64,000 bases of DNA from positions 62,001 through 126,000 of the forward strand of contig NZ_AOID01000013.1 in assembly GCF_000337195.1 (NCBI RefSeq), read 5' to 3'. Source of the stretch: Natrinema versiforme JCM 10478. Lineage in GTDB: Archaea > Halobacteriota > Halobacteria > Halobacteriales > Natrialbaceae. The notes under the pieces are model-generated. The model saw only the letters and a program-made list of their open reading frames with translations, was not told the DNA's origin and searched no databases. This document shows positions 1-64,000 of the stretch, one piece after another. The stretch's first letter is position 1; each line of letters starts with the position of its first letter. A program made the position numbers and the translations under genes.

Positions 1-272
1 TCCTGTTCAAGGTCACCGACGCGCCGGCGACCCACGAGGGGCTCGTCGCGGCCGGCTACGACGTGACCTACGGCCGCCGGCTGTTCATGGAACAGGGCGA
101 GACCCTCGTCACCGACGACCCCCGCGAGATCGACGAACGGGACTACTACACGCTCGCCTACGCCGAGAAGGCGGACCTCGAGGTCGAGCAGGCAACGGCC
201 GCCTTCGGGACCGACGAGTCCGGATCGGAGGAGGCGACGACTGCGGACACGGCGGAGGCCATCGATGACTGA
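1..272 (+). CDS. cbiL: Cobalt-factor II C20-methyltransferase CbiL (C-terminal part, cut by window edge)
   Basis: Only about the last 90 codons are in the window; the frame is open from base 3 and the start lies upstream. The visible part reads LFKVTDAPATHEGL, then GYDVTYGRRLFMEQGETLV and RDYYTLAYAEK, which fits the end of the SAM-dependent tetrapyrrole methylase fold of CbiL. That enzyme methylates C20 of cobalt-sirohydrochlorin. A short acidic tail follows. The stop overlaps the start of cbiF by eight bases, so the two are translationally coupled. Assignment rests on the tail and on operon position; another cobalamin methylase is the main alternative. Confidence 0.7.
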   Translation, partial: LFKVTDAPATHEGLVAAGYDVTYGRRLFMEQGETLVTDDPREIDERDYYTLAYAEKADLEVEQATAAFGTDESGSEEATTADTAEAIDD

Positions 273-1170
273 CGAGACACCCAACGACCCACAGGACGCG
301 ATCGACTCTCAGGGCGAGCGCCGCCGCGAGGAACTCGACGACCGGATCTTCGAGCACAGCGCCGGCGACGAACAGGAAGGGATTCCCTTCGTCGGTGCCG
401 GCCCCGGCAACCCGCGACTGCTGACCGTCGCCGGGAAGGAACTGCTCGAGGCGGCCGACCTCGTGGTCCACGCGGGCTCGCTGGTCAACAGCGAACTGTT
501 GGACGAGTACTGCGGCCACGCCAAGCTCGTGAATTCGGTGGGCAAGGACCTCGAGGAACTGATTCCGCTGATGCGGGACGCCTACGAGGACGGCGACAAC
601 GTCGTGCGACTCCACAGCGGCGATCCCGCCATCTACGGCGCAGCACTCGAGCAGATGGACGCGCTGGAACACGAGGGCGTGCCGACCCACTTCGTGCCGG
701 GCGTCACGTCGGCCTTCGCGGCCAGCGCGACGTTGCGGACCCAACTGACGCTCAACGAGGTCTCGAATCACGTCGCGTTCACCCGGCCGCAGGGCAAGAC
801 GCTCACGCCGGAGGAGGACCACATCTCCGACTTCGTCGAGATGGGCGACGTGACGACCTGCATCTATCTCGGGACCCACGCCGTCCGGGATACGATGGAC
901 CGGCTGCTCGAGGACGACCACGACCCCGAGACCCCGGTCGCGGTAATCTACCACGCCTCGTGGCCGGACGAGGACGTGATCATCGGTTCGATCGGCGATA
1001 TTGCTGATAAAGTGGAGGAAGCAGGGTACCGGGCCTCGGCGCTGGTCGTCATCGGCGACGCGGTGACCGGCGCGGGCTACGAGCGTTCCTTCCTCTACGG
1101 TGATTGGGCCAATCGGGGCCCCGACTCGAGCGACGCGAACGAATCGGAAACGCAAGCAGGAGACGATTAA
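265..1170 (+). CDS. cbiF: Cobalt-precorrin-4 C11-methyltransferase CbiF
   Basis: SAM-dependent methylase that adds the C11 methyl group in the anaerobic cobalamin pathway; cytoplasmic. About 50 acidic residues precede the fold. The family glycine loop FVGAGPGNPRLLTVAGKEL is near residue 40, followed by DLVVHAGSLVNSELL, the SAM-binding RLHSGDPAIYGA, and FVPGVTSAFAASATL with FTRPQGKT, all typical of CbiF/CobM. The start ATG lies inside the end of cbiL and is the first in frame. The next gene, cbiG, begins two bases after the stop, so they form one operon. The C-terminal 20 residues are a polar tail common in haloarchaeal enzymes. Confidence 0.93.
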   Translation: MTDETPNDPQDAIDSQGERRREELDDRIFEHSAGDEQEGIPFVGAGPGNPRLLTVAGKELLEAADLVVHAGSLVNSELLDEYCGHAKLVNSVGKDLEELIPLMRDAYEDGDNVVRLHSGDPAIYGAALEQMDALEHEGVPTHFVPGVTSAFAASATLRTQLTLNEVSNHVAFTRPQGKTLTPEEDHISDFVEMGDVTTCIYLGTHAVRDTMDRLLEDDHDPETPVAVIYHASWPDEDVIIGSIGDIADKVEEAGYRASALVVIGDAVTGAGYERSFLYGDWANRGPDSSDANESETQAGDD

Positions 1171-1172
1171 TC

Positions 1173-2168
1173 ATGAGTACAGACAACGCTGACAACGCGA
1201 ACGACGATTCTGGATCGGACTCCGGCGGCGGCCACTGTTCGACGGCGGACTCGGACGGCGAAGTCGCCGAGGAAATCGCGATCATCTCCTTCGGCCGGAA
1301 GATGGACACCGCCGAGGAGATCAAAGCCGAGATCGGCGATCGCTACGAGGCGATCGACATCATCGAGTACCACGGCGACGTCTTCGAGGAACATTGGGGC
1401 GAGTACGACTGCTTCATCGGCCTCATGGCCTCGGGGATCGCGATGCGGAAGACGGCCCACCTGTTAGACGACAAGTGGGACGACCCCGCGATCTGTGTGG
1501 TCGACGAGGAACTCACCTGGGCCATCCCGATCACTGGCGGCCACCACGGCGCGAATCAGGTCGCCCAGGACCTGGCGACGATGGGTGCCGTCCCGGCGAT
1601 GACTACCGCAAGCGAGGCCGCCGGCAAGCAGGGCGTCGAGTCCCGCGCGAAGGCGATGGACACTCACGTCGTCAACGGCGACTCGACGGTGAAGACGAAC
1701 CTCGCCGTACTGGACGACAACCTCGGTCCAGTCGAGCGACTCGAGGGCCCGAAAGCCGTCCTCGTCGGCGATGACGTGACGGTACTCAAGCGCAACAAAA
1801 ACGACGGGATCGTGCTGGGCACCGGCAGCGTCTCCGGCGCGAGCAAGGAGGCCTTCCTCGCAGCGTGGGAGGAAGCCCTCGAGCAGACCGACTACGACTT
1901 CGACGATGTGGAGTTCGTCGGCACCGCGACGCGGAAGGAAGACGAGGAGGGGCTGCTCGAGGCCGCGCGGGAACTCGATCTGGGCGTCGTCGCCTTCGAC
2001 AAGGAGACGCTGCTCGAGCACGAGGGGCCCACGCCCTCGAAGTCGAAGGAACTGATCGGCTGGCCCGGCGTCTCCGAGGCGAGCGCGATCGCCGGCGGGG
2101 CCGAACAGGAACTGATCTTAGAGAAGATCAGCTACGAGAACGAGGTCACGGTGGCGATCGGACGATGA
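1173..2168 (+). CDS. cbiG: Cobalt-precorrin-5A hydrolase CbiG
   Basis: Opens the delta-lactone ring of cobalt-precorrin-5A and releases acetaldehyde (known CbiG role). The protein is 331 residues. A polar N-terminus of about 30 residues with GGGHCS precedes the fold. AIISFGRKMDTAEEI begins the N-terminal domain; CFIGLMASGIAMRK, DPAICVVDE and ITGGHHGANQVAQDLA are the central CbiG motifs; GLLEAARELDLGVVAFDKE and VSEASAIAGGAEQELILEK form the C-terminal CbiG/CobE domain. The start at 1173 was preferred over an upstream in-frame ATG inside cbiF because it follows the cbiF stop directly. The stop overlaps the cbiH start as ATGA. Confidence 0.92.
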   Translation: MSTDNADNANDDSGSDSGGGHCSTADSDGEVAEEIAIISFGRKMDTAEEIKAEIGDRYEAIDIIEYHGDVFEEHWGEYDCFIGLMASGIAMRKTAHLLDDKWDDPAICVVDEELTWAIPITGGHHGANQVAQDLATMGAVPAMTTASEAAGKQGVESRAKAMDTHVVNGDSTVKTNLAVLDDNLGPVERLEGPKAVLVGDDVTVLKRNKNDGIVLGTGSVSGASKEAFLAAWEEALEQTDYDFDDVEFVGTATRKEDEEGLLEAARELDLGVVAFDKETLLEHEGPTPSKSKELIGWPGVSEASAIAGGAEQELILEKISYENEVTVAIGR

Positions 2169-3043
2169 GTTCTGACGCCGAATCGACCGACGCCGCGGCC
2201 GGCGGGACCCCCGACGAGCACGGTACCCTCTACGTTGTCGGCATCGGCCCCGGCCTGCCCGACCACATGACCAAGCGGGCCAAGGAGGTCATCGAGTCCG
2301 CCGACGTCGTCATCGCCTCGAGCCTCTATCAGGAGTTCCTGCGCGACGACGGCACGATCCCCGCCGAAGAGCGGACGGACGAGGACGGGGTCGCGACTCG
2401 AGAGGACGGCTTCGAGCAGGAGATCGTCCGCTCGACGATGGGTCGCCAGATCGAACTCGCCCGCGCGGCGTTCGACTACGTCCGCGAGGGGAAAGACGTC
2501 GCCCACGTCTCCGGCGGCGATCCCTCGGTCTACGGCAAGTCCGACCTCATCTTCAAGATGGCCGAGGAGGAGGACGCGACGGACGTGCCGATCGAGATCG
2601 TCCCTGGCCTCACTGCGGCGCTCGGCGGGTCGGCCAACGTCGGCGCGCCGCTGTGCAACGACTTCTGTACGGTCTCGCTGTCGGACAAGTGGCGCGGCTG
2701 GGACGAGATCGAGGAGAAACTGCGCGCCGCGGCGATATCGGACTTCGTGATTGTCCTCTACAACTGCTGGCGCAACTACGAGAAGGCCGTCGAGATCGTC
2801 CGCGAGGAGCGGACCGACGACGCCTACGTAGCGATCGTCAACGACGCCGGCCGCGAAGATGCCGGCCGAAACGGCGAGAGCAAGTTTATCACCACTCTTG
2901 GCGAGGCCGCCGACCACGACGACAAGGTCTCCGGGATGGGCACCTCGCTGATCATCGGCAACCACGAGACCGAGACCTGGCGCAACGACGACCGAACGTA
3001 CCTCGTCACCCCGCGCGGCGGGCGTGACGTCGACGACTTCTGA
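2165..3043 (+). CDS. cbiH: Precorrin-3B C17-methyltransferase family protein CbiH (first copy)
   Basis: Tetrapyrrole methylase of 292 residues that likely contracts the ring and methylates C17. YVVGIGPGLPDHMTKRAKE is the N-terminal glycine loop; HVSGGDPSVYGK is the SAM-binding loop; EIVPGLTAALGGSANVGAPL and FCTVSLSDKW are CbiH/CobJ signatures; FVIVLYNCWRNYEKAVEI replaces the usual LYNPRS-like segment. The ATG overlaps the cbiG stop. A second CbiH paralogue follows 15 bases later. Which of the two catalyses C17 methylation cannot be told from sequence. The NCWRNYEKA segment is slightly divergent from the second copy's NPWSRKRRE, so this copy may have a specialised role. Confidence 0.88.
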   Translation: MSSDAESTDAAAGGTPDEHGTLYVVGIGPGLPDHMTKRAKEVIESADVVIASSLYQEFLRDDGTIPAEERTDEDGVATREDGFEQEIVRSTMGRQIELARAAFDYVREGKDVAHVSGGDPSVYGKSDLIFKMAEEEDATDVPIEIVPGLTAALGGSANVGAPLCNDFCTVSLSDKWRGWDEIEEKLRAAAISDFVIVLYNCWRNYEKAVEIVREERTDDAYVAIVNDAGREDAGRNGESKFITTLGEAADHDDKVSGMGTSLIIGNHETETWRNDDRTYLVTPRGGRDVDDF

Positions 3044-3058
3044 AACACTACCATACCC

Positions 3059-4102
3059 ATGAGCACGGACACTAACGCGGACGCCGACGACGAATCGACT
3101 TCCAAATGCGGAGCCTCGAGCACGGAGAGCAACAGCGAGGCCAGCACCGATAGCTCGAGTTCGAAATGCGGCGCGTCGAGCACGGACGACTCGAGCGGTT
3201 CGACGTGCGGGGCCTCCTCGAGTTCCAGTTCCTCGTCTTCGTCCTCGAGTAGCTGTGGGGCCTCGAGTTCGGACGACGGCGGCTCGAACGAGAAGGAGGT
3301 CGGCTCGACGGTCGACGACTTCGACGCCGAGCCGGGCCAGCTGAGCGCCGTCGGCCTCGGTCCCGGTCATCCGGAGGGGATGACCGACCGCGCGAAGACC
3401 GCGCTGCTCGAGGCCGACCATATCGTCGGCTACACGACCTACATCGACCTCATTCCGGACGAGATTACGGAGGAGGCCGACGAGCTGTACGACACGCCGA
3501 TGTGCGGCGAAGTGTCGCGTACGGAGGAGGCCATCGACCGCGCGCTTGCCGGCAACGACGTCGCCATCGTCGGCAGCGGCGACCCCAACGTCTACGCGCT
3601 CGGCGGGCTCGCGCTCGAGATCCTCGAGTCCAAGGGTGCGACGGCGTCGATGGTCGATTTCGAGGCCGTGCCGGGCGTGCCGGCGGCCCAGTCCTGTGCG
3701 GCCCGGCTCGGCGCGCCGCTGGTCAATGACACCGTCTCGATCTCGCTGTCGGACCACCTCGTCCCGATGCCCGAGATCGAGTCCCGGCTTCACTCCGCCG
3801 CCAAGGAGAGCTTCACGATCACGATCTACAACCCGTGGAGCCGCAAGCGCCGGGAGAACTTCGAGAAGGCCTGCGAGATTCTGCTGGCCCACCGCGACGC
3901 GGACACGCCGGTCGGCATCGTCCACGGTGCCGGCCGCGAGGACGAGCAGGTGATGATCACCGAACTCGGCGAACTCGAGGATCTCGGCGAGAGAGAGATC
4001 ATCGACATGACGACGACGATCGTCGTCGGGAACGAGGACACCTACGTCTGGGACGACCGGATGGTCACCCCGCGGGGCTACGAGACGAAGTACGACTACT
4101 GA
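3059..4102 (+). CDS. cbiH: Precorrin-3B C17-methyltransferase CbiH (second copy) with Cys-Gly-Ala-Ser repeat N-terminus
   Basis: The methylase domain starts near residue 92 (QLSAVGLGPGHPEGMTDRAK), with IVGSGDPNVYALGG, AVPGVPAAQSCAARLGAPL, VSISLSDHLVPMPEIE and ITIYNPWSRKRRENFEKA, the canonical CbiH/CobJ motifs. It probably forms the C17-methylated, ring-contracted intermediate. The first 90 residues are low-complexity Ser/Asp/Glu with four Cys-Gly-Ala-Ser units, the cysteines at residues 17, 37, 50 and 66; a 13-serine run lies before the fourth. This extension is not part of the methylase fold. Start ATG is 15 bases after the previous stop. The extension could chelate cobalt or an Fe-S cluster; that is inference. 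Confidence 0.9.
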   Translation: MSTDTNADADDESTSKCGASSTESNSEASTDSSSSKCGASSTDDSSGSTCGASSSSSSSSSSSSSCGASSSDDGGSNEKEVGSTVDDFDAEPGQLSAVGLGPGHPEGMTDRAKTALLEADHIVGYTTYIDLIPDEITEEADELYDTPMCGEVSRTEEAIDRALAGNDVAIVGSGDPNVYALGGLALEILESKGATASMVDFEAVPGVPAAQSCAARLGAPLVNDTVSISLSDHLVPMPEIESRLHSAAKESFTITIYNPWSRKRRENFEKACEILLAHRDADTPVGIVHGAGREDEQVMITELGELEDLGEREIIDMTTTIVVGNEDTYVWDDRMVTPRGYETKYDY

Positions 4103-4125
4103 GCGGAATTCGAACAACATCCACA

Positions 4126-4392
4126 ATGCCACGATACGAAGTTACCATCGAGAAAGACGCCTGCGACGGCATCTTCGCCTGTCTGACCCGCGACCCGCGC
4201 TTTGTCGAGGGCGAGGACGGCCTCGCGACCGTCGACCCCGGTGCGGACCCGGTCTACGACTGCGAGGGCGAGGTCACCGACAACGCCGAGCGCGTCGTCG
4301 CGACGTTCGACGACGACCGCATCGATGAGGCCCAGCAGGCCGCGGCGGCCTGTCCCACGGACGCGATCATCGTCGAAGAGGTGGGCGAATGA
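4126..4392 (+). CDS. Small ferredoxin, probably 3Fe-4S type
   Basis: An 88-residue soluble protein. Cluster-ligand cysteines appear at 13 and 19 (ACDGIFACLTRDPRF) and 76 (AAAACPTDAI), giving C-x5-C and a distal CP. This is the pattern of single-cluster ferredoxins whose middle cysteine is lost, which usually bind 3Fe-4S. A fourth cysteine is at 46. The body is acidic (IDEAQQAAA, DPGADPVYD). The gene sits 23 bases after the second cbiH and its stop overlaps the next start as ATGA. It likely supplies electrons for ring contraction or cobalt reduction in the pathway; the partner is not identifiable from sequence. Confidence 0.82.
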   Translation: MPRYEVTIEKDACDGIFACLTRDPRFVEGEDGLATVDPGADPVYDCEGEVTDNAERVVATFDDDRIDEAQQAAAACPTDAIIVEEVGE

Positions 4393-5081
4393 GCGATGCG
4401 GACTCGGCGACCGAAATCGAAGTACCGGCTGATCCGCTCGCGGGCCACGCCGCCACGGCGTACTTCTGGGGCCACGTCGCCGGGAGCGGCGACGTTTCCG
4501 ACGACGGCATCGAGGTCGTCGCCAACGACGAGGCCTCCGCGCAGGTGCTCGCAGCGGTCGCAGGCGGCGACCTCGAGCACGAGACGACGACTCGAGACTA
4601 CGCCCACGACACCTCGATCACGCGCACGGAAGACGAGTACACGCTGACGATCGACGGCGACGAGTCGGGCCTTCTGGGCCGCAGCGGCGCGCTCGGCCTC
4701 CCCGTCGACGGCCGCGGGAACTACCGCTTCGGCGCGTTCTCGGAGTACGACCGCGAACTGCTTCGGGGCCTGCTCGAGGGCTGTGGCACCGTCTGTTTCA
4801 AGTCCTCGAGTGGCACCGTCGGCATCTCGTTCGTCCACGACGACGAAGACCTGCTCGCGTTCGCACAGGAGCTGATCGACGAGTGTCCGGTCGAGGCCCC
4901 CTATGACGACCTCTCCGAAACCTCGTCGGGCGGCTACTGGTTCGGCGTCGACGACGACGCCGCGCCCGATTTCGGCACGTGGCTCTACGAGAACTGCGAG
5001 GAAACCGGGCTGTTCGCCCCAAGTCGCCGGCGCAAACTCGAGCGGAGCCTCGAGCAGGCGACGGCGTACGACGACGAGTAA
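4389..5081 (+). CDS. Cobalamin-operon protein with two degenerate LAGLIDADG-like motifs
   Basis: A 230-residue protein with no family I can name with confidence. Two halves look alike: AYFWGHVAGSGDV near residue 24 and LLRGLLEGCGTVCF near residue 123, each followed by a beta-rich segment. Both resemble the LAGLIDADG homing-endonuclease helix and its next strand, but the catalytic acidic position is Ser in the first and Cys in the second. It is therefore probably not a nuclease. It overlaps the ferredoxin stop (ATGA) and precedes cbiX, so it belongs to the cobalamin operon. A structural, substrate-handling or regulatory role is possible; nothing in the sequence decides this. Confidence 0.7.
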   Translation: MSDADSATEIEVPADPLAGHAATAYFWGHVAGSGDVSDDGIEVVANDEASAQVLAAVAGGDLEHETTTRDYAHDTSITRTEDEYTLTIDGDESGLLGRSGALGLPVDGRGNYRFGAFSEYDRELLRGLLEGCGTVCFKSSSGTVGISFVHDDEDLLAFAQELIDECPVEAPYDDLSETSSGGYWFGVDDDAAPDFGTWLYENCEETGLFAPSRRRKLERSLEQATAYDDE

Positions 5082-5107
5082 CTACCCGACCACCACTCAC
5101 GACACCG

Positions 5108-6340
5108 ATGAGTACACCTGACCAGACCACGCCCGCATCGACAGCCGGGTTCGACGACGAGGCCGTCCTCCTGATCGGCCACGGCTCCCGGCGCGAGAAG
5201 TCCAACGAACAGGTCCGCGAACTGGCCGCGTCCCTCGAGTCCCAACTGGGGATTCCGGTCGACGCCGCGTTCCTCGAACTCGCGGAGCCGGCGATCGACG
5301 AGGCCTTCGCGCAACTCGCGCCGGTCACGTCGCAGGTAACCGTCGTTCACTGCTCGCTCTTTGCTGCGAGCCACGTCAAAAACGACGTGCCGCTGGCGAT
5401 CGAGCAGGCCCGCGCCGAACACGACCTCGAGATCAACAACGGGTCGCATCTCGGGGTTCATCCCGCAATCTTGGATCTACTGGACGACCGCGCCGCTGCC
5501 GTCGAAGCGGAACTCGGCGTCGATCGGACGGAAGACGACGTGGCCGTCGTCGTCTGCGGCCGCGGCTCGAGCGATCCGGACGCCAATGGCGACGTCCACA
5601 AGCTGGCCCGGCTGCTCTACGAGGGCCGCGAATTCGATCGCGTCGAGGCCTCCTTTATCGGTGTGACGGAGCCGACGCTCGAAGAGAGCCTGCACGGGCT
5701 CTCGAAGCACCGGCCCGACGCGGTCGTCGTCCTGCCGTACATGCTCGGCGACGGCGTGTTGACCCAGCGGGTCCGAGACTGGACCGCCGAGTTCGACGAG
5801 GACTACCCCTACGTCGACGCGCTGGCCGGCGACCCGCTCGGCACGGACTCCCGGTTGCTGGATGTCTTTGCCGACCGCTGGCAGGAAGCCCGCACCGACA
5901 GCGTGGAGATGTCCTGTGACACCTGTAAGTACAAGGTCGACCTCGAGGGCTACGAGGAGGACGTCGGCGGGGCACGAGCCATGCTGCGGGCGCTGGCCCA
6001 TCAGGAGGCCCACGCCGACCGCGACGATATCGATGACGAACCCCACAGCCACGACGCGCCCGAAAAGCACGTCGCGGTCTGTACCAACCAGACATGCGCG
6101 AAGATGGGCTCGCCGGCGGTCCTCGAGCGACTCCGGCAGGAAGTTCGGGACTCCGACCACTGCGACGCCCGCATCACCCGCTCTTCGTGTCTGGGTCGCT
6201 GCGGCGACGGGCCGATGGTCGCGGTCTACCCCGACGGGGTCTGGTACGGCGGCGTCGAGGACGACGACGCCGAACGGATCGTGGGCGACCACCTCGACCG
6301 GGACCGCATCGTCAGTGACCTCGTCGATCAAACGTTATGA
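5108..6340 (+). CDS. cbiX: Sirohydrochlorin cobaltochelatase CbiX fused to a 2Fe-2S domain
   Basis: Inserts Co2+ into sirohydrochlorin, the first committed step of the anaerobic route. The protein has 410 residues. The N-terminal CbiX half is AVLLIGHGSRREKSNEQVRE with VTVVHCSLFAASHVKND; a second CbiX-like half holds VVVCGRGSSDPDANGDVHK and VVLPYMLGDGVLTQRV. A Cys pair DTCKYK near 275 is followed by a histidine/acidic stretch (HADRDDIDDEPHSHDA), then a thioredoxin-like 2Fe-2S domain with VCTNQTCAKMGS and RSSCLGRCGDGPMVAVYP. The start at 5108 follows the previous gene by 26 bases; an upstream in-frame ATG at 4979 lies inside it and is rejected. Confidence 0.92.
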   Translation: MSTPDQTTPASTAGFDDEAVLLIGHGSRREKSNEQVRELAASLESQLGIPVDAAFLELAEPAIDEAFAQLAPVTSQVTVVHCSLFAASHVKNDVPLAIEQARAEHDLEINNGSHLGVHPAILDLLDDRAAAVEAELGVDRTEDDVAVVVCGRGSSDPDANGDVHKLARLLYEGREFDRVEASFIGVTEPTLEESLHGLSKHRPDAVVVLPYMLGDGVLTQRVRDWTAEFDEDYPYVDALAGDPLGTDSRLLDVFADRWQEARTDSVEMSCDTCKYKVDLEGYEEDVGGARAMLRALAHQEAHADRDDIDDEPHSHDAPEKHVAVCTNQTCAKMGSPAVLERLRQEVRDSDHCDARITRSSCLGRCGDGPMVAVYPDGVWYGGVEDDDAERIVGDHLDRDRIVSDLVDQTL

Positions 6341-6391
6341 TCGAAACAAACTTCTTCCAGTATGGTAAATAAATGACCAGATATAGGAGGA

Positions 6392-6763
6392 ATGAAGCTC
6401 GAAATGCCTCCGACAGTGGCGTATGCGATTTTCGTCGTGTTCGGTGGGTTAGTCGTGGTCCCGGACCCGACGATGGCACTCTCTATCCCGGTTTCGGGTA
6501 TCGGCCTCGTCGCCGTCGGCTACGCTCGGATCGACGGATCGCTGCCGGAGTTAGGGTGGGGAATCGCTGCGCTGTACGCGTTCGGAATCGCCGCATCGAT
6601 CGGTATCTGGGCCGTCCGGAGCCGACTCGCGGAGTCCGGACTGTACGGGGCCGCCGTCTTGGCCGTTGCGACCCTCTCCATCGCCGCTCTACTCGGTCCC
6701 TATCTGATCGCTCGAGGCCGCGAGAACGTCCGCGGAGTCACTTTCACATCCCGAAACCGATAG
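6392..6763 (+). CDS. Small hydrophobic membrane protein, unknown function
   Basis: A 123-residue protein with about four hydrophobic segments: VAYAIFVVFGGLVVV, IPVSGIGLVAVGYA, WGIAALYAFGIAASIGIW and YGAAVLAVATLSIAALLG. No family was recognised. The sequence GGAGG at 6386-6390 is one base from this ATG; a second in-frame ATG at 6404 lies 13 bases downstream of it, so the true start could be either. It follows cbiX by 51 bases and precedes the DUF3209-like gene, so it may be cotranscribed with the cobalamin genes, possibly as a small membrane subunit for cobalt handling. That role is inference. Confidence 0.6.
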   Translation: MKLEMPPTVAYAIFVVFGGLVVVPDPTMALSIPVSGIGLVAVGYARIDGSLPELGWGIAALYAFGIAASIGIWAVRSRLAESGLYGAAVLAVATLSIAALLGPYLIARGRENVRGVTFTSRNR

Positions 6764-6854
6764 CGGACACGGCCTCGACGGTGTCGGCGTCCGTCCACGA
6801 CAGCGCCACACCAGTATCGATCGACGAAAAACGAAGCACACGGAAGACACACCT

Positions 6855-7226
6855 ATGAGCTGCTACGAAATCGAAGCACTACGACTCGGACTGATGAACG
6901 TCCTCGGCGTCGGGGACGACAGCGCCCGCGATCACGCGGAGAAGGAACTCGAGGGCCACCTCGAGGGGCCCATTCAGGGGCTCGCGGAGGCCAATAGCCT
7001 CGCCGAAGTCGAGCGCCATCTCGACGCGGCGCTGGTCGATTTGGAGGAGGAGGTGGCGTCGATGGACAGCGACGACCCCGAGTACGACTACACGCGGGGA
7101 CGGCTGCTGGCGGTCCGTGACGCCGAGCGAGCCGTGCAACGACTGAGCGCGCAGGGCGAGCACATCGTCGGCGGACTCGGCGACGCCCACGACACGCTCC
7201 ACGAGACCTTCCCCGTCGAGGAGTGA
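6855..7226 (+). CDS. DUF3209-like protein of the cobalamin cluster
   Basis: A 123-residue soluble, helical, acidic protein. It begins MSCYEIEALRLGLMNVLG and contains DDSARDHAEKELEGHLEGP, AALVDLEEEVASMD and DDPEYDYTRGRLLAVRDAE, ending in LHETFPVEE. From memory this matches the haloarchaeal family DUF3209, usually found beside cobalt chelatase genes. It probably contributes to cobalamin synthesis; no catalytic motif is visible. The single cysteine is at residue 3. Its stop overlaps a GTG that may start the next gene, so the two are coupled. Its partner is the beta-propeller protein immediately downstream. Confidence 0.7.
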   Translation: MSCYEIEALRLGLMNVLGVGDDSARDHAEKELEGHLEGPIQGLAEANSLAEVERHLDAALVDLEEEVASMDSDDPEYDYTRGRLLAVRDAERAVQRLSAQGEHIVGGLGDAHDTLHETFPVEE

Positions 7227-7228
7227 CG

Positions 7229-8521
7229 ATGGCCGGAACTGCCGATACTGAACGCGACCGGCCCCGCGAGTTCCGCTCGGTCCCGCTCGGCGAGATCGAG
7301 ACGGCCCGCAGCCGGCACATGTGGACCCGATCCGCGGTCGGGTTCGCCGACTCCGGCGACCTCGTCGTCACCGGTGAGTGGGACGGGACCGTCACCGCCC
7401 GCGAGAGCGATTCGCTCGAGACCCGGTGGACGGTCGATCATCCGGACCACGCGGTCGGGATCGCATCGCTCGCGGGCGATGGAGCCGAGGACGGCGAGAC
7501 GATCGTCGTCGCTGGCCGCGGCGAAACGGGGACGATCGCGGCCTACGACCCCGAGACGGGAGCACAGCGCTGGCGGTACGACACCGTCGACGACCTCGGC
7601 GAGGCGGTCAAAGACACCGTCTTCTACCTGCCCTACATCGTGGCGCTCGAGTCGGGGACCGACGCCGACGGCGACGAGCGCCTCTACGCCGCCGCCCGGC
7701 GCTACGAACGTGACGGCGAACGGCGGCAGTGGTACAGCACGGTCTACGCCTTCGACGCCGACGGTTCGGTCCGCTGGACCTACGAGACCGACGCCTCGCC
7801 GATCGCGCTCGACCTCGACGCCGACGGCGAGCGCCTCGCGGTCGGCTACAACCGCTGTATGGGCGACCACGACACCGGGCTCGTCGTTCTCGACACGGCG
7901 ACGGGCGACCTCGAGTGGACGTGGGACCCCGGCACCGAGGGCGACCGCCGCGTCGGCGATGTCTCATTCGACGGCGATTCGATCGCGGTCTCGAGCCACG
8001 GCGACAAGCGCGGCTACCTGCTCGGGCCCGGCGGTGCCGAGCACTGGCGCGTCGACCTCGCGACGGAGACCGAAATCGACGGCGAGACGTTGTACGCCTA
8101 CCCGAACCACGCGTACGCGAGCGATGGCCGCGTGGCGTTCGTGACCGGCAACACCTACGCGGTCGAGAGCCGGGAGACCGACTCCCGGCACCCGAACGAA
8201 CACCGAGTGGCCGCCTTCGACGCCGACGGCGATCTCCTCTGGGACGACGAGGTCCGCGGCTTCGTCCACGGTCTCGCCGCAGACGGCAAGCAGTTGGTCG
8301 CACCTTGCGCCCAGAACTTCCGCGTTCGCGACCCCGACACGCACGCCGTCCGCTGGTTCGACCTCGAGTCCGGCGACGGCGGCTGCGAGCGCGTCGACGG
8401 CATCGCGACGGCGGCCGCCGTCGCGAACGGGACTGTCGCGGCCGTCGAGGAGCCCGTCGAGTACCACGACGAGGGCGAGACCCGCGGCGAGTACGCGCTC
8501 CGGGTCGGCTCGCTCGAGTAG
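7229..8521 (+). CDS. PQQ-like/WD40-type beta-propeller protein
   Basis: About 430 residues arranged as repeated four-stranded blades: LVVTGEWDGTVTARESDSL, TGTIAAYDPETGAQRWRY, STVYAFDADGSVRWTY, GLVVLDTATGDLEWTW, HRVAAFDADGDLLWDDE. The blade ends in DG-x2-RW or similar, as in PQQ-like propellers. There is no signal peptide, so it is cytoplasmic and probably a scaffold or protein-interaction module. Start chosen at ATG 7229; a GTG at 7223, in frame and overlapping the previous stop, is an alternative. Its coupling to the DUF3209-like gene suggests a role in cobalamin assembly or cobalt chelation, which is inference. A T-run follows the stop near 8545. Confidence 0.78.
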   Translation: MAGTADTERDRPREFRSVPLGEIETARSRHMWTRSAVGFADSGDLVVTGEWDGTVTARESDSLETRWTVDHPDHAVGIASLAGDGAEDGETIVVAGRGETGTIAAYDPETGAQRWRYDTVDDLGEAVKDTVFYLPYIVALESGTDADGDERLYAAARRYERDGERRQWYSTVYAFDADGSVRWTYETDASPIALDLDADGERLAVGYNRCMGDHDTGLVVLDTATGDLEWTWDPGTEGDRRVGDVSFDGDSIAVSSHGDKRGYLLGPGGAEHWRVDLATETEIDGETLYAYPNHAYASDGRVAFVTGNTYAVESRETDSRHPNEHRVAAFDADGDLLWDDEVRGFVHGLAADGKQLVAPCAQNFRVRDPDTHAVRWFDLESGDGGCERVDGIATAAAVANGTVAAVEEPVEYHDEGETRGEYALRVGSLE

Positions 8522-8638
8522 CGACGGCCATCGGTTCGACCGGTTTTTCGCGGCAACTCTCTTCGCCCATACCTGCCGGAGAGTCGCATACGCAAGGCCA
8601 ACCACCACAACGCCCACTGCCGTCTCTTCGTCCGTATA

Positions 8639-10024
8639 ATGACCAAGGATTTCGCACATGACGGCCGTGCGGACCGTTCGGATCCCGCGAGGGCCGAGCG
8701 CTCCTCGAGCCGTCCCGACGAGACCGATCGGGAGGCGGGACCGCCGTCCCGGGTGATGACTGATGGCGGGCAAGCGGAGATGGAAGAGGCGGACGAGGAT
8801 ACTGAGGTCGAAGACACGCCCGAGGGTGGCGAGGCGGACGCGGCTGAAGAAGAGGCCGCGGACGAATCGCAGGAAGCCGAGGAAGAAGCCGAAGCGGAAG
8901 TCGAGGAAGAGGACCAAGAGGCCGAAGAGGAGGCTGAAGAAGAAGCGGAGGAAGAGGGTCAAGAGGCCGAAGAGGGGGCTGAAGAAGAGGCGGAGGAAGA
9001 AGATCAGGAGGCCGAAGAGGTGGCTGAAGAAGAAGCTGAGGAAGAGCCCCAAGAAGTCGAGGAAGAGGCCGAGGAGGAAGCCGAAAACGAATCGCCAGAA
9101 CCCGACGCGGGAGTCGAAGAATCGGAGGTCGGCGAAGACGAGGACGAACGCGAGGACACCGGGGACCTCGTCGACGACGACCGCGAGGAAGGCCACGCCG
9201 AGGATGCCGAAGCCGTCTACGAAGGCGAAGACGCCTCCGGCGTCCTCCACCTCGATCTCGACGGCCTCTTTCTCGACGTGCTCGGCCTCGAGGTGAATCT
9301 GAACCCGGTCCAGCTCGATGTCTCGGCGCGGCCGGGCGAGAACAATCTGCTCGGAAATCTGCTGTCCGCGGTGACGGGGCTGCTCGACGGCCCCGGTGCC
9401 ATGCTGGACAAGGTAAAGTCGCTCCTGAGCAAGCCGGTGGAACTGCTCAAGCAACTCCCTGGGAAGGCCAAAGAGGCTCTCAGAGGCCTGCTCGAGCGGC
9501 CGAAGGAGTTCCTCAGCGGGCTGCTGAGCAAGCCGAAGGAACTGCTCAGTAAACTCCTCGGCATCGGCGGCGAGGCAGGAGACGAGGAGACGGAAAGCGA
9601 GGAGGGCGAGGAAGGCGAGTCGGGCGGGATGCTCTCGTCCGCTGCCGGCTGGCTGAAGGGAATTCTCACCAAGCCCGTGGAGTGGCTCCGCGGACTCTTC
9701 GGTGGGGGTGCCGAGGACGGCGCGGAAGACGAAGGCGAGGAGGCAGCAGACGAGGCGGACTCCGCGGAGCCGGCGGACGAGGAACCCGCGGAGGAAGGCG
9801 AAGAAGAAGCGGAAGAGGAATCCCCGGGTCCCCTCGCCAGAGCGAGCGACTGGGTGAAAGAGAAGCTGTCCGGACTCGTCCCGAGCCTTCCGGTCGAGGA
9901 GTTCGTTGCGATGGTCGTCAGCGAAGTGATCGAACAGGTGGTCGAACAACTCGAGCCCGATAGCGACGAGGAATCGTCCGGCGGACAGTCCGACGCGGCG
10001 TCACAGGCGGAGGCCTCATCATGA
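8639..10024 (+). CDS. Highly acidic repeat protein with amphipathic LL-x-KP-x-E repeats, unknown function
   Basis: A 461-residue protein in three parts. Residues 1-190 are Glu/Ala-rich with five exact 15-residue repeats starting Gln-Glu. A hydrophobic core near 200-320 begins with LHLDLDGLFLDVLGLEVNL and PGENNLLGNLLSAVTGLLDG, then repeats a short unit (LLSKPVELLKQL, LLERPKEFLSGLLSKPKEL, ILTKPVEWLRGLF). A second acidic tail with a hydrophobic segment SLPVEEFVAMVVSEVIEQVV closes it. There is no signal peptide or clear membrane span. It overlaps the next gene by four bases. No known function; the form suggests a self-assembling or membrane-surface protein. A shorter start at 8757 is possible. 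Confidence 0.75.
   Translation: MTKDFAHDGRADRSDPARAERSSSRPDETDREAGPPSRVMTDGGQAEMEEADEDTEVEDTPEGGEADAAEEEAADESQEAEEEAEAEVEEEDQEAEEEAEEEAEEEGQEAEEGAEEEAEEEDQEAEEVAEEEAEEEPQEVEEEAEEEAENESPEPDAGVEESEVGEDEDEREDTGDLVDDDREEGHAEDAEAVYEGEDASGVLHLDLDGLFLDVLGLEVNLNPVQLDVSARPGENNLLGNLLSAVTGLLDGPGAMLDKVKSLLSKPVELLKQLPGKAKEALRGLLERPKEFLSGLLSKPKELLSKLLGIGGEAGDEETESEEGEEGESGGMLSSAAGWLKGILTKPVEWLRGLFGGGAEDGAEDEGEEAADEADSAEPADEEPAEEGEEEAEEESPGPLARASDWVKEKLSGLVPSLPVEEFVAMVVSEVIEQVVEQLEPDSDEESSGGQSDAASQAEASS
8870..9094 (+). repeat. Five tandem 45-bp repeats encoding a 15-residue Glu-rich unit
   Basis: Five in-frame units at 8870, 8915, 8960, 9005 and 9050 each encode 15 residues beginning Q-E-(A/V)-E-E. Units 2 to 5 share E-A-E-E-E-A-E at positions 6-12 with small changes. 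The length is kept exactly, and the encoded segment should form a long, highly charged helix. Confidence 0.85.
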
Positions 10025-10563
10025 GCGACGAATCACTGACACAGCGGATTGACACGGAGAAGATCACGGAAAACATCGACGTCGATCAACTGGTCGAGGG
10101 GACCCAGTGGGAAGAGGAGATCGACGAGGACATGCCCCTCGGTGCGGCGCTGGGCGGCCAGATCGGCGCGCTCGTCGGGCGGAAGGTCGGCGCGTCACTC
10201 GGTCGGACGATCGGCGATATGGTCGTCGAGGAACTGCTCAGTAGCGACGAAACCGAGTCGGAGGGCGAGGACGAAGAAAGCGAAGAGGGAGCCGAAGACG
10301 AAGGCGAAGAGACGGCGGAGGAAGAACCGGCGGAGTCCGAGGACGAAGACGAGGACGAGGAATCGGCGGACGAGGAAAGCCCCGAACCCGATGAATCCGA
10401 AGACGACGAAACCGAGGACGGCGACGCGGAAGCGGAGGCCGAAGACGAGAGCGGCGAGCAGAGCGACGCCGAATCGGGCGAGGAAGAGGCGTCCGATCAG
10501 GACGACGCCACCGAGGAGACGGAAGACGAGGAAGAGATGGAAGCGGAAGCCGAGGAGGAGTAA
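10021..10563 (+). CDS. Acidic glycine-zipper protein, unknown function
   Basis: A 180-residue protein. Residues 1-40 carry charged helical sequence (TQRIDTEKITENIDVDQLVE, then EEEIDEDMPL). Residues 41-75 are a glycine zipper: GAALGGQIGALVGRKVGASL followed by GRTIGDMVVEELL, with Gly spaced every four residues. The last 100 residues are almost purely Glu/Asp/Ser/Ala. Glycine zippers pack helices in membranes or oligomers; the zipper here contains Arg/Lys and is short, so it is not a standard span. The ATG overlaps the previous stop. The partner protein at 10620 has a related zipper. No family recognised. Confidence 0.75.
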   Translation: MSDESLTQRIDTEKITENIDVDQLVEGTQWEEEIDEDMPLGAALGGQIGALVGRKVGASLGRTIGDMVVEELLSSDETESEGEDEESEEGAEDEGEETAEEEPAESEDEDEDEESADEESPEPDESEDDETEDGDAEAEAEDESGEQSDAESGEEEASDQDDATEETEDEEEMEAEAEEE

Positions 10564-10607
10564 GCCTGTGATACGGAATCGCGACACCACCGAATCGGAT
10601 CACACGC

Positions 10608-10615
10608 GAGGTGAT
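10608..10615 (+). promoter_or_regulatory. Strong Shine-Dalgarno site deciding the GTG start at 10620
   Basis: GAGGTGAT at 10608-10615 is complementary to the 3' end of archaeal 16S rRNA and ends four bases before GTG at 10620. This favours 10620 over the in-frame GTG at 10611, which lies inside the site. Confidence 0.7.
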
Positions 10616-10619
10616 CGCC

Positions 10620-11459
10620 GTGAGTGACGGCTCGGGACTGAAGAGCATGGTCGCCGAGGAGGTCAGCAATCAGGTCGACGTGGCCGATATGCTCGGCGAG
10701 GGCAGCATCGAGGACAGTATCGACGGAAGCGAGATCGGGGCCGCGGTCGGCCGCCAGTTCGGCGAGCAACTCGGCCGCGAACTGGGGACCGCGATCGGCC
10801 GCGAGATCCACGAGACGATCGATGAGGGCATCGAGGAAGGGAAGGATATCGGCGATCTGCGGTCCGAGCTCCCGACGGCGATTCGAGACGCGATTCGCGA
10901 CTCGATCTCGGAGATGGAGGGCCGCGAGTCCCTCGAGTCGATGGCCAAGGGCGTCACCGACGGCAGCAGCGTCGACGGACTGCTCGAGGGGATCGGCAGC
11001 GGCGAGAGCGACGACGCCGAGGACGAATCGGCTGACGAAGCGGACTCGGAACCGGCGGACGAAGCCGAGGAGCCGGCTGAGTCCGAGGACGAGGAATCCG
11101 CGGACGAGGCGGACGACGAGGACGGCGGTGACGATCAGGTCGCCGAAGAGGCGGAGGACGAAAGCGATGAAAGCGATGAACCGGACAGCGAAGCGTCCGA
11201 AGACGCTGACGAGGATGCCGAGGCGGCCGATGAAGGCGAGGATGAGCCGTCCGTGGAAGACCTTGAGGACCTCCGGAAGGACACACTCGAGGACTTCCTC
11301 GGGGTCATGTCCTACAGCGATCTGCAGTCGGTCGCGAAGGACGTCGGCGTAAAGGCGAACCTGAGCCGGGAGGAGATGACCGACGAGATCATCGGGACGG
11401 TGACCGACGAGGAGTCGGACTCGAACTCGGAGTCCGAAGCGGAGGCCGAAGCCGAGTAG
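10620..11459 (+). CDS. Acidic glycine-zipper protein with SAP/Rho-N-like C-terminus, unknown function
   Basis: A 279-residue protein paralogous in layout to its upstream neighbour. Helical start (KSMVAEEVSNQVDVADMLGE), then a zipper IGAAVGRQFGEQLGRELGTA with IGREIHETIDEGIEEG, then helices rich in Arg/Asp/Glu (IRDAIRDSISEMEGRESLES). A 100-residue Asp/Glu/Ala stretch follows. The end, MSYSDLQSVAKDVGVKANL then SREEMTDEII, resembles the SAP or Rho-N helix-extended-loop-helix that binds nucleic acid. GTG start chosen for its Shine-Dalgarno site. It lies 57 bases after the previous gene and is probably in the same operon. Confidence 0.75.
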   Translation: MSDGSGLKSMVAEEVSNQVDVADMLGEGSIEDSIDGSEIGAAVGRQFGEQLGRELGTAIGREIHETIDEGIEEGKDIGDLRSELPTAIRDAIRDSISEMEGRESLESMAKGVTDGSSVDGLLEGIGSGESDDAEDESADEADSEPADEAEEPAESEDEESADEADDEDGGDDQVAEEAEDESDESDEPDSEASEDADEDAEAADEGEDEPSVEDLEDLRKDTLEDFLGVMSYSDLQSVAKDVGVKANLSREEMTDEIIGTVTDEESDSNSESEAEAEAE

Positions 11460-11539
11460 TCGACTGACACGGATTCGATCTCGCTTCGGAGCCGGAAAGA
11501 CACGCGAGCGGACACCACGCGGCACTCTCGGAGAAACCA

Positions 11540-12424
11540 ATGAGCGAATCGCAACTACACGACCGGGTGCACGAGATACTGACCGAGGCCGACGCGTCCA
11601 GCGGGTCGATCGTTTCCGGGGGCGACGCGGACGGCGACGACGAGTCGGCCGAGACGGACCTGTTCGAGGCCGCCGCGGACGCAAGCGACCTCCTCGAGTC
11701 GGCAGCGCCCGACGACCTGCTCGCGGCGGTCGGGCTGGACACCCTCGCGGACGGGACCGAACCGGACTCGATCCCGGAGGCGATCGCCCGCGGCGAACAG
11801 GAGAACCTCAAGGATCTCCAGCGGTTGCTCCACCTCTCGAAACTCGCCGATCGGGCGGACGACGGGGGCCTCGAGACGGCCGTCGACGACCTCCGGGCGA
11901 CGATCGGCGAGCGGGCCGAGGCCGCCGGTGACGACGAGGAGGGAGACGCCAGCATCAACGAACCGGCGAGTAGCGAGGGCGAGGCGGACGAATCGGTGGG
12001 CGACGACGCGGACACGGCTGAGAGCGACGAATCGGACGAGTCGGAGACCACCGGTGACACCGGGGACCGTCTCCGGTCGGCAATGAGCGATTCGTTCGCC
12101 GACTTCGGCGACGAAGTCTCCGAACTCAAAGAGCGACTCGAGTCGGCGAGTGCGGGGGCCGCCGACGAATCCACTGTCGATGCGGACGATGCCGACGAAC
12201 CGGCCGCCGATGCCGAGGACGCGGACGACGCCGCGGCCGAGGAGGCGGAGACGGACGCGGAGGACGATGATGGCCTCCTCGGATCCGGACTCGGAAGCGA
12301 CGGAAACCGCGGGTCGGCGTCCGGCGGCCCGAGCCGGCACTCGACGATGGCACCGCCGCCGTCGAAGCGAGCGGACATGCGCGGGACGACGCGGCACTCG
12401 ACGATACCGGACAAACACACGTAG
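11540..12424 (+). CDS. Acidic, mostly disordered protein of the glycine-zipper cluster
   Basis: A 294-residue protein. The N-terminal 130 residues look folded: SQLHDRVHEILTEADASS, DLFEAAADASDLLESAAPD and DDLLAAVGLDTLADGTEPDS, then QENLKDLQRLLHLSKLADRA and VDDLRATIGERAEAA. The middle is Asp/Glu/Ala/Ser-rich with SDSFADFGDEVSELKERLES embedded. The C-terminus turns basic and Ser/Gly-rich, with two similar segments SRHSTMAPPP and TRHSTIPDKHT. No catalytic motif and no membrane span. It follows the zipper gene by 80 bases on the same strand. No family recognised. Confidence 0.7.
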   Translation: MSESQLHDRVHEILTEADASSGSIVSGGDADGDDESAETDLFEAAADASDLLESAAPDDLLAAVGLDTLADGTEPDSIPEAIARGEQENLKDLQRLLHLSKLADRADDGGLETAVDDLRATIGERAEAAGDDEEGDASINEPASSEGEADESVGDDADTAESDESDESETTGDTGDRLRSAMSDSFADFGDEVSELKERLESASAGAADESTVDADDADEPAADAEDADDAAAEEAETDAEDDDGLLGSGLGSDGNRGSASGGPSRHSTMAPPPSKRADMRGTTRHSTIPDKHT

Positions 12425-12484
12425 GAGACCGGATCGGCCCACTCGAGGCGGAACGAGACGGGCCATGCGTGCTCGCGCTGAAGC

Positions 12485-12490
12485 CTTATT
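12485..12490 (+). promoter_or_regulatory. TATA-like box for the DUF2299-like gene
   Basis: CTTATT sits 24-29 bases before the GTG at 12514, the spacing of a leaderless archaeal transcript. It suggests the last gene of the cluster can be expressed alone. Confidence 0.5.
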
Positions 12491-12513
12491 CGCCTCGCCG
12501 TCGACGAGCGGGT

Positions 12514-12978
12514 GTGACAACCCACATCAGCGAGACGCAGGTCCAGCACTGGCTCGACGACACGGCGATCCGGAACGTGACCACCCATACCGACGAGGAC
12601 ACCGAATTCAATTTTCAGGTCGAACTCTCGCACCTGCCGGTCCACGTGATCAAGGAAGCCGAGTTCGGCCCGGTTCGAATCGTCGGCCGCAGCGGGTTCG
12701 ATACCGAGAAAACCAGGAATCTGCTCCGCGACGATCAGCAACGCGCCGAGTTGCTCCGGTACGTCGGACCGATGCTGGCGGCGACGCCAGGGTTCTACAC
12801 GTTCCTCGACGAGGAGGGGATCTCCTGTCAGTTGCGCGAAGCGGAGACGGTGCAGGTCGAGTACCGCGTCTATCCGGACGGCGCATCCCAGCAGACGCTA
12901 ATGGACGGGATCATGTCGATCGCGACGAGCATGCGGTACGTCCAGAACGTCGTCGCGGCGGTCGCACAGTCCGAGTGA
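12514..12978 (+). CDS. DUF2299/YbjN-like small protein
   Basis: A 154-residue soluble protein from a GTG start. ETQVQHWLDDTAIRNVTTH, NFQVELSHLPVHVIKEAEFG, RIVGRSGFDTEKTRNLLRDD and ELLRYVGPMLAATPGFYTF match my memory of the archaeal DUF2299 pattern, which shares the fold of YbjN and type III secretion chaperones. Such folds bind and hold partner proteins. No catalytic residues are visible. The start was set by the TATA-like box 24 bases upstream; an ATG at 12469 lies before that box and is rejected. It is the last gene of the acidic cluster and might chaperone the zipper proteins, which is inference. Confidence 0.65.
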   Translation: MTTHISETQVQHWLDDTAIRNVTTHTDEDTEFNFQVELSHLPVHVIKEAEFGPVRIVGRSGFDTEKTRNLLRDDQQRAELLRYVGPMLAATPGFYTFLDEEGISCQLREAETVQVEYRVYPDGASQQTLMDGIMSIATSMRYVQNVVAAVAQSE

Positions 12979-13097
12979 TTCGTCGACGGTCGGAGCCGTT
13001 CCGGTCGGCATTGCGTAATCGGAAACAGTTACTATTTCCTCGCTAGCACCGCCTCGAGCGGGAGTCGTAACCGTTGACGGCTATTCGGAGCGGTACG

Positions 13098-13103
13098 TTT
13101 ATG
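13098..13103 (+). promoter_or_regulatory. TATA-like box for tupA
   Basis: TTTATG lies 28-33 bases before ATG 13131, as in a leaderless transcript. This argues for the 13131 start and against the in-frame ATG at 13101 that lies inside the box. Confidence 0.55.
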
Positions 13104-13130
13104 GGATTGTCTTCCGTCGTTGTTTCCTAT

Positions 13131-14051
13131 ATGGAATATCGACGTCGGGAGGTCCTCGGGGCGAGCGCGGCGGGGATCGCGACGGCCGTTGCCGGCTGCA
13201 TTGGATCGGGAGAGGACGACGGTGAGGGCTCGATCGCCGGCGAGGAACTCGCACTCGCGACGACGACGAGTACGGAAGCCACGGGGTTGCTCACCGAGAT
13301 CAACGAGGCGTTCAGGGAGCGATACGGCGTGCGCGTCGCCGCCAACGCGGAGGGTACGGGTGCCTCGATCCGCTCCGCTCGCGACGGTAACGCGGATGTG
13401 ATTCTGGTCCATGCGCGCTCGCGCGAAGACGAGTTCATGCAGGAGGGGTACGGGGTCAACCGGCGCGACCTGATGTTCAACGATTTCGTCGTCGTCGGCC
13501 CGAGCGACGACCCGGCCGGCATCAGCGATGTCGAGGGCGCGGCGGCCGCCTTCGACGCGATCGCGAGCGACGAGGCGACGTTCGTCTCCCGCGGGGACGA
13601 GTCCGGAACACATACGAAGGAACTCGTGATCTGGAACGAGGCCGGCGTCGAACCCGGCGGGGAGTGGTACCAGAGCCTCGGCTCGGGGATGGGGGAGACG
13701 TTGACCAATGCGAACGAGTCTGGGGCCTACACGCTCGCCGATCGGGGTACCTACCTCTCGCGGGACGACCTCGACCTCGAGATCCTGGTGGAAGGGCCGA
13801 TCGAGGACGGCCCGGAGCTGCTCGCGAACCCGTACGGGATCATGGCGGTCAACCCCGAGATCCACCCGAACGTCAACTATCAGCTGGCGATGTCGTACAT
13901 CGGGTTTTTCACGAGCCCCGAGGGCCAGAAGATTATCGAGGAGTTCACCGCGAACGGCGAACAGCTGTTCTATCCCGAGGCGCTGTCGGAGGATCCGGAC
14001 TTCCAGCAGTACGTCCCCGAAGGGTGGCAACCGGACTCGTCGGACGACTGA
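13131..14051 (+). CDS. tupA: Tungstate-type ABC transporter substrate-binding lipoprotein TupA
   Basis: Extracellular binding protein of 306 residues anchored by a lipid. The N-terminus has [20 protein letters not shown]: twin arginines and a lipobox ending in Cys, so Tat export is likely. [56 protein letters not shown] and [15 protein letters not shown] are close to TupA signatures for oxyanion binding. [19 protein letters not shown] near the end is also typical. It starts the operon tupA-tupB-tupC-regulator. Tungstate is the expected ligand; molybdate cannot be excluded from sequence. Confidence 0.88.
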
Positions 14052-14079
14052 TCGTGAGCGGCTTCTCTCTCCACCACTG

Positions 14080-14751
14080 ATGGCACTCGAGGTACTCTCC
14101 GATCCGACCTATCTCCGGAGTATCATCCGGCTCTCGCTTACGGTCAGTCTACTCGCGGTCCTGCTGAGTACTGCCCTGAGCCTGCCGATCGCCTTCGCCG
14201 TCGGCTTCGGGGATTTCAGAGGGAAGCGGTTCGTCACCGCCGTCATCAACACCGGGATGGGGTTTCCGAGCGTCGTCGTCGGACTCCTCGTCTGGTACGT
14301 CCTCTCGAATCAGGGGCCGCTGGGGACCCTGAACCTCATCTACACGCCCGAGGCGATGATCATCTCCCAACTCGTCCTCGCCGCGCCCGTGATCACCGGC
14401 GTCGCGCTCTCGGCGATCGAAAGCGTCGACGACGCCGTGCAGGGGGCCGCCTACGGGGTCGGTGGGACGCGAGCCGATGTCGCCCTGATTACCCTCAAAG
14501 AGGCTCGATACGGCGTCATCACGGGCATTCTCGCCGGGTTCGGTCGCGCGATCAGCGAGGTCGGCTCCGTCCTCATCGTGGGCGGTAACATCGCTTACGC
14601 CGACGGCACCTCGAAGACCCGAACCCTGACTACCGCGATTCAGTTCGAGGTCCGGAAGGGCGAGTTCGAAACGGCGCTGATACTCGGCGCGGTGTTGCTC
14701 GTCCTCGTCTTGCTCGTCAACGGAATCGTCTTGCGACTCGGAGGTCGATGA
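14080..14751 (+). CDS. tupB: Tungstate ABC transporter permease TupB
   Basis: Inner-membrane permease of 223 residues with about five spans: [72 protein letters not shown] and [18 protein letters not shown]. The EAA loop that contacts the ATPase is visible around [20 protein letters not shown] and the following GRAISEVG. The ATG at 14080 is 28 bases after the tupA stop. The stop overlaps the ATPase start by four bases, indicating cotranslation. A longer in-frame reading upstream is tupA's alternative frame and was rejected. Confidence 0.9.
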
Positions 14752-15611
14752 TGCACGAGAAAGACGACGTCCACGAGAATCCCACGTTCGATCCCGATGA
14801 GACGGCCATGAACCTCGCGCTCGAGGACGTTACCTACGGCGTCGACGGCACGGAAATCGTGACGGACGTTTCACTCGAGGTCGAGTCCGGCGAGATCGTG
14901 ACGATCATCGGTCCCTCGGGAGCCGGCAAGACCACGCTGTTGCGGCTGGCCGCCCTGTTCGAGCGACCGACTGACGGCGTCGTCCGCTGTGACGGGACGG
15001 ACCCGTGGGCTCGCTCTCGAGACGAGCGACTCGAGATCCGCCGGCGGATCGGCATGGTCTTCCAGCGGGCGAGCCTGTTCGAGACGACGGTGGCGCGCAA
15101 CGTGGATATCGGCGGCCGGATCCGCCGGCCGTGGTCCCAGCGGCTCCGGGACTTCGTACAGCGAGTCGGTACTCGCTGGATTCGGGGCTCGCCGACGGTC
15201 GACGACCGCACCCTCGAGGCGCTCGAACTCGTCGGACTCCGGGACGAGTGGGACCGCGACGCGGGGTCGCTGTCGGGCGGGGAGGCCCAGCGGGTGTCGT
15301 TCGCCCGCGCGCTCGCACCGCGCCCGGAGTTGCTCGTCCTCGACGAACCGACCTCCGATCTCGACCCGCGGAACACGGCCATCCTCGAGCGGGCGATCGA
15401 CCGGGCGCGCGAGCGGGGCCACGGCGTCTTGCTCGCGACCCACGACATGCATCAGGCCGAGCGGATCTCGGACCGCGTCGCCTTCCTGCTCGAGGGGGAA
15501 CTCGTCGAGGTCGGTCCGCCGGAGCGGATCTTCAACGCCCCGCGTGACGAGCGGACCGCCCGCTTCGTCCGCGGCGATCTGTTGTACGATGAAAACGAAC
15601 TTCCAGCCTGA
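14748..15611 (+). CDS. tupC: Tungstate ABC transporter ATPase TupC
   Basis: ATP-binding subunit of 287 residues that powers the TupB permease. Walker A is [15 protein letters not shown], the Q-loop [16 protein letters not shown], the signature [17 protein letters not shown], Walker [13 protein letters not shown] and the switch His in [11 protein letters not shown]. There is an insertion of about 30 residues between Q-loop and signature, including [18 protein letters not shown], longer than in minimal ATPases. About 17 polar residues precede the domain. The start overlaps the tupB stop; a second ATG at 14751 is out of frame with it. It is cytoplasmic and membrane associated. Confidence 0.92.
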
Positions 15612-15629
15612 CCGCGAAGGGCGAGTCGA

Positions 15630-16373
15630 ATGGAAAAGGAGTTCGACCCCTACCTGCGGATCGACGACGTCGCAGTCGATCGCAGCGACGTCGCCATGTT
15701 GCGCGCGATCGACGACCGCGGCTCGCTGTCGGGCGCGGCCGAGGCCCTCGAGCGCTCCTATCCGCGGCTGCAACAGCGCGTGGTCGAACTCGAGGAGGCG
15801 ATCGGCTCGCTGGTCGAGCGGACCCGCGGCGGGGCCGACGGCGGCGGGAGTTCCCTGACGGGGACGGCACGGGACCTGCTGGCGCGGTTCGATCGGCTGG
15901 TCGCGGCCTACGAGGGAGTCGCTCGCGTCGACGAGACGGTGCTCTCGGGGCCGGTCGTCGACCGCGATGGCGAACTCGCGACCGTGGCGACCGGCGTCGG
16001 GGACGTGCTGGCGGTCGTCCCGTCCGAGGCCGCGACCGCGTCCGTGACGATCCGATCCGACGCTGTCAGCCTGCACGCGCCCAGCGACGTCCCCCGAGCC
16101 GAGGGGACGAGCGTCAGAAACCGGTTTCCGGGGCTCGTCTCGTGGCTCGAGTCCGGCGACGCGGTCGCCAGGATCGGGATCGACCTCGAGACCGTCGAGG
16201 GCAACGAGCGGCGGACCGCGGACGACACCGAACTCGTGGCGCTGGTCACTCGTCGGAGCGTCGAGGCGCTGGACCTCGAGCCCGGCCGATCGGTCGTCGC
16301 CTCGGTGAAAGCGACGGCGGCGCGTGGCGTCTCGAGCGGCGACCGGGACGGAGACGGGGACGGCGGTACCTGA
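15630..16373 (+). CDS. ModE/LysR-type winged-helix regulator with TOBE domain
   Basis: A 247-residue cytoplasmic DNA-binding protein. Residues 15-75 form the LysR-like helix-turn-helix of ModE proteins: MLRAIDDRGSLSGAAEALER, SYPRLQQRVVELEEAIG and LVERTRGGADGGGSSLTGTA. The C-terminus, FPGLVSWLESGDAVARIGID with LVALVTRRSVEALDLEPGRS and VVASVKATAARG, is a TOBE-type oxyanion-binding fold. It is 18 bases after tupC in the same operon and probably represses it when tungstate is plentiful, as ModE does. Its C-terminal 15 residues are Asp/Gly-rich. Binding sites were not identified. Confidence 0.82.
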   Translation: MEKEFDPYLRIDDVAVDRSDVAMLRAIDDRGSLSGAAEALERSYPRLQQRVVELEEAIGSLVERTRGGADGGGSSLTGTARDLLARFDRLVAAYEGVARVDETVLSGPVVDRDGELATVATGVGDVLAVVPSEAATASVTIRSDAVSLHAPSDVPRAEGTSVRNRFPGLVSWLESGDAVARIGIDLETVEGNERRTADDTELVALVTRRSVEALDLEPGRSVVASVKATAARGVSSGDRDGDGDGGT

Positions 16374-16424
16374 GGCTTCCGAGCGAACCACACGCCTTTC
16401 TCGAGGCGGGCCGTATCGCCGCCC

Positions 16425-16847
16425 ATGTACGACGCTATTCTGGTCGCGACCGACGGGAGCGACGCCGCGGCGACCGCGGTCGACCACGCGGTCGCGCTCG
16501 CCCAGCGGTTCGACGCGCCCCTGTACGGGATCGCCGTCGTCGACGAGCGGACCGACTACGATAGCGGCATCGTCGATCCCGAAGAGGCTCGGCAACGCCT
16601 CGAGGAGCGCGCGGACGACTGGCTCGCGGCCCTCGAAGCGACGGCGACCGAGGGCGACGTGGCCGTCGAGACGGCGGTTCGGTTCGGCGTTCCCCACGAG
16701 GAGATCCTCGAGTACGCAGCCGAAGTGGACGCAGATGCGGTCGTTCTCGGCTCCCGCGGCCGGTCGTCGTTCAAAGGGGCGCTGCTCGGGAGCACCGTCG
16801 ACAGGGTCGTCAGAACGGCCGATCGCCCGGTGTTGGTCATCGGCTAA
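16425..16847 (+). CDS. Universal stress protein, UspA family
   Basis: A 140-residue single-domain Usp. ILVATDGSDAAATAVDHAVA opens the alpha/beta fold, DADAVVLGSRGRSSFKGAL with LGSTVDRVVRTADRPVLVIG is the G-x2-G-x9-G(S/T) nucleotide-binding loop. It should bind ATP and act as a cytoplasmic stress or energy signal protein. It lies 51 bases after the ModE-like gene, and may have its own promoter. It is one of three Usp-like proteins in this window (the others at 16955 and 26398). Target and partner cannot be inferred. Confidence 0.9.
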   Translation: MYDAILVATDGSDAAATAVDHAVALAQRFDAPLYGIAVVDERTDYDSGIVDPEEARQRLEERADDWLAALEATATEGDVAVETAVRFGVPHEEILEYAAEVDADAVVLGSRGRSSFKGALLGSTVDRVVRTADRPVLVIG

Positions 16848-16922
16848 CGCCGAACCGGCCGTGTCCGTTCGCGAACCGCGGACGGCAGTGTCGGCCGCGA
16901 ACGACGGCTGTCGGAGGCCGAA

Positions 16923-16930
16923 CATTTACC
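16923..16930 (+). promoter_or_regulatory. TATA-like box for the Usp-like gene at 16955
   Basis: CATTTACC ends 25 bases before the ATG, the spacing of a leaderless haloarchaeal promoter. Confidence 0.5.
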
Positions 16931-16954
16931 ACCGCTGTCGTGTGACGTAATCGT

Positions 16955-17449
16955 ATGTCACTGCTCGTCCCATTCGACGGCTCGGAACTGGCGGCGCACG
17001 CACTCGAGCGGGCGTCGACGTTCGGCGATCTGCTCGACGAGGAGGTCGTCGTCCTGACGGTGATTCCGGACGACCCCGAGTACGCGCGCGATCGGGGCTG
17101 GATCACGGAGGGCGAGCCGTTCGACCCCGACGCGATCGCTACGGGGATCGGCAACCGGGCCGCGGATGTCGCGTCCGAGGCAACGGTCCGGATCGAGCGA
17201 GTCGACTCCGACGAGCCGACGGCGACCTCGACGACGAACGTCGTCCGCGAGATCCGCCGCGTCGCCGGCGAGGTCGAGGCGTCGGTCGTCTTCATCGGCT
17301 CGGAGAACGCCGGCTCGGTGATCGCACCGCAGTCGAGCGTCGGCAGTCCGGTCGCGAACGACCAGCGCTACGACGTCTATGTCGTTCGCCGGCACGATAC
17401 CGACGACGCCGAGGAGATCGTCGATATCGACTCGACGGACGAGCTGTAG
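16955..17449 (+). CDS. Divergent UspA-like protein
   Basis: A 164-residue cytoplasmic protein. LLVPFDGSELAAHALERAST and EEVVVLTVIPDDPEYA give the Usp start, and EVEASVVFIGSENAGSVIAP aligns with the nucleotide-loop region, but the usual G-x2-G loop is replaced by SENAG and SVGSP. ATP binding is therefore doubtful. The tail DAEEIVDIDSTDEL is acidic. The gene has its own TATA-like box and precedes the acetyl-CoA synthetase gene on the same strand by about 160 bases, suggesting a separate transcript. A regulatory link to acetate metabolism is only suggested by position. Confidence 0.8.
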   Translation: MSLLVPFDGSELAAHALERASTFGDLLDEEVVVLTVIPDDPEYARDRGWITEGEPFDPDAIATGIGNRAADVASEATVRIERVDSDEPTATSTTNVVREIRRVAGEVEASVVFIGSENAGSVIAPQSSVGSPVANDQRYDVYVVRRHDTDDAEEIVDIDSTDEL

Positions 17450-17573
17450 CCGGAACCGGAAACGGGTCGGCCGCGTTGTCGCGGGGAAGAGGCTGTTGGG
17501 GGAGCTGACGCCGCTGGCGCGGGGCGGTGGGGCCCGTCGATCTCTGCCCACCGGCTTGCGGTTTGGAGGAACG

Positions 17574-17579
17574 TTTATT
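17574..17579 (+). promoter_or_regulatory. TATA-like box for the first acs gene
   Basis: TTTATT is 30-35 bases before ATG 17609. The intergenic stretch upstream is otherwise GC-rich with no other clear box. Confidence 0.55.
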
Positions 17580-17608
17580 CCGCTGACTACCGACGGTTCG
17601 GACGAGAG

Positions 17609-19608
<2,000 letters not shown>

Positions 19609-19609
<1 letters not shown>

Positions 19610-19639
19610 CGTTTCGCGATTTCTATAATCGCGAAACGC
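19609..19639. repeat. Perfect 12-bp inverted repeat between acs and the Bat-type regulator
   Basis: GCGTTTCGCGAT at 19609-19620 and its exact complement at 19628-19639 are separated by TTCTATA. It starts on the last base of the acs stop codon, is followed by CCCC-TTTCT-CGGGG at about 19638-19652, and has no T-run. It could be a terminator stem or an operator. Confidence 0.75.
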
Positions 19640-19741
19640 CCCTTTCTCGGGGAGCGACCATTGAAATCGAAGATCCGCTAGAAACATCGTTCCGCGGCGA
19701 TACAATTATGTTCGCACCGCCAGAATAGGCGAACAGAATCG

Positions 19742-21958
19742 ATGAGTCTCGAGGGGAGTGTGGGGACCGTACTCGCACGGCGGGAGTACGAATCGCTGCT
19801 CGACGCGGCCGAAACCTACCGAGAGGCGCTGGTAATCCGGCTCTGCGGGGACGTTGGGCTTCGACCGGCGGAGCTGACGCGGCTCACGATCGACGACATC
19901 GATCAGGTCCGGATCGATCCGCCGCGGTACCTGATCCGGGTGCCGACCGACGACGAGCGAGGGTCCCGAACCGCGTACCTGCCGACTCGCGTCGAACGGG
20001 AACTCCGTCGCTACGCCCGTAGTAACGACCTCTCGACGGACGACCGGATCTTCACCGTGACGCCCCGCCGGCTGCAGATGCTGGTCTCGGACGTCGCCGA
20101 TCGAGCGAGCGAGCTGGCTGATGACCCCGGCCTCGCCGACGTCTCTACGAGCGACCTCCGGCAGTACTTCGCCCACACCGCGCTGGTCGACCACGACGTG
20201 AATCCCCGGGTCGTCAAGAGCGCGGGCGGCTGGCGCAGCTTCGAAGCCCTCGAGTCGTACCTGCCCGAGCCGACCGACTCCCAGATCGTCGACGCCTTCG
20301 ACGGCGTCGAGGAGCCGTCGGGTCCCCGGTCCGGCGATCCCCAGACCGGGCCCGCGGTGAGCGACGACAGCGTCGTCCGACTTCTGCTGGCTGCAAGCGA
20401 CCGATACGCGCTCGTTCGCCTCGACGCGGACGGCTACGTCGAGCGCTGGAACCGCAGCGCAGCCGCGCTGTTCGGCTACCGTGCCGGCGAAATCGTCGGC
20501 ACACACGTCTCCGCGTTCTACACCGACGACGCCGTCGAGGACGGCGCACCCGACCGCACGCTCTCGCGGGCTATCGAGGAGTCCGGCTGCGAAACCGACG
20601 GCTGGCGGGTCCACAAGGACGGCTCGCGCTTTCGCGCGACCGAGGTCGTCTCGCCGCTACGGGACGATCAGGGCCGCCACCGCGGCTTCGCCGTCTTCGT
20701 CCGCGACGGGACAGCCGCCCACGAGGAACTCGAGACCGTCCGTGAGCGCCGCGACGAACTTGAGGGACTGTACGCGGTCGCCCGGCGACACCGGGACGTG
20801 ACCGACGCGCTGCTCGAGTCGACCGACCACGAAGAGATCGAGACGACGACGTGTACCGCGCTCACGGACGGGCGGGCCTACGACGCCGCGTGGATCGACC
20901 GCGCGACGATTTCGGATCGCCGCCGCCAGTGGCGCGCCTCCGGCGGGATCGATCCCGACGCAGTCGAGCGACTCGTTCCCGACGAGTGGGGGGCAGACGA
21001 ACCGAACGAGTCCCTTCCGGACGCGGAGCAGGTAGACGCCGCCCGATCGCGAGACGAGGCGGTCACGGTCGCGGAAGACGTCACGGCGACGCTCGAGGAC
21101 GGCGAGTCGTTCGAGGGGGCCGTCGCGAAGGTCCCGCTTTCGTACGGCGATACGGTCTACGGGACGCTCTCGGTCGCGACCGAGCGCCCGGCGGCGTTCG
21201 GCGAGGACGAGCGCACGTGGCTCGCGACGATCGGCCGGCAGGTCGGCTACGCGATCGCCGCCATCCGCCGGCGGAACCTCCTGCTGTCCGATCGGGTGAT
21301 CGAACTCGAGATCGCCTGCCGGGACGACCGCTCCTTTTTCGTCGACGCCTCGCGCCGACTCGACTGCCGGTTCGAACTCGACTCGCTGGTCCCGATCGAC
21401 GAGTCGACCCAACTCTACTACGTCCGACTCGAGGGGGCCTCGCCCGCCGATGTCTTCGACCTCGCCGATTCCGCGCCCGGGATCGAGGACTGCCGGCTGG
21501 TCGAGACCGACGAGGACGGCTGGCGCGTCGAATTCGTCATCGAGGGCTCCTGTCCGATCGTCACGCTGACCGAGTACGGCGTCACCGTCCACGAGGCGAT
21601 TTTCGAGGCCGGTGCAGCGACGTTGACCGGCGATTGTGCGGCCGACGCCGACCTCCGGACGATCCTCGACGGCCTCCGCTCGGCGTTTCCCGACTCCGAA
21701 CTGCTCGGGAAACGCGAGGCCGAACGGACCGTCCAGACCGCCCGCGAGTTCAGGGAGGGCCTCGAGGACCGGCTGACCGATCGACAGGAAGCCGCGCTCC
21801 GGGCGGCCTACTTCGGCGGCTACTACGACTGGCCTCGGGAGAGCACGGCCGAAGAAGTCGCCGACGCGATGGGGGTCTCCTCCCCGACGCTGCACAACCA
21901 CCTCCGGAAGGGCCAACACGAGTTGCTTCGCACGTTCCTCGAGGACCCGGACGGCTAG
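19742..21958 (+). CDS. Bat-type HTH-10 regulator with N-terminal tyrosine-recombinase-like, PAS and GAF domains
   Basis: A 738-residue cytoplasmic transcription regulator. Residues 1-185 look like a tyrosine-recombinase catalytic fold (RLCGDVGLRPAELTRLTIDD, then TSDLRQYFAHTALVDHDV, GGWRSFEALESYL), but the first histidine of the HxxR box is Ser and the GH box is GG, so strand cleavage is unlikely. A PAS domain follows (DGYVERWNRSAAALFGYRAG), then GAF (VPLSYGDTVYGTLSVATER) and a bacterio-opsin-activator middle domain. The end, LTDRQEAALRAAYFGGYYDW with VADAMGVSSPTLHNHLRKG, is HTH-10. It sits between two acs genes and may activate them. Confidence 0.88.
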   Translation: MSLEGSVGTVLARREYESLLDAAETYREALVIRLCGDVGLRPAELTRLTIDDIDQVRIDPPRYLIRVPTDDERGSRTAYLPTRVERELRRYARSNDLSTDDRIFTVTPRRLQMLVSDVADRASELADDPGLADVSTSDLRQYFAHTALVDHDVNPRVVKSAGGWRSFEALESYLPEPTDSQIVDAFDGVEEPSGPRSGDPQTGPAVSDDSVVRLLLAASDRYALVRLDADGYVERWNRSAAALFGYRAGEIVGTHVSAFYTDDAVEDGAPDRTLSRAIEESGCETDGWRVHKDGSRFRATEVVSPLRDDQGRHRGFAVFVRDGTAAHEELETVRERRDELEGLYAVARRHRDVTDALLESTDHEEIETTTCTALTDGRAYDAAWIDRATISDRRRQWRASGGIDPDAVERLVPDEWGADEPNESLPDAEQVDAARSRDEAVTVAEDVTATLEDGESFEGAVAKVPLSYGDTVYGTLSVATERPAAFGEDERTWLATIGRQVGYAIAAIRRRNLLLSDRVIELEIACRDDRSFFVDASRRLDCRFELDSLVPIDESTQLYYVRLEGASPADVFDLADSAPGIEDCRLVETDEDGWRVEFVIEGSCPIVTLTEYGVTVHEAIFEAGAATLTGDCAADADLRTILDGLRSAFPDSELLGKREAERTVQTAREFREGLEDRLTDRQEAALRAAYFGGYYDWPRESTAEEVADAMGVSSPTLHNHLRKGQHELLRTFLEDPDG

Positions 21959-21980
21959 GGCGAAGTCTCCGCTGGCCGGT

Positions 21981-21998
21981 GAGACTAAGTCTCTAGAG
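21981..21998. repeat. Nested short palindromes downstream of the Bat-type gene
   Basis: GAGAC-TAA-GTCTC at 21981-21993 overlaps CTCTAGAG at 21991-21998, 23 bases after the stop codon. It may be a terminator stem or a regulator site. The rest of 21999-22120 shows a T-run (ATTTTTGGGG near 22090) and nothing else I recognise. Confidence 0.45.
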
Positions 21999-22120
21999 AG
22001 CCGCGTCGATCCGAACGAATTCGGCTCGACAATCACGGTTGTTGTCACGAAATCTCGCCCAAAAATCTCGTCGCGCCGGCGAAAACGCGAATTTTTGGGG
22101 GCGACGGACGGCTATCAGGA

Positions 22121-22145
22121 CCTAATATAGTCAATATATGCTAGG
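22121..22145. promoter_or_regulatory. AT-rich imperfect inverted repeat upstream of the second acs
   Basis: CCTAATATAG then TCAATATATG and CTAGG form an imperfect dyad with arms CCTA/TAGG and ATATA/TATAT. It stands out in a GC-rich genome and lies about 80-105 bases before the acs start, upstream of the TATA-like box, so it is a candidate activator or repressor site. Confidence 0.5.
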
Positions 22146-22190
22146 TTCCCCTCCGAGTATCGGGTCGATTTTGCACAACTAGAGGCCGCC

Positions 22191-22198
22191 TTTACTAT
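22191..22198 (+). promoter_or_regulatory. TATA-like box of the second acs
   Basis: TTTACTAT is 28-35 bases before ATG 22226. An ACTAG core at 22178-22182 lies just upstream, at the place where the bop-type activator site sits in known Bat-regulated promoters. Confidence 0.6.
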
Positions 22199-22225
22199 GT
22201 CTGTACTCGATTGAGTGGGTGTACC

Positions 22226-24202
<1,977 letters not shown>

Positions 24203-24261
24203 CCGACCGCCGTTCGATTTTCGAGATTCAACACCGACACACTCACACGGTTCGTATACAT

Positions 24262-24705
24262 ATGCCAGATAATAACACTCACGACTCGACCGACAACCGA
24301 ACCGCGACGGACGGTGGCGTGGCCGGACAGGCCGGCCAAGCCCACCGAAACACCGACTACCTCGGCTCGGAGGTGAACCTGCTGAATCCGAGTACGCCGT
24401 TCATGCGCGATCACCTGCGCATCGTCTGGACCGGCTTCGTCATTTGGGTCCTCGCGGTCTGGGGCCCGGTGACGGCGACGTACCTCGCGACCGATGCGAT
24501 GACGGTCGAGATGCCGGTGCTCGGCTTCCCGCTGCACTACTTCCTCGTCGCCTTCGGCGCACCGACCAGCGCGTTGATCCTGTCGTTCTGGTACTCGCGC
24601 AAGCGCGACGCGTTAGACGAGAAGTACGGTATCGATCACGCGACCGCCGACGGAACCAGCCGCGGCGGCGAGGCCGCTGCTGCTGATGGAGGTGTCGACG
24701 AATGA
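24262..24705 (+). CDS. DUF4212 small subunit of a sodium:solute symporter
   Basis: A 147-residue membrane protein with two spans: IVWTGFVIWVLAVWGPVTAT and LHYFLVAFGAPTSALILSFW followed by YSRKRDALDEKYG, the DUF4212 signature. Such subunits pair with a large SSS-family symporter encoded directly downstream. The first 50 residues and the last 20 are polar and Ala/Gly/Asp-rich. The stop overlaps the symporter start by four bases, so the two are made together. The pair probably takes up acetate or another short acid with sodium, given the acs gene just upstream. Confidence 0.88.
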   Translation: MPDNNTHDSTDNRTATDGGVAGQAGQAHRNTDYLGSEVNLLNPSTPFMRDHLRIVWTGFVIWVLAVWGPVTATYLATDAMTVEMPVLGFPLHYFLVAFGAPTSALILSFWYSRKRDALDEKYGIDHATADGTSRGGEAAAADGGVDE

Positions 24706-26393
24706 CCGGCGTTCCGGTCGTTCCGTTGCAGGAGAGTCTCCTCCCGGAGGCGATGGACATCTCGTTCAAGATTCTCCCGGCCCTCCTCGTGCTCGGGATG
24801 CTGGGTCTGTTCCTCGCTATCGGGTTCGTCTTCCGCGTGGCCGACACCGAGAACATGTGGGTCGCCGGCCGTTCCATCGGGAACTTGGAGAACGGGATGG
24901 CGATCGGTGCCAACTGGATGTCGGCGGCGTCCTATCTCGGGATGGCAGCCTCGATCGCACTGGCCGGCTTCTACGGGCTGGTGTACGTCGTTGGCTGGAC
25001 GACGGGGTACTTCATCCTCCTGATCTTCATGGCGGCGCAACTGCGCCGGTTCGGGAAGTACACGGCACCCGACTTCGTCGGTGACCGCTTTAACTCCGAC
25101 AGCGCACGCGCCATCGCAGCCATCACGACGTTCCTCATCGGGTTCGTCTACGCCATCGGGCAGGCGAAGGGGATGGCGCTCGTCGGTCTGTACATCTTCG
25201 GCGACTACGGCGGCCTCATCCCCGGCCTCGACGGCTATCAGGTGATGGTCGTCGCCATGATGATCATTACCGTCGCGTACCTGACGCTGTCCGGCATGAT
25301 GGGCGCGACGAAGGGGCAGGCGGTCCAGTACGTCATCCTCATTCTGGCGTTCGTGGTCGGCCTGTTCGTCGTCGGCTACACGAACGGCTACTCGACCGTG
25401 TTGCCCCAGCTCGAGTACGGCATGCTGATCGACGACCTCGGGAGCGAGTTCAGTGAACCCTTCGCGACCTCGAGTTACTACCTCTGGGTCGCGACGACGT
25501 TCTCGCTGATCGTCGGGACCTGCGGACTGCCCCACGTGCTGGTGCGGTTCTACACGGTCGAGAGCGAACGAACGGCCCGCTGGTCGACCGTCTGGGGGCT
25601 GTTCTTCATCTGCATCCTGTACTGGAGCGCCCCCGCGTTCGCGGCGTTCGGGACGGACCTCTACACGCAGAACGTCGCCCCGACGTACGGCGATCCCGGC
25701 ATGACGAGCGCAGCCAGTGAGGTCATCGTCGTGCTGGCAGTGCAGCTGTCCGCGCTGCCGGACTGGTTCGTCGGCATCGTCGCCGCCGGCGGTATCGCCG
25801 CGGCGATCGCGACGATCGCTGGCCTGTTCATCGCCGGTTCGTCGGCGATCAGCCACGACATTTACACGAACCTCATCAACGAGGACGCCACCCAGCGCCA
25901 GCAGGTCCTCGTCGGCAGACTGTCGATCGTCGCGCTCGGTGCGCTGACCACGCTGGCCGCGCTCGACCCCGCGTCGTCGATCGCCGCACTCGTCGGCTAC
26001 GCGTTCTCGCTTGCCGGCTCCGTGCTGTTCCCGATGTTCTTCCTCGGCATGTGGTGGGAGAACGCCAACCGTCAGGGCGCTCTCGCCGGCATGATCACCG
26101 GGCTGGTCGGCTGGTCCATTCCGATGATCAACCAGATCGTCCCGACGTACCTCGGTGGTCTCGAGGCCCCGCTATCGGCTGGACTGGCACAGTGGTACCC
26201 GGCGATCGGCTCGGCGCTGATCACCCTGCCGGTGGTCTTCATCGTCACTATCGCCGTCTCGCTGGCGACCGAGGAGCCGGACATGGAGACCAAGCGGATC
26301 GTCCGGCAGTGTCACAGTCCCGAACCGATGGGCCAGCAGCAGAGCGCCGAAGACGTCGTGACCGACGGGGGCGAGACCCCCGCGGATGACTGA
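24702..26393 (+). CDS. Sodium:solute symporter, acetate-type (SSS family)
   Basis: A 563-residue integral membrane transporter with about 13 spans. FKILPALLVLGMLGLFLAIG begins the spans; WVAGRSIGNLENGMAIGANW, MSAASYLGMAASIALAGFYG, TSSYYLWVATTFSLIVGTCG followed by LPHVLVRFYTVESERTARWS and IAGLFIAGSSAISHDIYTNL are SSS signatures of the VC_2705/ActP branch. The start overlaps the DUF4212 stop. A polar, cytoplasmic tail of about 40 residues ends the protein. Acetate is the likely substrate because of the acs genes; pyruvate or propionate remain possible. Confidence 0.9.
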   Translation: MTGVPVVPLQESLLPEAMDISFKILPALLVLGMLGLFLAIGFVFRVADTENMWVAGRSIGNLENGMAIGANWMSAASYLGMAASIALAGFYGLVYVVGWTTGYFILLIFMAAQLRRFGKYTAPDFVGDRFNSDSARAIAAITTFLIGFVYAIGQAKGMALVGLYIFGDYGGLIPGLDGYQVMVVAMMIITVAYLTLSGMMGATKGQAVQYVILILAFVVGLFVVGYTNGYSTVLPQLEYGMLIDDLGSEFSEPFATSSYYLWVATTFSLIVGTCGLPHVLVRFYTVESERTARWSTVWGLFFICILYWSAPAFAAFGTDLYTQNVAPTYGDPGMTSAASEVIVVLAVQLSALPDWFVGIVAAGGIAAAIATIAGLFIAGSSAISHDIYTNLINEDATQRQQVLVGRLSIVALGALTTLAALDPASSIAALVGYAFSLAGSVLFPMFFLGMWWENANRQGALAGMITGLVGWSIPMINQIVPTYLGGLEAPLSAGLAQWYPAIGSALITLPVVFIVTIAVSLATEEPDMETKRIVRQCHSPEPMGQQQSAEDVVTDGGETPADD

Positions 26394-26397
26394 ACCC

Positions 26398-26856
26398 ATG
26401 TACGATCGAATACTCGTTCCGACCGACGGTAGCGACACGGCCGAGAAGGCGGTCGAGCACGCGCTCGATCTCGCCGAACAGTACGGGGCCGCGGTACACG
26501 CCCTGTACGTGGTCGATACCAACGCGATGAGTCTCAGCCTGGGTGCCGAACAGCTCGATCGCATCGAGCAGGGCAACTACGGCGAGATGGGCGAGGTACG
26601 CGAGCGTGCCGAGAGCGCCACGGGCTACGTGGCCGACCGTGCCCGCGAACTGGGACTCGAGACCGTCGAACACGTCTCGGCGGGCCGACCCCACGACATG
26701 ATCGGCAACTACGTCGCCGACAACGACATCGACCTCGTCGTCATGGGCTCGCACGGGCGCACCGGCGTCCGCCGGGCGCTGCTCGGCAGCGTGACCGAGC
26801 GGACGCTGCGGTCGACCCGCGCGCCCGTCCTCGTCATCGACAGCGACAACGACTAA
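26398..26856 (+). CDS. Universal stress protein, UspA family
   Basis: A 152-residue canonical Usp. MYDRILVPTDGSDTAEKAVE starts the fold, and DIDLVVMGSHGRTGVRRALL with GSVTERTLRSTRAPVLVIDS gives the intact G-x2-G-x9-GS nucleotide loop. The start at 26398 is the usual MYDRIL start; an in-frame ATG at 26386 overlaps the symporter stop and would add four residues. It follows the symporter by four bases and is probably cotranscribed, which suggests it modulates transport or energy use. This arrangement of SSS symporter and Usp is common in haloarchaea, from memory. Confidence 0.92.
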   Translation: MYDRILVPTDGSDTAEKAVEHALDLAEQYGAAVHALYVVDTNAMSLSLGAEQLDRIEQGNYGEMGEVRERAESATGYVADRARELGLETVEHVSAGRPHDMIGNYVADNDIDLVVMGSHGRTGVRRALLGSVTERTLRSTRAPVLVIDSDND

Positions 26857-26872
26857 CGCGGCTCGTGGCTCG

Positions 26873-26878
26873 TTTTTT
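26873..26878 (+). terminator. T6 run after the acetate operon
   Basis: Six T residues 17 bases after the Usp stop in a GC-rich context, the usual shape of an archaeal intrinsic terminator. Confidence 0.5.
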
Positions 26879-26976
26879 CGACGCTCCGTCGACCAGCGGC
26901 GGCGATACCGCTTCCGTCGCTGCGAGAAAAGGGGGCGAGCGACCCCGGAGGGCCGTCTCCGCTATCGCTCGCGGGG

Positions 26977-27198
26977 CTACCGGTCCTGCTGGCTGACCGC
27001 CAGTTCGGCGTTCCATATGAACCCGAAGTAGGCGACGATCCCCGCGAGCATGAGCATGTAGTACACCCAGGTCGGCGGCTCGAGGAAGTAGGCGACGATC
27101 TCGACCAGCGTCACCCAGACGACCGCGAACGCGAGGTCGGTCAGGATGCCCCACCGTTCCTCGCGGGCGGTCCGCAGCCACTCGCCGGCCCCCGTCAT
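26977..27198 (-). CDS. Small two-span membrane protein, unknown function
   Basis: A 73-residue protein. After a short amphipathic start (GEWLRTAREERWGILTDLAF) two hydrophobic spans follow: AVVWVTLVEIVAYFL and VYYMLMLAGIVAYFGFIW, ending in LAVSQQDR. No family recognised, but the pattern is common for small haloarchaeal membrane proteins. The start at 27198 was preferred over one 39 codons upstream because that extension is basic and low in structure. It is encoded downstream of the cupin gene on the same strand, with about 80 bases between them, and may be cotranscribed. Confidence 0.6.
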   Translation of the reverse strand: MTGAGEWLRTAREERWGILTDLAFAVVWVTLVEIVAYFLEPPTWVYYMLMLAGIVAYFGFIWNAELAVSQQDR

Positions 27199-27277
27199 CG
27201 GCCGCTCACCCGACGGTCGGATCCGTTCATCGTGTGGCCAGTTCGCAGGGTCGCGGAAAAAGCCTATCGACGTCCGG

Positions 27278-27754
27278 TCACTCCTCCCAGTACTCGACCT
27301 CGTCCGCGAGGTCATAGTAGCCCTCGAGCGACCGTTCGTCGCGGCCGCCGGGCGGCGAGCCGACGTAGATCCCGAATTTCTCCATCTCGGGATAGACGGT
27401 GATATCGGGCTCGTTCATCGTCGAGAGAGCCAGATATCGCAGCGGTTCCGATCCGTCGTTGACGACCCTGTGCCCGCCAGACTCGTCGGCCGGGAACGTC
27501 GCGTAGTCGCCGGCTTCGAGGGGCTCGAGGCCCGCGGGCGTCTGAAGTTTCCCGTCGCCCGCCAGCACGTAAATCGCCTCCTCGTTCGCGGTGTGGTAGT
27601 GGTAGGGCCAGGACCGCTCGCCCGGCGGGAGTTCGTAGAGACTACAGCCCAGGTCATCGGCGTCGACGGCGTTCGAGAGTTCCTTTCGGCGGAACGCGGT
27701 CTCCCCATGGTCGTACTCCTTCCAGTCAAGCGTCGATTCGTTAACCTTCTCCAT
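27278..27754 (-). CDS. Cupin-domain protein
   Basis: A 158-residue soluble protein with one cupin barrel. PPGERSWPYHYHTANEEAIY is motif 1 (G-x-H-x-H-x-E type), and LEAGDYATFPADESGGHRVV is motif 2, with the metal-ligand histidines present. Cupins of this size bind sugar phosphates, small acids or act as sensors; substrate is not known. The C-terminal region FGIYVGSPPGGRDERSLEGY is polar. A TATA-like box sits 24 bases before the ATG, so it is a separate leaderless transcript. The ATG at 27754 is the first in frame. Confidence 0.88.
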   Translation of the reverse strand: MEKVNESTLDWKEYDHGETAFRRKELSNAVDADDLGCSLYELPPGERSWPYHYHTANEEAIYVLAGDGKLQTPAGLEPLEAGDYATFPADESGGHRVVNDGSEPLRYLALSTMNEPDITVYPEMEKFGIYVGSPPGGRDERSLEGYYDLADEVEYWEE

Positions 27755-27777
27755 AGCCTGTTATTGACAGGCACAAC

Positions 27778-27785
27778 AGTATAAG
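27778..27785 (-). promoter_or_regulatory. TATA-like box for the cupin gene
   Basis: On the minus strand this reads CTTATACT, 24-31 bases upstream of the start at 27754. Confidence 0.6.
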
Positions 27786-27870
27786 CGTTCTCGAGACCCG
27801 AATCGTGTCAGGTCACGACTGATCGGGGCACGAGAGGGGAACGAACCGATCGGTGGGTGCAGCGCAGCAT

Positions 27871-28045
27871 CCGCTCGCTTCGCGAGCGGTTCACCGAGCG
27901 CGCCGAGGGCGCGCTCGGCCTTTTTCATCGAAGTTTTTGTGCCGAGCGGTGAGCGAGCAGAGTCGTTCGAAAGACGCTTCGCGTCTTTCGTGATGACGAG
28001 AGACCTCCGGTCTCTCGAACCACGAGCGAACCCGAGGCACAAAAA
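27871..28045. repeat. Palindrome-rich intergenic element with four hairpins and short terminal inverted repeats
   Basis: No gene is supported between 27755 and 28096. Perfect stems lie at 27871-27889 (8 bp, loop TTC), 27894-27918 (10 bp, 5-base loop), 27968-27990 (10 bp, loop TTC) and 27997-28017 (9 bp, loop TCC). TTTTTGTGCC at 27934-27943 is matched exactly by GGCACAAAAA at 28036-28045, enclosing the last two hairpins. Minus-strand open frames here have basic, low-complexity translations and are not genes. The stretch could be a mobile miniature element, a bidirectional terminator or a nucleoid site. Confidence 0.8.
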
Positions 28046-28096
28046 GTTCGGTGGGAAAACGAAACCCCCTAACCCCGTCCGAGAGTGAGTTCGCAC

Positions 28097-28663
28097 ATGC
28101 ACGATGATAGCGAGGTCGTCGTCCTCCGACTCGGCCACCGCCCCGGCCGGGACGACCGGATGACGACTCACGTCGGACTGACCGCGCGGGCGCTGGGTGC
28201 CGACCGCGTGCTCTTTCCCGACAACGCCGGTCAGTCACTCGAGACCGTCGCGGACATCACCGATCGGTTCGGCGGCCCCTTCGAGGCCGAACTCACGGAG
28301 TCGCCCCAAGCCGTCATCCGGAACTGGGAGGGGCGGGTCGTCCACCTCACGATGTACGGCGAGCGCGTCCAAGACGTCGAAGCCGACATCCGAGCGGCCC
28401 ACGCGGGCGAGGGCGAGCCACTCCTGCTGGTCGTCGGCTCCGAAAAGGTGCCGTTCGACGTCTACGAGGAAGCCGACTGGAACGTCGGCGTCACCAACCA
28501 GCCCCACTCCGAAGTGGCCGGCCTCGCGGTTTTCCTCGATAGATTGTTCGAGGGGCAGGAACTCGAGCAGGAGTGGAGCGGTGCCGATCGGGAAGTGATC
28601 CCGATGGAGACGGGCAAGCGCGTCGAGTCGGCAGAGCCGGACGCCGACGCGGAGCGGGATTAG
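28097..28663 (+). CDS. tRNA (cytidine(56)-2'-O)-methyltransferase, archaeal Trm56
   Basis: A 188-residue SPOUT-class methylase that methylates C56 in the T-loop of archaeal tRNAs. VVVLRLGHRPGRDDRMTTHV, GLTARALGADRVLFPD and NWEGRVVHLTMYGERVQD are the N-terminal signatures; LLLVVGSEKVPFDVYEEADW with NVGVTNQPHSEVAGLAVFLD forms the knotted SAM site. ATG 28097 was chosen; a GTG four codons upstream is less typical. The tail (EVIPMETGKRVESAEPD) is acidic. The gene lies just after the palindromic element and before a convergent membrane-protein gene. Confidence 0.9.
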   Translation: MHDDSEVVVLRLGHRPGRDDRMTTHVGLTARALGADRVLFPDNAGQSLETVADITDRFGGPFEAELTESPQAVIRNWEGRVVHLTMYGERVQDVEADIRAAHAGEGEPLLLVVGSEKVPFDVYEEADWNVGVTNQPHSEVAGLAVFLDRLFEGQELEQEWSGADREVIPMETGKRVESAEPDADAERD

Positions 28664-28711
28664 CGACGCACAAAGCGACCGGTCCCGTGGTCTCGAGGGT
28701 CAGCTGTCAGA

Positions 28712-29380
28712 TCAGTTGCCCGGTCGAAACAGCCGGAACGGCCGGGCGAGCCGGCTACTGATCGACCCCACGAGATTTCGGACGAACGGGCCGGCACCCA
28801 TCTCGTTCTCGTCGATCGTATACCCGTTTCCGACCCGTTCGATCGGCCCCGGTTCGCCGTGCATCTCCAGTAGACGCTCGAGGTCCGCGTCCAGTAGGCC
28901 GGTTCGGTCACGGATTTCGTCGCCGGTGAGCGGGCGGTCGGCCTCGCGAAGCGCCTCGAGCAGCCATCGGTTGTGCTGGCCCACGAGTGCGACCTCGTCT
29001 TTCGTGATTTCCTCTGCAGTCGTGTCTGGTTCACTATCGGTGGTCGCTCCGCCGCTGTGACGTGCAGAGAGGCCATCGAGACAGATCCAACAGCCCGCCG
29101 CGAGGAGGACGCCGCCGAACCAGAGCCCTCCTTCCCGAAGCTGGACGACACCGGCAATGACGGCGACCGAACCGAAGCCGATCCAGGAGAGCGCCGGATC
29201 GATACCGAACCTGTCGATCGCGGCTTCGCCGAGCGGCGCGACGACGGCGGCCGCGAGGACCATCCCGATGATGGATGCGTCGACGCCGAGAACGAAGAGG
29301 ATGCCGCTGAAACCGCCTATCGTGACGATGGCGGAGATGTCGACCCGATCGCGGAGTTGCGTCCCGGACTCGGAGACCAT
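28712..29380 (-). CDS. Membrane-anchored winged-helix protein, unknown function
   Basis: A 222-residue protein with N-terminal spans (FSGILFVLGVDASIIGMVLA, SWIGFGSVAVIAGVVQL and FGGVLLAAGCWICLDGL) and a cytoplasmic C-terminal part. The latter, HNRWLLEALREADRPLTGDE with IRDRTGLLDADLERLLEMHG and IERVGNGYTI, has the layout of a winged helix. The combination would place a DNA-binding or protein-binding domain at the membrane. The start at 29380 was chosen because a much longer open frame upstream overlaps the acyl-CoA ligase gene on the other strand. It converges with trm56, with 48 bases between stops. Confidence 0.7.
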   Translation of the reverse strand: MVSESGTQLRDRVDISAIVTIGGFSGILFVLGVDASIIGMVLAAAVVAPLGEAAIDRFGIDPALSWIGFGSVAVIAGVVQLREGGLWFGGVLLAAGCWICLDGLSARHSGGATTDSEPDTTAEEITKDEVALVGQHNRWLLEALREADRPLTGDEIRDRTGLLDADLERLLEMHGEPGPIERVGNGYTIDENEMGAGPFVRNLVGSISSRLARPFRLFRPGN

Positions 29381-29479
29381 TTGTTGGACTGAACACAATA
29401 ACAGTGGTAAGCGTTTCGCTCCCTTGAGCGGTCTATCGGGCCGATCGACCGCTCCAGCTGGGTAATATGAGGGATACAA

Positions 29480-29486
29480 TTTTAAG
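29480..29486 (+). promoter_or_regulatory. TATA-like box for the acyl-CoA ligase
   Basis: TTTTAAG is 24-30 bases before ATG 29510, as in leaderless transcripts. A second AT-rich block GGTAATATGAGG lies just upstream. Confidence 0.6.
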
Positions 29487-29509
29487 CACGGCCCTCGGTA
29501 CCACAAATC

Positions 29510-31087
29510 ATGGATCTTGACACGGTCGATCAGTCCGCGCGAACGGGGAACGTCGCGAAGCTGTTCGACCAGACCGCAGCACACCACGGGGAGAGCCAAG
29601 CGATGGAGCACCACGGCCGCCGTTGGACCCACGACGAGGTCCGAGACTGGACTGCCGAACTCGCCGGCGGCCTCCACGACCTCGGCCTCGAGCCCGGCGA
29701 CCGGATGCTGGTCTTCCTGCCGAACTGCCCGCAGTACCTCGTCGCCTCCCTCGGCGCGTTCAAGGCCGGCGTCGAGATTTCGCCGGTCAATCCCCAGTAC
29801 AAGCGTCGCGAGGTGGCCTACCAGCTCGAGGACACGGCGGCGTCGGCGATCGTCACCCACCCGGCGCTGCGCGAGGTGGTCGACGAGGCGATCGCGGATG
29901 TCGGGATGGAGCCCGAGATCATCACAATTCGGAGCGAGGACTGGCCACGGAACCCCGACGACCACGCGTTCGAGGACCTGCGCGGCGAGCCGACGCTGGT
30001 CGACCGCGCCGACGACGACGTCGCGCTGCTCCCCTACACGTCCGGGACGACCGGCGATCCGAAGGGGGTCAAGCTCACCCACGGCAACACGCGGGCACAG
30101 CTCCTGTGGCCGCTGACCGCCTCGAACGTTGACGTCGACCCCGAAGAGGTTCGCAGTCTGACCTGGCTCCCGCTGTATCACATCACCGGCTTCACCCACA
30201 CCGCCCTTCAGCCGCTGGTCGGCGGCGGGCGGCTCTACTTCCGCAGCGCGCTCGAGTGGGACGCCCAGGAGTGTCTGCAACTCATCGAAGAGGAGGGCAT
30301 CACGCACTACGTCGGCGTGACGACCATGTACGCGGACATGGTCGAGGCCGAGGATTTCGGCGAGTACGATCTCACCAGCCTCGAGTCGGCCTCCGAGGGC
30401 GGCGCGAAGCTCTCGACGGCAGTCCAAGAGCGGTTCGAAGAGACCGCAGGCGTCGACATTTCGGAGGGGTACGGCCTCACCGAGACCCACGGCGCGACCC
30501 ACACGCAGAGCGGCTCGACCTTCGGCCTGAAACACGGCACGATCGGACAACCGCTCCGGATGACCGACTGCAAGATCGTCGACGAATCGGGCGACGAAGT
30601 CCCGCCCGGCGAGGAGGGGGAACTCGTCGTCCGCGGGCCGCAGGTCATGTCGGGGTATCTCAACATGCCCGAGGCGACCGACGCAGCGTTCACCGAGAAC
30701 GGCTACTTCCGGACCGGCGACATCGCCCGCCGGGACGGGAACAACTACTACGAGATCGTCGACCGCAAGAAGCACATGATCAACACCGCCGGCTACAACG
30801 TCTATCCCAGCGAACTCGAGAACCTCCTCTTGGAGCACGAGGCCGTCGCAGACGTCGCGGTCGTCGGGATTCCGGACGACCGACGCAACGAGGTCCCGAA
30901 GGCGTTCCTCGTCCCCGCCGAGGGCGTCGCCCCCGGCAGCGACGTGACGGCCGAGGAACTCACGGAGTTCTGTCTCGAGAAAGTAGCCAGCTACAAACAC
31001 CCGCGCGAGATCGAGTTCATCGAGGAACTCCCGCGGACGACCAGCGGGAAGATTCAGAAGTACAAACTCGAGGAGGGCGAGGAGTAA
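29510..31087 (+). CDS. Long- or medium-chain fatty acid-CoA ligase (AMP-forming)
   Basis: A 525-residue cytoplasmic acyl-CoA synthetase. LPYTSGTTGDPKGVKLTHGN is the P-loop, YGLTETHGATHTQSG the YGxTE motif, YFRTGDIARRDGNNYYEIVD and RKKHMINTAGYNVYPSELE the hinge and gate motifs, and ELPRTTSGKIQKYKLEEGE the catalytic-lysine tail. Family chain-length preference cannot be read from this. A strong TATA-like box precedes the start. Its downstream neighbour on the other strand is the MBL hydrolase, with 36 bases between the stops, so it is monocistronic. Confidence 0.92.
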   Translation: MDLDTVDQSARTGNVAKLFDQTAAHHGESQAMEHHGRRWTHDEVRDWTAELAGGLHDLGLEPGDRMLVFLPNCPQYLVASLGAFKAGVEISPVNPQYKRREVAYQLEDTAASAIVTHPALREVVDEAIADVGMEPEIITIRSEDWPRNPDDHAFEDLRGEPTLVDRADDDVALLPYTSGTTGDPKGVKLTHGNTRAQLLWPLTASNVDVDPEEVRSLTWLPLYHITGFTHTALQPLVGGGRLYFRSALEWDAQECLQLIEEEGITHYVGVTTMYADMVEAEDFGEYDLTSLESASEGGAKLSTAVQERFEETAGVDISEGYGLTETHGATHTQSGSTFGLKHGTIGQPLRMTDCKIVDESGDEVPPGEEGELVVRGPQVMSGYLNMPEATDAAFTENGYFRTGDIARRDGNNYYEIVDRKKHMINTAGYNVYPSELENLLLEHEAVADVAVVGIPDDRRNEVPKAFLVPAEGVAPGSDVTAEELTEFCLEKVASYKHPREIEFIEELPRTTSGKIQKYKLEEGEE

Positions 31088-31123
31088 CCGCGATTCTCTC
31101 GGGGCCGGTCGGGACCGGCGTTT

Positions 31124-32119
31124 TCACTGCGTTTCGTAGTAGCGGATGCCGTCTTCTGTCTCGTACGAGACCGAGCCCCGGCGCTCGAGCGTTCCTACCG
31201 CGCCGAGCGTGTCCAGAACCGGTGCGTGATAGCGGACGTTCCCGACCCGCTCTTCGGCGATCGAAAGCGGCGTCGCGGGTTCGATTTCCTCGAGCGCCGC
31301 CCGCGTCTCCTCGAGGAGCGTATCCAGCCGTTCACGCGTCGTCTGAATGACTCGCTGAGGGTCCTCGAACGCGGGGCCGTGGCCGGGGAAGACGTGGGTC
31401 GCGGTCGTCTCGGCCAGCCGGTCCATGGCCTCGTAGTAGGCCTCGATCCCCTCGTAGGCCCCGCGGTCGAACCCGACCTGAAAGGCCCCGGCGCGGAACG
31501 GTTCGATGAGCGTATCGCCCGCGAACAGGACCGTCGTTCCGTTCACAGTCGTCTCGTAGCAACAGTGATCGATCTCGTGGCCGGGCGTCTCGAAGACTTC
31601 GAACTCGCGGCCATCGACGGAAACCGGCTCCGTCGGATCGAACGGCTGGACGGTTTCGGCATCGATTAATCGCCGGTCCCGCCGGCGCGACTCGAGTTCC
31701 TCCTCGAGGATGTCGTCGCGGTCTTCACCGCGATACCCCGCCGATTTCGCCGTCTCACGGAGTACGGCGCGGACCGTCTCGAGATCGCGCTCGAGTCGCG
31801 AGATCGCCGCCTGCGAGACGTGTACCGTCGCGCCAGCGTCCCGGAGCGCCGGGAGTTGACCGATATGATCGCTGTGGACGTGAGTCACGAGGACGTGGTC
31901 GATATCGGCCGGTTCGTAGCCGAACTCGGCGAGTCCGTCCCGCAGTTCCGACTCGCCGTCCTCGCCGGGCGCGCCCGCGTCGATCAGGATCGGTTCGGGT
32001 CCCTCGAGCAGGTAGGCGGCGACGTGTTTCGGCGGCCACGGAACGTCGAACTCGAGGCGACGAATGCACGAGAGATCGGAGTCGGCCCGAACGGCACCGC
32101 ACGACGCATCGGTAGTCAT
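31124..32119 (-). CDS. Metallo-beta-lactamase fold hydrolase
   Basis: A 331-residue zinc hydrolase. VPWPPKHVAAYLLEGPEPIL, LIDAGAPGEDGESELRDGLA, VLVTHVHSDHIGQLPALRDA (HxHxDH), EVFETPGHEIDHCCYETTVN, VLFAGDTLIEPF and HVFPGHGPAFEDP give the family's metal ligands. The C-terminal segment, LDTLLEETRAALEEIEPATP with LSIAEERVG and YETEDGIRYYETQ, resembles the winged end of MBL proteins acting on CoA thioesters or hydroxyacyl thioesters. Substrate unknown. ATG 32119 matches a TATA-like box; the sixteen residues upstream were rejected. Confidence 0.88.
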   Translation of the reverse strand: MTTDASCGAVRADSDLSCIRRLEFDVPWPPKHVAAYLLEGPEPILIDAGAPGEDGESELRDGLAEFGYEPADIDHVLVTHVHSDHIGQLPALRDAGATVHVSQAAISRLERDLETVRAVLRETAKSAGYRGEDRDDILEEELESRRRDRRLIDAETVQPFDPTEPVSVDGREFEVFETPGHEIDHCCYETTVNGTTVLFAGDTLIEPFRAGAFQVGFDRGAYEGIEAYYEAMDRLAETTATHVFPGHGPAFEDPQRVIQTTRERLDTLLEETRAALEEIEPATPLSIAEERVGNVRYHAPVLDTLGAVGTLERRGSVSYETEDGIRYYETQ

Positions 32120-32143
32120 TGTCTCCAAACGTGCCAGCCAGCA

Positions 32144-32150
32144 CCATAAG
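32144..32150 (-). promoter_or_regulatory. TATA-like box for the MBL hydrolase
   Basis: Minus-strand CTTATGG, 25-31 bases upstream of ATG 32119. Confidence 0.55.
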
Positions 32151-32279
32151 CGTCGCGTCCGTCCCACCGTCGGCGTCGCAATCAGTCACGTCTCCGTTCG
32201 CGCGGCGTACGCAGCCCCGTGTTACCGCGGGCGGGGTACTTGATAAGACTTAATGGCCTCATGCCGTTACACGTAGGTA

Positions 32280-32804
32280 ATGGCTTTTGAGGACCTGCTC
32301 GAGGACCCGGTGATCCAGAAATATTTGCACGAGCTGGTCGGTCCCAAGGGGATGCCCGTCGCGGCGGCACCCCCGGACGGGGAAGTGACCGACGAGGAGC
32401 TCGCCGAGGAGCTCGACCTCGAGTTGAACGACGTGCGGCGCGCGCTGTTCATTCTCTACGAGAACGATCTCGCCACGTACCGGCGACTGCGCGACGAGGA
32501 CTCGGGGTGGCTGACCTACCTCTGGACCTTCGAGTACGACAACATCCCGGAAAACCTCGAGGAGGAGATGTACCGGCTCCACGAGGCGCTCGACGAGCGC
32601 CGGGAGTACGAGCGCAACCACGAGTTCTACCTCTGTGAGATCTGCTCGATTCGCTTCGAGTTCGGCGAGGCGATGGACTTCAACTTCGAGTGTCCCGAGT
32701 GCGGCTCGCCGCTGGAATCGATGGATAACAACCGACTGGTCACTGCGATGGACGACCGCCTCGACGCCCTCGAGGACGAACTCAACATCGACGCGGACGC
32801 CTGA
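32280..32804 (+). CDS. tfe: Transcription initiation factor TFE
   Basis: Archaeal homologue of TFIIE-alpha; it helps open promoter DNA with RNA polymerase. The protein has 174 residues. The N-terminal winged helix is visible in FEDLLEDPVIQKYLHELVGP, DEELAEELDLELNDVRRALF and LYENDLATYRRLRDEDSGWL, the linker as WTFEYDNIPENLEEEMYRLH, and the zinc ribbon as FYLCEICSIRFEFGEAMDFN with FECPECGSPLESMDNNRLV. ATG 32280 is the first in frame, after a likely TATA-like box near 32250. The next gene starts on the last base of the TFE stop, so DUF2110 is coupled to it. Confidence 0.97.
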   Translation: MAFEDLLEDPVIQKYLHELVGPKGMPVAAAPPDGEVTDEELAEELDLELNDVRRALFILYENDLATYRRLRDEDSGWLTYLWTFEYDNIPENLEEEMYRLHEALDERREYERNHEFYLCEICSIRFEFGEAMDFNFECPECGSPLESMDNNRLVTAMDDRLDALEDELNIDADA

Positions 32805-33490
32805 TGGTCGTACTCGCAACCAAGCTGTACGTCGAGGGCGACGCTCGAGAGCGCTCGCTGGATTCGCTGCGCTCGCTGGTGGCAAACGAAATCGGCGAAC
32901 TCGACGTCGAGTTCGAGATCGGCATCCGCCACGACGACTTCCCGTCGGTGACGATCGAGGGCGACGATGCGACCGTCGCGCGAAACGTCCTCGGCGAGGA
33001 GTTCGGCGAGATCGTCCCCGACCTCGAGCCCGGCGAGACCTACGTCGGCACGCTCGAGTCGTGGGACGAGGACGGATTCGTCCTCGACGCGGGACAGGGT
33101 GACGGCGTGCGGATCCCGGCCGACGAACTCGGGCTCGGTCCGGGGTCGGCGACACAGATCCGCGAGCGCTACGGGCTGGTCCAACACCTGCCCCTGCGGT
33201 TCGTCTACGGCGGCGACGACGGCGAGGAGCCGTCGCGACTCGCCGAGGCGGAGCAGGATCGACTCTACGAGTGGACCCGCGGCGACGGCCGGCTCAACGT
33301 CAACAGCGCGACCCGAGCCGAGGTCCGAGCGACGCTCAACCGCGCCGGCCACGCACAGGACTACGTGACCGTCGAACGACTCGGCCTGCTCGAGCAGAGC
33401 GTCATCTGTACGGAAACCACCGATCCGCCGGGGCTGCTCGCAAGCGTCGGCGAATACCTCCCGGCGGAACTCCGCTGTGTCGTCCCCTAG
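32804..33490 (+). CDS. DUF2110-like protein
   Basis: A 228-residue soluble protein, beta-rich and acidic. It opens VVLATKLYVEGDARERSLDS, contains VTIEGDDATVARNVLGEEFG, YVGTLESWDEDGFVLDAGQG and LNVNSATRAEVRATLNRAGH with VTVERLGLLEQSVICTETTD. The layout fits DUF2110, which is always beside TFE in archaea as I recall, with an S1/OB-like middle and a helix-hairpin-like NSATRAEVRATLNRAGHAQD segment. The role is probably RNA or DNA binding related to transcription or translation. Its ATG overlaps the TFE stop by one base. It is cytoplasmic. Confidence 0.85.
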   Translation: MVVLATKLYVEGDARERSLDSLRSLVANEIGELDVEFEIGIRHDDFPSVTIEGDDATVARNVLGEEFGEIVPDLEPGETYVGTLESWDEDGFVLDAGQGDGVRIPADELGLGPGSATQIRERYGLVQHLPLRFVYGGDDGEEPSRLAEAEQDRLYEWTRGDGRLNVNSATRAEVRATLNRAGHAQDYVTVERLGLLEQSVICTETTDPPGLLASVGEYLPAELRCVVP

Positions 33491-33491
33491 T

Positions 33492-34235
33492 ATGAATCGA
33501 CGGCTCGTTTTCGCGACGATTGCGGTCGCGTTGCTCATGACGGTAGCCGGCTGTTCGGCGATTTTCGGCGGCATCTCGGACGAGCAACTCGATCAGGAGC
33601 AAGACTACAGCGATCTGCGCGACAGCGACGCCGACGTCGCCATCGATGTCGAAGACGGGAGCGTCATCGAGAGCGGCGAGTTCCGGGCGGTCTACGACCT
33701 CAACGGAACCGATGAACTGTCGCTGTATCGGTCGGCCCTCTTCAGCGACGAGCCACTGGAGATCAATAGCGTCCGCTATTGGGCTCCCAACGGGACCGAA
33801 CTGACCGGCTCGGAACTCGAGATAGAGCAGAGCCGCTCGGAGACCACCGTGCAGGTGCCCGACGAAAACGGCACGCTCGCGTTCTCGGGCGATGCCGGAC
33901 GAAAGACGTTCCAGCTGCCGGCCTACGTCGAGGGCTCCTACGAGGTGACGCTTCCCGAGGGCCACCGGACGACGAACTTCCTGTTCGGAGACGTTTCGCC
34001 CAACGGGTACGAGCGCGAGACCGTCGACGACCGGGAACAACTCTCCTGGGACGAACTCGACAGCACGATTTCGCTGCGCTACTATCTCACGCGCGATATC
34101 CCGCTGTTCCTCGGTCTCGTCGGCGCGGCCGTCCTGCTCGGCGGTCTCGGTATCGGCTACTACTACCGACAGGTCAAACAGCTCCAAGAACAGCGAGAGG
34201 AGTTCGGCCTCGACGTCGGTACTGACGACGAGTAG
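33492..34235 (+). CDS. Membrane-anchored lipoprotein, DUF5803-like
   Basis: A 247-residue envelope protein. It starts MNRRLVFATIAVALLMTVAG followed by CSAIFGG, a signal with lipobox Cys at 21. An extracellular beta-rich region follows (GEFRAVYDLNGTDELSLYRS, LPAYVEGSYEVTLPEGHRTT). A single C-terminal span LFLGLVGAAVLLGGLGIGYY precedes a charged cytoplasmic helix (YRQVKQLQEQREEFGLDVG). From memory this matches DUF5803. The stop of DUF2110 is one base before its ATG, so the three genes form one unit. Function unknown. Confidence 0.75.
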   Translation: MNRRLVFATIAVALLMTVAGCSAIFGGISDEQLDQEQDYSDLRDSDADVAIDVEDGSVIESGEFRAVYDLNGTDELSLYRSALFSDEPLEINSVRYWAPNGTELTGSELEIEQSRSETTVQVPDENGTLAFSGDAGRKTFQLPAYVEGSYEVTLPEGHRTTNFLFGDVSPNGYERETVDDREQLSWDELDSTISLRYYLTRDIPLFLGLVGAAVLLGGLGIGYYYRQVKQLQEQREEFGLDVGTDDE

Positions 34236-34298
34236 TCAGTCGCCGGCTTTTGGCCGTCCGTTCCTACCGTGCCGTCGCCGTCGAAGCCGGAACGACAG

Positions 34299-34751
34299 TC
34301 AGGAGTGGATCGTCCGCTCGTCGAGCCAGACCACGTCGTCGCCGTCGATCTCGAGTCGTCCCTTGACGTGTGTCGTGGTCATGGCCGGTACCTCGAGCGA
34401 CGCGGCGCGGACGCGTCGGGTCACGTCGACGTCGTCGACGAGCCAGCCGTAGTAGCGGCCGTCGTCGTCGGTGACCGAAAAGACGAGGAGCTTCGGATCG
34501 TCGACCCGGGCCGCCGTGCGGAACGACGATCCGAACACCCGCGGCAGGTCGACGACTCTGACCCGTTCGCCGGCGGCGGAAAGCGTCCCCGCGTCCCACG
34601 GATCGTCGGCGGCCGCGAGCGGGTCGTCGTCCGTGACGCTGAGGACGGACGCGACCGATTCGGCCCGAACGCAATACCGCGTCTCCTCGAGGTCGAACGT
34701 CAGTACTGTGATGGGTTCGTCGGTCCCGCCGTCGTTCGATGCCGATCCCAT
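34299..34751 (-). CDS. CheW-domain protein (divergent)
   Basis: A 150-residue cytoplasmic protein. EPITVLTFDLEETRYCVRAE, SVASVLSVTDDDPLAAADDP, AGERVRVVDLPRVFGSSFRT, KLLVFSVTDDDGRYYGWLVD and VDDVDVTRRVRAASLEVPAM follow the CheW beta-barrel pattern and end with VKGRLEIDGDDVVWLDERTI. It would couple receptors to CheA or act as an adaptor. The ATG at 34751 agrees with a TATA-like box; the longer open frame is rejected. It is divergent from the chemotaxis operon, about 200 bases from cheW1. Confidence 0.82.
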   Translation of the reverse strand: MGSASNDGGTDEPITVLTFDLEETRYCVRAESVASVLSVTDDDPLAAADDPWDAGTLSAAGERVRVVDLPRVFGSSFRTAARVDDPKLLVFSVTDDDGRYYGWLVDDVDVTRRVRAASLEVPAMTTTHVKGRLEIDGDDVVWLDERTIHS

Positions 34752-34774
34752 TCTTCCTGACCGATGACCGTTCG

Positions 34775-34783
34775 AAAAATAAG
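34775..34783 (-). promoter_or_regulatory. TATA-like box for the divergent CheW-domain gene
   Basis: Minus-strand CTTATTTTT, 24-32 bases upstream of ATG 34751; leaderless spacing. Confidence 0.65.
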
Positions 34784-34914
34784 CGTTCCGATGCACTGTA
34801 CGGCGCGGCGATAGTCGGCGGTACAGGCGTCGGAACTCCCGTTCGAACCCCACTCGAGCGAACCGGAACCCGCGGTACGGTTCGCCTCGCGATACTGTCA
34901 CGGCGGAGTCAACG

Positions 34915-34920
34915 TTTTAT
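34915..34920 (+). promoter_or_regulatory. TATA-like box for the cheW gene at 34949
   Basis: TTTTAT ends 29 bases before ATG 34949. Confidence 0.55.
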
Positions 34921-34948
34921 TGGTGGGCTCTGATACACGAACAAGACC

Positions 34949-35749
34949 ATGGCCCCGGATCTCTCGGACACGCGGCTCGGAATCGATAGCGACGACGCCG
35001 ACCGGACCGGCGACACCGACGGCGACGACGGCGAACAGGAGCAACTCGTCCAGTTCGTTTTCGTCGGCATCGGCGAACACCGACTCGCACTCCCGGTCGA
35101 CGCCGTCAGGACGCTGACGGAACCGCCGACGGAGCTGACACGTGTCCCGCGGTCGTCGCCAGCGATCGAGGGACTGATGGACCTCCGCGGCGAGATCACC
35201 GCGGTCATCGATCCCCGCGTTCACTTTCCCGCCACCGATTCCCGGTCGGACCGCGAGCGACTGCTCGTCCTCGAGCGCGCGAGCGACCAGCAGTCGATCG
35301 CGATCCGGGTCGACGACGTCATCGGCGTGGAGACGGTCCCCGAAAGCAACGTCATCGACGCCGACGCGATCGCGGACAGCGATCTCTCCGGGGACGCGCT
35401 CGAACATCCCCTGATTGTCGCGCTCATCACGCAGGAACGGGAGTCGCGTGCCGATACCGGGAGTGCGGTGACCGATACGCCGGCCGACGACGCCGGGACG
35501 ACGACCGAGCTCGGGATCGATGGACTCGACGGTGCGGGTAGTTCCACGGCGCTCTCGTCGGCTCGAGCGGCGAGCGCCGAGATCGGCGAGTCGGTCGGCG
35601 AGGCGTTCGAAATCGAACCGACGGAGGACGACGCCGCGGCGTCGGACGACGGGGACGAAGACGGCGAATCGACGCGGGAAGTCGTCGTCGAGGCAACCGC
35701 ACTGATCGATATCGATCGGCTGCTACAGGCGTCGAGCCAGTCCGAGTAA
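34949..35749 (+). CDS. cheW: Chemotaxis adaptor CheW with acidic tail
   Basis: A 266-residue adaptor joining receptors to CheA. After 30 acidic residues, LVQFVFVGIGEHRLALPVDA, VRTLTEPPTELTRVPRSSPA, IEGLMDLRGEITAVIDPRVH and LLVLERASDQQSIAIRVDDV, then VIGVETVPESNVIDADAIAD are all CheW signatures. About 80 residues of Asp/Ala/Ser/Thr-rich sequence are inserted before a final strand-like end STREVVVEATALIDIDRLLQ, which probably belongs to the fold. The insertion is unusual for CheW. It is the first gene before cheY, with a gap of about 135 bases; both belong to the chemotaxis block. Confidence 0.88.
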   Translation: MAPDLSDTRLGIDSDDADRTGDTDGDDGEQEQLVQFVFVGIGEHRLALPVDAVRTLTEPPTELTRVPRSSPAIEGLMDLRGEITAVIDPRVHFPATDSRSDRERLLVLERASDQQSIAIRVDDVIGVETVPESNVIDADAIADSDLSGDALEHPLIVALITQERESRADTGSAVTDTPADDAGTTTELGIDGLDGAGSSTALSSARAASAEIGESVGEAFEIEPTEDDAAASDDGDEDGESTREVVVEATALIDIDRLLQASSQSE

Positions 35750-35884
35750 TCGCCGTCGACGGGCCGTTCTCGATCTAGCGTTTCAGCGGTGTCTCCGGGT
35801 CGTATTCGGACCTTATCACGACTGATAATCGGGAGACAGCATTTATGGTAGTTGTATCTCTACGAGAATTTGGTGTACTACTGA

Positions 35885-36247
35885 ATGTCGACAGGGGTGC
35901 TCATCGTGGACGACTCTCATTTTATGCGGAACCTCTTGCGTCAGATCTTGGAACAAGATTACCGCATTCTCGGAGAGGCGTCCAACGGCGCTGAAGCCGT
36001 CAAATTGTACAAAGAACACGACCCCGACATCGTCATGATGGACATCGTGATGCCCAAATGCAACGGCATCAAGGCGACCGCGGCGATCAAGAAGATCGAC
36101 CCGGACGCCCGCGTCATCATGTGTACGAGCGTCGGACAGCGTGAGAAAATGAAACTCGCCGTGAAGGCTGGCGCGGACGGCTACGTCACGAAACCGTTCG
36201 AAGAACCCAGCGTCAGAAAGGCCCTTTCGGACGTCGTCGCTGCATGA
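35885..36247 (+). CDS. cheY: Response regulator CheY
   Basis: A 120-residue single receiver domain. Acidic pocket in VLIVDDSHFMRNLLRQILEQ (D9, D10), phospho-acceptor D53 in DIVMMDIVMPKCNGIKA, the Thr/Ser in IMCTSVGQREKMKLAVKAGA and Lys in DGYVTKPFEEPSVRKAL. It is phosphorylated by CheA and should signal to the archaellum motor through adaptor proteins, none of which is in this window. It overlaps cheB by four bases. A TTTATG at 35842 is a possible TATA-like box about 40 bases upstream. Confidence 0.95.
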   Translation: MSTGVLIVDDSHFMRNLLRQILEQDYRILGEASNGAEAVKLYKEHDPDIVMMDIVMPKCNGIKATAAIKKIDPDARVIMCTSVGQREKMKLAVKAGADGYVTKPFEEPSVRKALSDVVAA

Positions 36248-37464
36248 CGCGAGTACTCGTTGTCGACGACTCGAAGTTTATGCGGACAGTCATCGGCAAC
36301 GCGCTCGAGGCGGCGGATTACGACGTCGAAACGGCAGCGAACGGCTCACAGGCGGTCGAGAGCGTCGACGCGTTCGATCCGGACGTCGTCACGATGGACG
36401 TCGAGATGCCCGAGATGGGCGGTATCGACGCCGTCGAGCAAATCATGACGTCGAATCCGACCGCGATCCTCATGCTCAGCGTTCACACCGAACGCGGCAC
36501 GGAGGCGACACTCGACGCCCTAGAACGCGGGGCCGTGGATTTCCTCCACAAACCCGACGGGTCGGATTCGCGCAACGTCGCCCACCTCACGGACGAGGTC
36601 GTCGCGAAAGTCGACGAACTCGCCGAGGCCGACGTGTCGTCGATCGCCCTCGCGCGAGCGGCCGCGACGGCCCACGCGACCCGAACGAGAGGGACCGACA
36701 GCCCGGCGCGGGGAACCGCGACCGGAAACGCCGTCGTGGGGGGCGGCTCGGATACCCGGCTCTTGTCCGACCACGGCACGAACGGGCCGAACGCCACGCC
36801 CGGCATCGGGACCGGCTCCGAACCCGACGAGGAGACGACCCCGGTCGCCGTCGACGGTGAGCGCACGACCGCGCCGACGATCGTCATCGGCGCGTCGACC
36901 GGCGGCCCGAAGATCGTCGAACGACTGTTCGAGCAACTCCCGGCCGATCTCGAGGCGACGGTGCTGGTCGTCCAGCATATGCCGCCGGGCTTTACCGAAC
37001 GGTTCGCGGATCGACTCGACTCCCACAGCGCGTACGACGTCAGCGAAGCCGCGGACGGCGATCGACTCCGTCCCGGCGAGGCTGCGGTTGCGCCGGGAAA
37101 CGCCCACCTCGAGGTGGCGAGCAACGTCGGCGACGCGCTCAGGCTGCGACTCGACCGCGATGGCGACCGGGTCCACGGCGTGCGGCCGGCGATCGACGTG
37201 ACGATGGAAAGCGCCGCCGAACGGGTCTCTGACGGGCTCTGCGGCGTCGTCCTGACCGGAATGGGCCGCGACGGCGCGGCCGGGATCGAAGCGATCGCGG
37301 CCGCCGGCGGTCACACGATCGCACAGGACGAGGCGACGAGCCCGGTCTTTGGTATCCCCTGTCAGGCAATCGAAACGGGTTGCGTCGAACGGGTCGCGCC
37401 AGCCGGCGATATCGTCGGCGCGATCGTCGACGCGTTCACGACGGACGGTGAGAATGATGAGTGA
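36244..37464 (+). CDS. cheB: Chemotaxis methylesterase CheB
   Basis: Removes methyl groups from receptors and carries a receiver domain. The receiver begins VLVVDDSKFMRTVIGNALEA with VVTMDVEMPEMGGIDAVEQI. A Thr/Gly/Asp-rich linker of about 80 residues follows (VALDGERTTAP-like region). The catalytic domain has IVIGASTGGPKIVERLFEQL (nucleophile Ser), VVQHMPPGFTERFADRLDSH (His) and VVLTGMGRDGAAGIEAIAAA (Asp). The protein is 406 residues. It overlaps cheY by four bases and cheA by about eight, forming a coupled operon. Confidence 0.95.
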   Translation: MTRVLVVDDSKFMRTVIGNALEAADYDVETAANGSQAVESVDAFDPDVVTMDVEMPEMGGIDAVEQIMTSNPTAILMLSVHTERGTEATLDALERGAVDFLHKPDGSDSRNVAHLTDEVVAKVDELAEADVSSIALARAAATAHATRTRGTDSPARGTATGNAVVGGGSDTRLLSDHGTNGPNATPGIGTGSEPDEETTPVAVDGERTTAPTIVIGASTGGPKIVERLFEQLPADLEATVLVVQHMPPGFTERFADRLDSHSAYDVSEAADGDRLRPGEAAVAPGNAHLEVASNVGDALRLRLDRDGDRVHGVRPAIDVTMESAAERVSDGLCGVVLTGMGRDGAAGIEAIAAAGGHTIAQDEATSPVFGIPCQAIETGCVERVAPAGDIVGAIVDAFTTDGENDE

Positions 37465-40400
37465 CTATCTGACGGACTTCGTTCAGGAGAGCGAAGAACG
37501 GATTACGGAACTGAACAACGCCTTGCTCACGCTCGAGCGCGAGCCCGACGACGAGGCGGCGATGGAGAACATCTTCCGGATCGCACACACCCTCAAGGGG
37601 AACTGCGGGGCGATGGGGCTGGAATCGGCCAGCGACCTCGCCCACGCGATCGAGGATCTGCTCGATGCCGTCCGCCGCGACGACCTCGAAGTGACGGCGG
37701 ACCTGATGGACGTCGTCTTCGACGCCGTCGACGAACTCGAGACGATGGTCGACGAGGTCGCCGAGACCGGCGAGATCGAGACCGATCCGTCGGCGACGAT
37801 CGAGGCGCTTCGCGACCACCTCGCGGACACGGATGTCGCGGGGGCTCGAATCCGGACGCCCACGGCAAGCGAGATCGACGACGTCTGTTCCCGGTTTGAG
37901 CCGCCGGCCGACGACGCGCACAACGTTTACCTCGCGCGGCTCGCGATCACACAGCGCGAGGGTGTCAACAACGGCGAACTGGTCGTCGACGCCCTAATCG
38001 ACGCGTTCGATCTGATCGGCACCGACCCGCCCCGCGAGGCGATCGAGGCCGCGGACTACGGCACCGCCTTCGACGCGGTCTTCGGGACCGCGGTCGGCGA
38101 AGCCGCGATTTCCTCCGGCCTCGAGCCGGTCGAAGAGGTCGACGACTTCGAAATCGTCGACGTCAGCGATCAGTTCGACGGCGACGAGGCCGCCGATACA
38201 GACCAGCCCGCCGCCGATGCGGAACCCGGCGACGACATTTCGTCCGACGAAGCCCAAGACCTCGAGGTCGACGACCTGCTCGACGAGTTCAACGAGTTCG
38301 ACAACTTAGACGAGATGGTCGAAGACGTCGAGGACGAGGAACTCGACGCCTTCGAGGACATGGGCGAAGCCGGCTCGTTCGACGACTTACTCGACGAGGA
38401 TGACGTCGCCGAACTCGAGGCCGAACCCGGCGAACCGCCGGCCGACTCCCTTGAGGAAGACGACGCGACTGCCTCCGACACCGCCGAAGCCGAGGCGGCG
38501 ACGGACGCCGACACGGACGACGAGGTCGACGACGCCGGTGCAGTCTTCGACGAACTCAAAGACGAGGTCGAGATGGTCGGCTTCGACGAGTTACAGGACG
38601 AACTCGAGGAGCTCGAGTTCGACGAGTTCGACGACGAGGAGGAAGTCGACATGGACGAACTCCTCGGCGAGGACGCCGACGACGACTCGTTCCTCGACGA
38701 TGCCGAGCCGTCCGAGAGCGAGGTCGACGACATCCTGGTCGGCGCGGAACCGGACGAAGGAACGGAGCCATCCGAGGATGCGATCGACGAAATGCTCGTC
38801 GACGCGGACCCGTCCGATGGTGACGGCGACGACGAATCGGTCGCTGACGAGGCGACCGCTGACGGCGACACGACCGAGGCGGTCGGATCGACCGATGACG
38901 ACCTCGACGACGCCGTTGACGCCCTCGAGTTCGACTCGGACGACGCGTCGGCAGCGGTTGACGAAGACGATATGACGGCAGCGACGGACGTCGACGACGC
39001 AGCGTCCGACGACGACCCGCTCGAGGCGTCGCCGACGGGCGAAATCGACGATGGGGACGGAGCCGACACGGCGACCGACGAGCCAGCGGGCGCGCGCGCT
39101 GCCGATGCGGTCGAGTCGGCCGAGGCCACTTCTCGAGCCGATGACGACGACGCCGTCGATTCGATCGACGATGCCGCCCCCGAAGCGGTCGAGACCGGTA
39201 CCGAATCCCCAGACGCTGGCGGGACGGCTGGCCTCGAGGGCGCCGATATCGCGACAGCCGAGGCAGCCGACGATACTGCAACGGCCGCGGAATCGGACGA
39301 CGTTGTGACGGCCGCGGAGGACGGAGCGGACGACGAACCGGCGACCGACTCGTTCGGCGAGTCCGCCGCGGACGACTTCGAGCCGACGGCGGCCTTCGAC
39401 GACGATTTCGAAGCCGCAAGCGACGACACGGATCCCTTCGGCGACGAGGACTTCGGGGTCGATGACGACTCGTTCGACGACCTCTCGGCCGACCTGATCG
39501 AATCCGAACCGGCGTCCGACGACGACTTCGAGGTCGAGTTCGACGAGGGATCCGACGAGGCGTTCGCCGACACCGCCGAATTCGACACGGCTGATGCCGG
39601 CTTCGACTCGCCGGAGTCAGACGCCGAGGCCGACGACTCGAGTCTGCCCTCGGCCGCCTCGTTCGGCGACGATTCGACCGCCTCGGACGACGACGGCGAC
39701 GACGATGACGTGGTGCGGATCGTCGACGAGCCGGAGCTGGAGATTCCGGATATCTCCCTGCCCGAGACGACCGACCGGCCGGACGCCGACGCCGAGACCG
39801 ACGAGATTCAGTCGGTCCGGGTCGATGTCGAGCAGATCGACTCGCTGCTGACCCTCGTCGAGGGACTGGTGACGAGTCGCGTTCGACTCCGGCACGCGGC
39901 CGAGGAAAACGACGGCAACTCGGCGCTCGAGACGGAACTCGACGCGCTGTCGGACCTGACGACGGACCTCCAAGAGACGGTGATGGACATCCGGCTGGTG
40001 CCGCTCGAGTCGGTGACGAACCGCTTGCCGCGGGTCGTCCGCGACATCGCCCGCGATCAGGACAAGGAGGTCGCCTTCGAGATGACCGGCGAAGACGTCG
40101 AACTCGACCGGAGTATTCTCGATCGGATCGGCGACCCGCTGATCCACCTGGTTCGCAACGCCGTCGACCACGGGATCGAGCCCCCCGAGCGCCGCGAGGA
40201 AGTCGGCAAACCACGCGACGGGACCGTCGAGGTCCACGCCGACCGCTCGCGCGACCGCGTTACCATCACTGTCGAGGACGACGGGAGCGGGCTCGACCCC
40301 GATCGGCTCCGCTCCGAGGCCGTCGAGGCCGGTATCCTCGAGGCGTCCGAGGCGGACTCTCTCCCCGACGAGGAGGCCTACGATCTGATCTTCCATCCCG

Positions 40401-40939
40401 GGCTCTCGACGGCCGACGAGGTGACCGACGTCAGCGGCCGCGGCGTCGGGATGGACGTCGTCAAGCGGACGGTCGAGGAGTTCGACGGCACGGTCTCGAT
40501 CGACAGCGATGAGGGCGACGGAACGACCGTCACGATGCGGCTCCCGGTGACAGTCGCGATCGACGAGATCCTCTTCGTCGAGAGTGGCGGCGAGGAGTTC
40601 GGCGTCCCGACCAAGGCCGTGAAGGATATCGAAACGGCGACCGCGATCGAGACGATCGATGGCGATTCCATCCTCCCCGGAGAGGACGGCGACTATCCCG
40701 TTCTCTCGCTGGCCGATGTCCTCGAGACGCCGATGCCCGGTGGCAACGGCGACGGCATGGTCGTCCGCATTCGCGACGAGGTCCGGGAAGTGGCGCTGCA
40801 CTGCGATCACGTCCACGGACAGCAGGAAGTCGTCGTCAAGCCCTTCGAGGGCGTTATGAGCGGCATTCCGGGGATCAGCGGTGCGACGGTGCGGGGACGA
40901 GGGGAAGTAGTCAACATACTGGATGTGACGACACTATGA
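37457..40939 (+). CDS. cheA: Chemotaxis histidine kinase CheA with exceptionally long acidic linker
   Basis: A 1160-residue kinase, far longer than the usual 650-700. P1 has the phospho-His at 44 in FRIAHTLKGNCGAMGLESAS. A CheY-binding P2-like part spans about 140-250. Roughly residues 255-780 are an Asp/Glu-rich linker with Phe/Leu islands such as FDELQDELEEL and SFDDLLDEDD. P3 is VRVDVEQIDSLLTLVEGLVT, P4 has LVRNAVDHGIEPPERREEVG, DDGSGLD and RGVGMDVVKRTVEEFDG, and P5 starts at LFVESGGEEFGVPTKAVKDI. The start is ATG 37457; an ATG one codon earlier is equally possible. Confidence 0.95.
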   Translation: MSDYLTDFVQESEERITELNNALLTLEREPDDEAAMENIFRIAHTLKGNCGAMGLESASDLAHAIEDLLDAVRRDDLEVTADLMDVVFDAVDELETMVDEVAETGEIETDPSATIEALRDHLADTDVAGARIRTPTASEIDDVCSRFEPPADDAHNVYLARLAITQREGVNNGELVVDALIDAFDLIGTDPPREAIEAADYGTAFDAVFGTAVGEAAISSGLEPVEEVDDFEIVDVSDQFDGDEAADTDQPAADAEPGDDISSDEAQDLEVDDLLDEFNEFDNLDEMVEDVEDEELDAFEDMGEAGSFDDLLDEDDVAELEAEPGEPPADSLEEDDATASDTAEAEAATDADTDDEVDDAGAVFDELKDEVEMVGFDELQDELEELEFDEFDDEEEVDMDELLGEDADDDSFLDDAEPSESEVDDILVGAEPDEGTEPSEDAIDEMLVDADPSDGDGDDESVADEATADGDTTEAVGSTDDDLDDAVDALEFDSDDASAAVDEDDMTAATDVDDAASDDDPLEASPTGEIDDGDGADTATDEPAGARAADAVESAEATSRADDDDAVDSIDDAAPEAVETGTESPDAGGTAGLEGADIATAEAADDTATAAESDDVVTAAEDGADDEPATDSFGESAADDFEPTAAFDDDFEAASDDTDPFGDEDFGVDDDSFDDLSADLIESEPASDDDFEVEFDEGSDEAFADTAEFDTADAGFDSPESDAEADDSSLPSAASFGDDSTASDDDGDDDDVVRIVDEPELEIPDISLPETTDRPDADAETDEIQSVRVDVEQIDSLLTLVEGLVTSRVRLRHAAEENDGNSALETELDALSDLTTDLQETVMDIRLVPLESVTNRLPRVVRDIARDQDKEVAFEMTGEDVELDRSILDRIGDPLIHLVRNAVDHGIEPPERREEVGKPRDGTVEVHADRSRDRVTITVEDDGSGLDPDRLRSEAVEAGILEASEADSLPDEEAYDLIFHPGLSTADEVTDVSGRGVGMDVVKRTVEEFDGTVSIDSDEGDGTTVTMRLPVTVAIDEILFVESGGEEFGVPTKAVKDIETATAIETIDGDSILPGEDGDYPVLSLADVLETPMPGGNGDGMVVRIRDEVREVALHCDHVHGQQEVVVKPFEGVMSGIPGISGATVRGRGEVVNILDVTTL

Positions 40940-40973
40940 ACGAACGCAAACACCGACACCCACGGAGAAACCT

Positions 40974-41579
40974 ATGACGATGATGGTCGATATTCGAAAG
41001 CTGAGCTTCATAAACGAGATGGCGAAGGTCGGGACGAACGGCGTCGCCGACAACATGAGCAAACTGACCGGCGAGGACGCCCAGATGGAGGTGACAAAGA
41101 CCAACTTCATCGACGTCGAGGACATCGAGTCCCAACTCGACAGCGGGAAACGGGTCGGCGTCCGCGTCCGGCTGCTCGACCCGCCGCACGGACACATCCT
41201 CATTCTCTTCCCCGAGGCCAGCGCGAAGAAGATCACCGCGATCATGCTGCGCGACGTCGTCGACGACATGGGCGACGTCTCCGGAAAGATGGCCCGCAGC
41301 GCCGTCGAGGAGATGGGCAACATGATGGCCAGCGGCTTCATCGACGGCTGGGCCGACGTGCTCGGTCGCGCGATCGACATCGCCGCACCGCAACTCGTCT
41401 ACGCGCCGACGGAGGACATCGTCACCCGGACGGCCAGCCTCGGCGGCGACGACCTCGCCCTGTTCTTCGATTCGGACCTATCCGTCCCCAGCTACCAGAT
41501 CGAAGCCGAAATATACGCATTCCCCGACTTGGAAGAGTTCGTGGAAATGGTCAACGGCATCGACGTCCAACCCGCATGA
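40974..41579 (+). CDS. cheC: CheY-P phosphatase-type protein CheC
   Basis: A 201-residue CheC homologue that works with CheD in receptor adaptation. The second active-site helix is intact (ARSAVEEMGNMMASGFIDGW, the E-x2-N motif), while the first, EMAKVGTNGVADNMSKLTGE, has Lys where Asn is expected. VGVRVRLLDPPHGHILILFP is the beta core. The start is ATG 40974; ATGs at 40980 and 40983 are also in frame and plausible. The stop overlaps the next CheC gene by four bases. It follows cheA by 34 bases in the same operon. Confidence 0.92.
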   Translation: MTMMVDIRKLSFINEMAKVGTNGVADNMSKLTGEDAQMEVTKTNFIDVEDIESQLDSGKRVGVRVRLLDPPHGHILILFPEASAKKITAIMLRDVVDDMGDVSGKMARSAVEEMGNMMASGFIDGWADVLGRAIDIAAPQLVYAPTEDIVTRTASLGGDDLALFFDSDLSVPSYQIEAEIYAFPDLEEFVEMVNGIDVQPA

Positions 41580-42844
41580 AACTCGACGTCAACGCACTCG
41601 GCACGTTCTACCGGATGGCTCGAGAGGGTGCCGGCTTGGCGGCGGGCCGACTCACCCATATGCTGGGCGTCGAGACACAGGTCGGCGTGACGAAACTTAA
41701 CTTCATGCGCGGCCAGGAGATCGAGCGTGATTTCGAGGATTCGACGGAGAAAGTCGGCGTTCGCGTCAAGTTAACCGGCGGGATCGAGGGCTACTCGGTC
41801 GTCGTGTTCGACCGCGAGAACGCACTCCGGATCGTCCAAACCTTACTCGCCGAAGCGGACTCGGACTCGGAGGGCGATACCGAGCTGGGCGAGGTCGACG
41901 CCTTCGACGAGATGACCGAGAGCGCCGCGACCGAAGTCGGCCACATCATGAACAGCGGGTTCATCGACGGCTGGGCCGACGTCTTAGAGACCGTCATCGA
42001 CGTCTCGACGCCGGAGTTCGTCGAGGGCCAGACCGCCGAGCCCTTCTTCGGTGATATCGACGAGGCCCCGGCCGACGACGACCTCGCCTTGCTCTTCCAG
42101 AGCCGGATCGAAACCGTCGGTACCGAAGTCGGCTTCAGCCACTACCTCTTCCCGAAACGCGAGTCGATGTCGAAGCTCCTGGAGCGACTGCGCACGAGCG
42201 AGGGCATCGAGTACGACAAACTCGACGGCTTCGACCGGATGGCCGAACGCGGTGCCGAGGAGGTCGCCAAGACGGCGACGACGCTGACCGGCATCGACAC
42301 CAGCATCGACATCCGCCGGCTGAATTTCGTCTCGCTCGAGGCGATTCCGGAGCAGGTCGCAGACGAGAAACTCGTCGGCGTCGCCTTCGAATTCGACGGG
42401 ATGCCGAGTGGCTATCTCCTCTTCCTGTTCGACGAGGAGTCCGCCCACGAGATCGTCGACGCGATGGTTCCCATGGAGGTCGACGAGGACGGCTTCGGCG
42501 AGATGGGGACCAGCGCGATCAAAGAACTCGGCAACATCATGGCCAGCGGGTTCCTCGACGGCTGGGCGAACGTCCTCGATACGACGATCGACCACTCGAC
42601 GCCGGAGTTCATCCACGACATCGGCGCGGCCGCCGTCGACCCGGTGATCATCCAGCTCGGCGAAAACCAGGACTTTGCCTTCGTCTTCGACACGGTCGTC
42701 ATGGCCGACGGCCGCGAGTTCGACTGTGAAGTGTACGCGATCCCCGACGAATCCGACCTCGAGCGGGCGCTGAACAACTTAGACGTCGATCGGATCGAAG
42801 ACGCCAAGACGACGGCGGAGTTCCAGGAAGTCGATAACGCATGA
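41576..42844 (+). CDS. Tandem-duplicated CheC-type protein
   Basis: A 422-residue protein made of two CheC-like units of about 200 residues each. Unit 1 has SAATEVGHIMNSGFIDGWAD, with His instead of Asn; unit 2 has SAIKELGNIMASGFLDGWAN, with the E-x2-N pair intact, and both share VDVSTPEF or DHSTPEF endings. VGVRVKLTGGIEGYSVVVFD and VGVAFEFDGMPSGYLLFLFD are matched core strands. It likely binds CheD or CheY and may be active only in its second half. It overlaps the neighbours by four bases on both sides. The asymmetry is notable. Confidence 0.9.
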   Translation: MKLDVNALGTFYRMAREGAGLAAGRLTHMLGVETQVGVTKLNFMRGQEIERDFEDSTEKVGVRVKLTGGIEGYSVVVFDRENALRIVQTLLAEADSDSEGDTELGEVDAFDEMTESAATEVGHIMNSGFIDGWADVLETVIDVSTPEFVEGQTAEPFFGDIDEAPADDDLALLFQSRIETVGTEVGFSHYLFPKRESMSKLLERLRTSEGIEYDKLDGFDRMAERGAEEVAKTATTLTGIDTSIDIRRLNFVSLEAIPEQVADEKLVGVAFEFDGMPSGYLLFLFDEESAHEIVDAMVPMEVDEDGFGEMGTSAIKELGNIMASGFLDGWANVLDTTIDHSTPEFIHDIGAAAVDPVIIQLGENQDFAFVFDTVVMADGREFDCEVYAIPDESDLERALNNLDVDRIEDAKTTAEFQEVDNA

Positions 42845-43356
42845 AAACCTACGGCACCGAACCGGGCGCACCGACGCCGGTCCAAGTCGGCATCTCGGAA
42901 CTGGTCGTCAGCGATGGCGACGACACGCTCAAATCCTACGGGCTCGGCTCGTGTCTCGCCATCGCACTGTACGATCCGAACACCGGGATCGGCGGCCTCG
43001 CACACGTCATGTTACCCGACGGAGACACCGCGGACAACAGCGACCGCAAGCCCGGCAAGTACGCCGACACGGCGATCCGCGCGCTGCTCCGACGGATGGT
43101 CGAGCAGGGAGCAAACTACACCGCCGTCGAAGCGAAAATCGCCGGCGGCAGCGACATGTTCGAGTTCGAGAGCTTCGGCGACGGCGTCGGGCAGCGAAAC
43201 ATCGTCGCCGCGAAAGCGGAACTCGAGAAACTCGGTGTGCCCCTCGAGGCGGAAGACGTCGGCGGCGAATACGGGCGAACCGTCGAGTTCACGCCCGGAA
43301 CGGGGGTCCTCACCGTCAAGACGTCCGACGGGGACAACGGAGTGACGGAACTGTGA
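42841..43356 (+). CDS. cheD: Receptor deamidase CheD
   Basis: A 171-residue cytoplasmic enzyme that deamidates receptor glutamines and partners with CheC. LKSYGLGSCLAIALYDPNTG holds the catalytic Cys and IGGLAHVMLPDGDTADNSDR the His, with KYADTAIRALLRRMVEQGAN next. VEAKIAGGSDMFEFESFGDG, then VGQRNIVAAKAELEKLGVPL and VGGEYGRTVEFTPGTGVLTV complete the fold. Residues 1-15 include KTYGTEPGAPTPVQVG. Overlaps the CheC-type gene before it (ATGA) and a GTG-initiated cheR after it, so the operon is tightly coupled. Confidence 0.95.
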   Translation: MKTYGTEPGAPTPVQVGISELVVSDGDDTLKSYGLGSCLAIALYDPNTGIGGLAHVMLPDGDTADNSDRKPGKYADTAIRALLRRMVEQGANYTAVEAKIAGGSDMFEFESFGDGVGQRNIVAAKAELEKLGVPLEAEDVGGEYGRTVEFTPGTGVLTVKTSDGDNGVTEL

Positions 43357-44234
43357 TCGGCGACGGTGCCGGTGACACCGGCATTGATCCCGACGGCCAC
43401 ATCGTCGCTGACGAGACCGAGACAGTCGGCGGCGACGACGAGGTCTTCGCCGACCTCCTCGCGTTCGTCGAGGACGAACTGGCGTTCGCGACGAGCCACT
43501 ACAACAACAGCTACCTCGACCGACGCGTCTCCTCGCGAATGCGCCGCACGCAGTGTGAGACCTACGGCGCGTACTTCGAGAAACTGCGAACCGAGCCGGC
43601 CGAGCAGGAGGCGTTGCTCGAGGCGTTGAGCATCAACGTCACCGGCTTCTTTCGGAACCCCGATGTCTGGTCGGGGATTCGCTCGGTCCTCCGGACACTG
43701 TCGAAAAACGGGCCTCCCGTTCGAATCTGGAGCGCCGCGTGTGCGGACGGTCGAGAGCCGTACTCGATCGCGATGCTCGCTCGGGACGACCCGGAGATCG
43801 ACGGCTCCAACGTCTACGTCCTCGGGACCGACATTAGCACGCCCGCACTCGAGACGGCGCAAGCGGGCGTCTACGAGGAATCACGGACCGTCGATCTGGA
43901 CGAGCAACTCTCCTTTCTGGGCGAGTACCGGCAGTACGTCGATGTCGACGGTCGAACCTATCGGATCACCGACGACGTAAAGCGGAACGTCCGCTTTCGA
44001 CGCCACGACCTGATCAACGACGAGCCGAAATCGGGCTTCGACCTCGTCATCTGTCGCAATTTGTTCATCTACATCGACAACGAGTATAAACGGCCGATGC
44101 TCGAGACGATCGCCCGGTCGCTTCGAACCGACGGCTATCTCGTTATCGGCAAAGCCGAGACGATCCCGCCGACCCTCCAGTCGTCCTTTGCCGTCCGCGA
44201 GGCTCGCTTGCGGATCTACCAGCGCGAGCGGTGA
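43353..44234 (+). CDS. cheR: Chemotaxis methyltransferase CheR
   Basis: SAM-dependent enzyme that methylates receptor glutamates; 293 residues. After a 35-residue acidic lead, LLAFVEDELAFATSHYNNSY with LDRRVSSRMRRTQCETYGAY is the helical N-terminal domain. NVTGFFRNPDVWSGIRSVLR, IWSAACADGREPYSIAMLAR (SAM loop; Gly-Arg where Gly-Glu is usual), NVYVLGTDISTPALETAQAG and GFDLVICRNLFIYIDNEYKR are CheR signatures. The GTG at 43353 overlaps the CheD stop; an earlier in-frame start would lie inside cheD and was rejected. It ends the chemotaxis operon. Confidence 0.93.
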   Translation: MIGDGAGDTGIDPDGHIVADETETVGGDDEVFADLLAFVEDELAFATSHYNNSYLDRRVSSRMRRTQCETYGAYFEKLRTEPAEQEALLEALSINVTGFFRNPDVWSGIRSVLRTLSKNGPPVRIWSAACADGREPYSIAMLARDDPEIDGSNVYVLGTDISTPALETAQAGVYEESRTVDLDEQLSFLGEYRQYVDVDGRTYRITDDVKRNVRFRRHDLINDEPKSGFDLVICRNLFIYIDNEYKRPMLETIARSLRTDGYLVIGKAETIPPTLQSSFAVREARLRIYQRER

Positions 44235-44347
44235 GGGCGGCGAGCCGTTCCGACATGGGTCTCAGTTCCTGAACCGGCGTGCTGTCCTGTTCGCACACTG
44301 GAAGACAACCACTCGTTACATGACGGTCCGCCGAATATCCCCGGTGG

Positions 44348-45700
44348 ATGCCTTCGCCCGACCTCCACCCGTTCGTCACCCGTGTCGGGGCACTGGTCGA
44401 CGCCTCACCGCCAACCACCCGCCGGGAGACCCGGACCTTGCTCGTCGAACCCTTCCTCGAGACGCTCGGCTGGGACTGCCGTGCCGACTCGTGTATCACG
44501 GACCGGTCCGTCGATGGCACCCGACTCGAGTACGTGCCGTCGATCGATTCCGTTCCGGCGCTGTTCGTCGCCGTCGAGGCCTACGACGACTCACTCGAAG
44601 AAGCTCGAGCGAACGCGCTTCGAAAAGCGATGGCGTGGACCGGCGTCGACCGCGCGATCTACACCAACGGTCGCCAGTACCTGCTGCTTGCGGGCACGAC
44701 CGACATCGAGTACCGCGCGCTCAGACTGTCCGAACTCACCGACAGCGAAGTGACGCTCGCTGACTACTCGAGGGAGACCCTCGGCCGCGGACTCGAACAG
44801 CACTCGCGGACCCACGTCGCCCGACAACTCGCCGTCGAGCGACCGCAACTCGTCGATGCGATCGCGGATCGGCTCGCAGCGGCCACCGTTCAGGGCGACG
44901 TCTACGCCGACGAGTTCGAGTCCGCGGCCGATCGCTTCCTCGATCGGCTGGTCGTCGCGTTCGCCGAAGACGACCCGGAACGACAGGAGCCCGCGTCGGA
45001 CGTCTCGGTTCGGTTCAGCGAGTCGGCGCTCACCGACGACGGACCACCGACGGCCGCCGGAAACGATGCCGTCCCACGGTCCGGATCGAACGGGTCCCCG
45101 CCCAGTACCGGCGGTACCACCGTACCTGACAGAGACGCCGCACCGACTGACCGAGAGCACGCTGCGGGCTCGAGCACGGACGCTGGGTCCGGATCCGATG
45201 CGGACGCGGACGACCTGGCCGGGCCCGAAGGAAATGGCGAAGCACCGTCTGCCGCTCGAGATGACGGACTGGAGCAATCGTCTGCTGCCGACGCTGAGCC
45301 CGACGCCAACCGAGGTGGCGACAGCAGAAACGGTGACGACGGAACCACTGCGGAGACTGACGGCGAATACGTCGTCCGATTCTTCAACGACCGCGGTTCG
45401 ATCGGGGCGATCGGTCACTCCACTGCGGACGGAGCGCTCGTCGAAACCGCCGAATACCTCTTCGAACGTGGCCTCTCCGGGGTCCACGTCCCGTGGAGCC
45501 CCGACGACGCCGACGGCACCGTCCTGAATGCCCAGCCCACTCACGCTGATGGCTCACCGATGGCCGAATCGGCACAGCTCTCGAACGGTCTCTATCTCGC
45601 GACTGCGGGCGACATCGACGATCGGGCTGCTCGAGTCGAGGCGTTGGCCGCTCGAGCCGGCTTTCGGGTAATGTTGACTGGCGATTGGGAAGAAACGTAA
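44348..45700 (+). CDS. Protein with HsdR_N-like, apparently inactivated nuclease domain
   Basis: A 450-residue cytoplasmic protein. Residues 1-135 resemble the type I restriction HsdR N-terminal fold: RRETRTLLVEPFLETLGWDC, then GTRLEYVPSIDSVPALFVAV and EAYDDSLEEARANALRKAMA, AIYTNGRQYLLLAGTTDIEY. The usual Asp-Tyr pair is Glu-Tyr and the E-x-K is E-A-Y, so the metal site is probably dead. A Ser/Asp/Thr-rich linker of about 150 residues precedes a small C-terminal alpha/beta domain (YVVRFFNDRGSIGAIGHSTA, GFRVMLTGDWE). It lies between cheR and a convergent pilin-like gene, 15 bases away. Function unknown. Confidence 0.65.
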   Translation: MPSPDLHPFVTRVGALVDASPPTTRRETRTLLVEPFLETLGWDCRADSCITDRSVDGTRLEYVPSIDSVPALFVAVEAYDDSLEEARANALRKAMAWTGVDRAIYTNGRQYLLLAGTTDIEYRALRLSELTDSEVTLADYSRETLGRGLEQHSRTHVARQLAVERPQLVDAIADRLAAATVQGDVYADEFESAADRFLDRLVVAFAEDDPERQEPASDVSVRFSESALTDDGPPTAAGNDAVPRSGSNGSPPSTGGTTVPDRDAAPTDREHAAGSSTDAGSGSDADADDLAGPEGNGEAPSAARDDGLEQSSAADAEPDANRGGDSRNGDDGTTAETDGEYVVRFFNDRGSIGAIGHSTADGALVETAEYLFERGLSGVHVPWSPDDADGTVLNAQPTHADGSPMAESAQLSNGLYLATAGDIDDRAARVEALAARAGFRVMLTGDWEET

Positions 45701-45714
45701 TCGGAAGTCGGCTA

Positions 45715-46512
45715 TTAGTACTCGACGTCGACCTCAACCAGCGTCACGACGACCCGTCCAGACCCACTGCCATCACCGACAGCGCACACACCCGTATCGG
45801 ATTCGCCCCAGTCTCCGCTCTCGAGCGTCGACTTCCACGCGTCGTCGTAAGCGCTCTCTTCGACGGAGATATTCACCTTGTCTGTGTTGTTGTAGACCTT
45901 GCTACTGCGGTTTTCGACGGACATCGTAAAGCCGAGTCCCTCGCTGCTCTGGATCGACCGGTCATCCGCTGAGACCCTGACGAGCGAGATAACTGCCGTC
46001 TCGTCGCCGCATCGCAATTGGGGTCGTTTGCTGACGAGGCTCCACGACTCCGACTCGTGTCCCCGCATAAGACCACCACCCTCGTACGCGATTCGATCAC
46101 CCTCAGAGGTATACATGAATTCACCGAGGTTGACGGTGGCATTGGCATCACCTCCGTAATCGGCGAACAGATCGGGGTCAGTTTCGTTTATTCGGTCCCC
46201 GTCGATCGAGATGTTCAGTGTCGTTCCGCTATCGCCGGTGCTAACCGTCCCTTCCCGCAGCGCGAGTTCGCCATAGCGTTGCTCGATTCCATCGTATCGG
46301 ATGACGTCGTTGAAGTTCACGGCAAGTGCCTCCATCGCCCGGTCGGCGTTTTGCAGTTGTTCGGCCTCCTGATAGTCCTGCATAGCCTGAAACCCAGTCA
46401 TCGACAACAGCGTGACGGAACTGAGGATGATCGCGAACACGAGGATGAACGCGAGCACGTCGGATACCGCACGGGAATCCCGTTGTCCTGACACAGATTG
46501 CCTTCGTCTCAT
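45715..46512 (-). CDS. Pilin-like protein (DUF7289-type)
   Basis: A 265-residue protein of the type IV pilus-like operon. Charged start GQRDSRAVSDVLAFILVFAI with ILSSVTLLSMTGFQAMQDYQ is a prepilin-type signal and hydrophobic stem, followed by AEQLQNADRAMEALAVNFND. The extracellular part is beta-rich with Asn/Asp/Gly (GGDANATVNLGEFMYTSEGD, RIAYEGGGLMRGHESESWSL) and ends DGSGSGRVVVTLVEVDVEY. From memory this matches haloarchaeal DUF7289. It is last in the operon and overlaps its upstream neighbour by four bases. Confidence 0.75.
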   Translation of the reverse strand: MRRRQSVSGQRDSRAVSDVLAFILVFAIILSSVTLLSMTGFQAMQDYQEAEQLQNADRAMEALAVNFNDVIRYDGIEQRYGELALREGTVSTGDSGTTLNISIDGDRINETDPDLFADYGGDANATVNLGEFMYTSEGDRIAYEGGGLMRGHESESWSLVSKRPQLRCGDETAVISLVRVSADDRSIQSSEGLGFTMSVENRSSKVYNNTDKVNISVEESAYDDAWKSTLESGDWGESDTGVCAVGDGSGSGRVVVTLVEVDVEY

Positions 46513-47000
46513 TGATTCCAGCTCCTAATTCGTATCTTATCACTTTCATAGATGATTTCGATCGTTCCGCCAGTTGCTGACGACGTTTCGTTGATATCGT
46601 TGTCAGTCTTGATCGGTACGTGAGCAACGGCGTCAGTGTCCTGTGCAGTCAGTTTCACGCAGGCAGTGTTCTCTTCAAGCAGCGGGGCGTTATTGCAGTC
46701 CGCCTGCAGCTCGACGGTGTACCGAGAACTCGCGACTGTCCGTGGATGCTCAGTCGTGAGAGTCACGGTGTCATCGGTTTCGTTCGCGATCTGATCGACG
46801 TTGCCGATTTCGTCGGCGATCCGTTCGCCGACCGTCTCGAGCGAGGAATCAGCGCTGCGCTCTGTCTCCGACTCGAGCATGGTTCCGGACGCTGTCAACA
46901 GCATGGCGATGAGAATCGTCGTGATACCGATCGTGAGGACGTGTGTGATCGTGATCGAGACGGCGCGATCCCGCTCATCGTATCGGCCGGTTGTGGGCAT
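46509..47000 (-). CDS. Pilin-like protein (DUF7266-type)
   Basis: A 163-residue protein. DERDRAVSITITHVLTIGIT with TILIAMLLTASGTMLESETE is a charged head plus hydrophobic stem, like class III prepilin signals. An extracellular part follows with ETVGERIADEIGNVDQIANE, TVTLTTEHPRTVASSRYTVE and LQADCNNAPLLEENTACVKL, the two cysteines perhaps forming a disulphide. The ending GGTIEIIYESDKIRIRSWNQ is beta-like. It should be a minor pilin. One base separates it from the next gene upstream in the operon and four bases overlap the one downstream. Confidence 0.72.
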   Translation of the reverse strand: MPTTGRYDERDRAVSITITHVLTIGITTILIAMLLTASGTMLESETERSADSSLETVGERIADEIGNVDQIANETDDTVTLTTEHPRTVASSRYTVELQADCNNAPLLEENTACVKLTAQDTDAVAHVPIKTDNDINETSSATGGTIEIIYESDKIRIRSWNQ

Positions 47001-47001
47001 T

Positions 47002-47451
47002 TTAGGGACACTCCGGTGTGATATTCAGTTTCTGTCTGTAACTGAGTGAATTCGAGTCGTACGCCACGGTCATAGTAACATTCTGCAAGGATCCCCCGTC
47101 AGCGGTGGCGTTGACGTTGCTGAGATTTACGGCCGTCGGTGTCGAATGTGCCGTCGTGTTTTGATAGGCAGTATTGAACGCCGAAATGTTGTCCTCTGCT
47201 AGATGCTTTAAATTATCGTTGTTATTTGTATCTGATTGGTTTTTCACCTGTACAAGCAGACAACCGACACTCTGATTGACCTCCTGCTCAATCACGTCAG
47301 CATTGCCCGCACTTTGACTGGTTCCACCGGAGGACAGCGTCTCCGTATAGAGGACACCGTTGAAGACGACGACGATTCCCAGAATAATGAACGCAAGCGA
47401 GACCGCTCCGATGAGGATCACCTGTGCACGGTTGTGATCGTTGCTCACCAT
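47002..47451 (-). CDS. Pilin-like protein (DUF7261-type)
   Basis: A 149-residue protein beginning NRAQVILIGAVSLAFIILGI then VVVFNGVLYTETLSSGGTSQ, a prepilin-type signal. The ectodomain is Asn/Thr/Ser-rich with VEQEVNQ-like helices, Cys at GCLLVQVKNQ and LNITPECP, and sequon-rich segments (NVNATADGGSLQNVTMTVAY). These suggest N-glycosylation outside the cell, which is inference. Base composition is noticeably more AT-rich than in neighbours. It overlaps the next gene by seven bases. The role as a minor pilin is inferred from the operon. Confidence 0.72.
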   Translation of the reverse strand: MVSNDHNRAQVILIGAVSLAFIILGIVVVFNGVLYTETLSSGGTSQSAGNADVIEQEVNQSVGCLLVQVKNQSDTNNNDNLKHLAEDNISAFNTAYQNTTAHSTPTAVNLSNVNATADGGSLQNVTMTVAYDSNSLSYRQKLNITPECP

Positions 47452-48062
47452 ATGACCACCCGTACCTCTACGACATCGTAGAGCGGTGTTTCGTTGCTAT
47501 ATGGGCTCTCAAATGGTGGATTTTCAACCTCCTGAAGATTTTCGTCGCTCGAAGCGGTCACAGTCTGATTATCGTATAGCGTGACAGTGTAGCTTGCAGT
47601 CAACGCACTGGACGGAGGGCTCCCTTGATAGACGAGGGTAGATGCGTTGTTTGTCCCTTGTGGATAAAGGTGGACATTGTAACTCCAGCCGTTTTCAGCG
47701 AACCGTCTTTCCATAATCTTTCCGAGCGTGAATTTGCTCTTGAAATCACTCGTATTGTACGTCTTATCACCATTTGGTGCAGTCGGGGGTTCTGTACCTT
47801 CGAAACCGTCTTCTCCCCAGTAGCGGACCATATATGAGAGGTTTTTGTCCTCGTCAACAGCGGAAACCAGCAGCGCATCTTGTGCTTCCTGTTGGATCTG
47901 GGCCTGTACCGTCCGGTCGGATAAGCCGCCCGTCGTCGGTGTGATCACAGCCGACTGCAGCGCGAACAGCACGGCCATCAACACGACCATCGCGCTGATG
48001 AATCCCTCGAGGGTATACGCTTGTCCGCGATCAACATCACTTTGCTCTGTGTCGAACATCAT
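47445..48062 (-). CDS. Pilin-like protein (DUF7288-type)
   Basis: A 205-residue protein. DVDRGQAYTLEGFISAMVVL with MAVLFALQSAVITPTTGGLS is a prepilin-type signal, the RGQ-x-T-L-E resembling class III sites. The ectodomain includes VQAQIQQEAQDALLVSAVDE, NLSYMVRYWGEDGFEGTEPP and NVHLYPQGTNNASTLVYQGS, ending in YDVVEVRVVIW. Its composition is AT-richer than the genome average, and Asn-x-Thr/Ser sites are frequent. It lies one base from the neighbour upstream and overlaps the one downstream. Likely a minor pilin of the PilB/PilC system. Confidence 0.75.
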   Translation of the reverse strand: MMFDTEQSDVDRGQAYTLEGFISAMVVLMAVLFALQSAVITPTTGGLSDRTVQAQIQQEAQDALLVSAVDEDKNLSYMVRYWGEDGFEGTEPPTAPNGDKTYNTSDFKSKFTLGKIMERRFAENGWSYNVHLYPQGTNNASTLVYQGSPPSSALTASYTVTLYDNQTVTASSDENLQEVENPPFESPYSNETPLYDVVEVRVVIW

Positions 48063-48063
48063 T

Positions 48064-48627
48064 TCACCACACCCTCACGACAAGTCTACATGCTGGGTTA
48101 CAGCGAGCACTACTATTGTTCCCGTTACCATTCTCGTTTACGACCGTAACGATCCGAGCCGAACTAGCCGCTGCCTGTTCATCGTACACGTCACCGGTTG
48201 TCCAATTCCCAGAATCTCCGATCGTGGAATCGTTACTGAGATTCTCGATACTGACGTTTACCCGATCAATTCGAGTATCATTGGTCGCCCGAAGACCGAG
48301 TTCCTCGGTCAGATCCTCAGAATCTCCGTCGACATATCTATCGTTGAATGCCGTCGAATTAATTTCGTTGCCCGATCCCGTCGACGTGTTGTGGACGATT
48401 CGGTCCGCAATTCGGTCAGCCTGTGCCGTCTCCGCGCCGCCGACCGTCGAGTCGAAGGGCGTCACGACCGACGGGAGAAACGAGAAGACGAAGGCGATCG
48501 CTAGCAGGAAGACGCCGATACCGATGGCGAAATCCTGCGTCGTCTGGCCCCGCCGATTCAGCGAGATCGAGATCGTCCGTGGTCGCTGGGAGTTCCCTCG
48601 CCGTTGATGTGTTTGGTTGCGTCTCAT
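48064..48627 (-). CDS. Pilin-like protein (DUF7287-type)
   Basis: A 187-residue protein with a long basic head (RRNQTHQRRGNSQRPRTISI) and SLNRRGQTTQDFAIGIGVFL followed by LAIAFVFSFLPSVVTPFDST, a class III-like prepilin signal. The ectodomain has ADRIADRIVHNTSTGSGNEI, NDTRIDRVNVSIENLSNDST and two Cys in NSSARCNPACRLVVRVW. It is the first pilin-like gene after PilC and may be the major or tip pilin; this cannot be decided. One base separates it from PilC. Its signal head is longer than in the other four. Confidence 0.75.
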   Translation of the reverse strand: MRRNQTHQRRGNSQRPRTISISLNRRGQTTQDFAIGIGVFLLAIAFVFSFLPSVVTPFDSTVGGAETAQADRIADRIVHNTSTGSGNEINSTAFNDRYVDGDSEDLTEELGLRATNDTRIDRVNVSIENLSNDSTIGDSGNWTTGDVYDEQAAASSARIVTVVNENGNGNNSSARCNPACRLVVRVW

Positions 48628-48628
48628 A

Positions 48629-50701
48629 TTAGGCCACCAGCACCCAGCCGATAAGTGCGATCGAGGAGAGTCCGATCGCGTATTTCAACCCGCTCAGCAG
48701 GTCGGCGTCCCGGATGTAGCCACAGATGAACCCGGAAATGATCGCTTGGAGGGTCACCGCGTGGAAGAACAACACCGAGAGCATATCGACGTCGATGTTC
48801 TCGCTGAGGTTCGCGCCGCTCGTCGCGCCCCCGCCTCCGGCACCGGATCCGCCTGTCTCGGCACCGCTCCCGCCGGCGTTGAGGCCGGCCATCGTATCGA
48901 TAAACTGGGTTTTGAGGATCGCGATCACCGCGAGCACCGTCATGAACGTCATGATGATGATCACGATCTGCATCCGCGTTCGGGACTTTCGCTCGCGTTC
49001 GATGTCGTCGTGGTTCTCGCTCGCGGTCGCGGCCGTCCGAAGGACGTCCGAAATCTGGTTCGACGCCTCTTGGGCTTCGGTGATCAGCCGCGTCGTCCGG
49101 GCGAGTCGCGGGATGTGGTACTTGTTGTTGAACTCGATGAACGCCTCCTTGAGGCTCATCCCGTAGTTGACCTTCGTGTGCATCATCTCGAACTCGCGGG
49201 CCAGCTTGCCGTTCGTGGTGTCGGAGACGGCCTTGAGCGACTCGAGTAGCGTCAGTCCGGTGTCGTTCGAACTCGAGAGTTTGCGGAGGTCCTCGGAGAG
49301 TTTGTTGACGACAGAGTTTCTGTGCCGAACGTTCCACTCGCGGAAGATCGCGAGGGGGATCGCGGTGATATACAGCGGCAGGTAGATGTAGAGGAACGTC
49401 CCCCAGATCGGTCTGTCGAGGAGTTCCGCCCACGACAGCGGCGCTGCGCCGTTGACAACGGCCGTGACGACGATGACCAGTGTCAGGGGAACGGTTATCG
49501 CGAGAGTGACCAGCGGATGGTCGCGGAAGAAGAAGTGGGGGTTTCGCAGGACCTCCATCGTCTCGTAGGTCCCCTCGCGGTTCTTGATCCGGTCGAAGAC
49601 GCTGTGTTCGCCGGTGAACTGCTCGACGAGTCCGAGGCTCAGCAATCCGTCGCCCTGTCCCGTTTCGGTCCGCTGATCGGTGTTCCCCATCGAGAGGTAG
49701 CCGTCGCCGGGGTCGTCGTGTTTAACCGTCGAGACGAGGACGATGAAGCCGACGCCGATCATCGGGATAAGTCCGTAGACGACCATATAGAGCATGTTGT
49801 CCGTCACGGTCGCGTCCGGGATCATCTTCATGACGACCATGATGATGATCAGAAGCAGCGGGAACAGGGACAGCGTCATGTACATCTCGCCGAACAACTC
49901 GAGGGTCTCGAGGGTGAGTTCTTGTTCCTGCTTTGCGGTGCGCATGTGCTTTTCTTTCTTATCCTGCAGGAAGCTCTCCATGTCGCCACCGCTGTTGACG
50001 ATTGAGAGCATGTCGGTCAGGAACTGCGAGAGGTCGTCGCTCGGCGTCTCGAGCGCTTGTTTTCGGATCGCCGTTCGGTAGTCGATATCGAAGTATTCGG
50101 TCTCCTTGACGATGCTCTGGAACTCGTTTGCCACCTCGCCGTAGGTGTCGTCGGCCTGGGCCATCGCCTCGATGATCTCGAGTTGGTTCAGCCCGCCGAC
50201 CGACAGGGCATACATGAACGAGACCGAGTCGGTCAGGAGCATGTTAATCTCGCGCTTGCGGGCCGAGGCGCGCGAGTAGGGGATCGCGACCATCGATCCG
50301 AAGCCGACCGCGAAGCCGATCGATCCGAATAGCAGTCCGGTAACGAAGACGACGGCCGGAACGCGAATCATCTCGATGATATCGAGGAGCAGTCCGTGGC
50401 CGACCGGGATACCGATGAGCGCCTCGTTCGAGAGGAGACCGATGGCAAAGATGCCGTAACCGAGAAGCAGGCCGATCAGCCAGAGGCTGAGCCCGCTGAT
50501 GAAACCGATTCCGAGCGCCCGAGAGAGGTAGAGTTCGACCGTATCCGTCATCCGGGCCTGTGCCAGTTTCGTCTCGACGTCGCTGACGAACTCGCTGTCC
50601 TCATCGAACAGCCGATCGTAGAGGGGGTAGAACCAATCACCGAGCCCGTCGGAGCTGGCCGACATGCCCGAACCGCCGCTGTCGTCGGTCTGGAGGCTCA
50701 T
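48629..50701 (-). CDS. pilC: Pilus assembly membrane protein PilC/TadC (GspF family)
   Basis: A 690-residue integral membrane platform for pilus assembly. Two GspF-like halves are visible: the first with LLTDSVSFMYALSVGGLNQL, DDLSQFLTDMLSIVNSGGDM and TLETLELFGEMYMTLSLFPL, the second with RNSVVNKLSEDLRKLSSSND, TGLTLLESLKAVSDTTNGKL, ISDVLRTAATASENHDDIER. Spans include IGFISGLSLWLIGLLLGYGI and LVTLAITVPLTLVIVVTAVV. Its start overlaps the ATPase gene's stop (four bases). It should sit in the membrane and contact PilB. Longer than bacterial GspF, typical for archaeal versions. Confidence 0.9.
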   Translation of the reverse strand: MSLQTDDSGGSGMSASSDGLGDWFYPLYDRLFDEDSEFVSDVETKLAQARMTDTVELYLSRALGIGFISGLSLWLIGLLLGYGIFAIGLLSNEALIGIPVGHGLLLDIIEMIRVPAVVFVTGLLFGSIGFAVGFGSMVAIPYSRASARKREINMLLTDSVSFMYALSVGGLNQLEIIEAMAQADDTYGEVANEFQSIVKETEYFDIDYRTAIRKQALETPSDDLSQFLTDMLSIVNSGGDMESFLQDKKEKHMRTAKQEQELTLETLELFGEMYMTLSLFPLLLIIIMVVMKMIPDATVTDNMLYMVVYGLIPMIGVGFIVLVSTVKHDDPGDGYLSMGNTDQRTETGQGDGLLSLGLVEQFTGEHSVFDRIKNREGTYETMEVLRNPHFFFRDHPLVTLAITVPLTLVIVVTAVVNGAAPLSWAELLDRPIWGTFLYIYLPLYITAIPLAIFREWNVRHRNSVVNKLSEDLRKLSSSNDTGLTLLESLKAVSDTTNGKLAREFEMMHTKVNYGMSLKEAFIEFNNKYHIPRLARTTRLITEAQEASNQISDVLRTAATASENHDDIERERKSRTRMQIVIIIMTFMTVLAVIAILKTQFIDTMAGLNAGGSGAETGGSGAGGGGATSGANLSENIDVDMLSVLFFHAVTLQAIISGFICGYIRDADLLSGLKYAIGLSSIALIGWVLVA

Positions 50702-53700
50702 GAGTCGTCCTCGTCGCTGTCCGCAGCGCCGAAGATACCGCCGTTGTTCTCCGTCGACTCATCGTCGGCGTCACCTTTGAAAATCGACTCGTCATCGCTC
50801 GAGTCACCGTCTCCGTCGTCGAACAGCGAGCCGTCATCGTCGGCCTCGTCCGCGTCGTCGGTGAAAATGGACTCCGAGCCGCCGCCGAATATCGAGTCGC
50901 CCTTGCCATCGTCGCCGGCGTCGCGCGATTGCGATTCGTCGGCTGTCGGCTCGTCGTCGACTGACTCGGCCGAACCCGGGTTCGAGTCCGGTTCCGATTC
51001 CGGTTCGGCCTTGGCTATCGGTTCGTCATCGTCGTCGGACCCGTCCGGCGGGTCCGCGTCCGCGGTCCCGTCGTCGATTTCGATCGTCGGCGGTTCCCGC
51101 TCGTCGCTCGAGTCCTCCGTATTCGTGTCATCGGGAGTCGTCGACTCAACGGTGGCCGGCTCCGACCCGTCGGATTCGTTCTTGGCGTTCGAGTCCATCG
51201 TCGAATCGGTCGGCGTCTCTGTCGTCGATGCCTCGTCGGTCGTCTCCGATGCTGACTCGTCCTCGTCAGCGAGTTGCTCACTGAACCCGTTCCCATCCGA
51301 CTCCCCGCCCGATTCCGGATCGAAGATCGAATCGAGATCGTCTTCCGGGAACATCGAGTCGAATCCGGAGGTGTCCGGTCGATGAGAGGCCATCGAATCG
51401 CCGGTCGACGCGGTCTCCTCGGAACCGGGACCGTCGATCTCGTCTATCGGTCCGCCCATATCGTCGAACAACCCGCCGAGATCCCCGTCTTCGGCGTCGT
51501 CATGTGGGAGAACCGCCGACTCACCCGAATCGTCCGGACTGCTCGAGCTGTCAAAACTGTCTGGCCCGTCCGAACTCGTGGCCGACGTTCCGTTCGTACC
51601 GCTCTCACCCGGTTCAGCCGCCGGACTCGTCGCACTCGAGGGACTCGCATCGACTTCCGTGTCCGGTCGGGTCGGCAGCTCCGTCTCCGGTTCCGCGGTC
51701 GCCCCAGCGTCGGCAGCCGGGCCCTCCTGCGGTTCGCTACTCGAGACATCTTGGCGGTCGGTACTGGCGTCGGCGGCGGCCAGTTCGTCAGTGGACGTGC
51801 CACTGTCCGTCGCGGCAGTCGCATCCTCGGGCTCGCCGTCAGTCGGTTCGACATCGAACCCGGAGTCTTCGCTCAGCCACGCCGGCTCGTCGCCCCCGTC
51901 GTCGCCGTCGATCGCGAACTCGGCCGAACTGTCGCCTAACTCCCAGGCGTCCTCGTCGACGGTCTCGTCGACGTTGCCGCCGAACTCGAACTCCTCGCTG
52001 TCGGCGCGGTCGACGTCGATCGTGCTCTCTTCCTCGACATCACCGAGCGCGCTCGCGAGCCCGCTCGGTACTTCGCCGCGGAACTCCTCGAAGACCGATT
52101 CCTCGGCCCGCTCCAAGATATCCATCGAGAGGTTGTACGTCTCGCTGGTCGACTCGGGCCGGGGCACGAGTTCCTCTTTTTCGGGATCGACGTCGATCAG
52201 CACGCTCTCCATCTCGCGGAGGTCCTCGAGGCTGTCCTCGAGTTGGCCGTTCGCGATGAGCGTGAGGATCGTATCGGGGTCGTTGATGAAGGCCTGGACC
52301 GTCGCGGCGACCTGCGCGTACGTGTTCAGCTCGTTCTTAATGAGGTATGCGAGGATGACCTCCCGCTTGAACAGTTCCTCCTCGAGCTTTTCGTTGCTCC
52401 ACCCGCGGTCGAACTGGATCTCCTCTAACGTGTTCGAGTCCCCCATCTTGAGGTACTCGTCGGTTTCGGCTTGCCACTGGTAGACGTCCTGGACGTTGAT
52501 CTCGTCGTGTTCGGCCTCGTAGTGGTTAATCTCGGTCAGGGACTTGTTCCGGCGGACCTTCCGCCCTTGGACCCGGGTCTGGGTCTGGATCGAGACCAGA
52601 TCCAGCGCCGTGAACATTGTCTTCGAGACGTTGATCGGGTCCGTCGTGAATCGCTTGAGGACCTCGTCGACGGAGTCGGCGTGGAAGGTGGTGTAGGTGG
52701 TGTGACCGGTCGACATGACCTGAAACAGTGTCCGGCCTTCCTCGCCACGGATCTCGCCCATCACGATGTAGTCGGGCCGCTGGCGCAGCGCGGCTTCGAG
52801 CAGGTCGAACTCGTCGACGTCGCCCTGTTCATCGTCGGAGAACGACGGTCGCGTGACGCTCGCGATCCAGTTTCGCTGCGGCAGTTCGACCTCCCGGGTG
52901 TCCTCGATCGAGACGATCTTCGCACTCGAGGGGATAAACAGCGAGACGGCGTTCAGCGATGTCGTCTTCCCGGATGCAGTACCGCCCGCGAAGATCAGGC
53001 TCTTGTGGTTCTCGATGGCGAGCCAGAGGAAGGCCATCTCGTCCAGGCTGAACGTGTTCCAGTTGATGAGGTCGATCGGCGTGAACGGGACATCCTTGAA
53101 CTGTCGGATCGTGTAGTTGGTCCCGTGGTCGGACACTTCCTCTCCGAGCGTGAGCTGGGCGCGAGAACCGTCGGGCAGGGTCGCGTCGACCTGCGGGAGC
53201 CGCTTGCTGATCCCCTTGCCCGAGCGCTGGGCGAGTTTGACGACGAAGTCGTCGAGTTCGTCCTCGCCATGGTAGATGTTCGTGATGATCTGCTCGTACT
53301 CGGAGTGGTAGACGAACACCGGCGAGTTGTAGCCGTCGACGGAGATGTCCTCGACATTGATGTCGTGTTTGATCCCGTCGATGCGCTCGTAGCCGATGAA
53401 GTCCCGTTTGAGCAGGTAGAGCAGCTTCTCGACTTGATACTCGCTCAGCGTGTCCGGATCGTCCGCGAGGACCGCCGGCTCGGGACGGACGGAGAGCCCC
53501 TCGAGTTGACTCGGTCCGGCGTCCTCGACTTCCGTTTCGTCGTCGTCGAGCAGTCCACGGAGCGTCTCGAGGATTCCCTCGGCCGTCTCGCCGGAGGTCG
53601 CTTCGAAGAGATCATATCGCTTTAACAGCCGTCGAGTCTCGTCCTCGATAACCGTCCGGCGGCCGTCCTCGGTCGATTGTTCCTTGACACCGTCCTCGGA

Positions 53701-54615
53701 GTACTTGATCGCCTTCCGGAGTTTGCCCGAGAGGAACTCTTGAAGTTCGATCTCGATCTCGTTCCGGTAGGGCTCGATCATGTAGTACTTCTTCTCGTTT
53801 TCCTTCTCCGAGTGGAAAATGACGACGTAGGCGTAGGGCTTGTTCACCCAGTAGCGCTCGACTTCCTGAAAGTGAGTCTTCTTCTCGAACGGAACGGCCT
53901 TCTCGAGGTCGTAGCGATTGGAGACGGTCGTGTTGCCCGCGGCCGTCGAGAAGAACTCGTCTTCCTCGATATCTTCTTGAATGTTGACTGTTCGTTCCTC
54001 GACGATCTCGTCGAGTTCCAACGCGGCGTCGTTGCCGGCCGCGAGACGTGACTCTACCGTGTCGGGATCGAAGCCGAGGGCCTCCTCCTCGTCGTGACGA
54101 ACGATCTCGCCGTCACCGTCGCGCGGGCGACTGCCGTCCTCGTCGTAGTAGTACTCCCACTTGTAGTGTTCCCAGGTCCAGGTGTCCTTGACGACCGGCG
54201 TCGTCTCCGGATCGACATACTCGCAGAAAATCTCCCAGAGCGTGTCGGCGTCGTCGCCGGCGGTGGGCAAGACGTGATCCGTGAGGTCGTCGGGGTGGTG
54301 GCCGAGATACGATGCCGGATCGAACTCGACCTGATTCCAGTCGTCCCCGGTCGGCACCCTCGAGCCGACGTTCTCGTCGGTATCGAGCCCGAGTTGATCG
54401 TCCGTTGCGATCGGGTCGTCCGGGTACAGGTCGGCGATCTCGTCGCCGTGCCCGTACTCGTCCATGAACTCTTCCCACGTGTACTCGCCGACGCTGACCG
54501 CCGAATCCGATATCGGGCCAGCCCCATGAGACCGCTCGTCTTCCGACGCAGCGTCGGATGCCTCCCCCTCAGAAAAGTCCCCGGCATCCGATTGGTCGGC
54601 CTCGTCAATAGCCAT
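50698..54615 (-). CDS. pilB: Pilus assembly ATPase PilB/TadA with long acidic tail of SIF-type motifs
   Basis: A 1305-residue secretion ATPase; normal members are about 500-800. The core has IFAGGTASGKTTSLNAVSLF (Walker A, near residue 545), IVSIEDTREVELPQRNWIAS, ALRQRPDYIVMGEIRGEEGR (Walker B) and STGHTTYTTFHADSVDEVLK (His box). Residues about 860-1305 are an Asp/Glu/Ser/Thr tail with eight short motifs such as DSIFGG, ESIFTD, GSLFDD, ESIFKG, DSIFDP and GGIFGA. The start ATG 54615 agrees with a TATA-like box; a GTG at 54636 is an alternative. It is the first gene of the pilus operon. Confidence 0.93.
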   Translation of the reverse strand: MAIDEADQSDAGDFSEGEASDAASEDERSHGAGPISDSAVSVGEYTWEEFMDEYGHGDEIADLYPDDPIATDDQLGLDTDENVGSRVPTGDDWNQVEFDPASYLGHHPDDLTDHVLPTAGDDADTLWEIFCEYVDPETTPVVKDTWTWEHYKWEYYYDEDGSRPRDGDGEIVRHDEEEALGFDPDTVESRLAAGNDAALELDEIVEERTVNIQEDIEEDEFFSTAAGNTTVSNRYDLEKAVPFEKKTHFQEVERYWVNKPYAYVVIFHSEKENEKKYYMIEPYRNEIEIELQEFLSGKLRKAIKYSEDGVKEQSTEDGRRTVIEDETRRLLKRYDLFEATSGETAEGILETLRGLLDDDETEVEDAGPSQLEGLSVRPEPAVLADDPDTLSEYQVEKLLYLLKRDFIGYERIDGIKHDINVEDISVDGYNSPVFVYHSEYEQIITNIYHGEDELDDFVVKLAQRSGKGISKRLPQVDATLPDGSRAQLTLGEEVSDHGTNYTIRQFKDVPFTPIDLINWNTFSLDEMAFLWLAIENHKSLIFAGGTASGKTTSLNAVSLFIPSSAKIVSIEDTREVELPQRNWIASVTRPSFSDDEQGDVDEFDLLEAALRQRPDYIVMGEIRGEEGRTLFQVMSTGHTTYTTFHADSVDEVLKRFTTDPINVSKTMFTALDLVSIQTQTRVQGRKVRRNKSLTEINHYEAEHDEINVQDVYQWQAETDEYLKMGDSNTLEEIQFDRGWSNEKLEEELFKREVILAYLIKNELNTYAQVAATVQAFINDPDTILTLIANGQLEDSLEDLREMESVLIDVDPEKEELVPRPESTSETYNLSMDILERAEESVFEEFRGEVPSGLASALGDVEEESTIDVDRADSEEFEFGGNVDETVDEDAWELGDSSAEFAIDGDDGGDEPAWLSEDSGFDVEPTDGEPEDATAATDSGTSTDELAAADASTDRQDVSSSEPQEGPAADAGATAEPETELPTRPDTEVDASPSSATSPAAEPGESGTNGTSATSSDGPDSFDSSSSPDDSGESAVLPHDDAEDGDLGGLFDDMGGPIDEIDGPGSEETASTGDSMASHRPDTSGFDSMFPEDDLDSIFDPESGGESDGNGFSEQLADEDESASETTDEASTTETPTDSTMDSNAKNESDGSEPATVESTTPDDTNTEDSSDEREPPTIEIDDGTADADPPDGSDDDDEPIAKAEPESEPDSNPGSAESVDDEPTADESQSRDAGDDGKGDSIFGGGSESIFTDDADEADDDGSLFDDGDGDSSDDESIFKGDADDESTENNGGIFGAADSDEDDS

Positions 54616-54640
54616 TGCGTCTACACGAACGCTCACCCTT

Positions 54641-54650
54641 CAAAAAATTC
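54641..54650 (-). promoter_or_regulatory. TATA-like box for the pilus operon
   Basis: Minus-strand GAATTTTTTG lies 26-35 bases upstream of ATG 54615 and would produce a leaderless transcript. The stretch 54651-54732 holds AT-rich sequence including TTTTGTATAAC at about 54713, likely the box of the rightward unit. Confidence 0.55.
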
Positions 54651-54732
54651 ATCCGCCCATTACCATTTCTGATAATCCTGCGCCGGGCGATTTCGTGTAC
54701 ACACGAACAGGTTTTGTATAACATGGTTCTTA

Positions 54733-54756
54733 GTCTACATTAACTAGCTAGTAGAC
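54733..54756. promoter_or_regulatory. Inverted repeat before the ligase remnant and SDR gene
   Basis: GTCTAC at 54733-54738 and GTAGAC at 54751-54756 enclose ATTAACTAGCTA. It lies just downstream of a likely TATA-like box, TTTTGTATAAC, and so could be an operator for a repressor of the lipid genes to its right. Confidence 0.5.
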
Positions 54757-54762
54757 GGATCC

Positions 54763-54897
54763 ATGCGACCCGGCTGGTGGCATCCCGACGAAACCCGCGT
54801 CGTCGAACGGATTCCCAAGACGGCGACTGGGAAGTTCGACAAGAAAGGACTGCGCGAAAAGCTTGACGTGGGCGACGACGAAATGGAGGACCGATGA
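54763..54897 (+). pseudogene. Remnant of an AMP-forming acyl-CoA ligase (C-terminal fragment)
   Basis: An open frame of 44 codons from an ATG carries WWHPDETRVVERIPKTATGK and FDKKGLREKL, exactly the end of fatty acyl-CoA ligases where P-K-T-x-T-G-K-x-x-K holds the catalytic lysine. Nothing of the remaining roughly 500 residues is found upstream; a TAG in the same frame lies at 54745. The stop overlaps the SDR start by four bases, as expected if an intact ligase once preceded it in the operon. It is probably a deletion scar, or, less likely, a short peptide still made to couple translation of the SDR gene. Confidence 0.75.
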
Positions 54898-55661
54898 GCG
54901 ATCTGTTCGATCTCGAGGGACGAGTCGCAGTGGTAACGGGCGGCGGCCGCGGTATCGGCCGCGCGATCGCCGTCGAACTGGCGAACGCGGGTGCGGCGGT
55001 CGTTCCGAGCGCCCGCTCGACGGACGAGATCGAGGCCGTCGCCGCGGACATCGAGGCCGCGGGCGGCGACGCCGTCGCCGTTCCCGCGGACGTGACCGAT
55101 CCTGACGCCGTGGGAGACGTGATCGACCGCGCGGCCGCCGAGTTCGGCGGCGTCGACGTCGTCGTCAACAACGCCGGCTTCAATCCCGACGATGCGTTGG
55201 GCCGACCCGAAGATGTCGAGACCGAGAGCCTCGATCGGGTGCTGGACGTCAATCTGAACGGGGCCTACGAGGTCACCCACGCCGCCGCCGATCACCTCCA
55301 CGAGAGCGACGGCGGCTCGGTCATCAACGTCGCCAGCGTCGGCGGACTGGTCGGGCTGCCGCGCCAGCACCCCTACGTCGCCTCGAAGCACGGACTCGTC
55401 GGACTCACCAAGAGCATGTCCTTGGACTGGGCACCGGAAGTCCGAGTCAACGCCGTCGCACCGGGGTACGTCTCGACGGAACTCACCGACGACCTCGAGG
55501 GCAACGAGCGACTGCGCCAGTCGATCATCGATCGCACGCCGCTGGAGCGGTTCGCCGAGCCCGAAGAGATCGCCGGCCCGGTCGTCTTCCTCGCGAGCGA
55601 AGCCTCGAGTTACGTGACCGGGTCCGTGCTCGCGGCCGACGGCGGCTGGACGGCGCGCTGA
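54894..55661 (+). CDS. Short-chain dehydrogenase/reductase, FabG-like
   Basis: A 255-residue cytoplasmic NAD(P)H oxidoreductase. VAVVTGGGRGIGRAIAVELA is the TGxxxGxG cofactor loop, VVVNNAGFNPDDALG the NNAG motif, INVASVGGLVGL the catalytic Ser region and HPYVASKHGLVGLTKSMSLD the YxxxK pair; APGYVSTELTDDL follows. It resembles 3-oxoacyl reductases and 3-hydroxyacyl-CoA dehydrogenases. With the ligase remnant in front and an acyl-CoA dehydrogenase behind, a role in fatty acid breakdown or modification is likely. The ATG overlaps the remnant's stop. Confidence 0.93.
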   Translation: MSDLFDLEGRVAVVTGGGRGIGRAIAVELANAGAAVVPSARSTDEIEAVAADIEAAGGDAVAVPADVTDPDAVGDVIDRAAAEFGGVDVVVNNAGFNPDDALGRPEDVETESLDRVLDVNLNGAYEVTHAAADHLHESDGGSVINVASVGGLVGLPRQHPYVASKHGLVGLTKSMSLDWAPEVRVNAVAPGYVSTELTDDLEGNERLRQSIIDRTPLERFAEPEEIAGPVVFLASEASSYVTGSVLAADGGWTAR

Positions 55662-55783
55662 GTTCCTACCCGGGGTTCGGGACGACCGCGTGACTGACAC
55701 TCGACGATGATGGCCCGGCTCGAACCGATCAGGTTCGGCCGCGCCGTTCCATCAGCAAAAATCGTAGTGGTTGTTGTGACCAT

Positions 55784-55826
55784 GTGGTAGTTCTCCCAAC
55801 CCTTAGCCGCTGCTCCGAGCTACCAC
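55784..55826. promoter_or_regulatory. Inverted repeat flanking the acyl-CoA dehydrogenase promoter
   Basis: GTGGTAG at 55784-55790 is matched by CTACCAC at 55820-55826, placed around a weak box CCTTAG at 55801-55806, which is 25-30 bases before ATG 55831. This is the layout of a repressor site. Confidence 0.5.
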
Positions 55827-55830
55827 CACT

Positions 55831-57072
55831 ATGCGATACAATGACAGCGACCGAGCGCGCGAGGTCGCCGATCGCGCCAACGCCTTGCTAGAAGAAGTCG
55901 TCCTGCCGGTCGAACGCGAGCGAGCCGGCGGAATGGCCGTCTCGAGCGGCACCATCGCGGAACTCCGCGAGGCCGCCCGCGAGTACGATGTCTACGCCCC
56001 GCAGATTCCCGAGGAGTACGGCGGGATGGGACTGTCCTTCCGGGAGTCGCTGCCGGCCTTCGAGGAGGCCGGCCGCAGCCTGCTCGGACAGGTCGCGATG
56101 CGCGTCGATGCCCCCGACGAGGGGAACATGCACCTCCTCGAGTTGGCCGGCGACGAGCTGCAAAAGGAGACCTACCTCGAGCCGCTGGTCGCGGGCGAGC
56201 TCAAGTCCGGCTTCTCGATGACCGAGCCGATGCAGGGCGCGGGGTCGGATCCGAAGATGATCCAAACCACCGGGGAGAAAGACGGCAACGAGTGGGTCAT
56301 CGACGGCCACAAGTGGTGGACAACACAGGGCGTCGAGGCCGATATCCTGATCGTGCTCGCCCGAACCGATCTCGAGGCCCACCCCTACGAGGGCTGTTCG
56401 CTCTTTCTCGTCCCGGCCGACGCCGACGGCGTCGAGGTCATCCGCGATGTCCCCCACATGGGCGGCGGTAATCGCGGCGCGTCTCACGCCGAAATTCGCT
56501 ACGAGAACGTCCGCGTGCCCGACGAACACCTGCTCGGCGAACTGAACCAGGGCTTTACCCACGCCCAAGAGCGACTCGGCCCCGCCCGGCTGACTCACTG
56601 CATGCGCTATTCGGGGATGGCCCAGCGCTCGCTCGACATCGCGAAGGCCTACGTGAGCGAACGCGAGGGGTTCGACTCCACCCTCTCGGACAAGCAATCG
56701 CTTCGCCACCGGATCGCCGACGCCGAAACGAAACTCCACATGGCCCGGACCGGCATCCGCGACGCCGCCGACCGGATCGCCGCCGGCGAGGAGGCCCGCG
56801 TCCCCGTCTCGATGTGTAAGGTCTACACCGCAAACGCCACGCAGGACGCGATCGACCTCGCGGTGCAGTGTTGCGGTGCCAACGGCATCGGGAAGGACCT
56901 CCCGCTCTCGGACTTCTACGAATCGGTCCGCCAGTTCCGCATCGTCGACGGTGCCGACGAGGTCCACCGGCGGGTCATCGCCCGCGCGGCCTTCGAGGAC
57001 GTTCCCACAGAGGAACTCGAGCCGCTCACCCGCTTTGGCGACCCGAACCGAGACCGACGCGCCAACCACTGA
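55831..57072 (+). CDS. Acyl-CoA dehydrogenase
   Basis: A 413-residue FAD enzyme that forms 2-enoyl-CoA. The N-terminal helical domain runs to IPEEYGGMGLSFRESLPAFE; GFSMTEPMQGAGSDPKMIQT and NEWVIDGHKWWTTQGVEADI are the flavin-site signatures; VRVPDEHLLGELNQGFTHAQ, then CCGANGIGKDLPLSDFYESV and FRIVDGADEVHRRVIARAAF end the fold. It is most similar in shape to ACAD10/11-type enzymes, from memory. ATG 55831 is 25 bases after a weak TATA-like box bracketed by an inverted repeat. It probably works with the preceding SDR protein in beta-oxidation. Confidence 0.93.
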   Translation: MRYNDSDRAREVADRANALLEEVVLPVERERAGGMAVSSGTIAELREAAREYDVYAPQIPEEYGGMGLSFRESLPAFEEAGRSLLGQVAMRVDAPDEGNMHLLELAGDELQKETYLEPLVAGELKSGFSMTEPMQGAGSDPKMIQTTGEKDGNEWVIDGHKWWTTQGVEADILIVLARTDLEAHPYEGCSLFLVPADADGVEVIRDVPHMGGGNRGASHAEIRYENVRVPDEHLLGELNQGFTHAQERLGPARLTHCMRYSGMAQRSLDIAKAYVSEREGFDSTLSDKQSLRHRIADAETKLHMARTGIRDAADRIAAGEEARVPVSMCKVYTANATQDAIDLAVQCCGANGIGKDLPLSDFYESVRQFRIVDGADEVHRRVIARAAFEDVPTEELEPLTRFGDPNRDRRANH

Positions 57073-57277
57073 CGACGCGCTCGCTGTCGGTCGTTTCCGT
57101 GCTGGTTGTTGTCCGTGCCGGCTGTCTTCCGTTCGCATGGAACGATCGGCTAGAACGAGTGTGGAACGATCGGCGTTGCTCGAGATCACTCCGCTACCGC
57201 TTTGAGTCCTGTCGGTCGCTAGTCTTTCCGAGTTTCGTGTCGTATCTCGAATGTGGCCTTCTCGGCAACGACCCAGT

Positions 57278-57325
57278 GGGATTCGAACCACGGTCGCAGC
57301 GAAGCTGCTCCCTGCTTCGAATCCC
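57278..57325. repeat. Palindrome resembling tRNA T-arm sequence, downstream of tRNA-Arg
   Basis: GGGATTCGAA at 57278-57287 is exactly complementary to TTCGAATCCC at 57316-57325, with an inner hairpin GCAGC-GAA-GCTGC at 57296-57308. The left arm, read on the minus strand, looks like a T-loop with stem (GTGGTTCGAATCCCAC). The block lies about 40 bases beyond the 3' end of tRNA-Arg. The rest of 57073-57277 has two copies of GGAACGATCGGC near 57139 and 57161 and no gene. Confidence 0.65.
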
Positions 57326-57362
57326 GTGCCCGTTCGCTCGTCGCGTCCGCTCCTCGCAGAAC

Positions 57363-57434
57363 GGGCGTGGCGGGATTCGAACCCACGATCAGAAGGTTAG
57401 GAACCTCCTGCCCTATCCGCTAGGCCACACGCCC
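57363..57434 (-). tRNA. tRNA-Arg (anticodon CCT)
   Basis: Read on the minus strand, a full 72-nt cloverleaf forms: acceptor GGGCGTG with CACGCCC, D stem GCCT with GGGC, anticodon stem GGAGG with CCTTC around loop TTCCTAA, giving anticodon CCT (reads AGG), a five-base variable region TGATC, and T-arm GTGGG-TTCGAAT-CCCGC. No CCA is encoded. It is a separate gene between the acyl-CoA dehydrogenase and tatA. Confidence 0.95.
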
Positions 57435-57449
57435 CGGCGCGAAAAGAAC

Positions 57450-57767
57450 TTAGTTGGTTTCCGTTTCGGGCTCCGTCTCGGTCTCCTCGTCGGTGGCGAC
57501 GGGTTCCGTGTCGACGAAGTCCTCGTCTTCCTCGAGGTCGGAGTCGCTCGCGTCACCGTCGTACTCGCCGGTTTCGCGCATTTCCTCGAGTTCCGTTTCG
57601 ACCTTCTCGCGCCCCTTCTGGAACTCACCCATCGCCTCACCAGTCGATCGTGCCAGCTTCGGAATCTTGTTGGCTCCGAAGAGCAAGACCGCGATGACAA
57701 GAATGATGGCGAGTTCCGGAGGCCCCATGCCGCCGGGAATGAACAGCGGTGCAATTTCGGCTACCAT
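57450..57767 (-). CDS. tatA: Twin-arginine translocase component TatA
   Basis: A 105-residue membrane protein that forms the Tat pore with TatC, exporting folded proteins such as TupA. A short N-terminus MVAEIAPLFIPGGMGPPELA leads to the span IILVIAVLLFGANKIPKLAR, where the F-G hinge is intact, and then the amphipathic helix STGEAMGEFQKGREKVETEL. The tail (TDEETETEPETETN) is extremely acidic. ATG 57767 matches the TATA-like box; an upstream ATG at 57794 lies between the box and start and is rejected. Confidence 0.93.
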   Translation of the reverse strand: MVAEIAPLFIPGGMGPPELAIILVIAVLLFGANKIPKLARSTGEAMGEFQKGREKVETELEEMRETGEYDGDASDSDLEEDEDFVDTEPVATDEETETEPETETN

Positions 57768-57792
57768 CTCTATGCGTTGCTTACCCGCTGGC

Positions 57793-57802
57793 AATTATAA
57801 CC
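57793..57802 (-). promoter_or_regulatory. TATA-like box for tatA
   Basis: Minus-strand GGTTATAATT, 26-35 bases before ATG 57767. Confidence 0.65.
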
Positions 57803-58069
57803 TTTTTGGACCACTTAGGTAACCAAGAAGCCGCGACAGTCCGTTTGAAGAGACATTCGGATAACGGAGAGAGCCGGTCACCCTTCTCGGACATCGCATC
57901 GCAATCACCTCACGTCGTATTCGGCCCCTGCAGCAACCTTGAGGATCGAGTGGGCGAACTACAGGTTCGTATCCGATTCGACGCGGGTGGCTGATGCGTT
58001 ATACGCGACACCCGGGTAACTGGTCCGCGAACGAAACTGTCTTTCCGGCTTGCACACAATGGACCGACG
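57803..58069. other. Intergenic stretch between tatA and the peroxiredoxin gene
   Basis: No gene is supported. GCGTTATACGCG near 57992-58003 is a plausible TATA-like palindrome for the peroxiredoxin gene, which would leave a leader of about 40 bases. I see nothing else of note. Confidence 0.4.
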
Positions 58070-58549
58070 ATGGTAACAACTGGAGACGCCGCACCCGACT
58101 TTACCGCACCGCTCGCAAACGGCGACATCGAGGAGTTCACGCTCTCCGAGCGCCTCGAGGACGAAGCACCGATCGTCCTCGCCTTTTTCCCCGGCGCGTT
58201 CACCGGTGTCTGTACCACCGAGATGTGTACGTTCCAGGACCGCCTGGCCGCGTTCAACGATCTCGACGCCACCGTCTACGGCGTCAGCCGCGACTCGCCG
58301 TTCACGCTCAACGAGTTCCGCGAGCAGAACGGCCTCGAGTTCGGGCTCATCAGCGACTACAACAAGGAGATCATCGACGACTACGGGATTCCGATGGACT
58401 TCGCCGATCTGGGCGTCCACGGCGTCGCCAAGCGCTCCGTCTTCGTCATCGACGCCGATGGCGAGGTCGCCTACTCGTGGGTCAGCGACGACCCCGGCGT
58501 CGAACCCGACTACGACGAGGTCGAGGCCGCAGTCGACGACCTCTCCTAA
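58070..58549 (+). CDS. Peroxiredoxin (AhpC/TSA, 1-Cys/atypical 2-Cys type)
   Basis: A 159-residue cytoplasmic peroxidase. FFPGAFTGVCTTEMCTFQDR holds the peroxidatic Cys in the P-x3-T-x2-C motif, with a second Cys five residues on that could be the resolving one. AAPDFTAPLANGDIEEFTLS, VYGVSRDSPFTLNEFREQNG and AKRSVFVIDADGEVAYSWVS complete the thioredoxin fold. It reduces peroxides with an unknown electron donor. The ATG at 58070 is the only sensible start. The HD-domain gene that follows has its own box. Confidence 0.93.
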   Translation: MVTTGDAAPDFTAPLANGDIEEFTLSERLEDEAPIVLAFFPGAFTGVCTTEMCTFQDRLAAFNDLDATVYGVSRDSPFTLNEFREQNGLEFGLISDYNKEIIDDYGIPMDFADLGVHGVAKRSVFVIDADGEVAYSWVSDDPGVEPDYDEVEAAVDDLS

Positions 58550-58580
58550 CGCTGCACGGACACCGCGACCGTCGCAGGGC

Positions 58581-58588
58581 TTTTTTAG
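58581..58588 (+). promoter_or_regulatory. TATA-like box / T-run between peroxiredoxin and HD gene
   Basis: TTTTTTAG lies 21-28 bases before ATG 58609 and 32 bases after the peroxiredoxin stop. It could act as a promoter element for the HD gene and as a termination signal for its neighbour. Confidence 0.5.
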
Positions 58589-58608
58589 TCCGCAACCGAC
58601 CTACCGGT

Positions 58609-59424
58609 ATGAGCGACTCCGCTGTCGACGAGGATTCCCGTCGCGTCTATACTCCCGACGACGATCACAGCTTTCCCGACGAGAAACTAAATTCGGTCCT
58701 CGAGTTCATCGACACCGACGAGGAGATCGCGGCCTATCTCGAGGCCCAGAACATCAACGCCGTCGACCGGATGCGGTACAACGATCACGGCACTAAACAC
58801 ATCGAGATCGTCCGCAATCGGGCGTTGTGTCTCTACGACCTGCTCAAGGCGGGCGATGTCGATTTCAACGGCGCGCGCCAGCAGGGACTGGCCGAGGAGG
58901 ACGAATCGGTCATCGTCGCGCTGGCGGCGACGCTCCACGACGTCGGCCACATCGTCCACCGCGACAGCCACGCCTACTACTCGATCCCGCTGGCCGCGGA
59001 CATCCTCGATCGGATCCTCCCCGAGTTCTACGGCGTCGGCGACGCAGTCCGGATGAAAGGCGAGGTCCTACACGCGATCCTCTGTCATCACACCGCCGAG
59101 ACCCCGTTGACCACCGAAGCCGGCGTCATCCGTGTCTCCGACGCCCTCGACATGGAACGCGGTCGCTCCCGGATCCCCTACGAGTCCGGCGGCCGTGGCA
59201 TCAACACCCTCTCGAGTCAGGCCATCAGCCGCGTCTCGCTCCAGCGGGGCGACACCACGCCCGTCATGGTCGAGATCGAGATGACCAACGCCGCCGGCGT
59301 CTATCAGGTCGACAACCTGCTCAAGGCCAAACTCGAGGACTCCGGGCTCGAAGACCAGATCCGGATCGTCGCGCTCAACACGAACGAGAACCGCGAGCAG
59401 CTAGTCGAGCGGATCGAGCTCTAA
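58609..59424 (+). CDS. HD-domain metal-dependent phosphohydrolase
   Basis: A 271-residue cytoplasmic HD-superfamily protein. MRYNDHGTKHIEIVRNRALC, VALAATLHDVGHIVHRDSHA (the HD pair), VLHAILCHHTAETPLTTEAG and VIRVSDALDMERGRSRIPYE (final Asp) give the H...HD...H...D metal site. The C-terminal part VSLQRGDTTPVMVEIEMTNA is beta-rich and probably a small substrate or regulatory domain. Likely substrates are nucleotides or cyclic dinucleotides, but nothing decides this. ATG 58609 agrees with the box at 58581. Confidence 0.88.
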   Translation: MSDSAVDEDSRRVYTPDDDHSFPDEKLNSVLEFIDTDEEIAAYLEAQNINAVDRMRYNDHGTKHIEIVRNRALCLYDLLKAGDVDFNGARQQGLAEEDESVIVALAATLHDVGHIVHRDSHAYYSIPLAADILDRILPEFYGVGDAVRMKGEVLHAILCHHTAETPLTTEAGVIRVSDALDMERGRSRIPYESGGRGINTLSSQAISRVSLQRGDTTPVMVEIEMTNAAGVYQVDNLLKAKLEDSGLEDQIRIVALNTNENREQLVERIEL

Positions 59425-59431
59425 GACCCAC

Positions 59432-59645
59432 CTTTTGCCCTGCGGTCTACCGCGCTGGTGACTTCGTCACACAGCGCGGCGTCCCTCGGCAAAAGCTGGA
59501 CCAAAAGCACTCCTCCCTCCGTTCGCTCGCGGTGCTCGCTTCACATCAGTCGTCGGCCCGCGAGCGCCTTCGGCGCTCGCGGCGGGTTTCGGGTACCTGC
59601 CTGCCCTTCCCCGAGTCACGAGTTCCTCGCAATGCTCGGAACTCG
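59432..59645. repeat. Palindrome-rich intergenic stretch with TTC-loop hairpins
   Basis: CTTTTGCC at 59432-59439 is the complement of GGCAAAAG at 59488-59495 and encloses a long stem at 59451-59478 (CGCGCTGGTGAC, loop TTC, one bulge). A perfect 11-bp stem with loop TTC lies at 59558-59582, and CGAGTTCC pairs with GGAACTCG at 59619-59645. No gene is supported between 59425 and 59676. The make-up recalls the element at 27871-28045. Confidence 0.75.
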
Positions 59646-59676
59646 CTCCCGGCCATTCAGGTCAGTCGATATCTAC

Positions 59677-59901
59677 TTAGGCGAGTTCGTACCGTCCATC
59701 CTGCCGTTCGAGGTAGCCCCGGTCCCGAAGCGTTCCGGTGATCGAGAGGATCGTCCCCTTCGTGACCGCGAGGTCGTCACAGAGGTCGTCAGCGCTCGCG
59801 CCGTCGCTGGCGGCCAGATACAGGTAGACCAGCTTCGCACGCGCGGAATCGAGATCGGTTGGGATCGACACGTCGAGGTCCGTCGTCGCTGTTTGGTTCA
59901 T
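59677..59901 (-). CDS. Small winged-helix transcription regulator-like protein
   Basis: A 74-residue protein. After 17 residues the fold LDSARAKLVYLYLAASDGAS, ADDLCDDLAVTKGTILSITG and TLRDRGYLERQDGRYELA is a complete helix-turn-helix plus wing, like the DNA-binding half of MarR or TrmB proteins. No effector domain. Small one-domain regulators like this usually act as dimers. It has its own TATA-like box. The target is unknown; its divergent neighbour on the right is the XapX gene about 270 bases away. Confidence 0.78.
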   Translation of the reverse strand: MNQTATTDLDVSIPTDLDSARAKLVYLYLAASDGASADDLCDDLAVTKGTILSITGTLRDRGYLERQDGRYELA

Positions 59902-59923
59902 ACACGACCCTGTGTGTTTCGAC

Positions 59924-59933
59924 GATAATAAAC
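59924..59933 (-). promoter_or_regulatory. TATA-like box for the small HTH gene
   Basis: Minus-strand GTTTATTATC, 23-32 bases upstream of ATG 59901. Confidence 0.6.
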
Positions 59934-60168
59934 GTCATCTACAACGATTGTCGAAATTACGGTGGCGAGACGGCTGCTGCTACTGTCGATACGAGATGCG
60001 TCGATCGTCGAATACCCGCCGAAGTGACGAGCCAGTCGCTCGAGTCGCTGATTTCGGCGATAGTCGATCGTCGTACCACTGACTCGTGATACCGCGTCAC
60101 AGAGTTCCTGCAGCCGGGAATTCGGGCGGACAGCTTTTGTGGCCTCCCTCGCGAGTACTACCAAACCG
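59934..60168. other. Intergenic stretch before the XapX gene
   Basis: No gene is supported. CGATCGTCG repeats and a CTTTTG box near 60134, about 35 bases before the XapX start, are the only things noted; the latter is a weak promoter candidate. Confidence 0.35.
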
Positions 60169-60363
60169 ATGTCGATGCAACTCACTCTCCTCGCACTGTT
60201 GACCGGACTGCTGACCGGCGTCCTGTTCGGGTCTCTCAACGTTCCGATCCCCGCCCCGCCGGAGCTCCCCGGAATGATGGGCATCATCGGCATCTACGTC
60301 GGCTACCGGCTGATCGAGCACCTCGACATCGGCGTCAATCTCCTCGAGATACTCGGCGTGTAA
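60169..60363 (+). CDS. XapX-domain (DUF1427) small membrane protein
   Basis: A 64-residue membrane protein of the XapX family. The first span is TLLALLTGLLTGVLFGSLN, the signature turn VPIPAPPELPGMMGIIGIYV follows, then GYRLIEHLDIGVNLLEILGV. The family's P-x-P-x-P turn with the GxxG helix is intact. Function is unknown for the family; a transporter-like or channel-like accessory is often guessed. ATG 60169 is chosen over an earlier in-frame start because the ten residues before are not hydrophobic; ATG 60175 is also possible. Confidence 0.85.
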   Translation: MSMQLTLLALLTGLLTGVLFGSLNVPIPAPPELPGMMGIIGIYVGYRLIEHLDIGVNLLEILGV

Positions 60364-60451
60364 CGGAAGCTGAGGCTCACGTGTGATATCGTGCGACTCG
60401 TCAACCGAACGATCCGACTGATAAAAAATCCGCTGCGACTGCGGTCTGCGA

Positions 60452-62290
60452 TCAGTAGCTGCGTTCTTTCGGCTCGTAGGTCTTGTTCTGGCCCTCGAGG
60501 ATGACCGGGCGGTAGAAGATCGAGGGCTCGCCGTCGTCCCACGAGATGAGCGTGTGCTTGAGCCAGTTCTCGTCGTCGCGGATCTGGTTCTCCTGTCGCC
60601 AGTGAGCGCCGCGGAACTCGTTGCGCACGAGCGCGCCAAGTGCGATCGTCTCGGCGACATCGATCAGGTTCCGCGTCTCGATCGTCTGCTGGAGGTCCGT
60701 GTTGAACGTCTTCGACGGGTCGTCGACGTAGACGTCCTGGTACTCCTGTCGACACTCGCGGATGATCTCGAGCGCTTTCTTGACCCCCTCCTCGGTCCGG
60801 AAGACGTTGACGTAGTCGGTCATCGCCTTCTGGAGTTTGGCGCGGATCTCGGCGTGCTGGACGCCGTCTTCCTTGTCCATCAGAGTGTCGACGCGCTCGC
60901 GGGCGGTCTCGACCTTTCGCTCGAGGATGCCCTCGGCGTCGGCGGTGACGCCGCCGTCCGCGGCGACGCCGCCGGACGTGTCGAGTCCCGCGTCGCCGGG
61001 CTGGACGGGGAGTTCGGTCTCGGTTTCGTCCTCGACGTCGTCGCCGTAGCCGGTCCGGATCTCGGGCTCGCCGAGGTCGTCGCCGGCGGCGTGGCGGCCG
61101 GCGCGCTTGCCGAAGACGATCAGTTCCGGCAGGGCGTTCCCGCCCAGCCGGTTGCCGCCGTGGACGGAGACGCAGGCACACTCGCCGGCGGCGTAGAGGC
61201 CATTGACGCAGGTCTGGCCGTTCTCGTCGACCTCGATGCCGCCCATCGCGTAGTGTTGGCCGGGCTTGACCGGCATCGGCTCGACGAGGCCGTCGACGCC
61301 CTCGAAGTCCTCCGCGAGGTGGAGGATGTTCTCGAGGCGGTCCATGATGCGCTCTTCGCCGAGGTGGCGCATGTCGAGGTGGACGTACTCGTCGTCGACG
61401 CCTCGGCCCTCGTTGACCTCGGTAAGTTCGGCGCGGGCAACGACATCCCGCGAGGCGAGCTCGCCGGAGTTGTTCGCATAGCCGTGCTCGAACATGAACC
61501 GCTCGCCCTCGTTGTTGTAGAGGATACCGCCTTCGCCGCGGACACCCTCGGAAATGAGGACACCCGTCGACGGCAGCGACGTCGGGTGGAACTGAATGAA
61601 CTCCATGTCCTCGAGCGGCGCGCCCGCACGATATGCCATCGCGTGGCCGTCACCGGTACAGGAGACGGCGTTAGTGGTGTGATCGAAGGCCTGCCCGGGG
61701 CCGCCGGTCGCGAGGACGACGCCCTGATCGGCCTTGAAGCCTTCAATAGTGCCGGACTGGACGTCGTAGGCGACGACGCCGTGGCACTCGCGGTCGTTCG
61801 GGTCCGATTCGTTGGTGGTCGCCAGATCCATCACGTACCACTCGTCGTAGACCTGAATGCCTCGTTTGACGACCTGCTCGTACATCGTGTGCAGCAGGTG
61901 GTGACCCGTCTCGGCTCCGGCGTAGGTGGTCCGCGGGTACGAGAGTCCGCCGAACGGACGCTGGGAGACCCGGCCGTCCTCCTCGCGGGAGAACGGCATC
62001 CCCCAGTGCTCTAAGTTGATGGTCTCCTCGGGGGCGTCCTGTGCGAGGGTCTCGACCGCCGGCGCGTCGCCGAGGTAGTCCGACCCCTTCATCGTGTCGT
62101 AGGCATGGAGTTCCCAGTCGTCGCCCTCCTGGAGGGCGGCGTTGATACCGCCTTCCGCCGCGCCGGTGTGGCTGCGGACGGGGTGGAGTTTCGAGACCAT
62201 CGCCACGTCGGCTCCCGCTTCGTGCGCTGCGATCGCGGCTCGGAGGCCGGCACCGCCCGCGCCGACCACGATAACGTCGTGTTCGTACAT
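60452..62290 (-). CDS. sdhA: Succinate dehydrogenase flavoprotein subunit SdhA
   Basis: A 612-residue FAD protein that oxidises succinate to fumarate in the citric acid cycle. MYEHDVIVVGAGGAGLRAAI starts the FAD fold, VRSHTGAAEGGINAALQEGD holds the His for covalent FAD, FIQFHPTSLPSTGVLISEGV and RGEGGILYNNEGERFMFEHG are substrate-site motifs. GECACVSVHGGNRLGGNALP is the capping/FAD end. Residues about 440-475 add an acidic insert rich in Thr, Asp and Gly. ATG 62290 is two bases after sdhB. Last gene of sdhCDBA. Confidence 0.96.
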   Translation of the reverse strand: MYEHDVIVVGAGGAGLRAAIAAHEAGADVAMVSKLHPVRSHTGAAEGGINAALQEGDDWELHAYDTMKGSDYLGDAPAVETLAQDAPEETINLEHWGMPFSREEDGRVSQRPFGGLSYPRTTYAGAETGHHLLHTMYEQVVKRGIQVYDEWYVMDLATTNESDPNDRECHGVVAYDVQSGTIEGFKADQGVVLATGGPGQAFDHTTNAVSCTGDGHAMAYRAGAPLEDMEFIQFHPTSLPSTGVLISEGVRGEGGILYNNEGERFMFEHGYANNSGELASRDVVARAELTEVNEGRGVDDEYVHLDMRHLGEERIMDRLENILHLAEDFEGVDGLVEPMPVKPGQHYAMGGIEVDENGQTCVNGLYAAGECACVSVHGGNRLGGNALPELIVFGKRAGRHAAGDDLGEPEIRTGYGDDVEDETETELPVQPGDAGLDTSGGVAADGGVTADAEGILERKVETARERVDTLMDKEDGVQHAEIRAKLQKAMTDYVNVFRTEEGVKKALEIIRECRQEYQDVYVDDPSKTFNTDLQQTIETRNLIDVAETIALGALVRNEFRGAHWRQENQIRDDENWLKHTLISWDDGEPSIFYRPVILEGQNKTYEPKERSY

Positions 62291-62292
62291 GA

Positions 62293-63165
62293 TTACCAGA
62301 ATTTCAGGTTTTTCTTGACTGCTTCCCGCTTGAGCTCCTGAATGTGCTCGGTGAGCGGAATGTCCTTCGGACACACCTCGGTACAGGAGAACTGGGTCTG
62401 GCACCGCCAGACGCCGTGTTCCTGCTCGAGAATGCGGAGTCGGTGCTCTTTGATCTCCTCGCCCTCGCGGTCGTCCATGGCGAACTTGTAGGCCTTGTTG
62501 ATCGCTGCCGGGCCCAGATACTCGTTGTCGCCGGCCGCGATGTTACAACTAGACATACAGGCGCCACACCAGATACACCGCGAGGACATCTTGATCTTCT
62601 CGCGGTTTTCCGGGCTCTGGCGCTGTTCGTCGAGGTCGTCGACCGGGGGCGTGTCCTCGTCTTGGAAGTACGGCTCGACCGTGTGCATCTGGTCGTAGAA
62701 GTGGTCCATGTCGACGACCAGATCCTTGACGACCTCCTGATGAGGTAGGGGCTCGATGCGAACCGGCTGCTCGAGGTCCGAGATCTGTGTCTTACAGCCC
62801 AGTCGCTGCTTGCCGTTGACGAAGAAGGCGTCGGAGCCACAGACGGCCTGTCGACAGGAGTGTCGGAAGGTAAGCGACGAGTCGTACTCGTCGCGGGCGT
62901 ACATGACCGAGTCGAGGACGGTCATCCCCTTCTCGAAGGGGACGTGGAAGTCGTCGAAGCGGGGTTCTTGCTTGCCCTCGACTTCGGGGTCGTACCGGAA
63001 CACCTTGAGGTGGACCGTCTCCCCCTCGAGTTCGGCCTTCTTTTCGGCGTGGTCGTCGACCATGCCACCGCCTTTCTGCTCTTCGGCGGCCGGCGACTCC
63101 GCGCCTTTCATCTCCGGATCTTCTGGTGCTTCCTGCGTTTCGGGTTCGGCTTGTTGTGTACTCAT
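62293..63165 (-). CDS. sdhB: Succinate dehydrogenase iron-sulfur subunit SdhB
   Basis: A 290-residue electron carrier between SdhA and quinone. About 48 polar residues precede the fold. The 2Fe-2S loop is SLTFRHSCRQAVCGSDAFFV with GKQRLGC, where Asp replaces the third Cys, as is normal in several SdhB proteins. CIWCGACMSSCNIAAGDNEY and RCQTQFSCTEVCPKDIPLTE hold ligands for 4Fe-4S and 3Fe-4S clusters. It is cytoplasmic and membrane-bound through SdhCD. The start is the first ATG in frame, 1 base after the sdhD stop region. Confidence 0.96.
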   Translation of the reverse strand: MSTQQAEPETQEAPEDPEMKGAESPAAEEQKGGGMVDDHAEKKAELEGETVHLKVFRYDPEVEGKQEPRFDDFHVPFEKGMTVLDSVMYARDEYDSSLTFRHSCRQAVCGSDAFFVNGKQRLGCKTQISDLEQPVRIEPLPHQEVVKDLVVDMDHFYDQMHTVEPYFQDEDTPPVDDLDEQRQSPENREKIKMSSRCIWCGACMSSCNIAAGDNEYLGPAAINKAYKFAMDDREGEEIKEHRLRILEQEHGVWRCQTQFSCTEVCPKDIPLTEHIQELKREAVKKNLKFW

Positions 63166-63166
63166 A

Positions 63167-63532
63167 TCAGATCATCCCTCGCATCGTGAGTGCGACGTAG
63201 GTGCCCTGTGCGACGAGGGCGAGACTCGCGATGACCAGCACTGCCAGCACGACCTTCTTTTGGGTTCCCTCGAGGCCCTGATTGACCAGCGCGTTGTAGA
63301 CGCCGTTGACGCCGTGGAACGTGGCGGTAATCAGGAACAGGACCATCGTCAGGAAGTACCCGATATTCTCCATTCGGGCCTGCGTGCCCAAGAAGGTTAT
63401 CTCGTATGCGTGATTGACGAAGTGTAGGAGGAAGAAGTGGAAGGCGAGAACGACGACGAGAAACGCCGCCGTAACCCGTTGGAGGAACCAGCCGGTTCCG
63501 CCGGGCGTGAAAGAGGAGTATCGTTCCGCCAT
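63167..63532 (-). CDS. sdhD: Succinate dehydrogenase membrane anchor SdhD
   Basis: A 121-residue membrane subunit with three spans: GWFLQRVTAAFLVVVLAFHF, ENIGYFLTMVLFLITATFHG and KKVVLAVLVIASLALVAQGT. His residues in AFHFFLLHFVNHAY and ATFHGVNGVYNALVNQG could bind haem and quinone. ATG 63532 shares one base with the sdhC stop (TGATG). A long upstream open frame is a reading of the sdhC gene in another frame and is rejected. It anchors SdhAB and takes part in quinone reduction. Confidence 0.92.
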   Translation of the reverse strand: MAERYSSFTPGGTGWFLQRVTAAFLVVVLAFHFFLLHFVNHAYEITFLGTQARMENIGYFLTMVLFLITATFHGVNGVYNALVNQGLEGTQKKVVLAVLVIASLALVAQGTYVALTMRGMI

Positions 63533-63957
63533 CAGATCCCCACCCCCGTCAGGAAGGTCGGGACGCTCGCGACGGTGATCGCACCCGTCAGTACCAGCGA
63601 GGCGTAGAAACTCTTGTCCTGTGCCTCGAGCCCGATGCCGAGATCGACCATCAGCAGACGGAGGCCGTTCAGGATGTGGAAGACAGCCACCGCGAGCAGG
63701 CCCACCTCGAGCAGTCGGATGAGGAACAGCCCCTCGAGCCCGCCGAGCGTCGTGGTGTAGACGTCCGTCTCGTTTGCGATTGCCGCTTCGTTCCCCGCTG
63801 CGCCGATTGAGGTGCTCAACACGGCGATGTGGGTAAACAGGTAGCCGATAAGGATCCACCCGGTGAACTTGTGGAAGATCCACGCCCACATGCCGGCCGA
63901 GAACTCCTTCCAGCGACCGAAGTCCTCGATGAGACCGCGATTGTAAGACTGACTCAT
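63532..63957 (-). CDS. sdhC: Succinate dehydrogenase cytochrome b subunit SdhC
   Basis: A 141-residue membrane subunit. [20 protein letters not shown] with [11 protein letters not shown] is the first span with ligand-type His, [20 protein letters not shown] then [20 protein letters not shown] is the family's H-x2-N-G-x-R motif, and [17 protein letters not shown] is the last span. It begins the operon and is preceded by a TATA-like box about 30 bases upstream. Together with SdhD it binds haem b and menaquinone. Confidence 0.93.
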
Positions 63958-63986
63958 GCGCTCATGTGGACCGTTTGACCGTGAGG

Positions 63987-63995
63987 GTATAGAAG
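63987..63995 (-). promoter_or_regulatory. TATA-like box for the sdh operon
   Basis: Minus-strand CTTCTATAC is 30-38 bases upstream of ATG 63957. Confidence 0.55.
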
Positions 63996-64000
63996 TTACT

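Follow-up and report, generated by a model that had tools for sequence, protein, structure and literature searches.

We analyzed a 64,000-nt stretch of the Natrinema versiforme JCM 10478 genome (contig NZ_AOID01000013.1, positions 62,001 to 126,000; hereafter, the window), in which five consecutive open reading frames, P1 to P5, were confirmed, all on the forward strand. P1 (8639..10024, a 461 aa ORF) encodes an acidic protein with a conserved core, 11-residue amphipathic repeats and C-terminal helices; P2 (10021..10563, 180 aa) encodes a glycine-zipper protein with an acidic tail, and P3 (10611..11459, a 282 aa ORF, alignment A4) a glycine-zipper protein with a conserved C-terminal helical domain. 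P4 (11540..12424, 294 aa) encodes an acidic distant relative of the extended GvpI, as detected by hhalign, and P5 (12514..12978) a DUF2299-like neighbor of patchy distribution, with a DUF2299 score below the cut-off, that lies outside the system of the operon. The overlapping starts and close spacing noted in the original prediction were found, with a 4-nt overlap of P1 and P2 (ATGA at 10021) and gaps of 47 nt between P2 and P3 and 80 nt between P3 and P4. The proteins encoded by P1-P4 are very acidic, with short conserved non-acidic cores; the acidic regions that were emphasized earlier are real, but they are unremarkable for a haloarchaeon. The Pfam scan produced no family above the cut-off for any of P1-P4, and the NCBIfam scan of P1, P3, P4 and P5 yielded no family for any of them. 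Upstream of P1 (window 4979-8521) are the cobalamin genes CbiX and DUF3209 and a gene for a BamB/PQQ-type beta-propeller protein, which is kept beside DUF3209 across the family. A cobalamin role suggested by these neighbors was ruled out because the contexts of the operon elsewhere differ (cob, phenylacetate degradation, gvp). Farther along the window, a lower-GC region (46509-54636) contains a type IV pilus-type set (T2SSE/PilB3, T2SSF) with DUF7261/7266/7287/7288 neighbors; at 1312 aa, its PilB-like ORF is of unusual length.

The order of P1-P4 is kept in 18 of the 37 loci that were first fetched via P5, and also in many loci from several haloarchaeal families that were fetched via P2. The P1-P2-P3 order is kept across families, and some loci (e.g., L102 and L103) have a single fused gene made of the P2 and P3 parts. 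The first four genes (8639-12424) are a real conserved operon, and the proposal that acidic proteins with glycine zippers or amphipathic repeats, matching no annotated family, are encoded in a linked operon is upheld for these four. The same neighborhood survey, which had been suggested for synteny of all five genes, recovered the conserved P1-P4 order and no conserved five-gene unit, since P5 is missing from most P1-P4 loci (it was found in about 10 of 61 named haloarchaeal loci). P5, for which GTG at 12514 is the probable start supported by relatives, is decayed in several relatives and occurs elsewhere without P1-P4; therefore, the conserved unit has four genes, a five-gene system is ruled out, and P5 has to be dropped as the fifth member. 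The protein encoded in the window scores 16.7 bits against DUF2299 (PF10061; cut-off, 22.8), whereas other members of the P5 family match this domain at up to 2e-9 (10 of 15 members), such that the predicted DUF2299 likeness holds for the family and falls short of the cut-off for the window protein itself. Given the DUF2299 likeness and the position of P5 next to P1-P4 on the same strand, it might be a dedicated secretion-type chaperone of these proteins; however, its absence or decay in many P1-P4 genomes and its presence without P1-P4 elsewhere make this highly improbable.

The P1 core domain (9221..9391, HLDLDGLFLDLLGLEVNLNPVTLDVSARPGxNNLLGNLLSAVTGLLDG) has 83% mean column identity in alignment A2 and was found in 138 of 394 haloarchaeal genomes. 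It is followed by 11-residue amphipathic helix repeats (9404..9559, LLSKPxELL...), with a lag-11 autocorrelation of 0.31 that was reached by none of 2000 shuffles; the LLxKPxE repeats described in the original prediction are thus real. As a helix, the repeats have a hydrophobic moment of approximately 0.6, and they are helical in a structure model of low confidence; this model is poor overall (mean pLDDT 57) and was set aside as too weak to serve as evidence. Our search for relatives of P1 with solved structures yielded nothing convincing. The repeats are clear in P1 of Natrialbaceae and not in that of other families, and the core is lost in one genome (G005) that retains gvpA and P2-P4. Searched plasmid records contained no match to the core. 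A related core domain is present in secreted-looking Chloroflexi proteins without gvp neighbors, which rules it out as a gas-vesicle-only domain. In two of these proteins (L231:5692-6210 and L243:5662-6207), the core is at the C-terminus; they share with P1 the motif LDLLGLEVDL...PGxGNLLGNLL and differ from it in having an apparent N-terminal signal peptide (judged by eye) and no acidic arms. The core is an unnamed domain common to bacteria and haloarchaea.

Approximately 30-60 nt before the P1 start, there is an element of 28-34 bp (8579..8612, forward strand; GTCGCAYACGCAAGGNNAANNNCCACAACG) that is conserved throughout Natrialbaceae, a probable promoter or regulator site. It scores 56.7 bits, compared to -9.6 for the next-best forward-strand site in the window, and is present as a single copy in 25 of the 29 genomes of the genus Natrinema. 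It is missing in three genomes that lack both P1-P4 and gvp, and in G018. The prediction from the missing element that G018 would be devoid of gvpA was wrong: G018 has gvpA, although its gvpN ORF spans only 158 aa (versus about 340). A promoter element common to P1 and gvpA was sought and was not found at gvpA.

P2 and P3 each contain seven glycines with exact i+4 spacing, which occurred in shuffled sequences at a frequency of 5e-5 or less, confirming the GxxxG zippers proposed for both. The P2 zipper helix (10138..10254; 39 residues, positions 40-78 in the predicted structure) is predicted confidently, with blocks 51-70 at pLDDT 96; a search for fold matches to this helix found none. The zipper glycines G45, G49, G53 and G57 are invariant among 53 homologs, and P2 is paralogous to the N-domain of P3 (hhalign E=1e-10). 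P2 shares the GxxxG spacing with the glycine-zipper families PF13488, PF05433 and PF13441, which some of its homologs match weakly; it differs from these families in scoring below their curated cut-off (15 bits versus 25), in its highly acidic tail and in the lack of a lipoprotein context. The C-terminal domain of P3 (11247..11411, DFLGVMSYxDLQSxAKDvxVKANLSREEMTdeII) is nearly invariant among 18 homologs. P3, this domain included, matches no Pfam family at E<=1, and the SAP-like tail proposed for P3 was not recovered.

For P4, the comparison of protein families gave a connection to gas vesicles. The P4 family aligned with the gene in the gvpI position of those gvp clusters that accompany P1 with an hhalign probability of 98.7% (E=1.9e-16). 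This gene encodes a long N-terminal extension as well as a tail rich in STMP, and P4 is related to it over both; the conserved P4 tail RHSTMAPPPSxRADMRxxxRHSTMPdKH (12332..12421, alignments A5 and A6) resembles the STMP tail of GvpI. Extended forms of gvpI have been recorded in Natrialba/Haloterrigena (PMC3403918). GvpI of Halobacterium is a basic protein (pI 10.8; PMC9501494), whereas P4 homologs are strongly acidic (D+E 0.22-0.33, K+R 0.04-0.12), are present in addition to GvpI and, in Natrialbaceae, are encoded outside the gvp cluster. By sequence homology, P4 is best described as a relative of GvpI and not as a GvpI.

Gas vesicles serve for cell flotation. Among the 394 haloarchaeal genomes, 164 carry gvpA, and gvpA was found in 138 of the 143 genomes with P1 or P2 (Fisher p about 1e-71). 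The P2/P3 profile detected 127 of the 394 genomes, 125 of them with gvpA, and gvpA is present in 135 of the 138 P1-core genomes. For the window's own family, the counts are 84 genomes with both P2 and gvpA, 10 with neither, 2 with gvpA only and 0 with P2 only. The five exceptions without gvpA are weak matches in G067, G187, G216 and G312, and G140, an incomplete genome with stop codons within the match. In the genome of the window, P1-P4 and the gvp cluster (order gvpA-gvpN-gvpO) are on different contigs (C13 and C56). In other families (Halalkalicoccus, Halocatena and others), homologs of P1-P4 are inside or beside the gvp cluster; in several families, P1-P2/P3 adjoin gvpA-gvpO or are located within gvpFGH-I-JKL. 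For example, P1 and P2/P3 come after gvpA-gvpO in L103 and similar loci, where the gvp cluster also contains gvpF, G, H, J, K and L.

Three Natrinema genomes (G006, G014 and G027) have no P1-P4 at the conserved cob locus, and the same three genomes also lack gvpA and have no GvpF/L above the cut-off. The locus shows a clean deletion in G027 (L069) and a deletion in G006 (L263), whereas G014 (L264) retains remnants, namely a fusion of P1/P2 and a fragment of P3. In the tree of neighboring cob genes, these genomes are on three separate branches. Linkage does not explain the joint loss because the gvp cluster lies elsewhere; without a functional tie, three separate joint losses at unlinked loci would be difficult to account for. 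The window operon adjoins cobalamin genes and an ABC transporter rather than gvp genes, which is in line with a cytoplasmic or membrane-surface structure of its own that has no relation to gas vesicles; the co-occurrence with gvpA, the exclusion with GvpC described below and the three joint losses all oppose this interpretation, leaving it extremely improbable. The co-occurrence also rules out the free-standing organelle implied by the new self-assembling structure of the original prediction, although a concern with protein assembly is probably correct. Altogether, it is very likely from the genomic patterns that P1-P4 have a gas-vesicle function. Gas vesicles are the organelle that the original prediction itself had named as a possible refuting case. 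The link comes from the genomic evidence of the present analysis: Pfam, NCBIfam and the papers searched contained no gas-vesicle assignment of the operon's homologs.

The distribution of P1-P4 is complementary to that of haloarchaeal GvpC. Twelve of the 394 genomes contain multiple copies of the Halo_GVPC repeat (PF05465); each of them has gvpA, and none has P1 or P2. Accordingly, multi-repeat GvpC is present in 0 of 138 gvpA-containing genomes with P1/P2, compared to 12 of the 26 other gvpA-containing genomes (Fisher p=2e-11). A single weak GvpC repeat was detected in three more genomes (G103, G109 and G123), of which G123 has P1. Both types occur within single genera, namely g55 (G357 versus G107 and G121) and g52 (G111 versus G118). 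P1-type gvp clusters have the order gvpA-gvpN-gvpO or gvpA-gvpO, without gvpC. No PF05465 repeat matches P1-P4 or anything else in the window's genome, and the place between gvpA and gvpN where gvpC is expected is not that of P1-P4, which are on another contig. The two types also differ in GvpA, which ends with EQAELTAGAEA... in the GvpC-containing loci that were read and has a longer C-terminal tail with a motif like GDLxxLxxLEVE in P1-type loci. At the thresholds used, 14 gvpA-containing genomes have neither multi-repeat GvpC nor P1/P2; upon inspection, some of these proved to be GvpC-like or P2-like, such as G156, with a P2-like zipper gene beside gvpO. In another of these genomes (G034), the gvpC position between gvpA and gvpN (L147:10684-11934) is occupied by a gene for a 416-aa protein that belongs to no known family; this protein has helical stretches in its N-terminal part and KDASEAGSADGES repeats, and it may represent a third type of protein encoded at this position. 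A comparison of the C-terminus of this GvpC-like protein with the P3 tail did not support homology (9% probability).

The split in GvpA tails is compatible with either lineage history or functional replacement, and the exclusion with GvpC may in part reflect two gvp lineages rather than replacement. If two lineages had been inherited whole, P1-P4 would merely correlate with one of them and the exclusion would be historical; the GvpA tails, the extended GvpI and the missing gvpDE, all of which accompany P1-P4, fit such a history. Nevertheless, in Natrialbaceae, P1-P4 are far from the gvp genes and were lost together with them three separate times, so that a functional tie is needed. The two-lineage explanation, which we consider rather unlikely, survives only for the step of GvpC replacement.

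GvpC is a long helical repeat protein on the outside of the GvpA ribs, and its repeats in cyanobacteria comprise 33 residues (PMC10903477), that is, three times the 11-residue repeat of P1, a resemblance and no more. Haloarchaeal GvpC is, like P1-P4, linked to gas vesicles, acidic, repeat-bearing and helical, and by exclusion the two share the same genomic niche. P1-P4 differ from it in the lack of the GvpC repeat in P1, in the number of proteins (three or four versus one), in the glycine zippers and in being often unlinked to gvpA. We propose that P1-P4 are a GvpC-independent accessory module that likely acts at the gas-vesicle shell in place of GvpC. Under this proposal, the amphipathic repeats of P1 and the P2/P3 zipper pair would cover or brace the GvpA shell on its outer side, at the site occupied by GvpC in Halobacterium, and the acidic stretches would point into the cytoplasm; P4, as a divergent GvpI relative, would probably help to place or regulate P1-P3. 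The location on the shell, the bracing role and this division of labor are inferred. The P1 repeats and the modeled P2 zipper helix fit surface-binding, self-associating helices. A GvpC-like shell role of P1-P3 is favored only slightly: outside Natrialbaceae, the P1 repeats are not clear, two gvp lineages could account for the exclusion with GvpC, and neither solved nor predicted structures tie P1-P3 to GvpC.

The chief rival of the shell role is that P1-P4 act in solution as gas-vesicle factors for assembly, nucleation or chaperoning, or determine the number or position of vesicles, and are not a coat that replaces GvpC. The relationship of P4 to GvpI is consistent with such a role, given that GvpI, a binding partner of GvpH, GvpC and GvpL, does not belong to the major shell proteins (PMC9501494). 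In addition, P2 and P3 have no GvpC-type repeats, and in some families P1/P2 are within the gvpFGHIJKL accessory operon and not beside gvpA. The exclusion with GvpC together with the split in GvpA tails points to the shell surface instead, and P1 has long amphipathic helices; we regard the assembly-factor role as possible although not probable. Extending the shell role, one can tentatively envisage a second class of gas vesicles, represented in 138 of the 164 gvpA-containing genomes, in which a coat of P1 and P2/P3, unrelated to GvpC, would be docked via the distinct GvpA tail with the help of P4.

The vac regions of Natrialba, Natrinema, Halopiger and Haladaptatus have been described as lacking gvpC and gvpDE (PMC4390858, PMC3403918) and as containing an extended gvpI (PMC3403918), and species with this GvpC-less type of gvp cluster have been reported to be Vac- (PMC4390858). 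The published accounts of these species that we searched do not mention the P1-P4 operon. The absence of gvpC and gvpDE was known before, and P1-P4 are probably a hitherto unrecognized set of gas-vesicle proteins of the shell or its assembly. Given the Vac- reports, species with this gvp type may form gas vesicles rarely or only under certain conditions. The majority type of haloarchaeal gvp cluster has so far been described merely as lacking gvpC and gvpDE, with Vac- carriers, and our analysis suggests a function for four protein families without a Pfam name. To our knowledge, nearly all studies of gas vesicles have dealt with cyanobacteria, Bacillus and haloarchaea of the gvpC type. If the proposed role is correct, heterologous gas-vesicle studies based solely on the gvp cluster would have lacked required components, and P1-P4 would represent a second natural way of bracing or dressing a gas-filled protein shell, useful for the engineering of ultrasound and antigen-display tools.

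Two further genes of the gvp neighborhoods should be mentioned. A conserved zinc-ribbon-like protein of approximately 110 aa is encoded between gvpO and P1 (L103:9458-9796) and is found at the same place in L100-L103, L105, L107, L109 and L119. The gvp clusters of family f17 contain a short P2-like glycine-zipper gene (L251:6034-6672, L254:11563-12279 and L277:7633-8157) beside a second gvpO-like gene.
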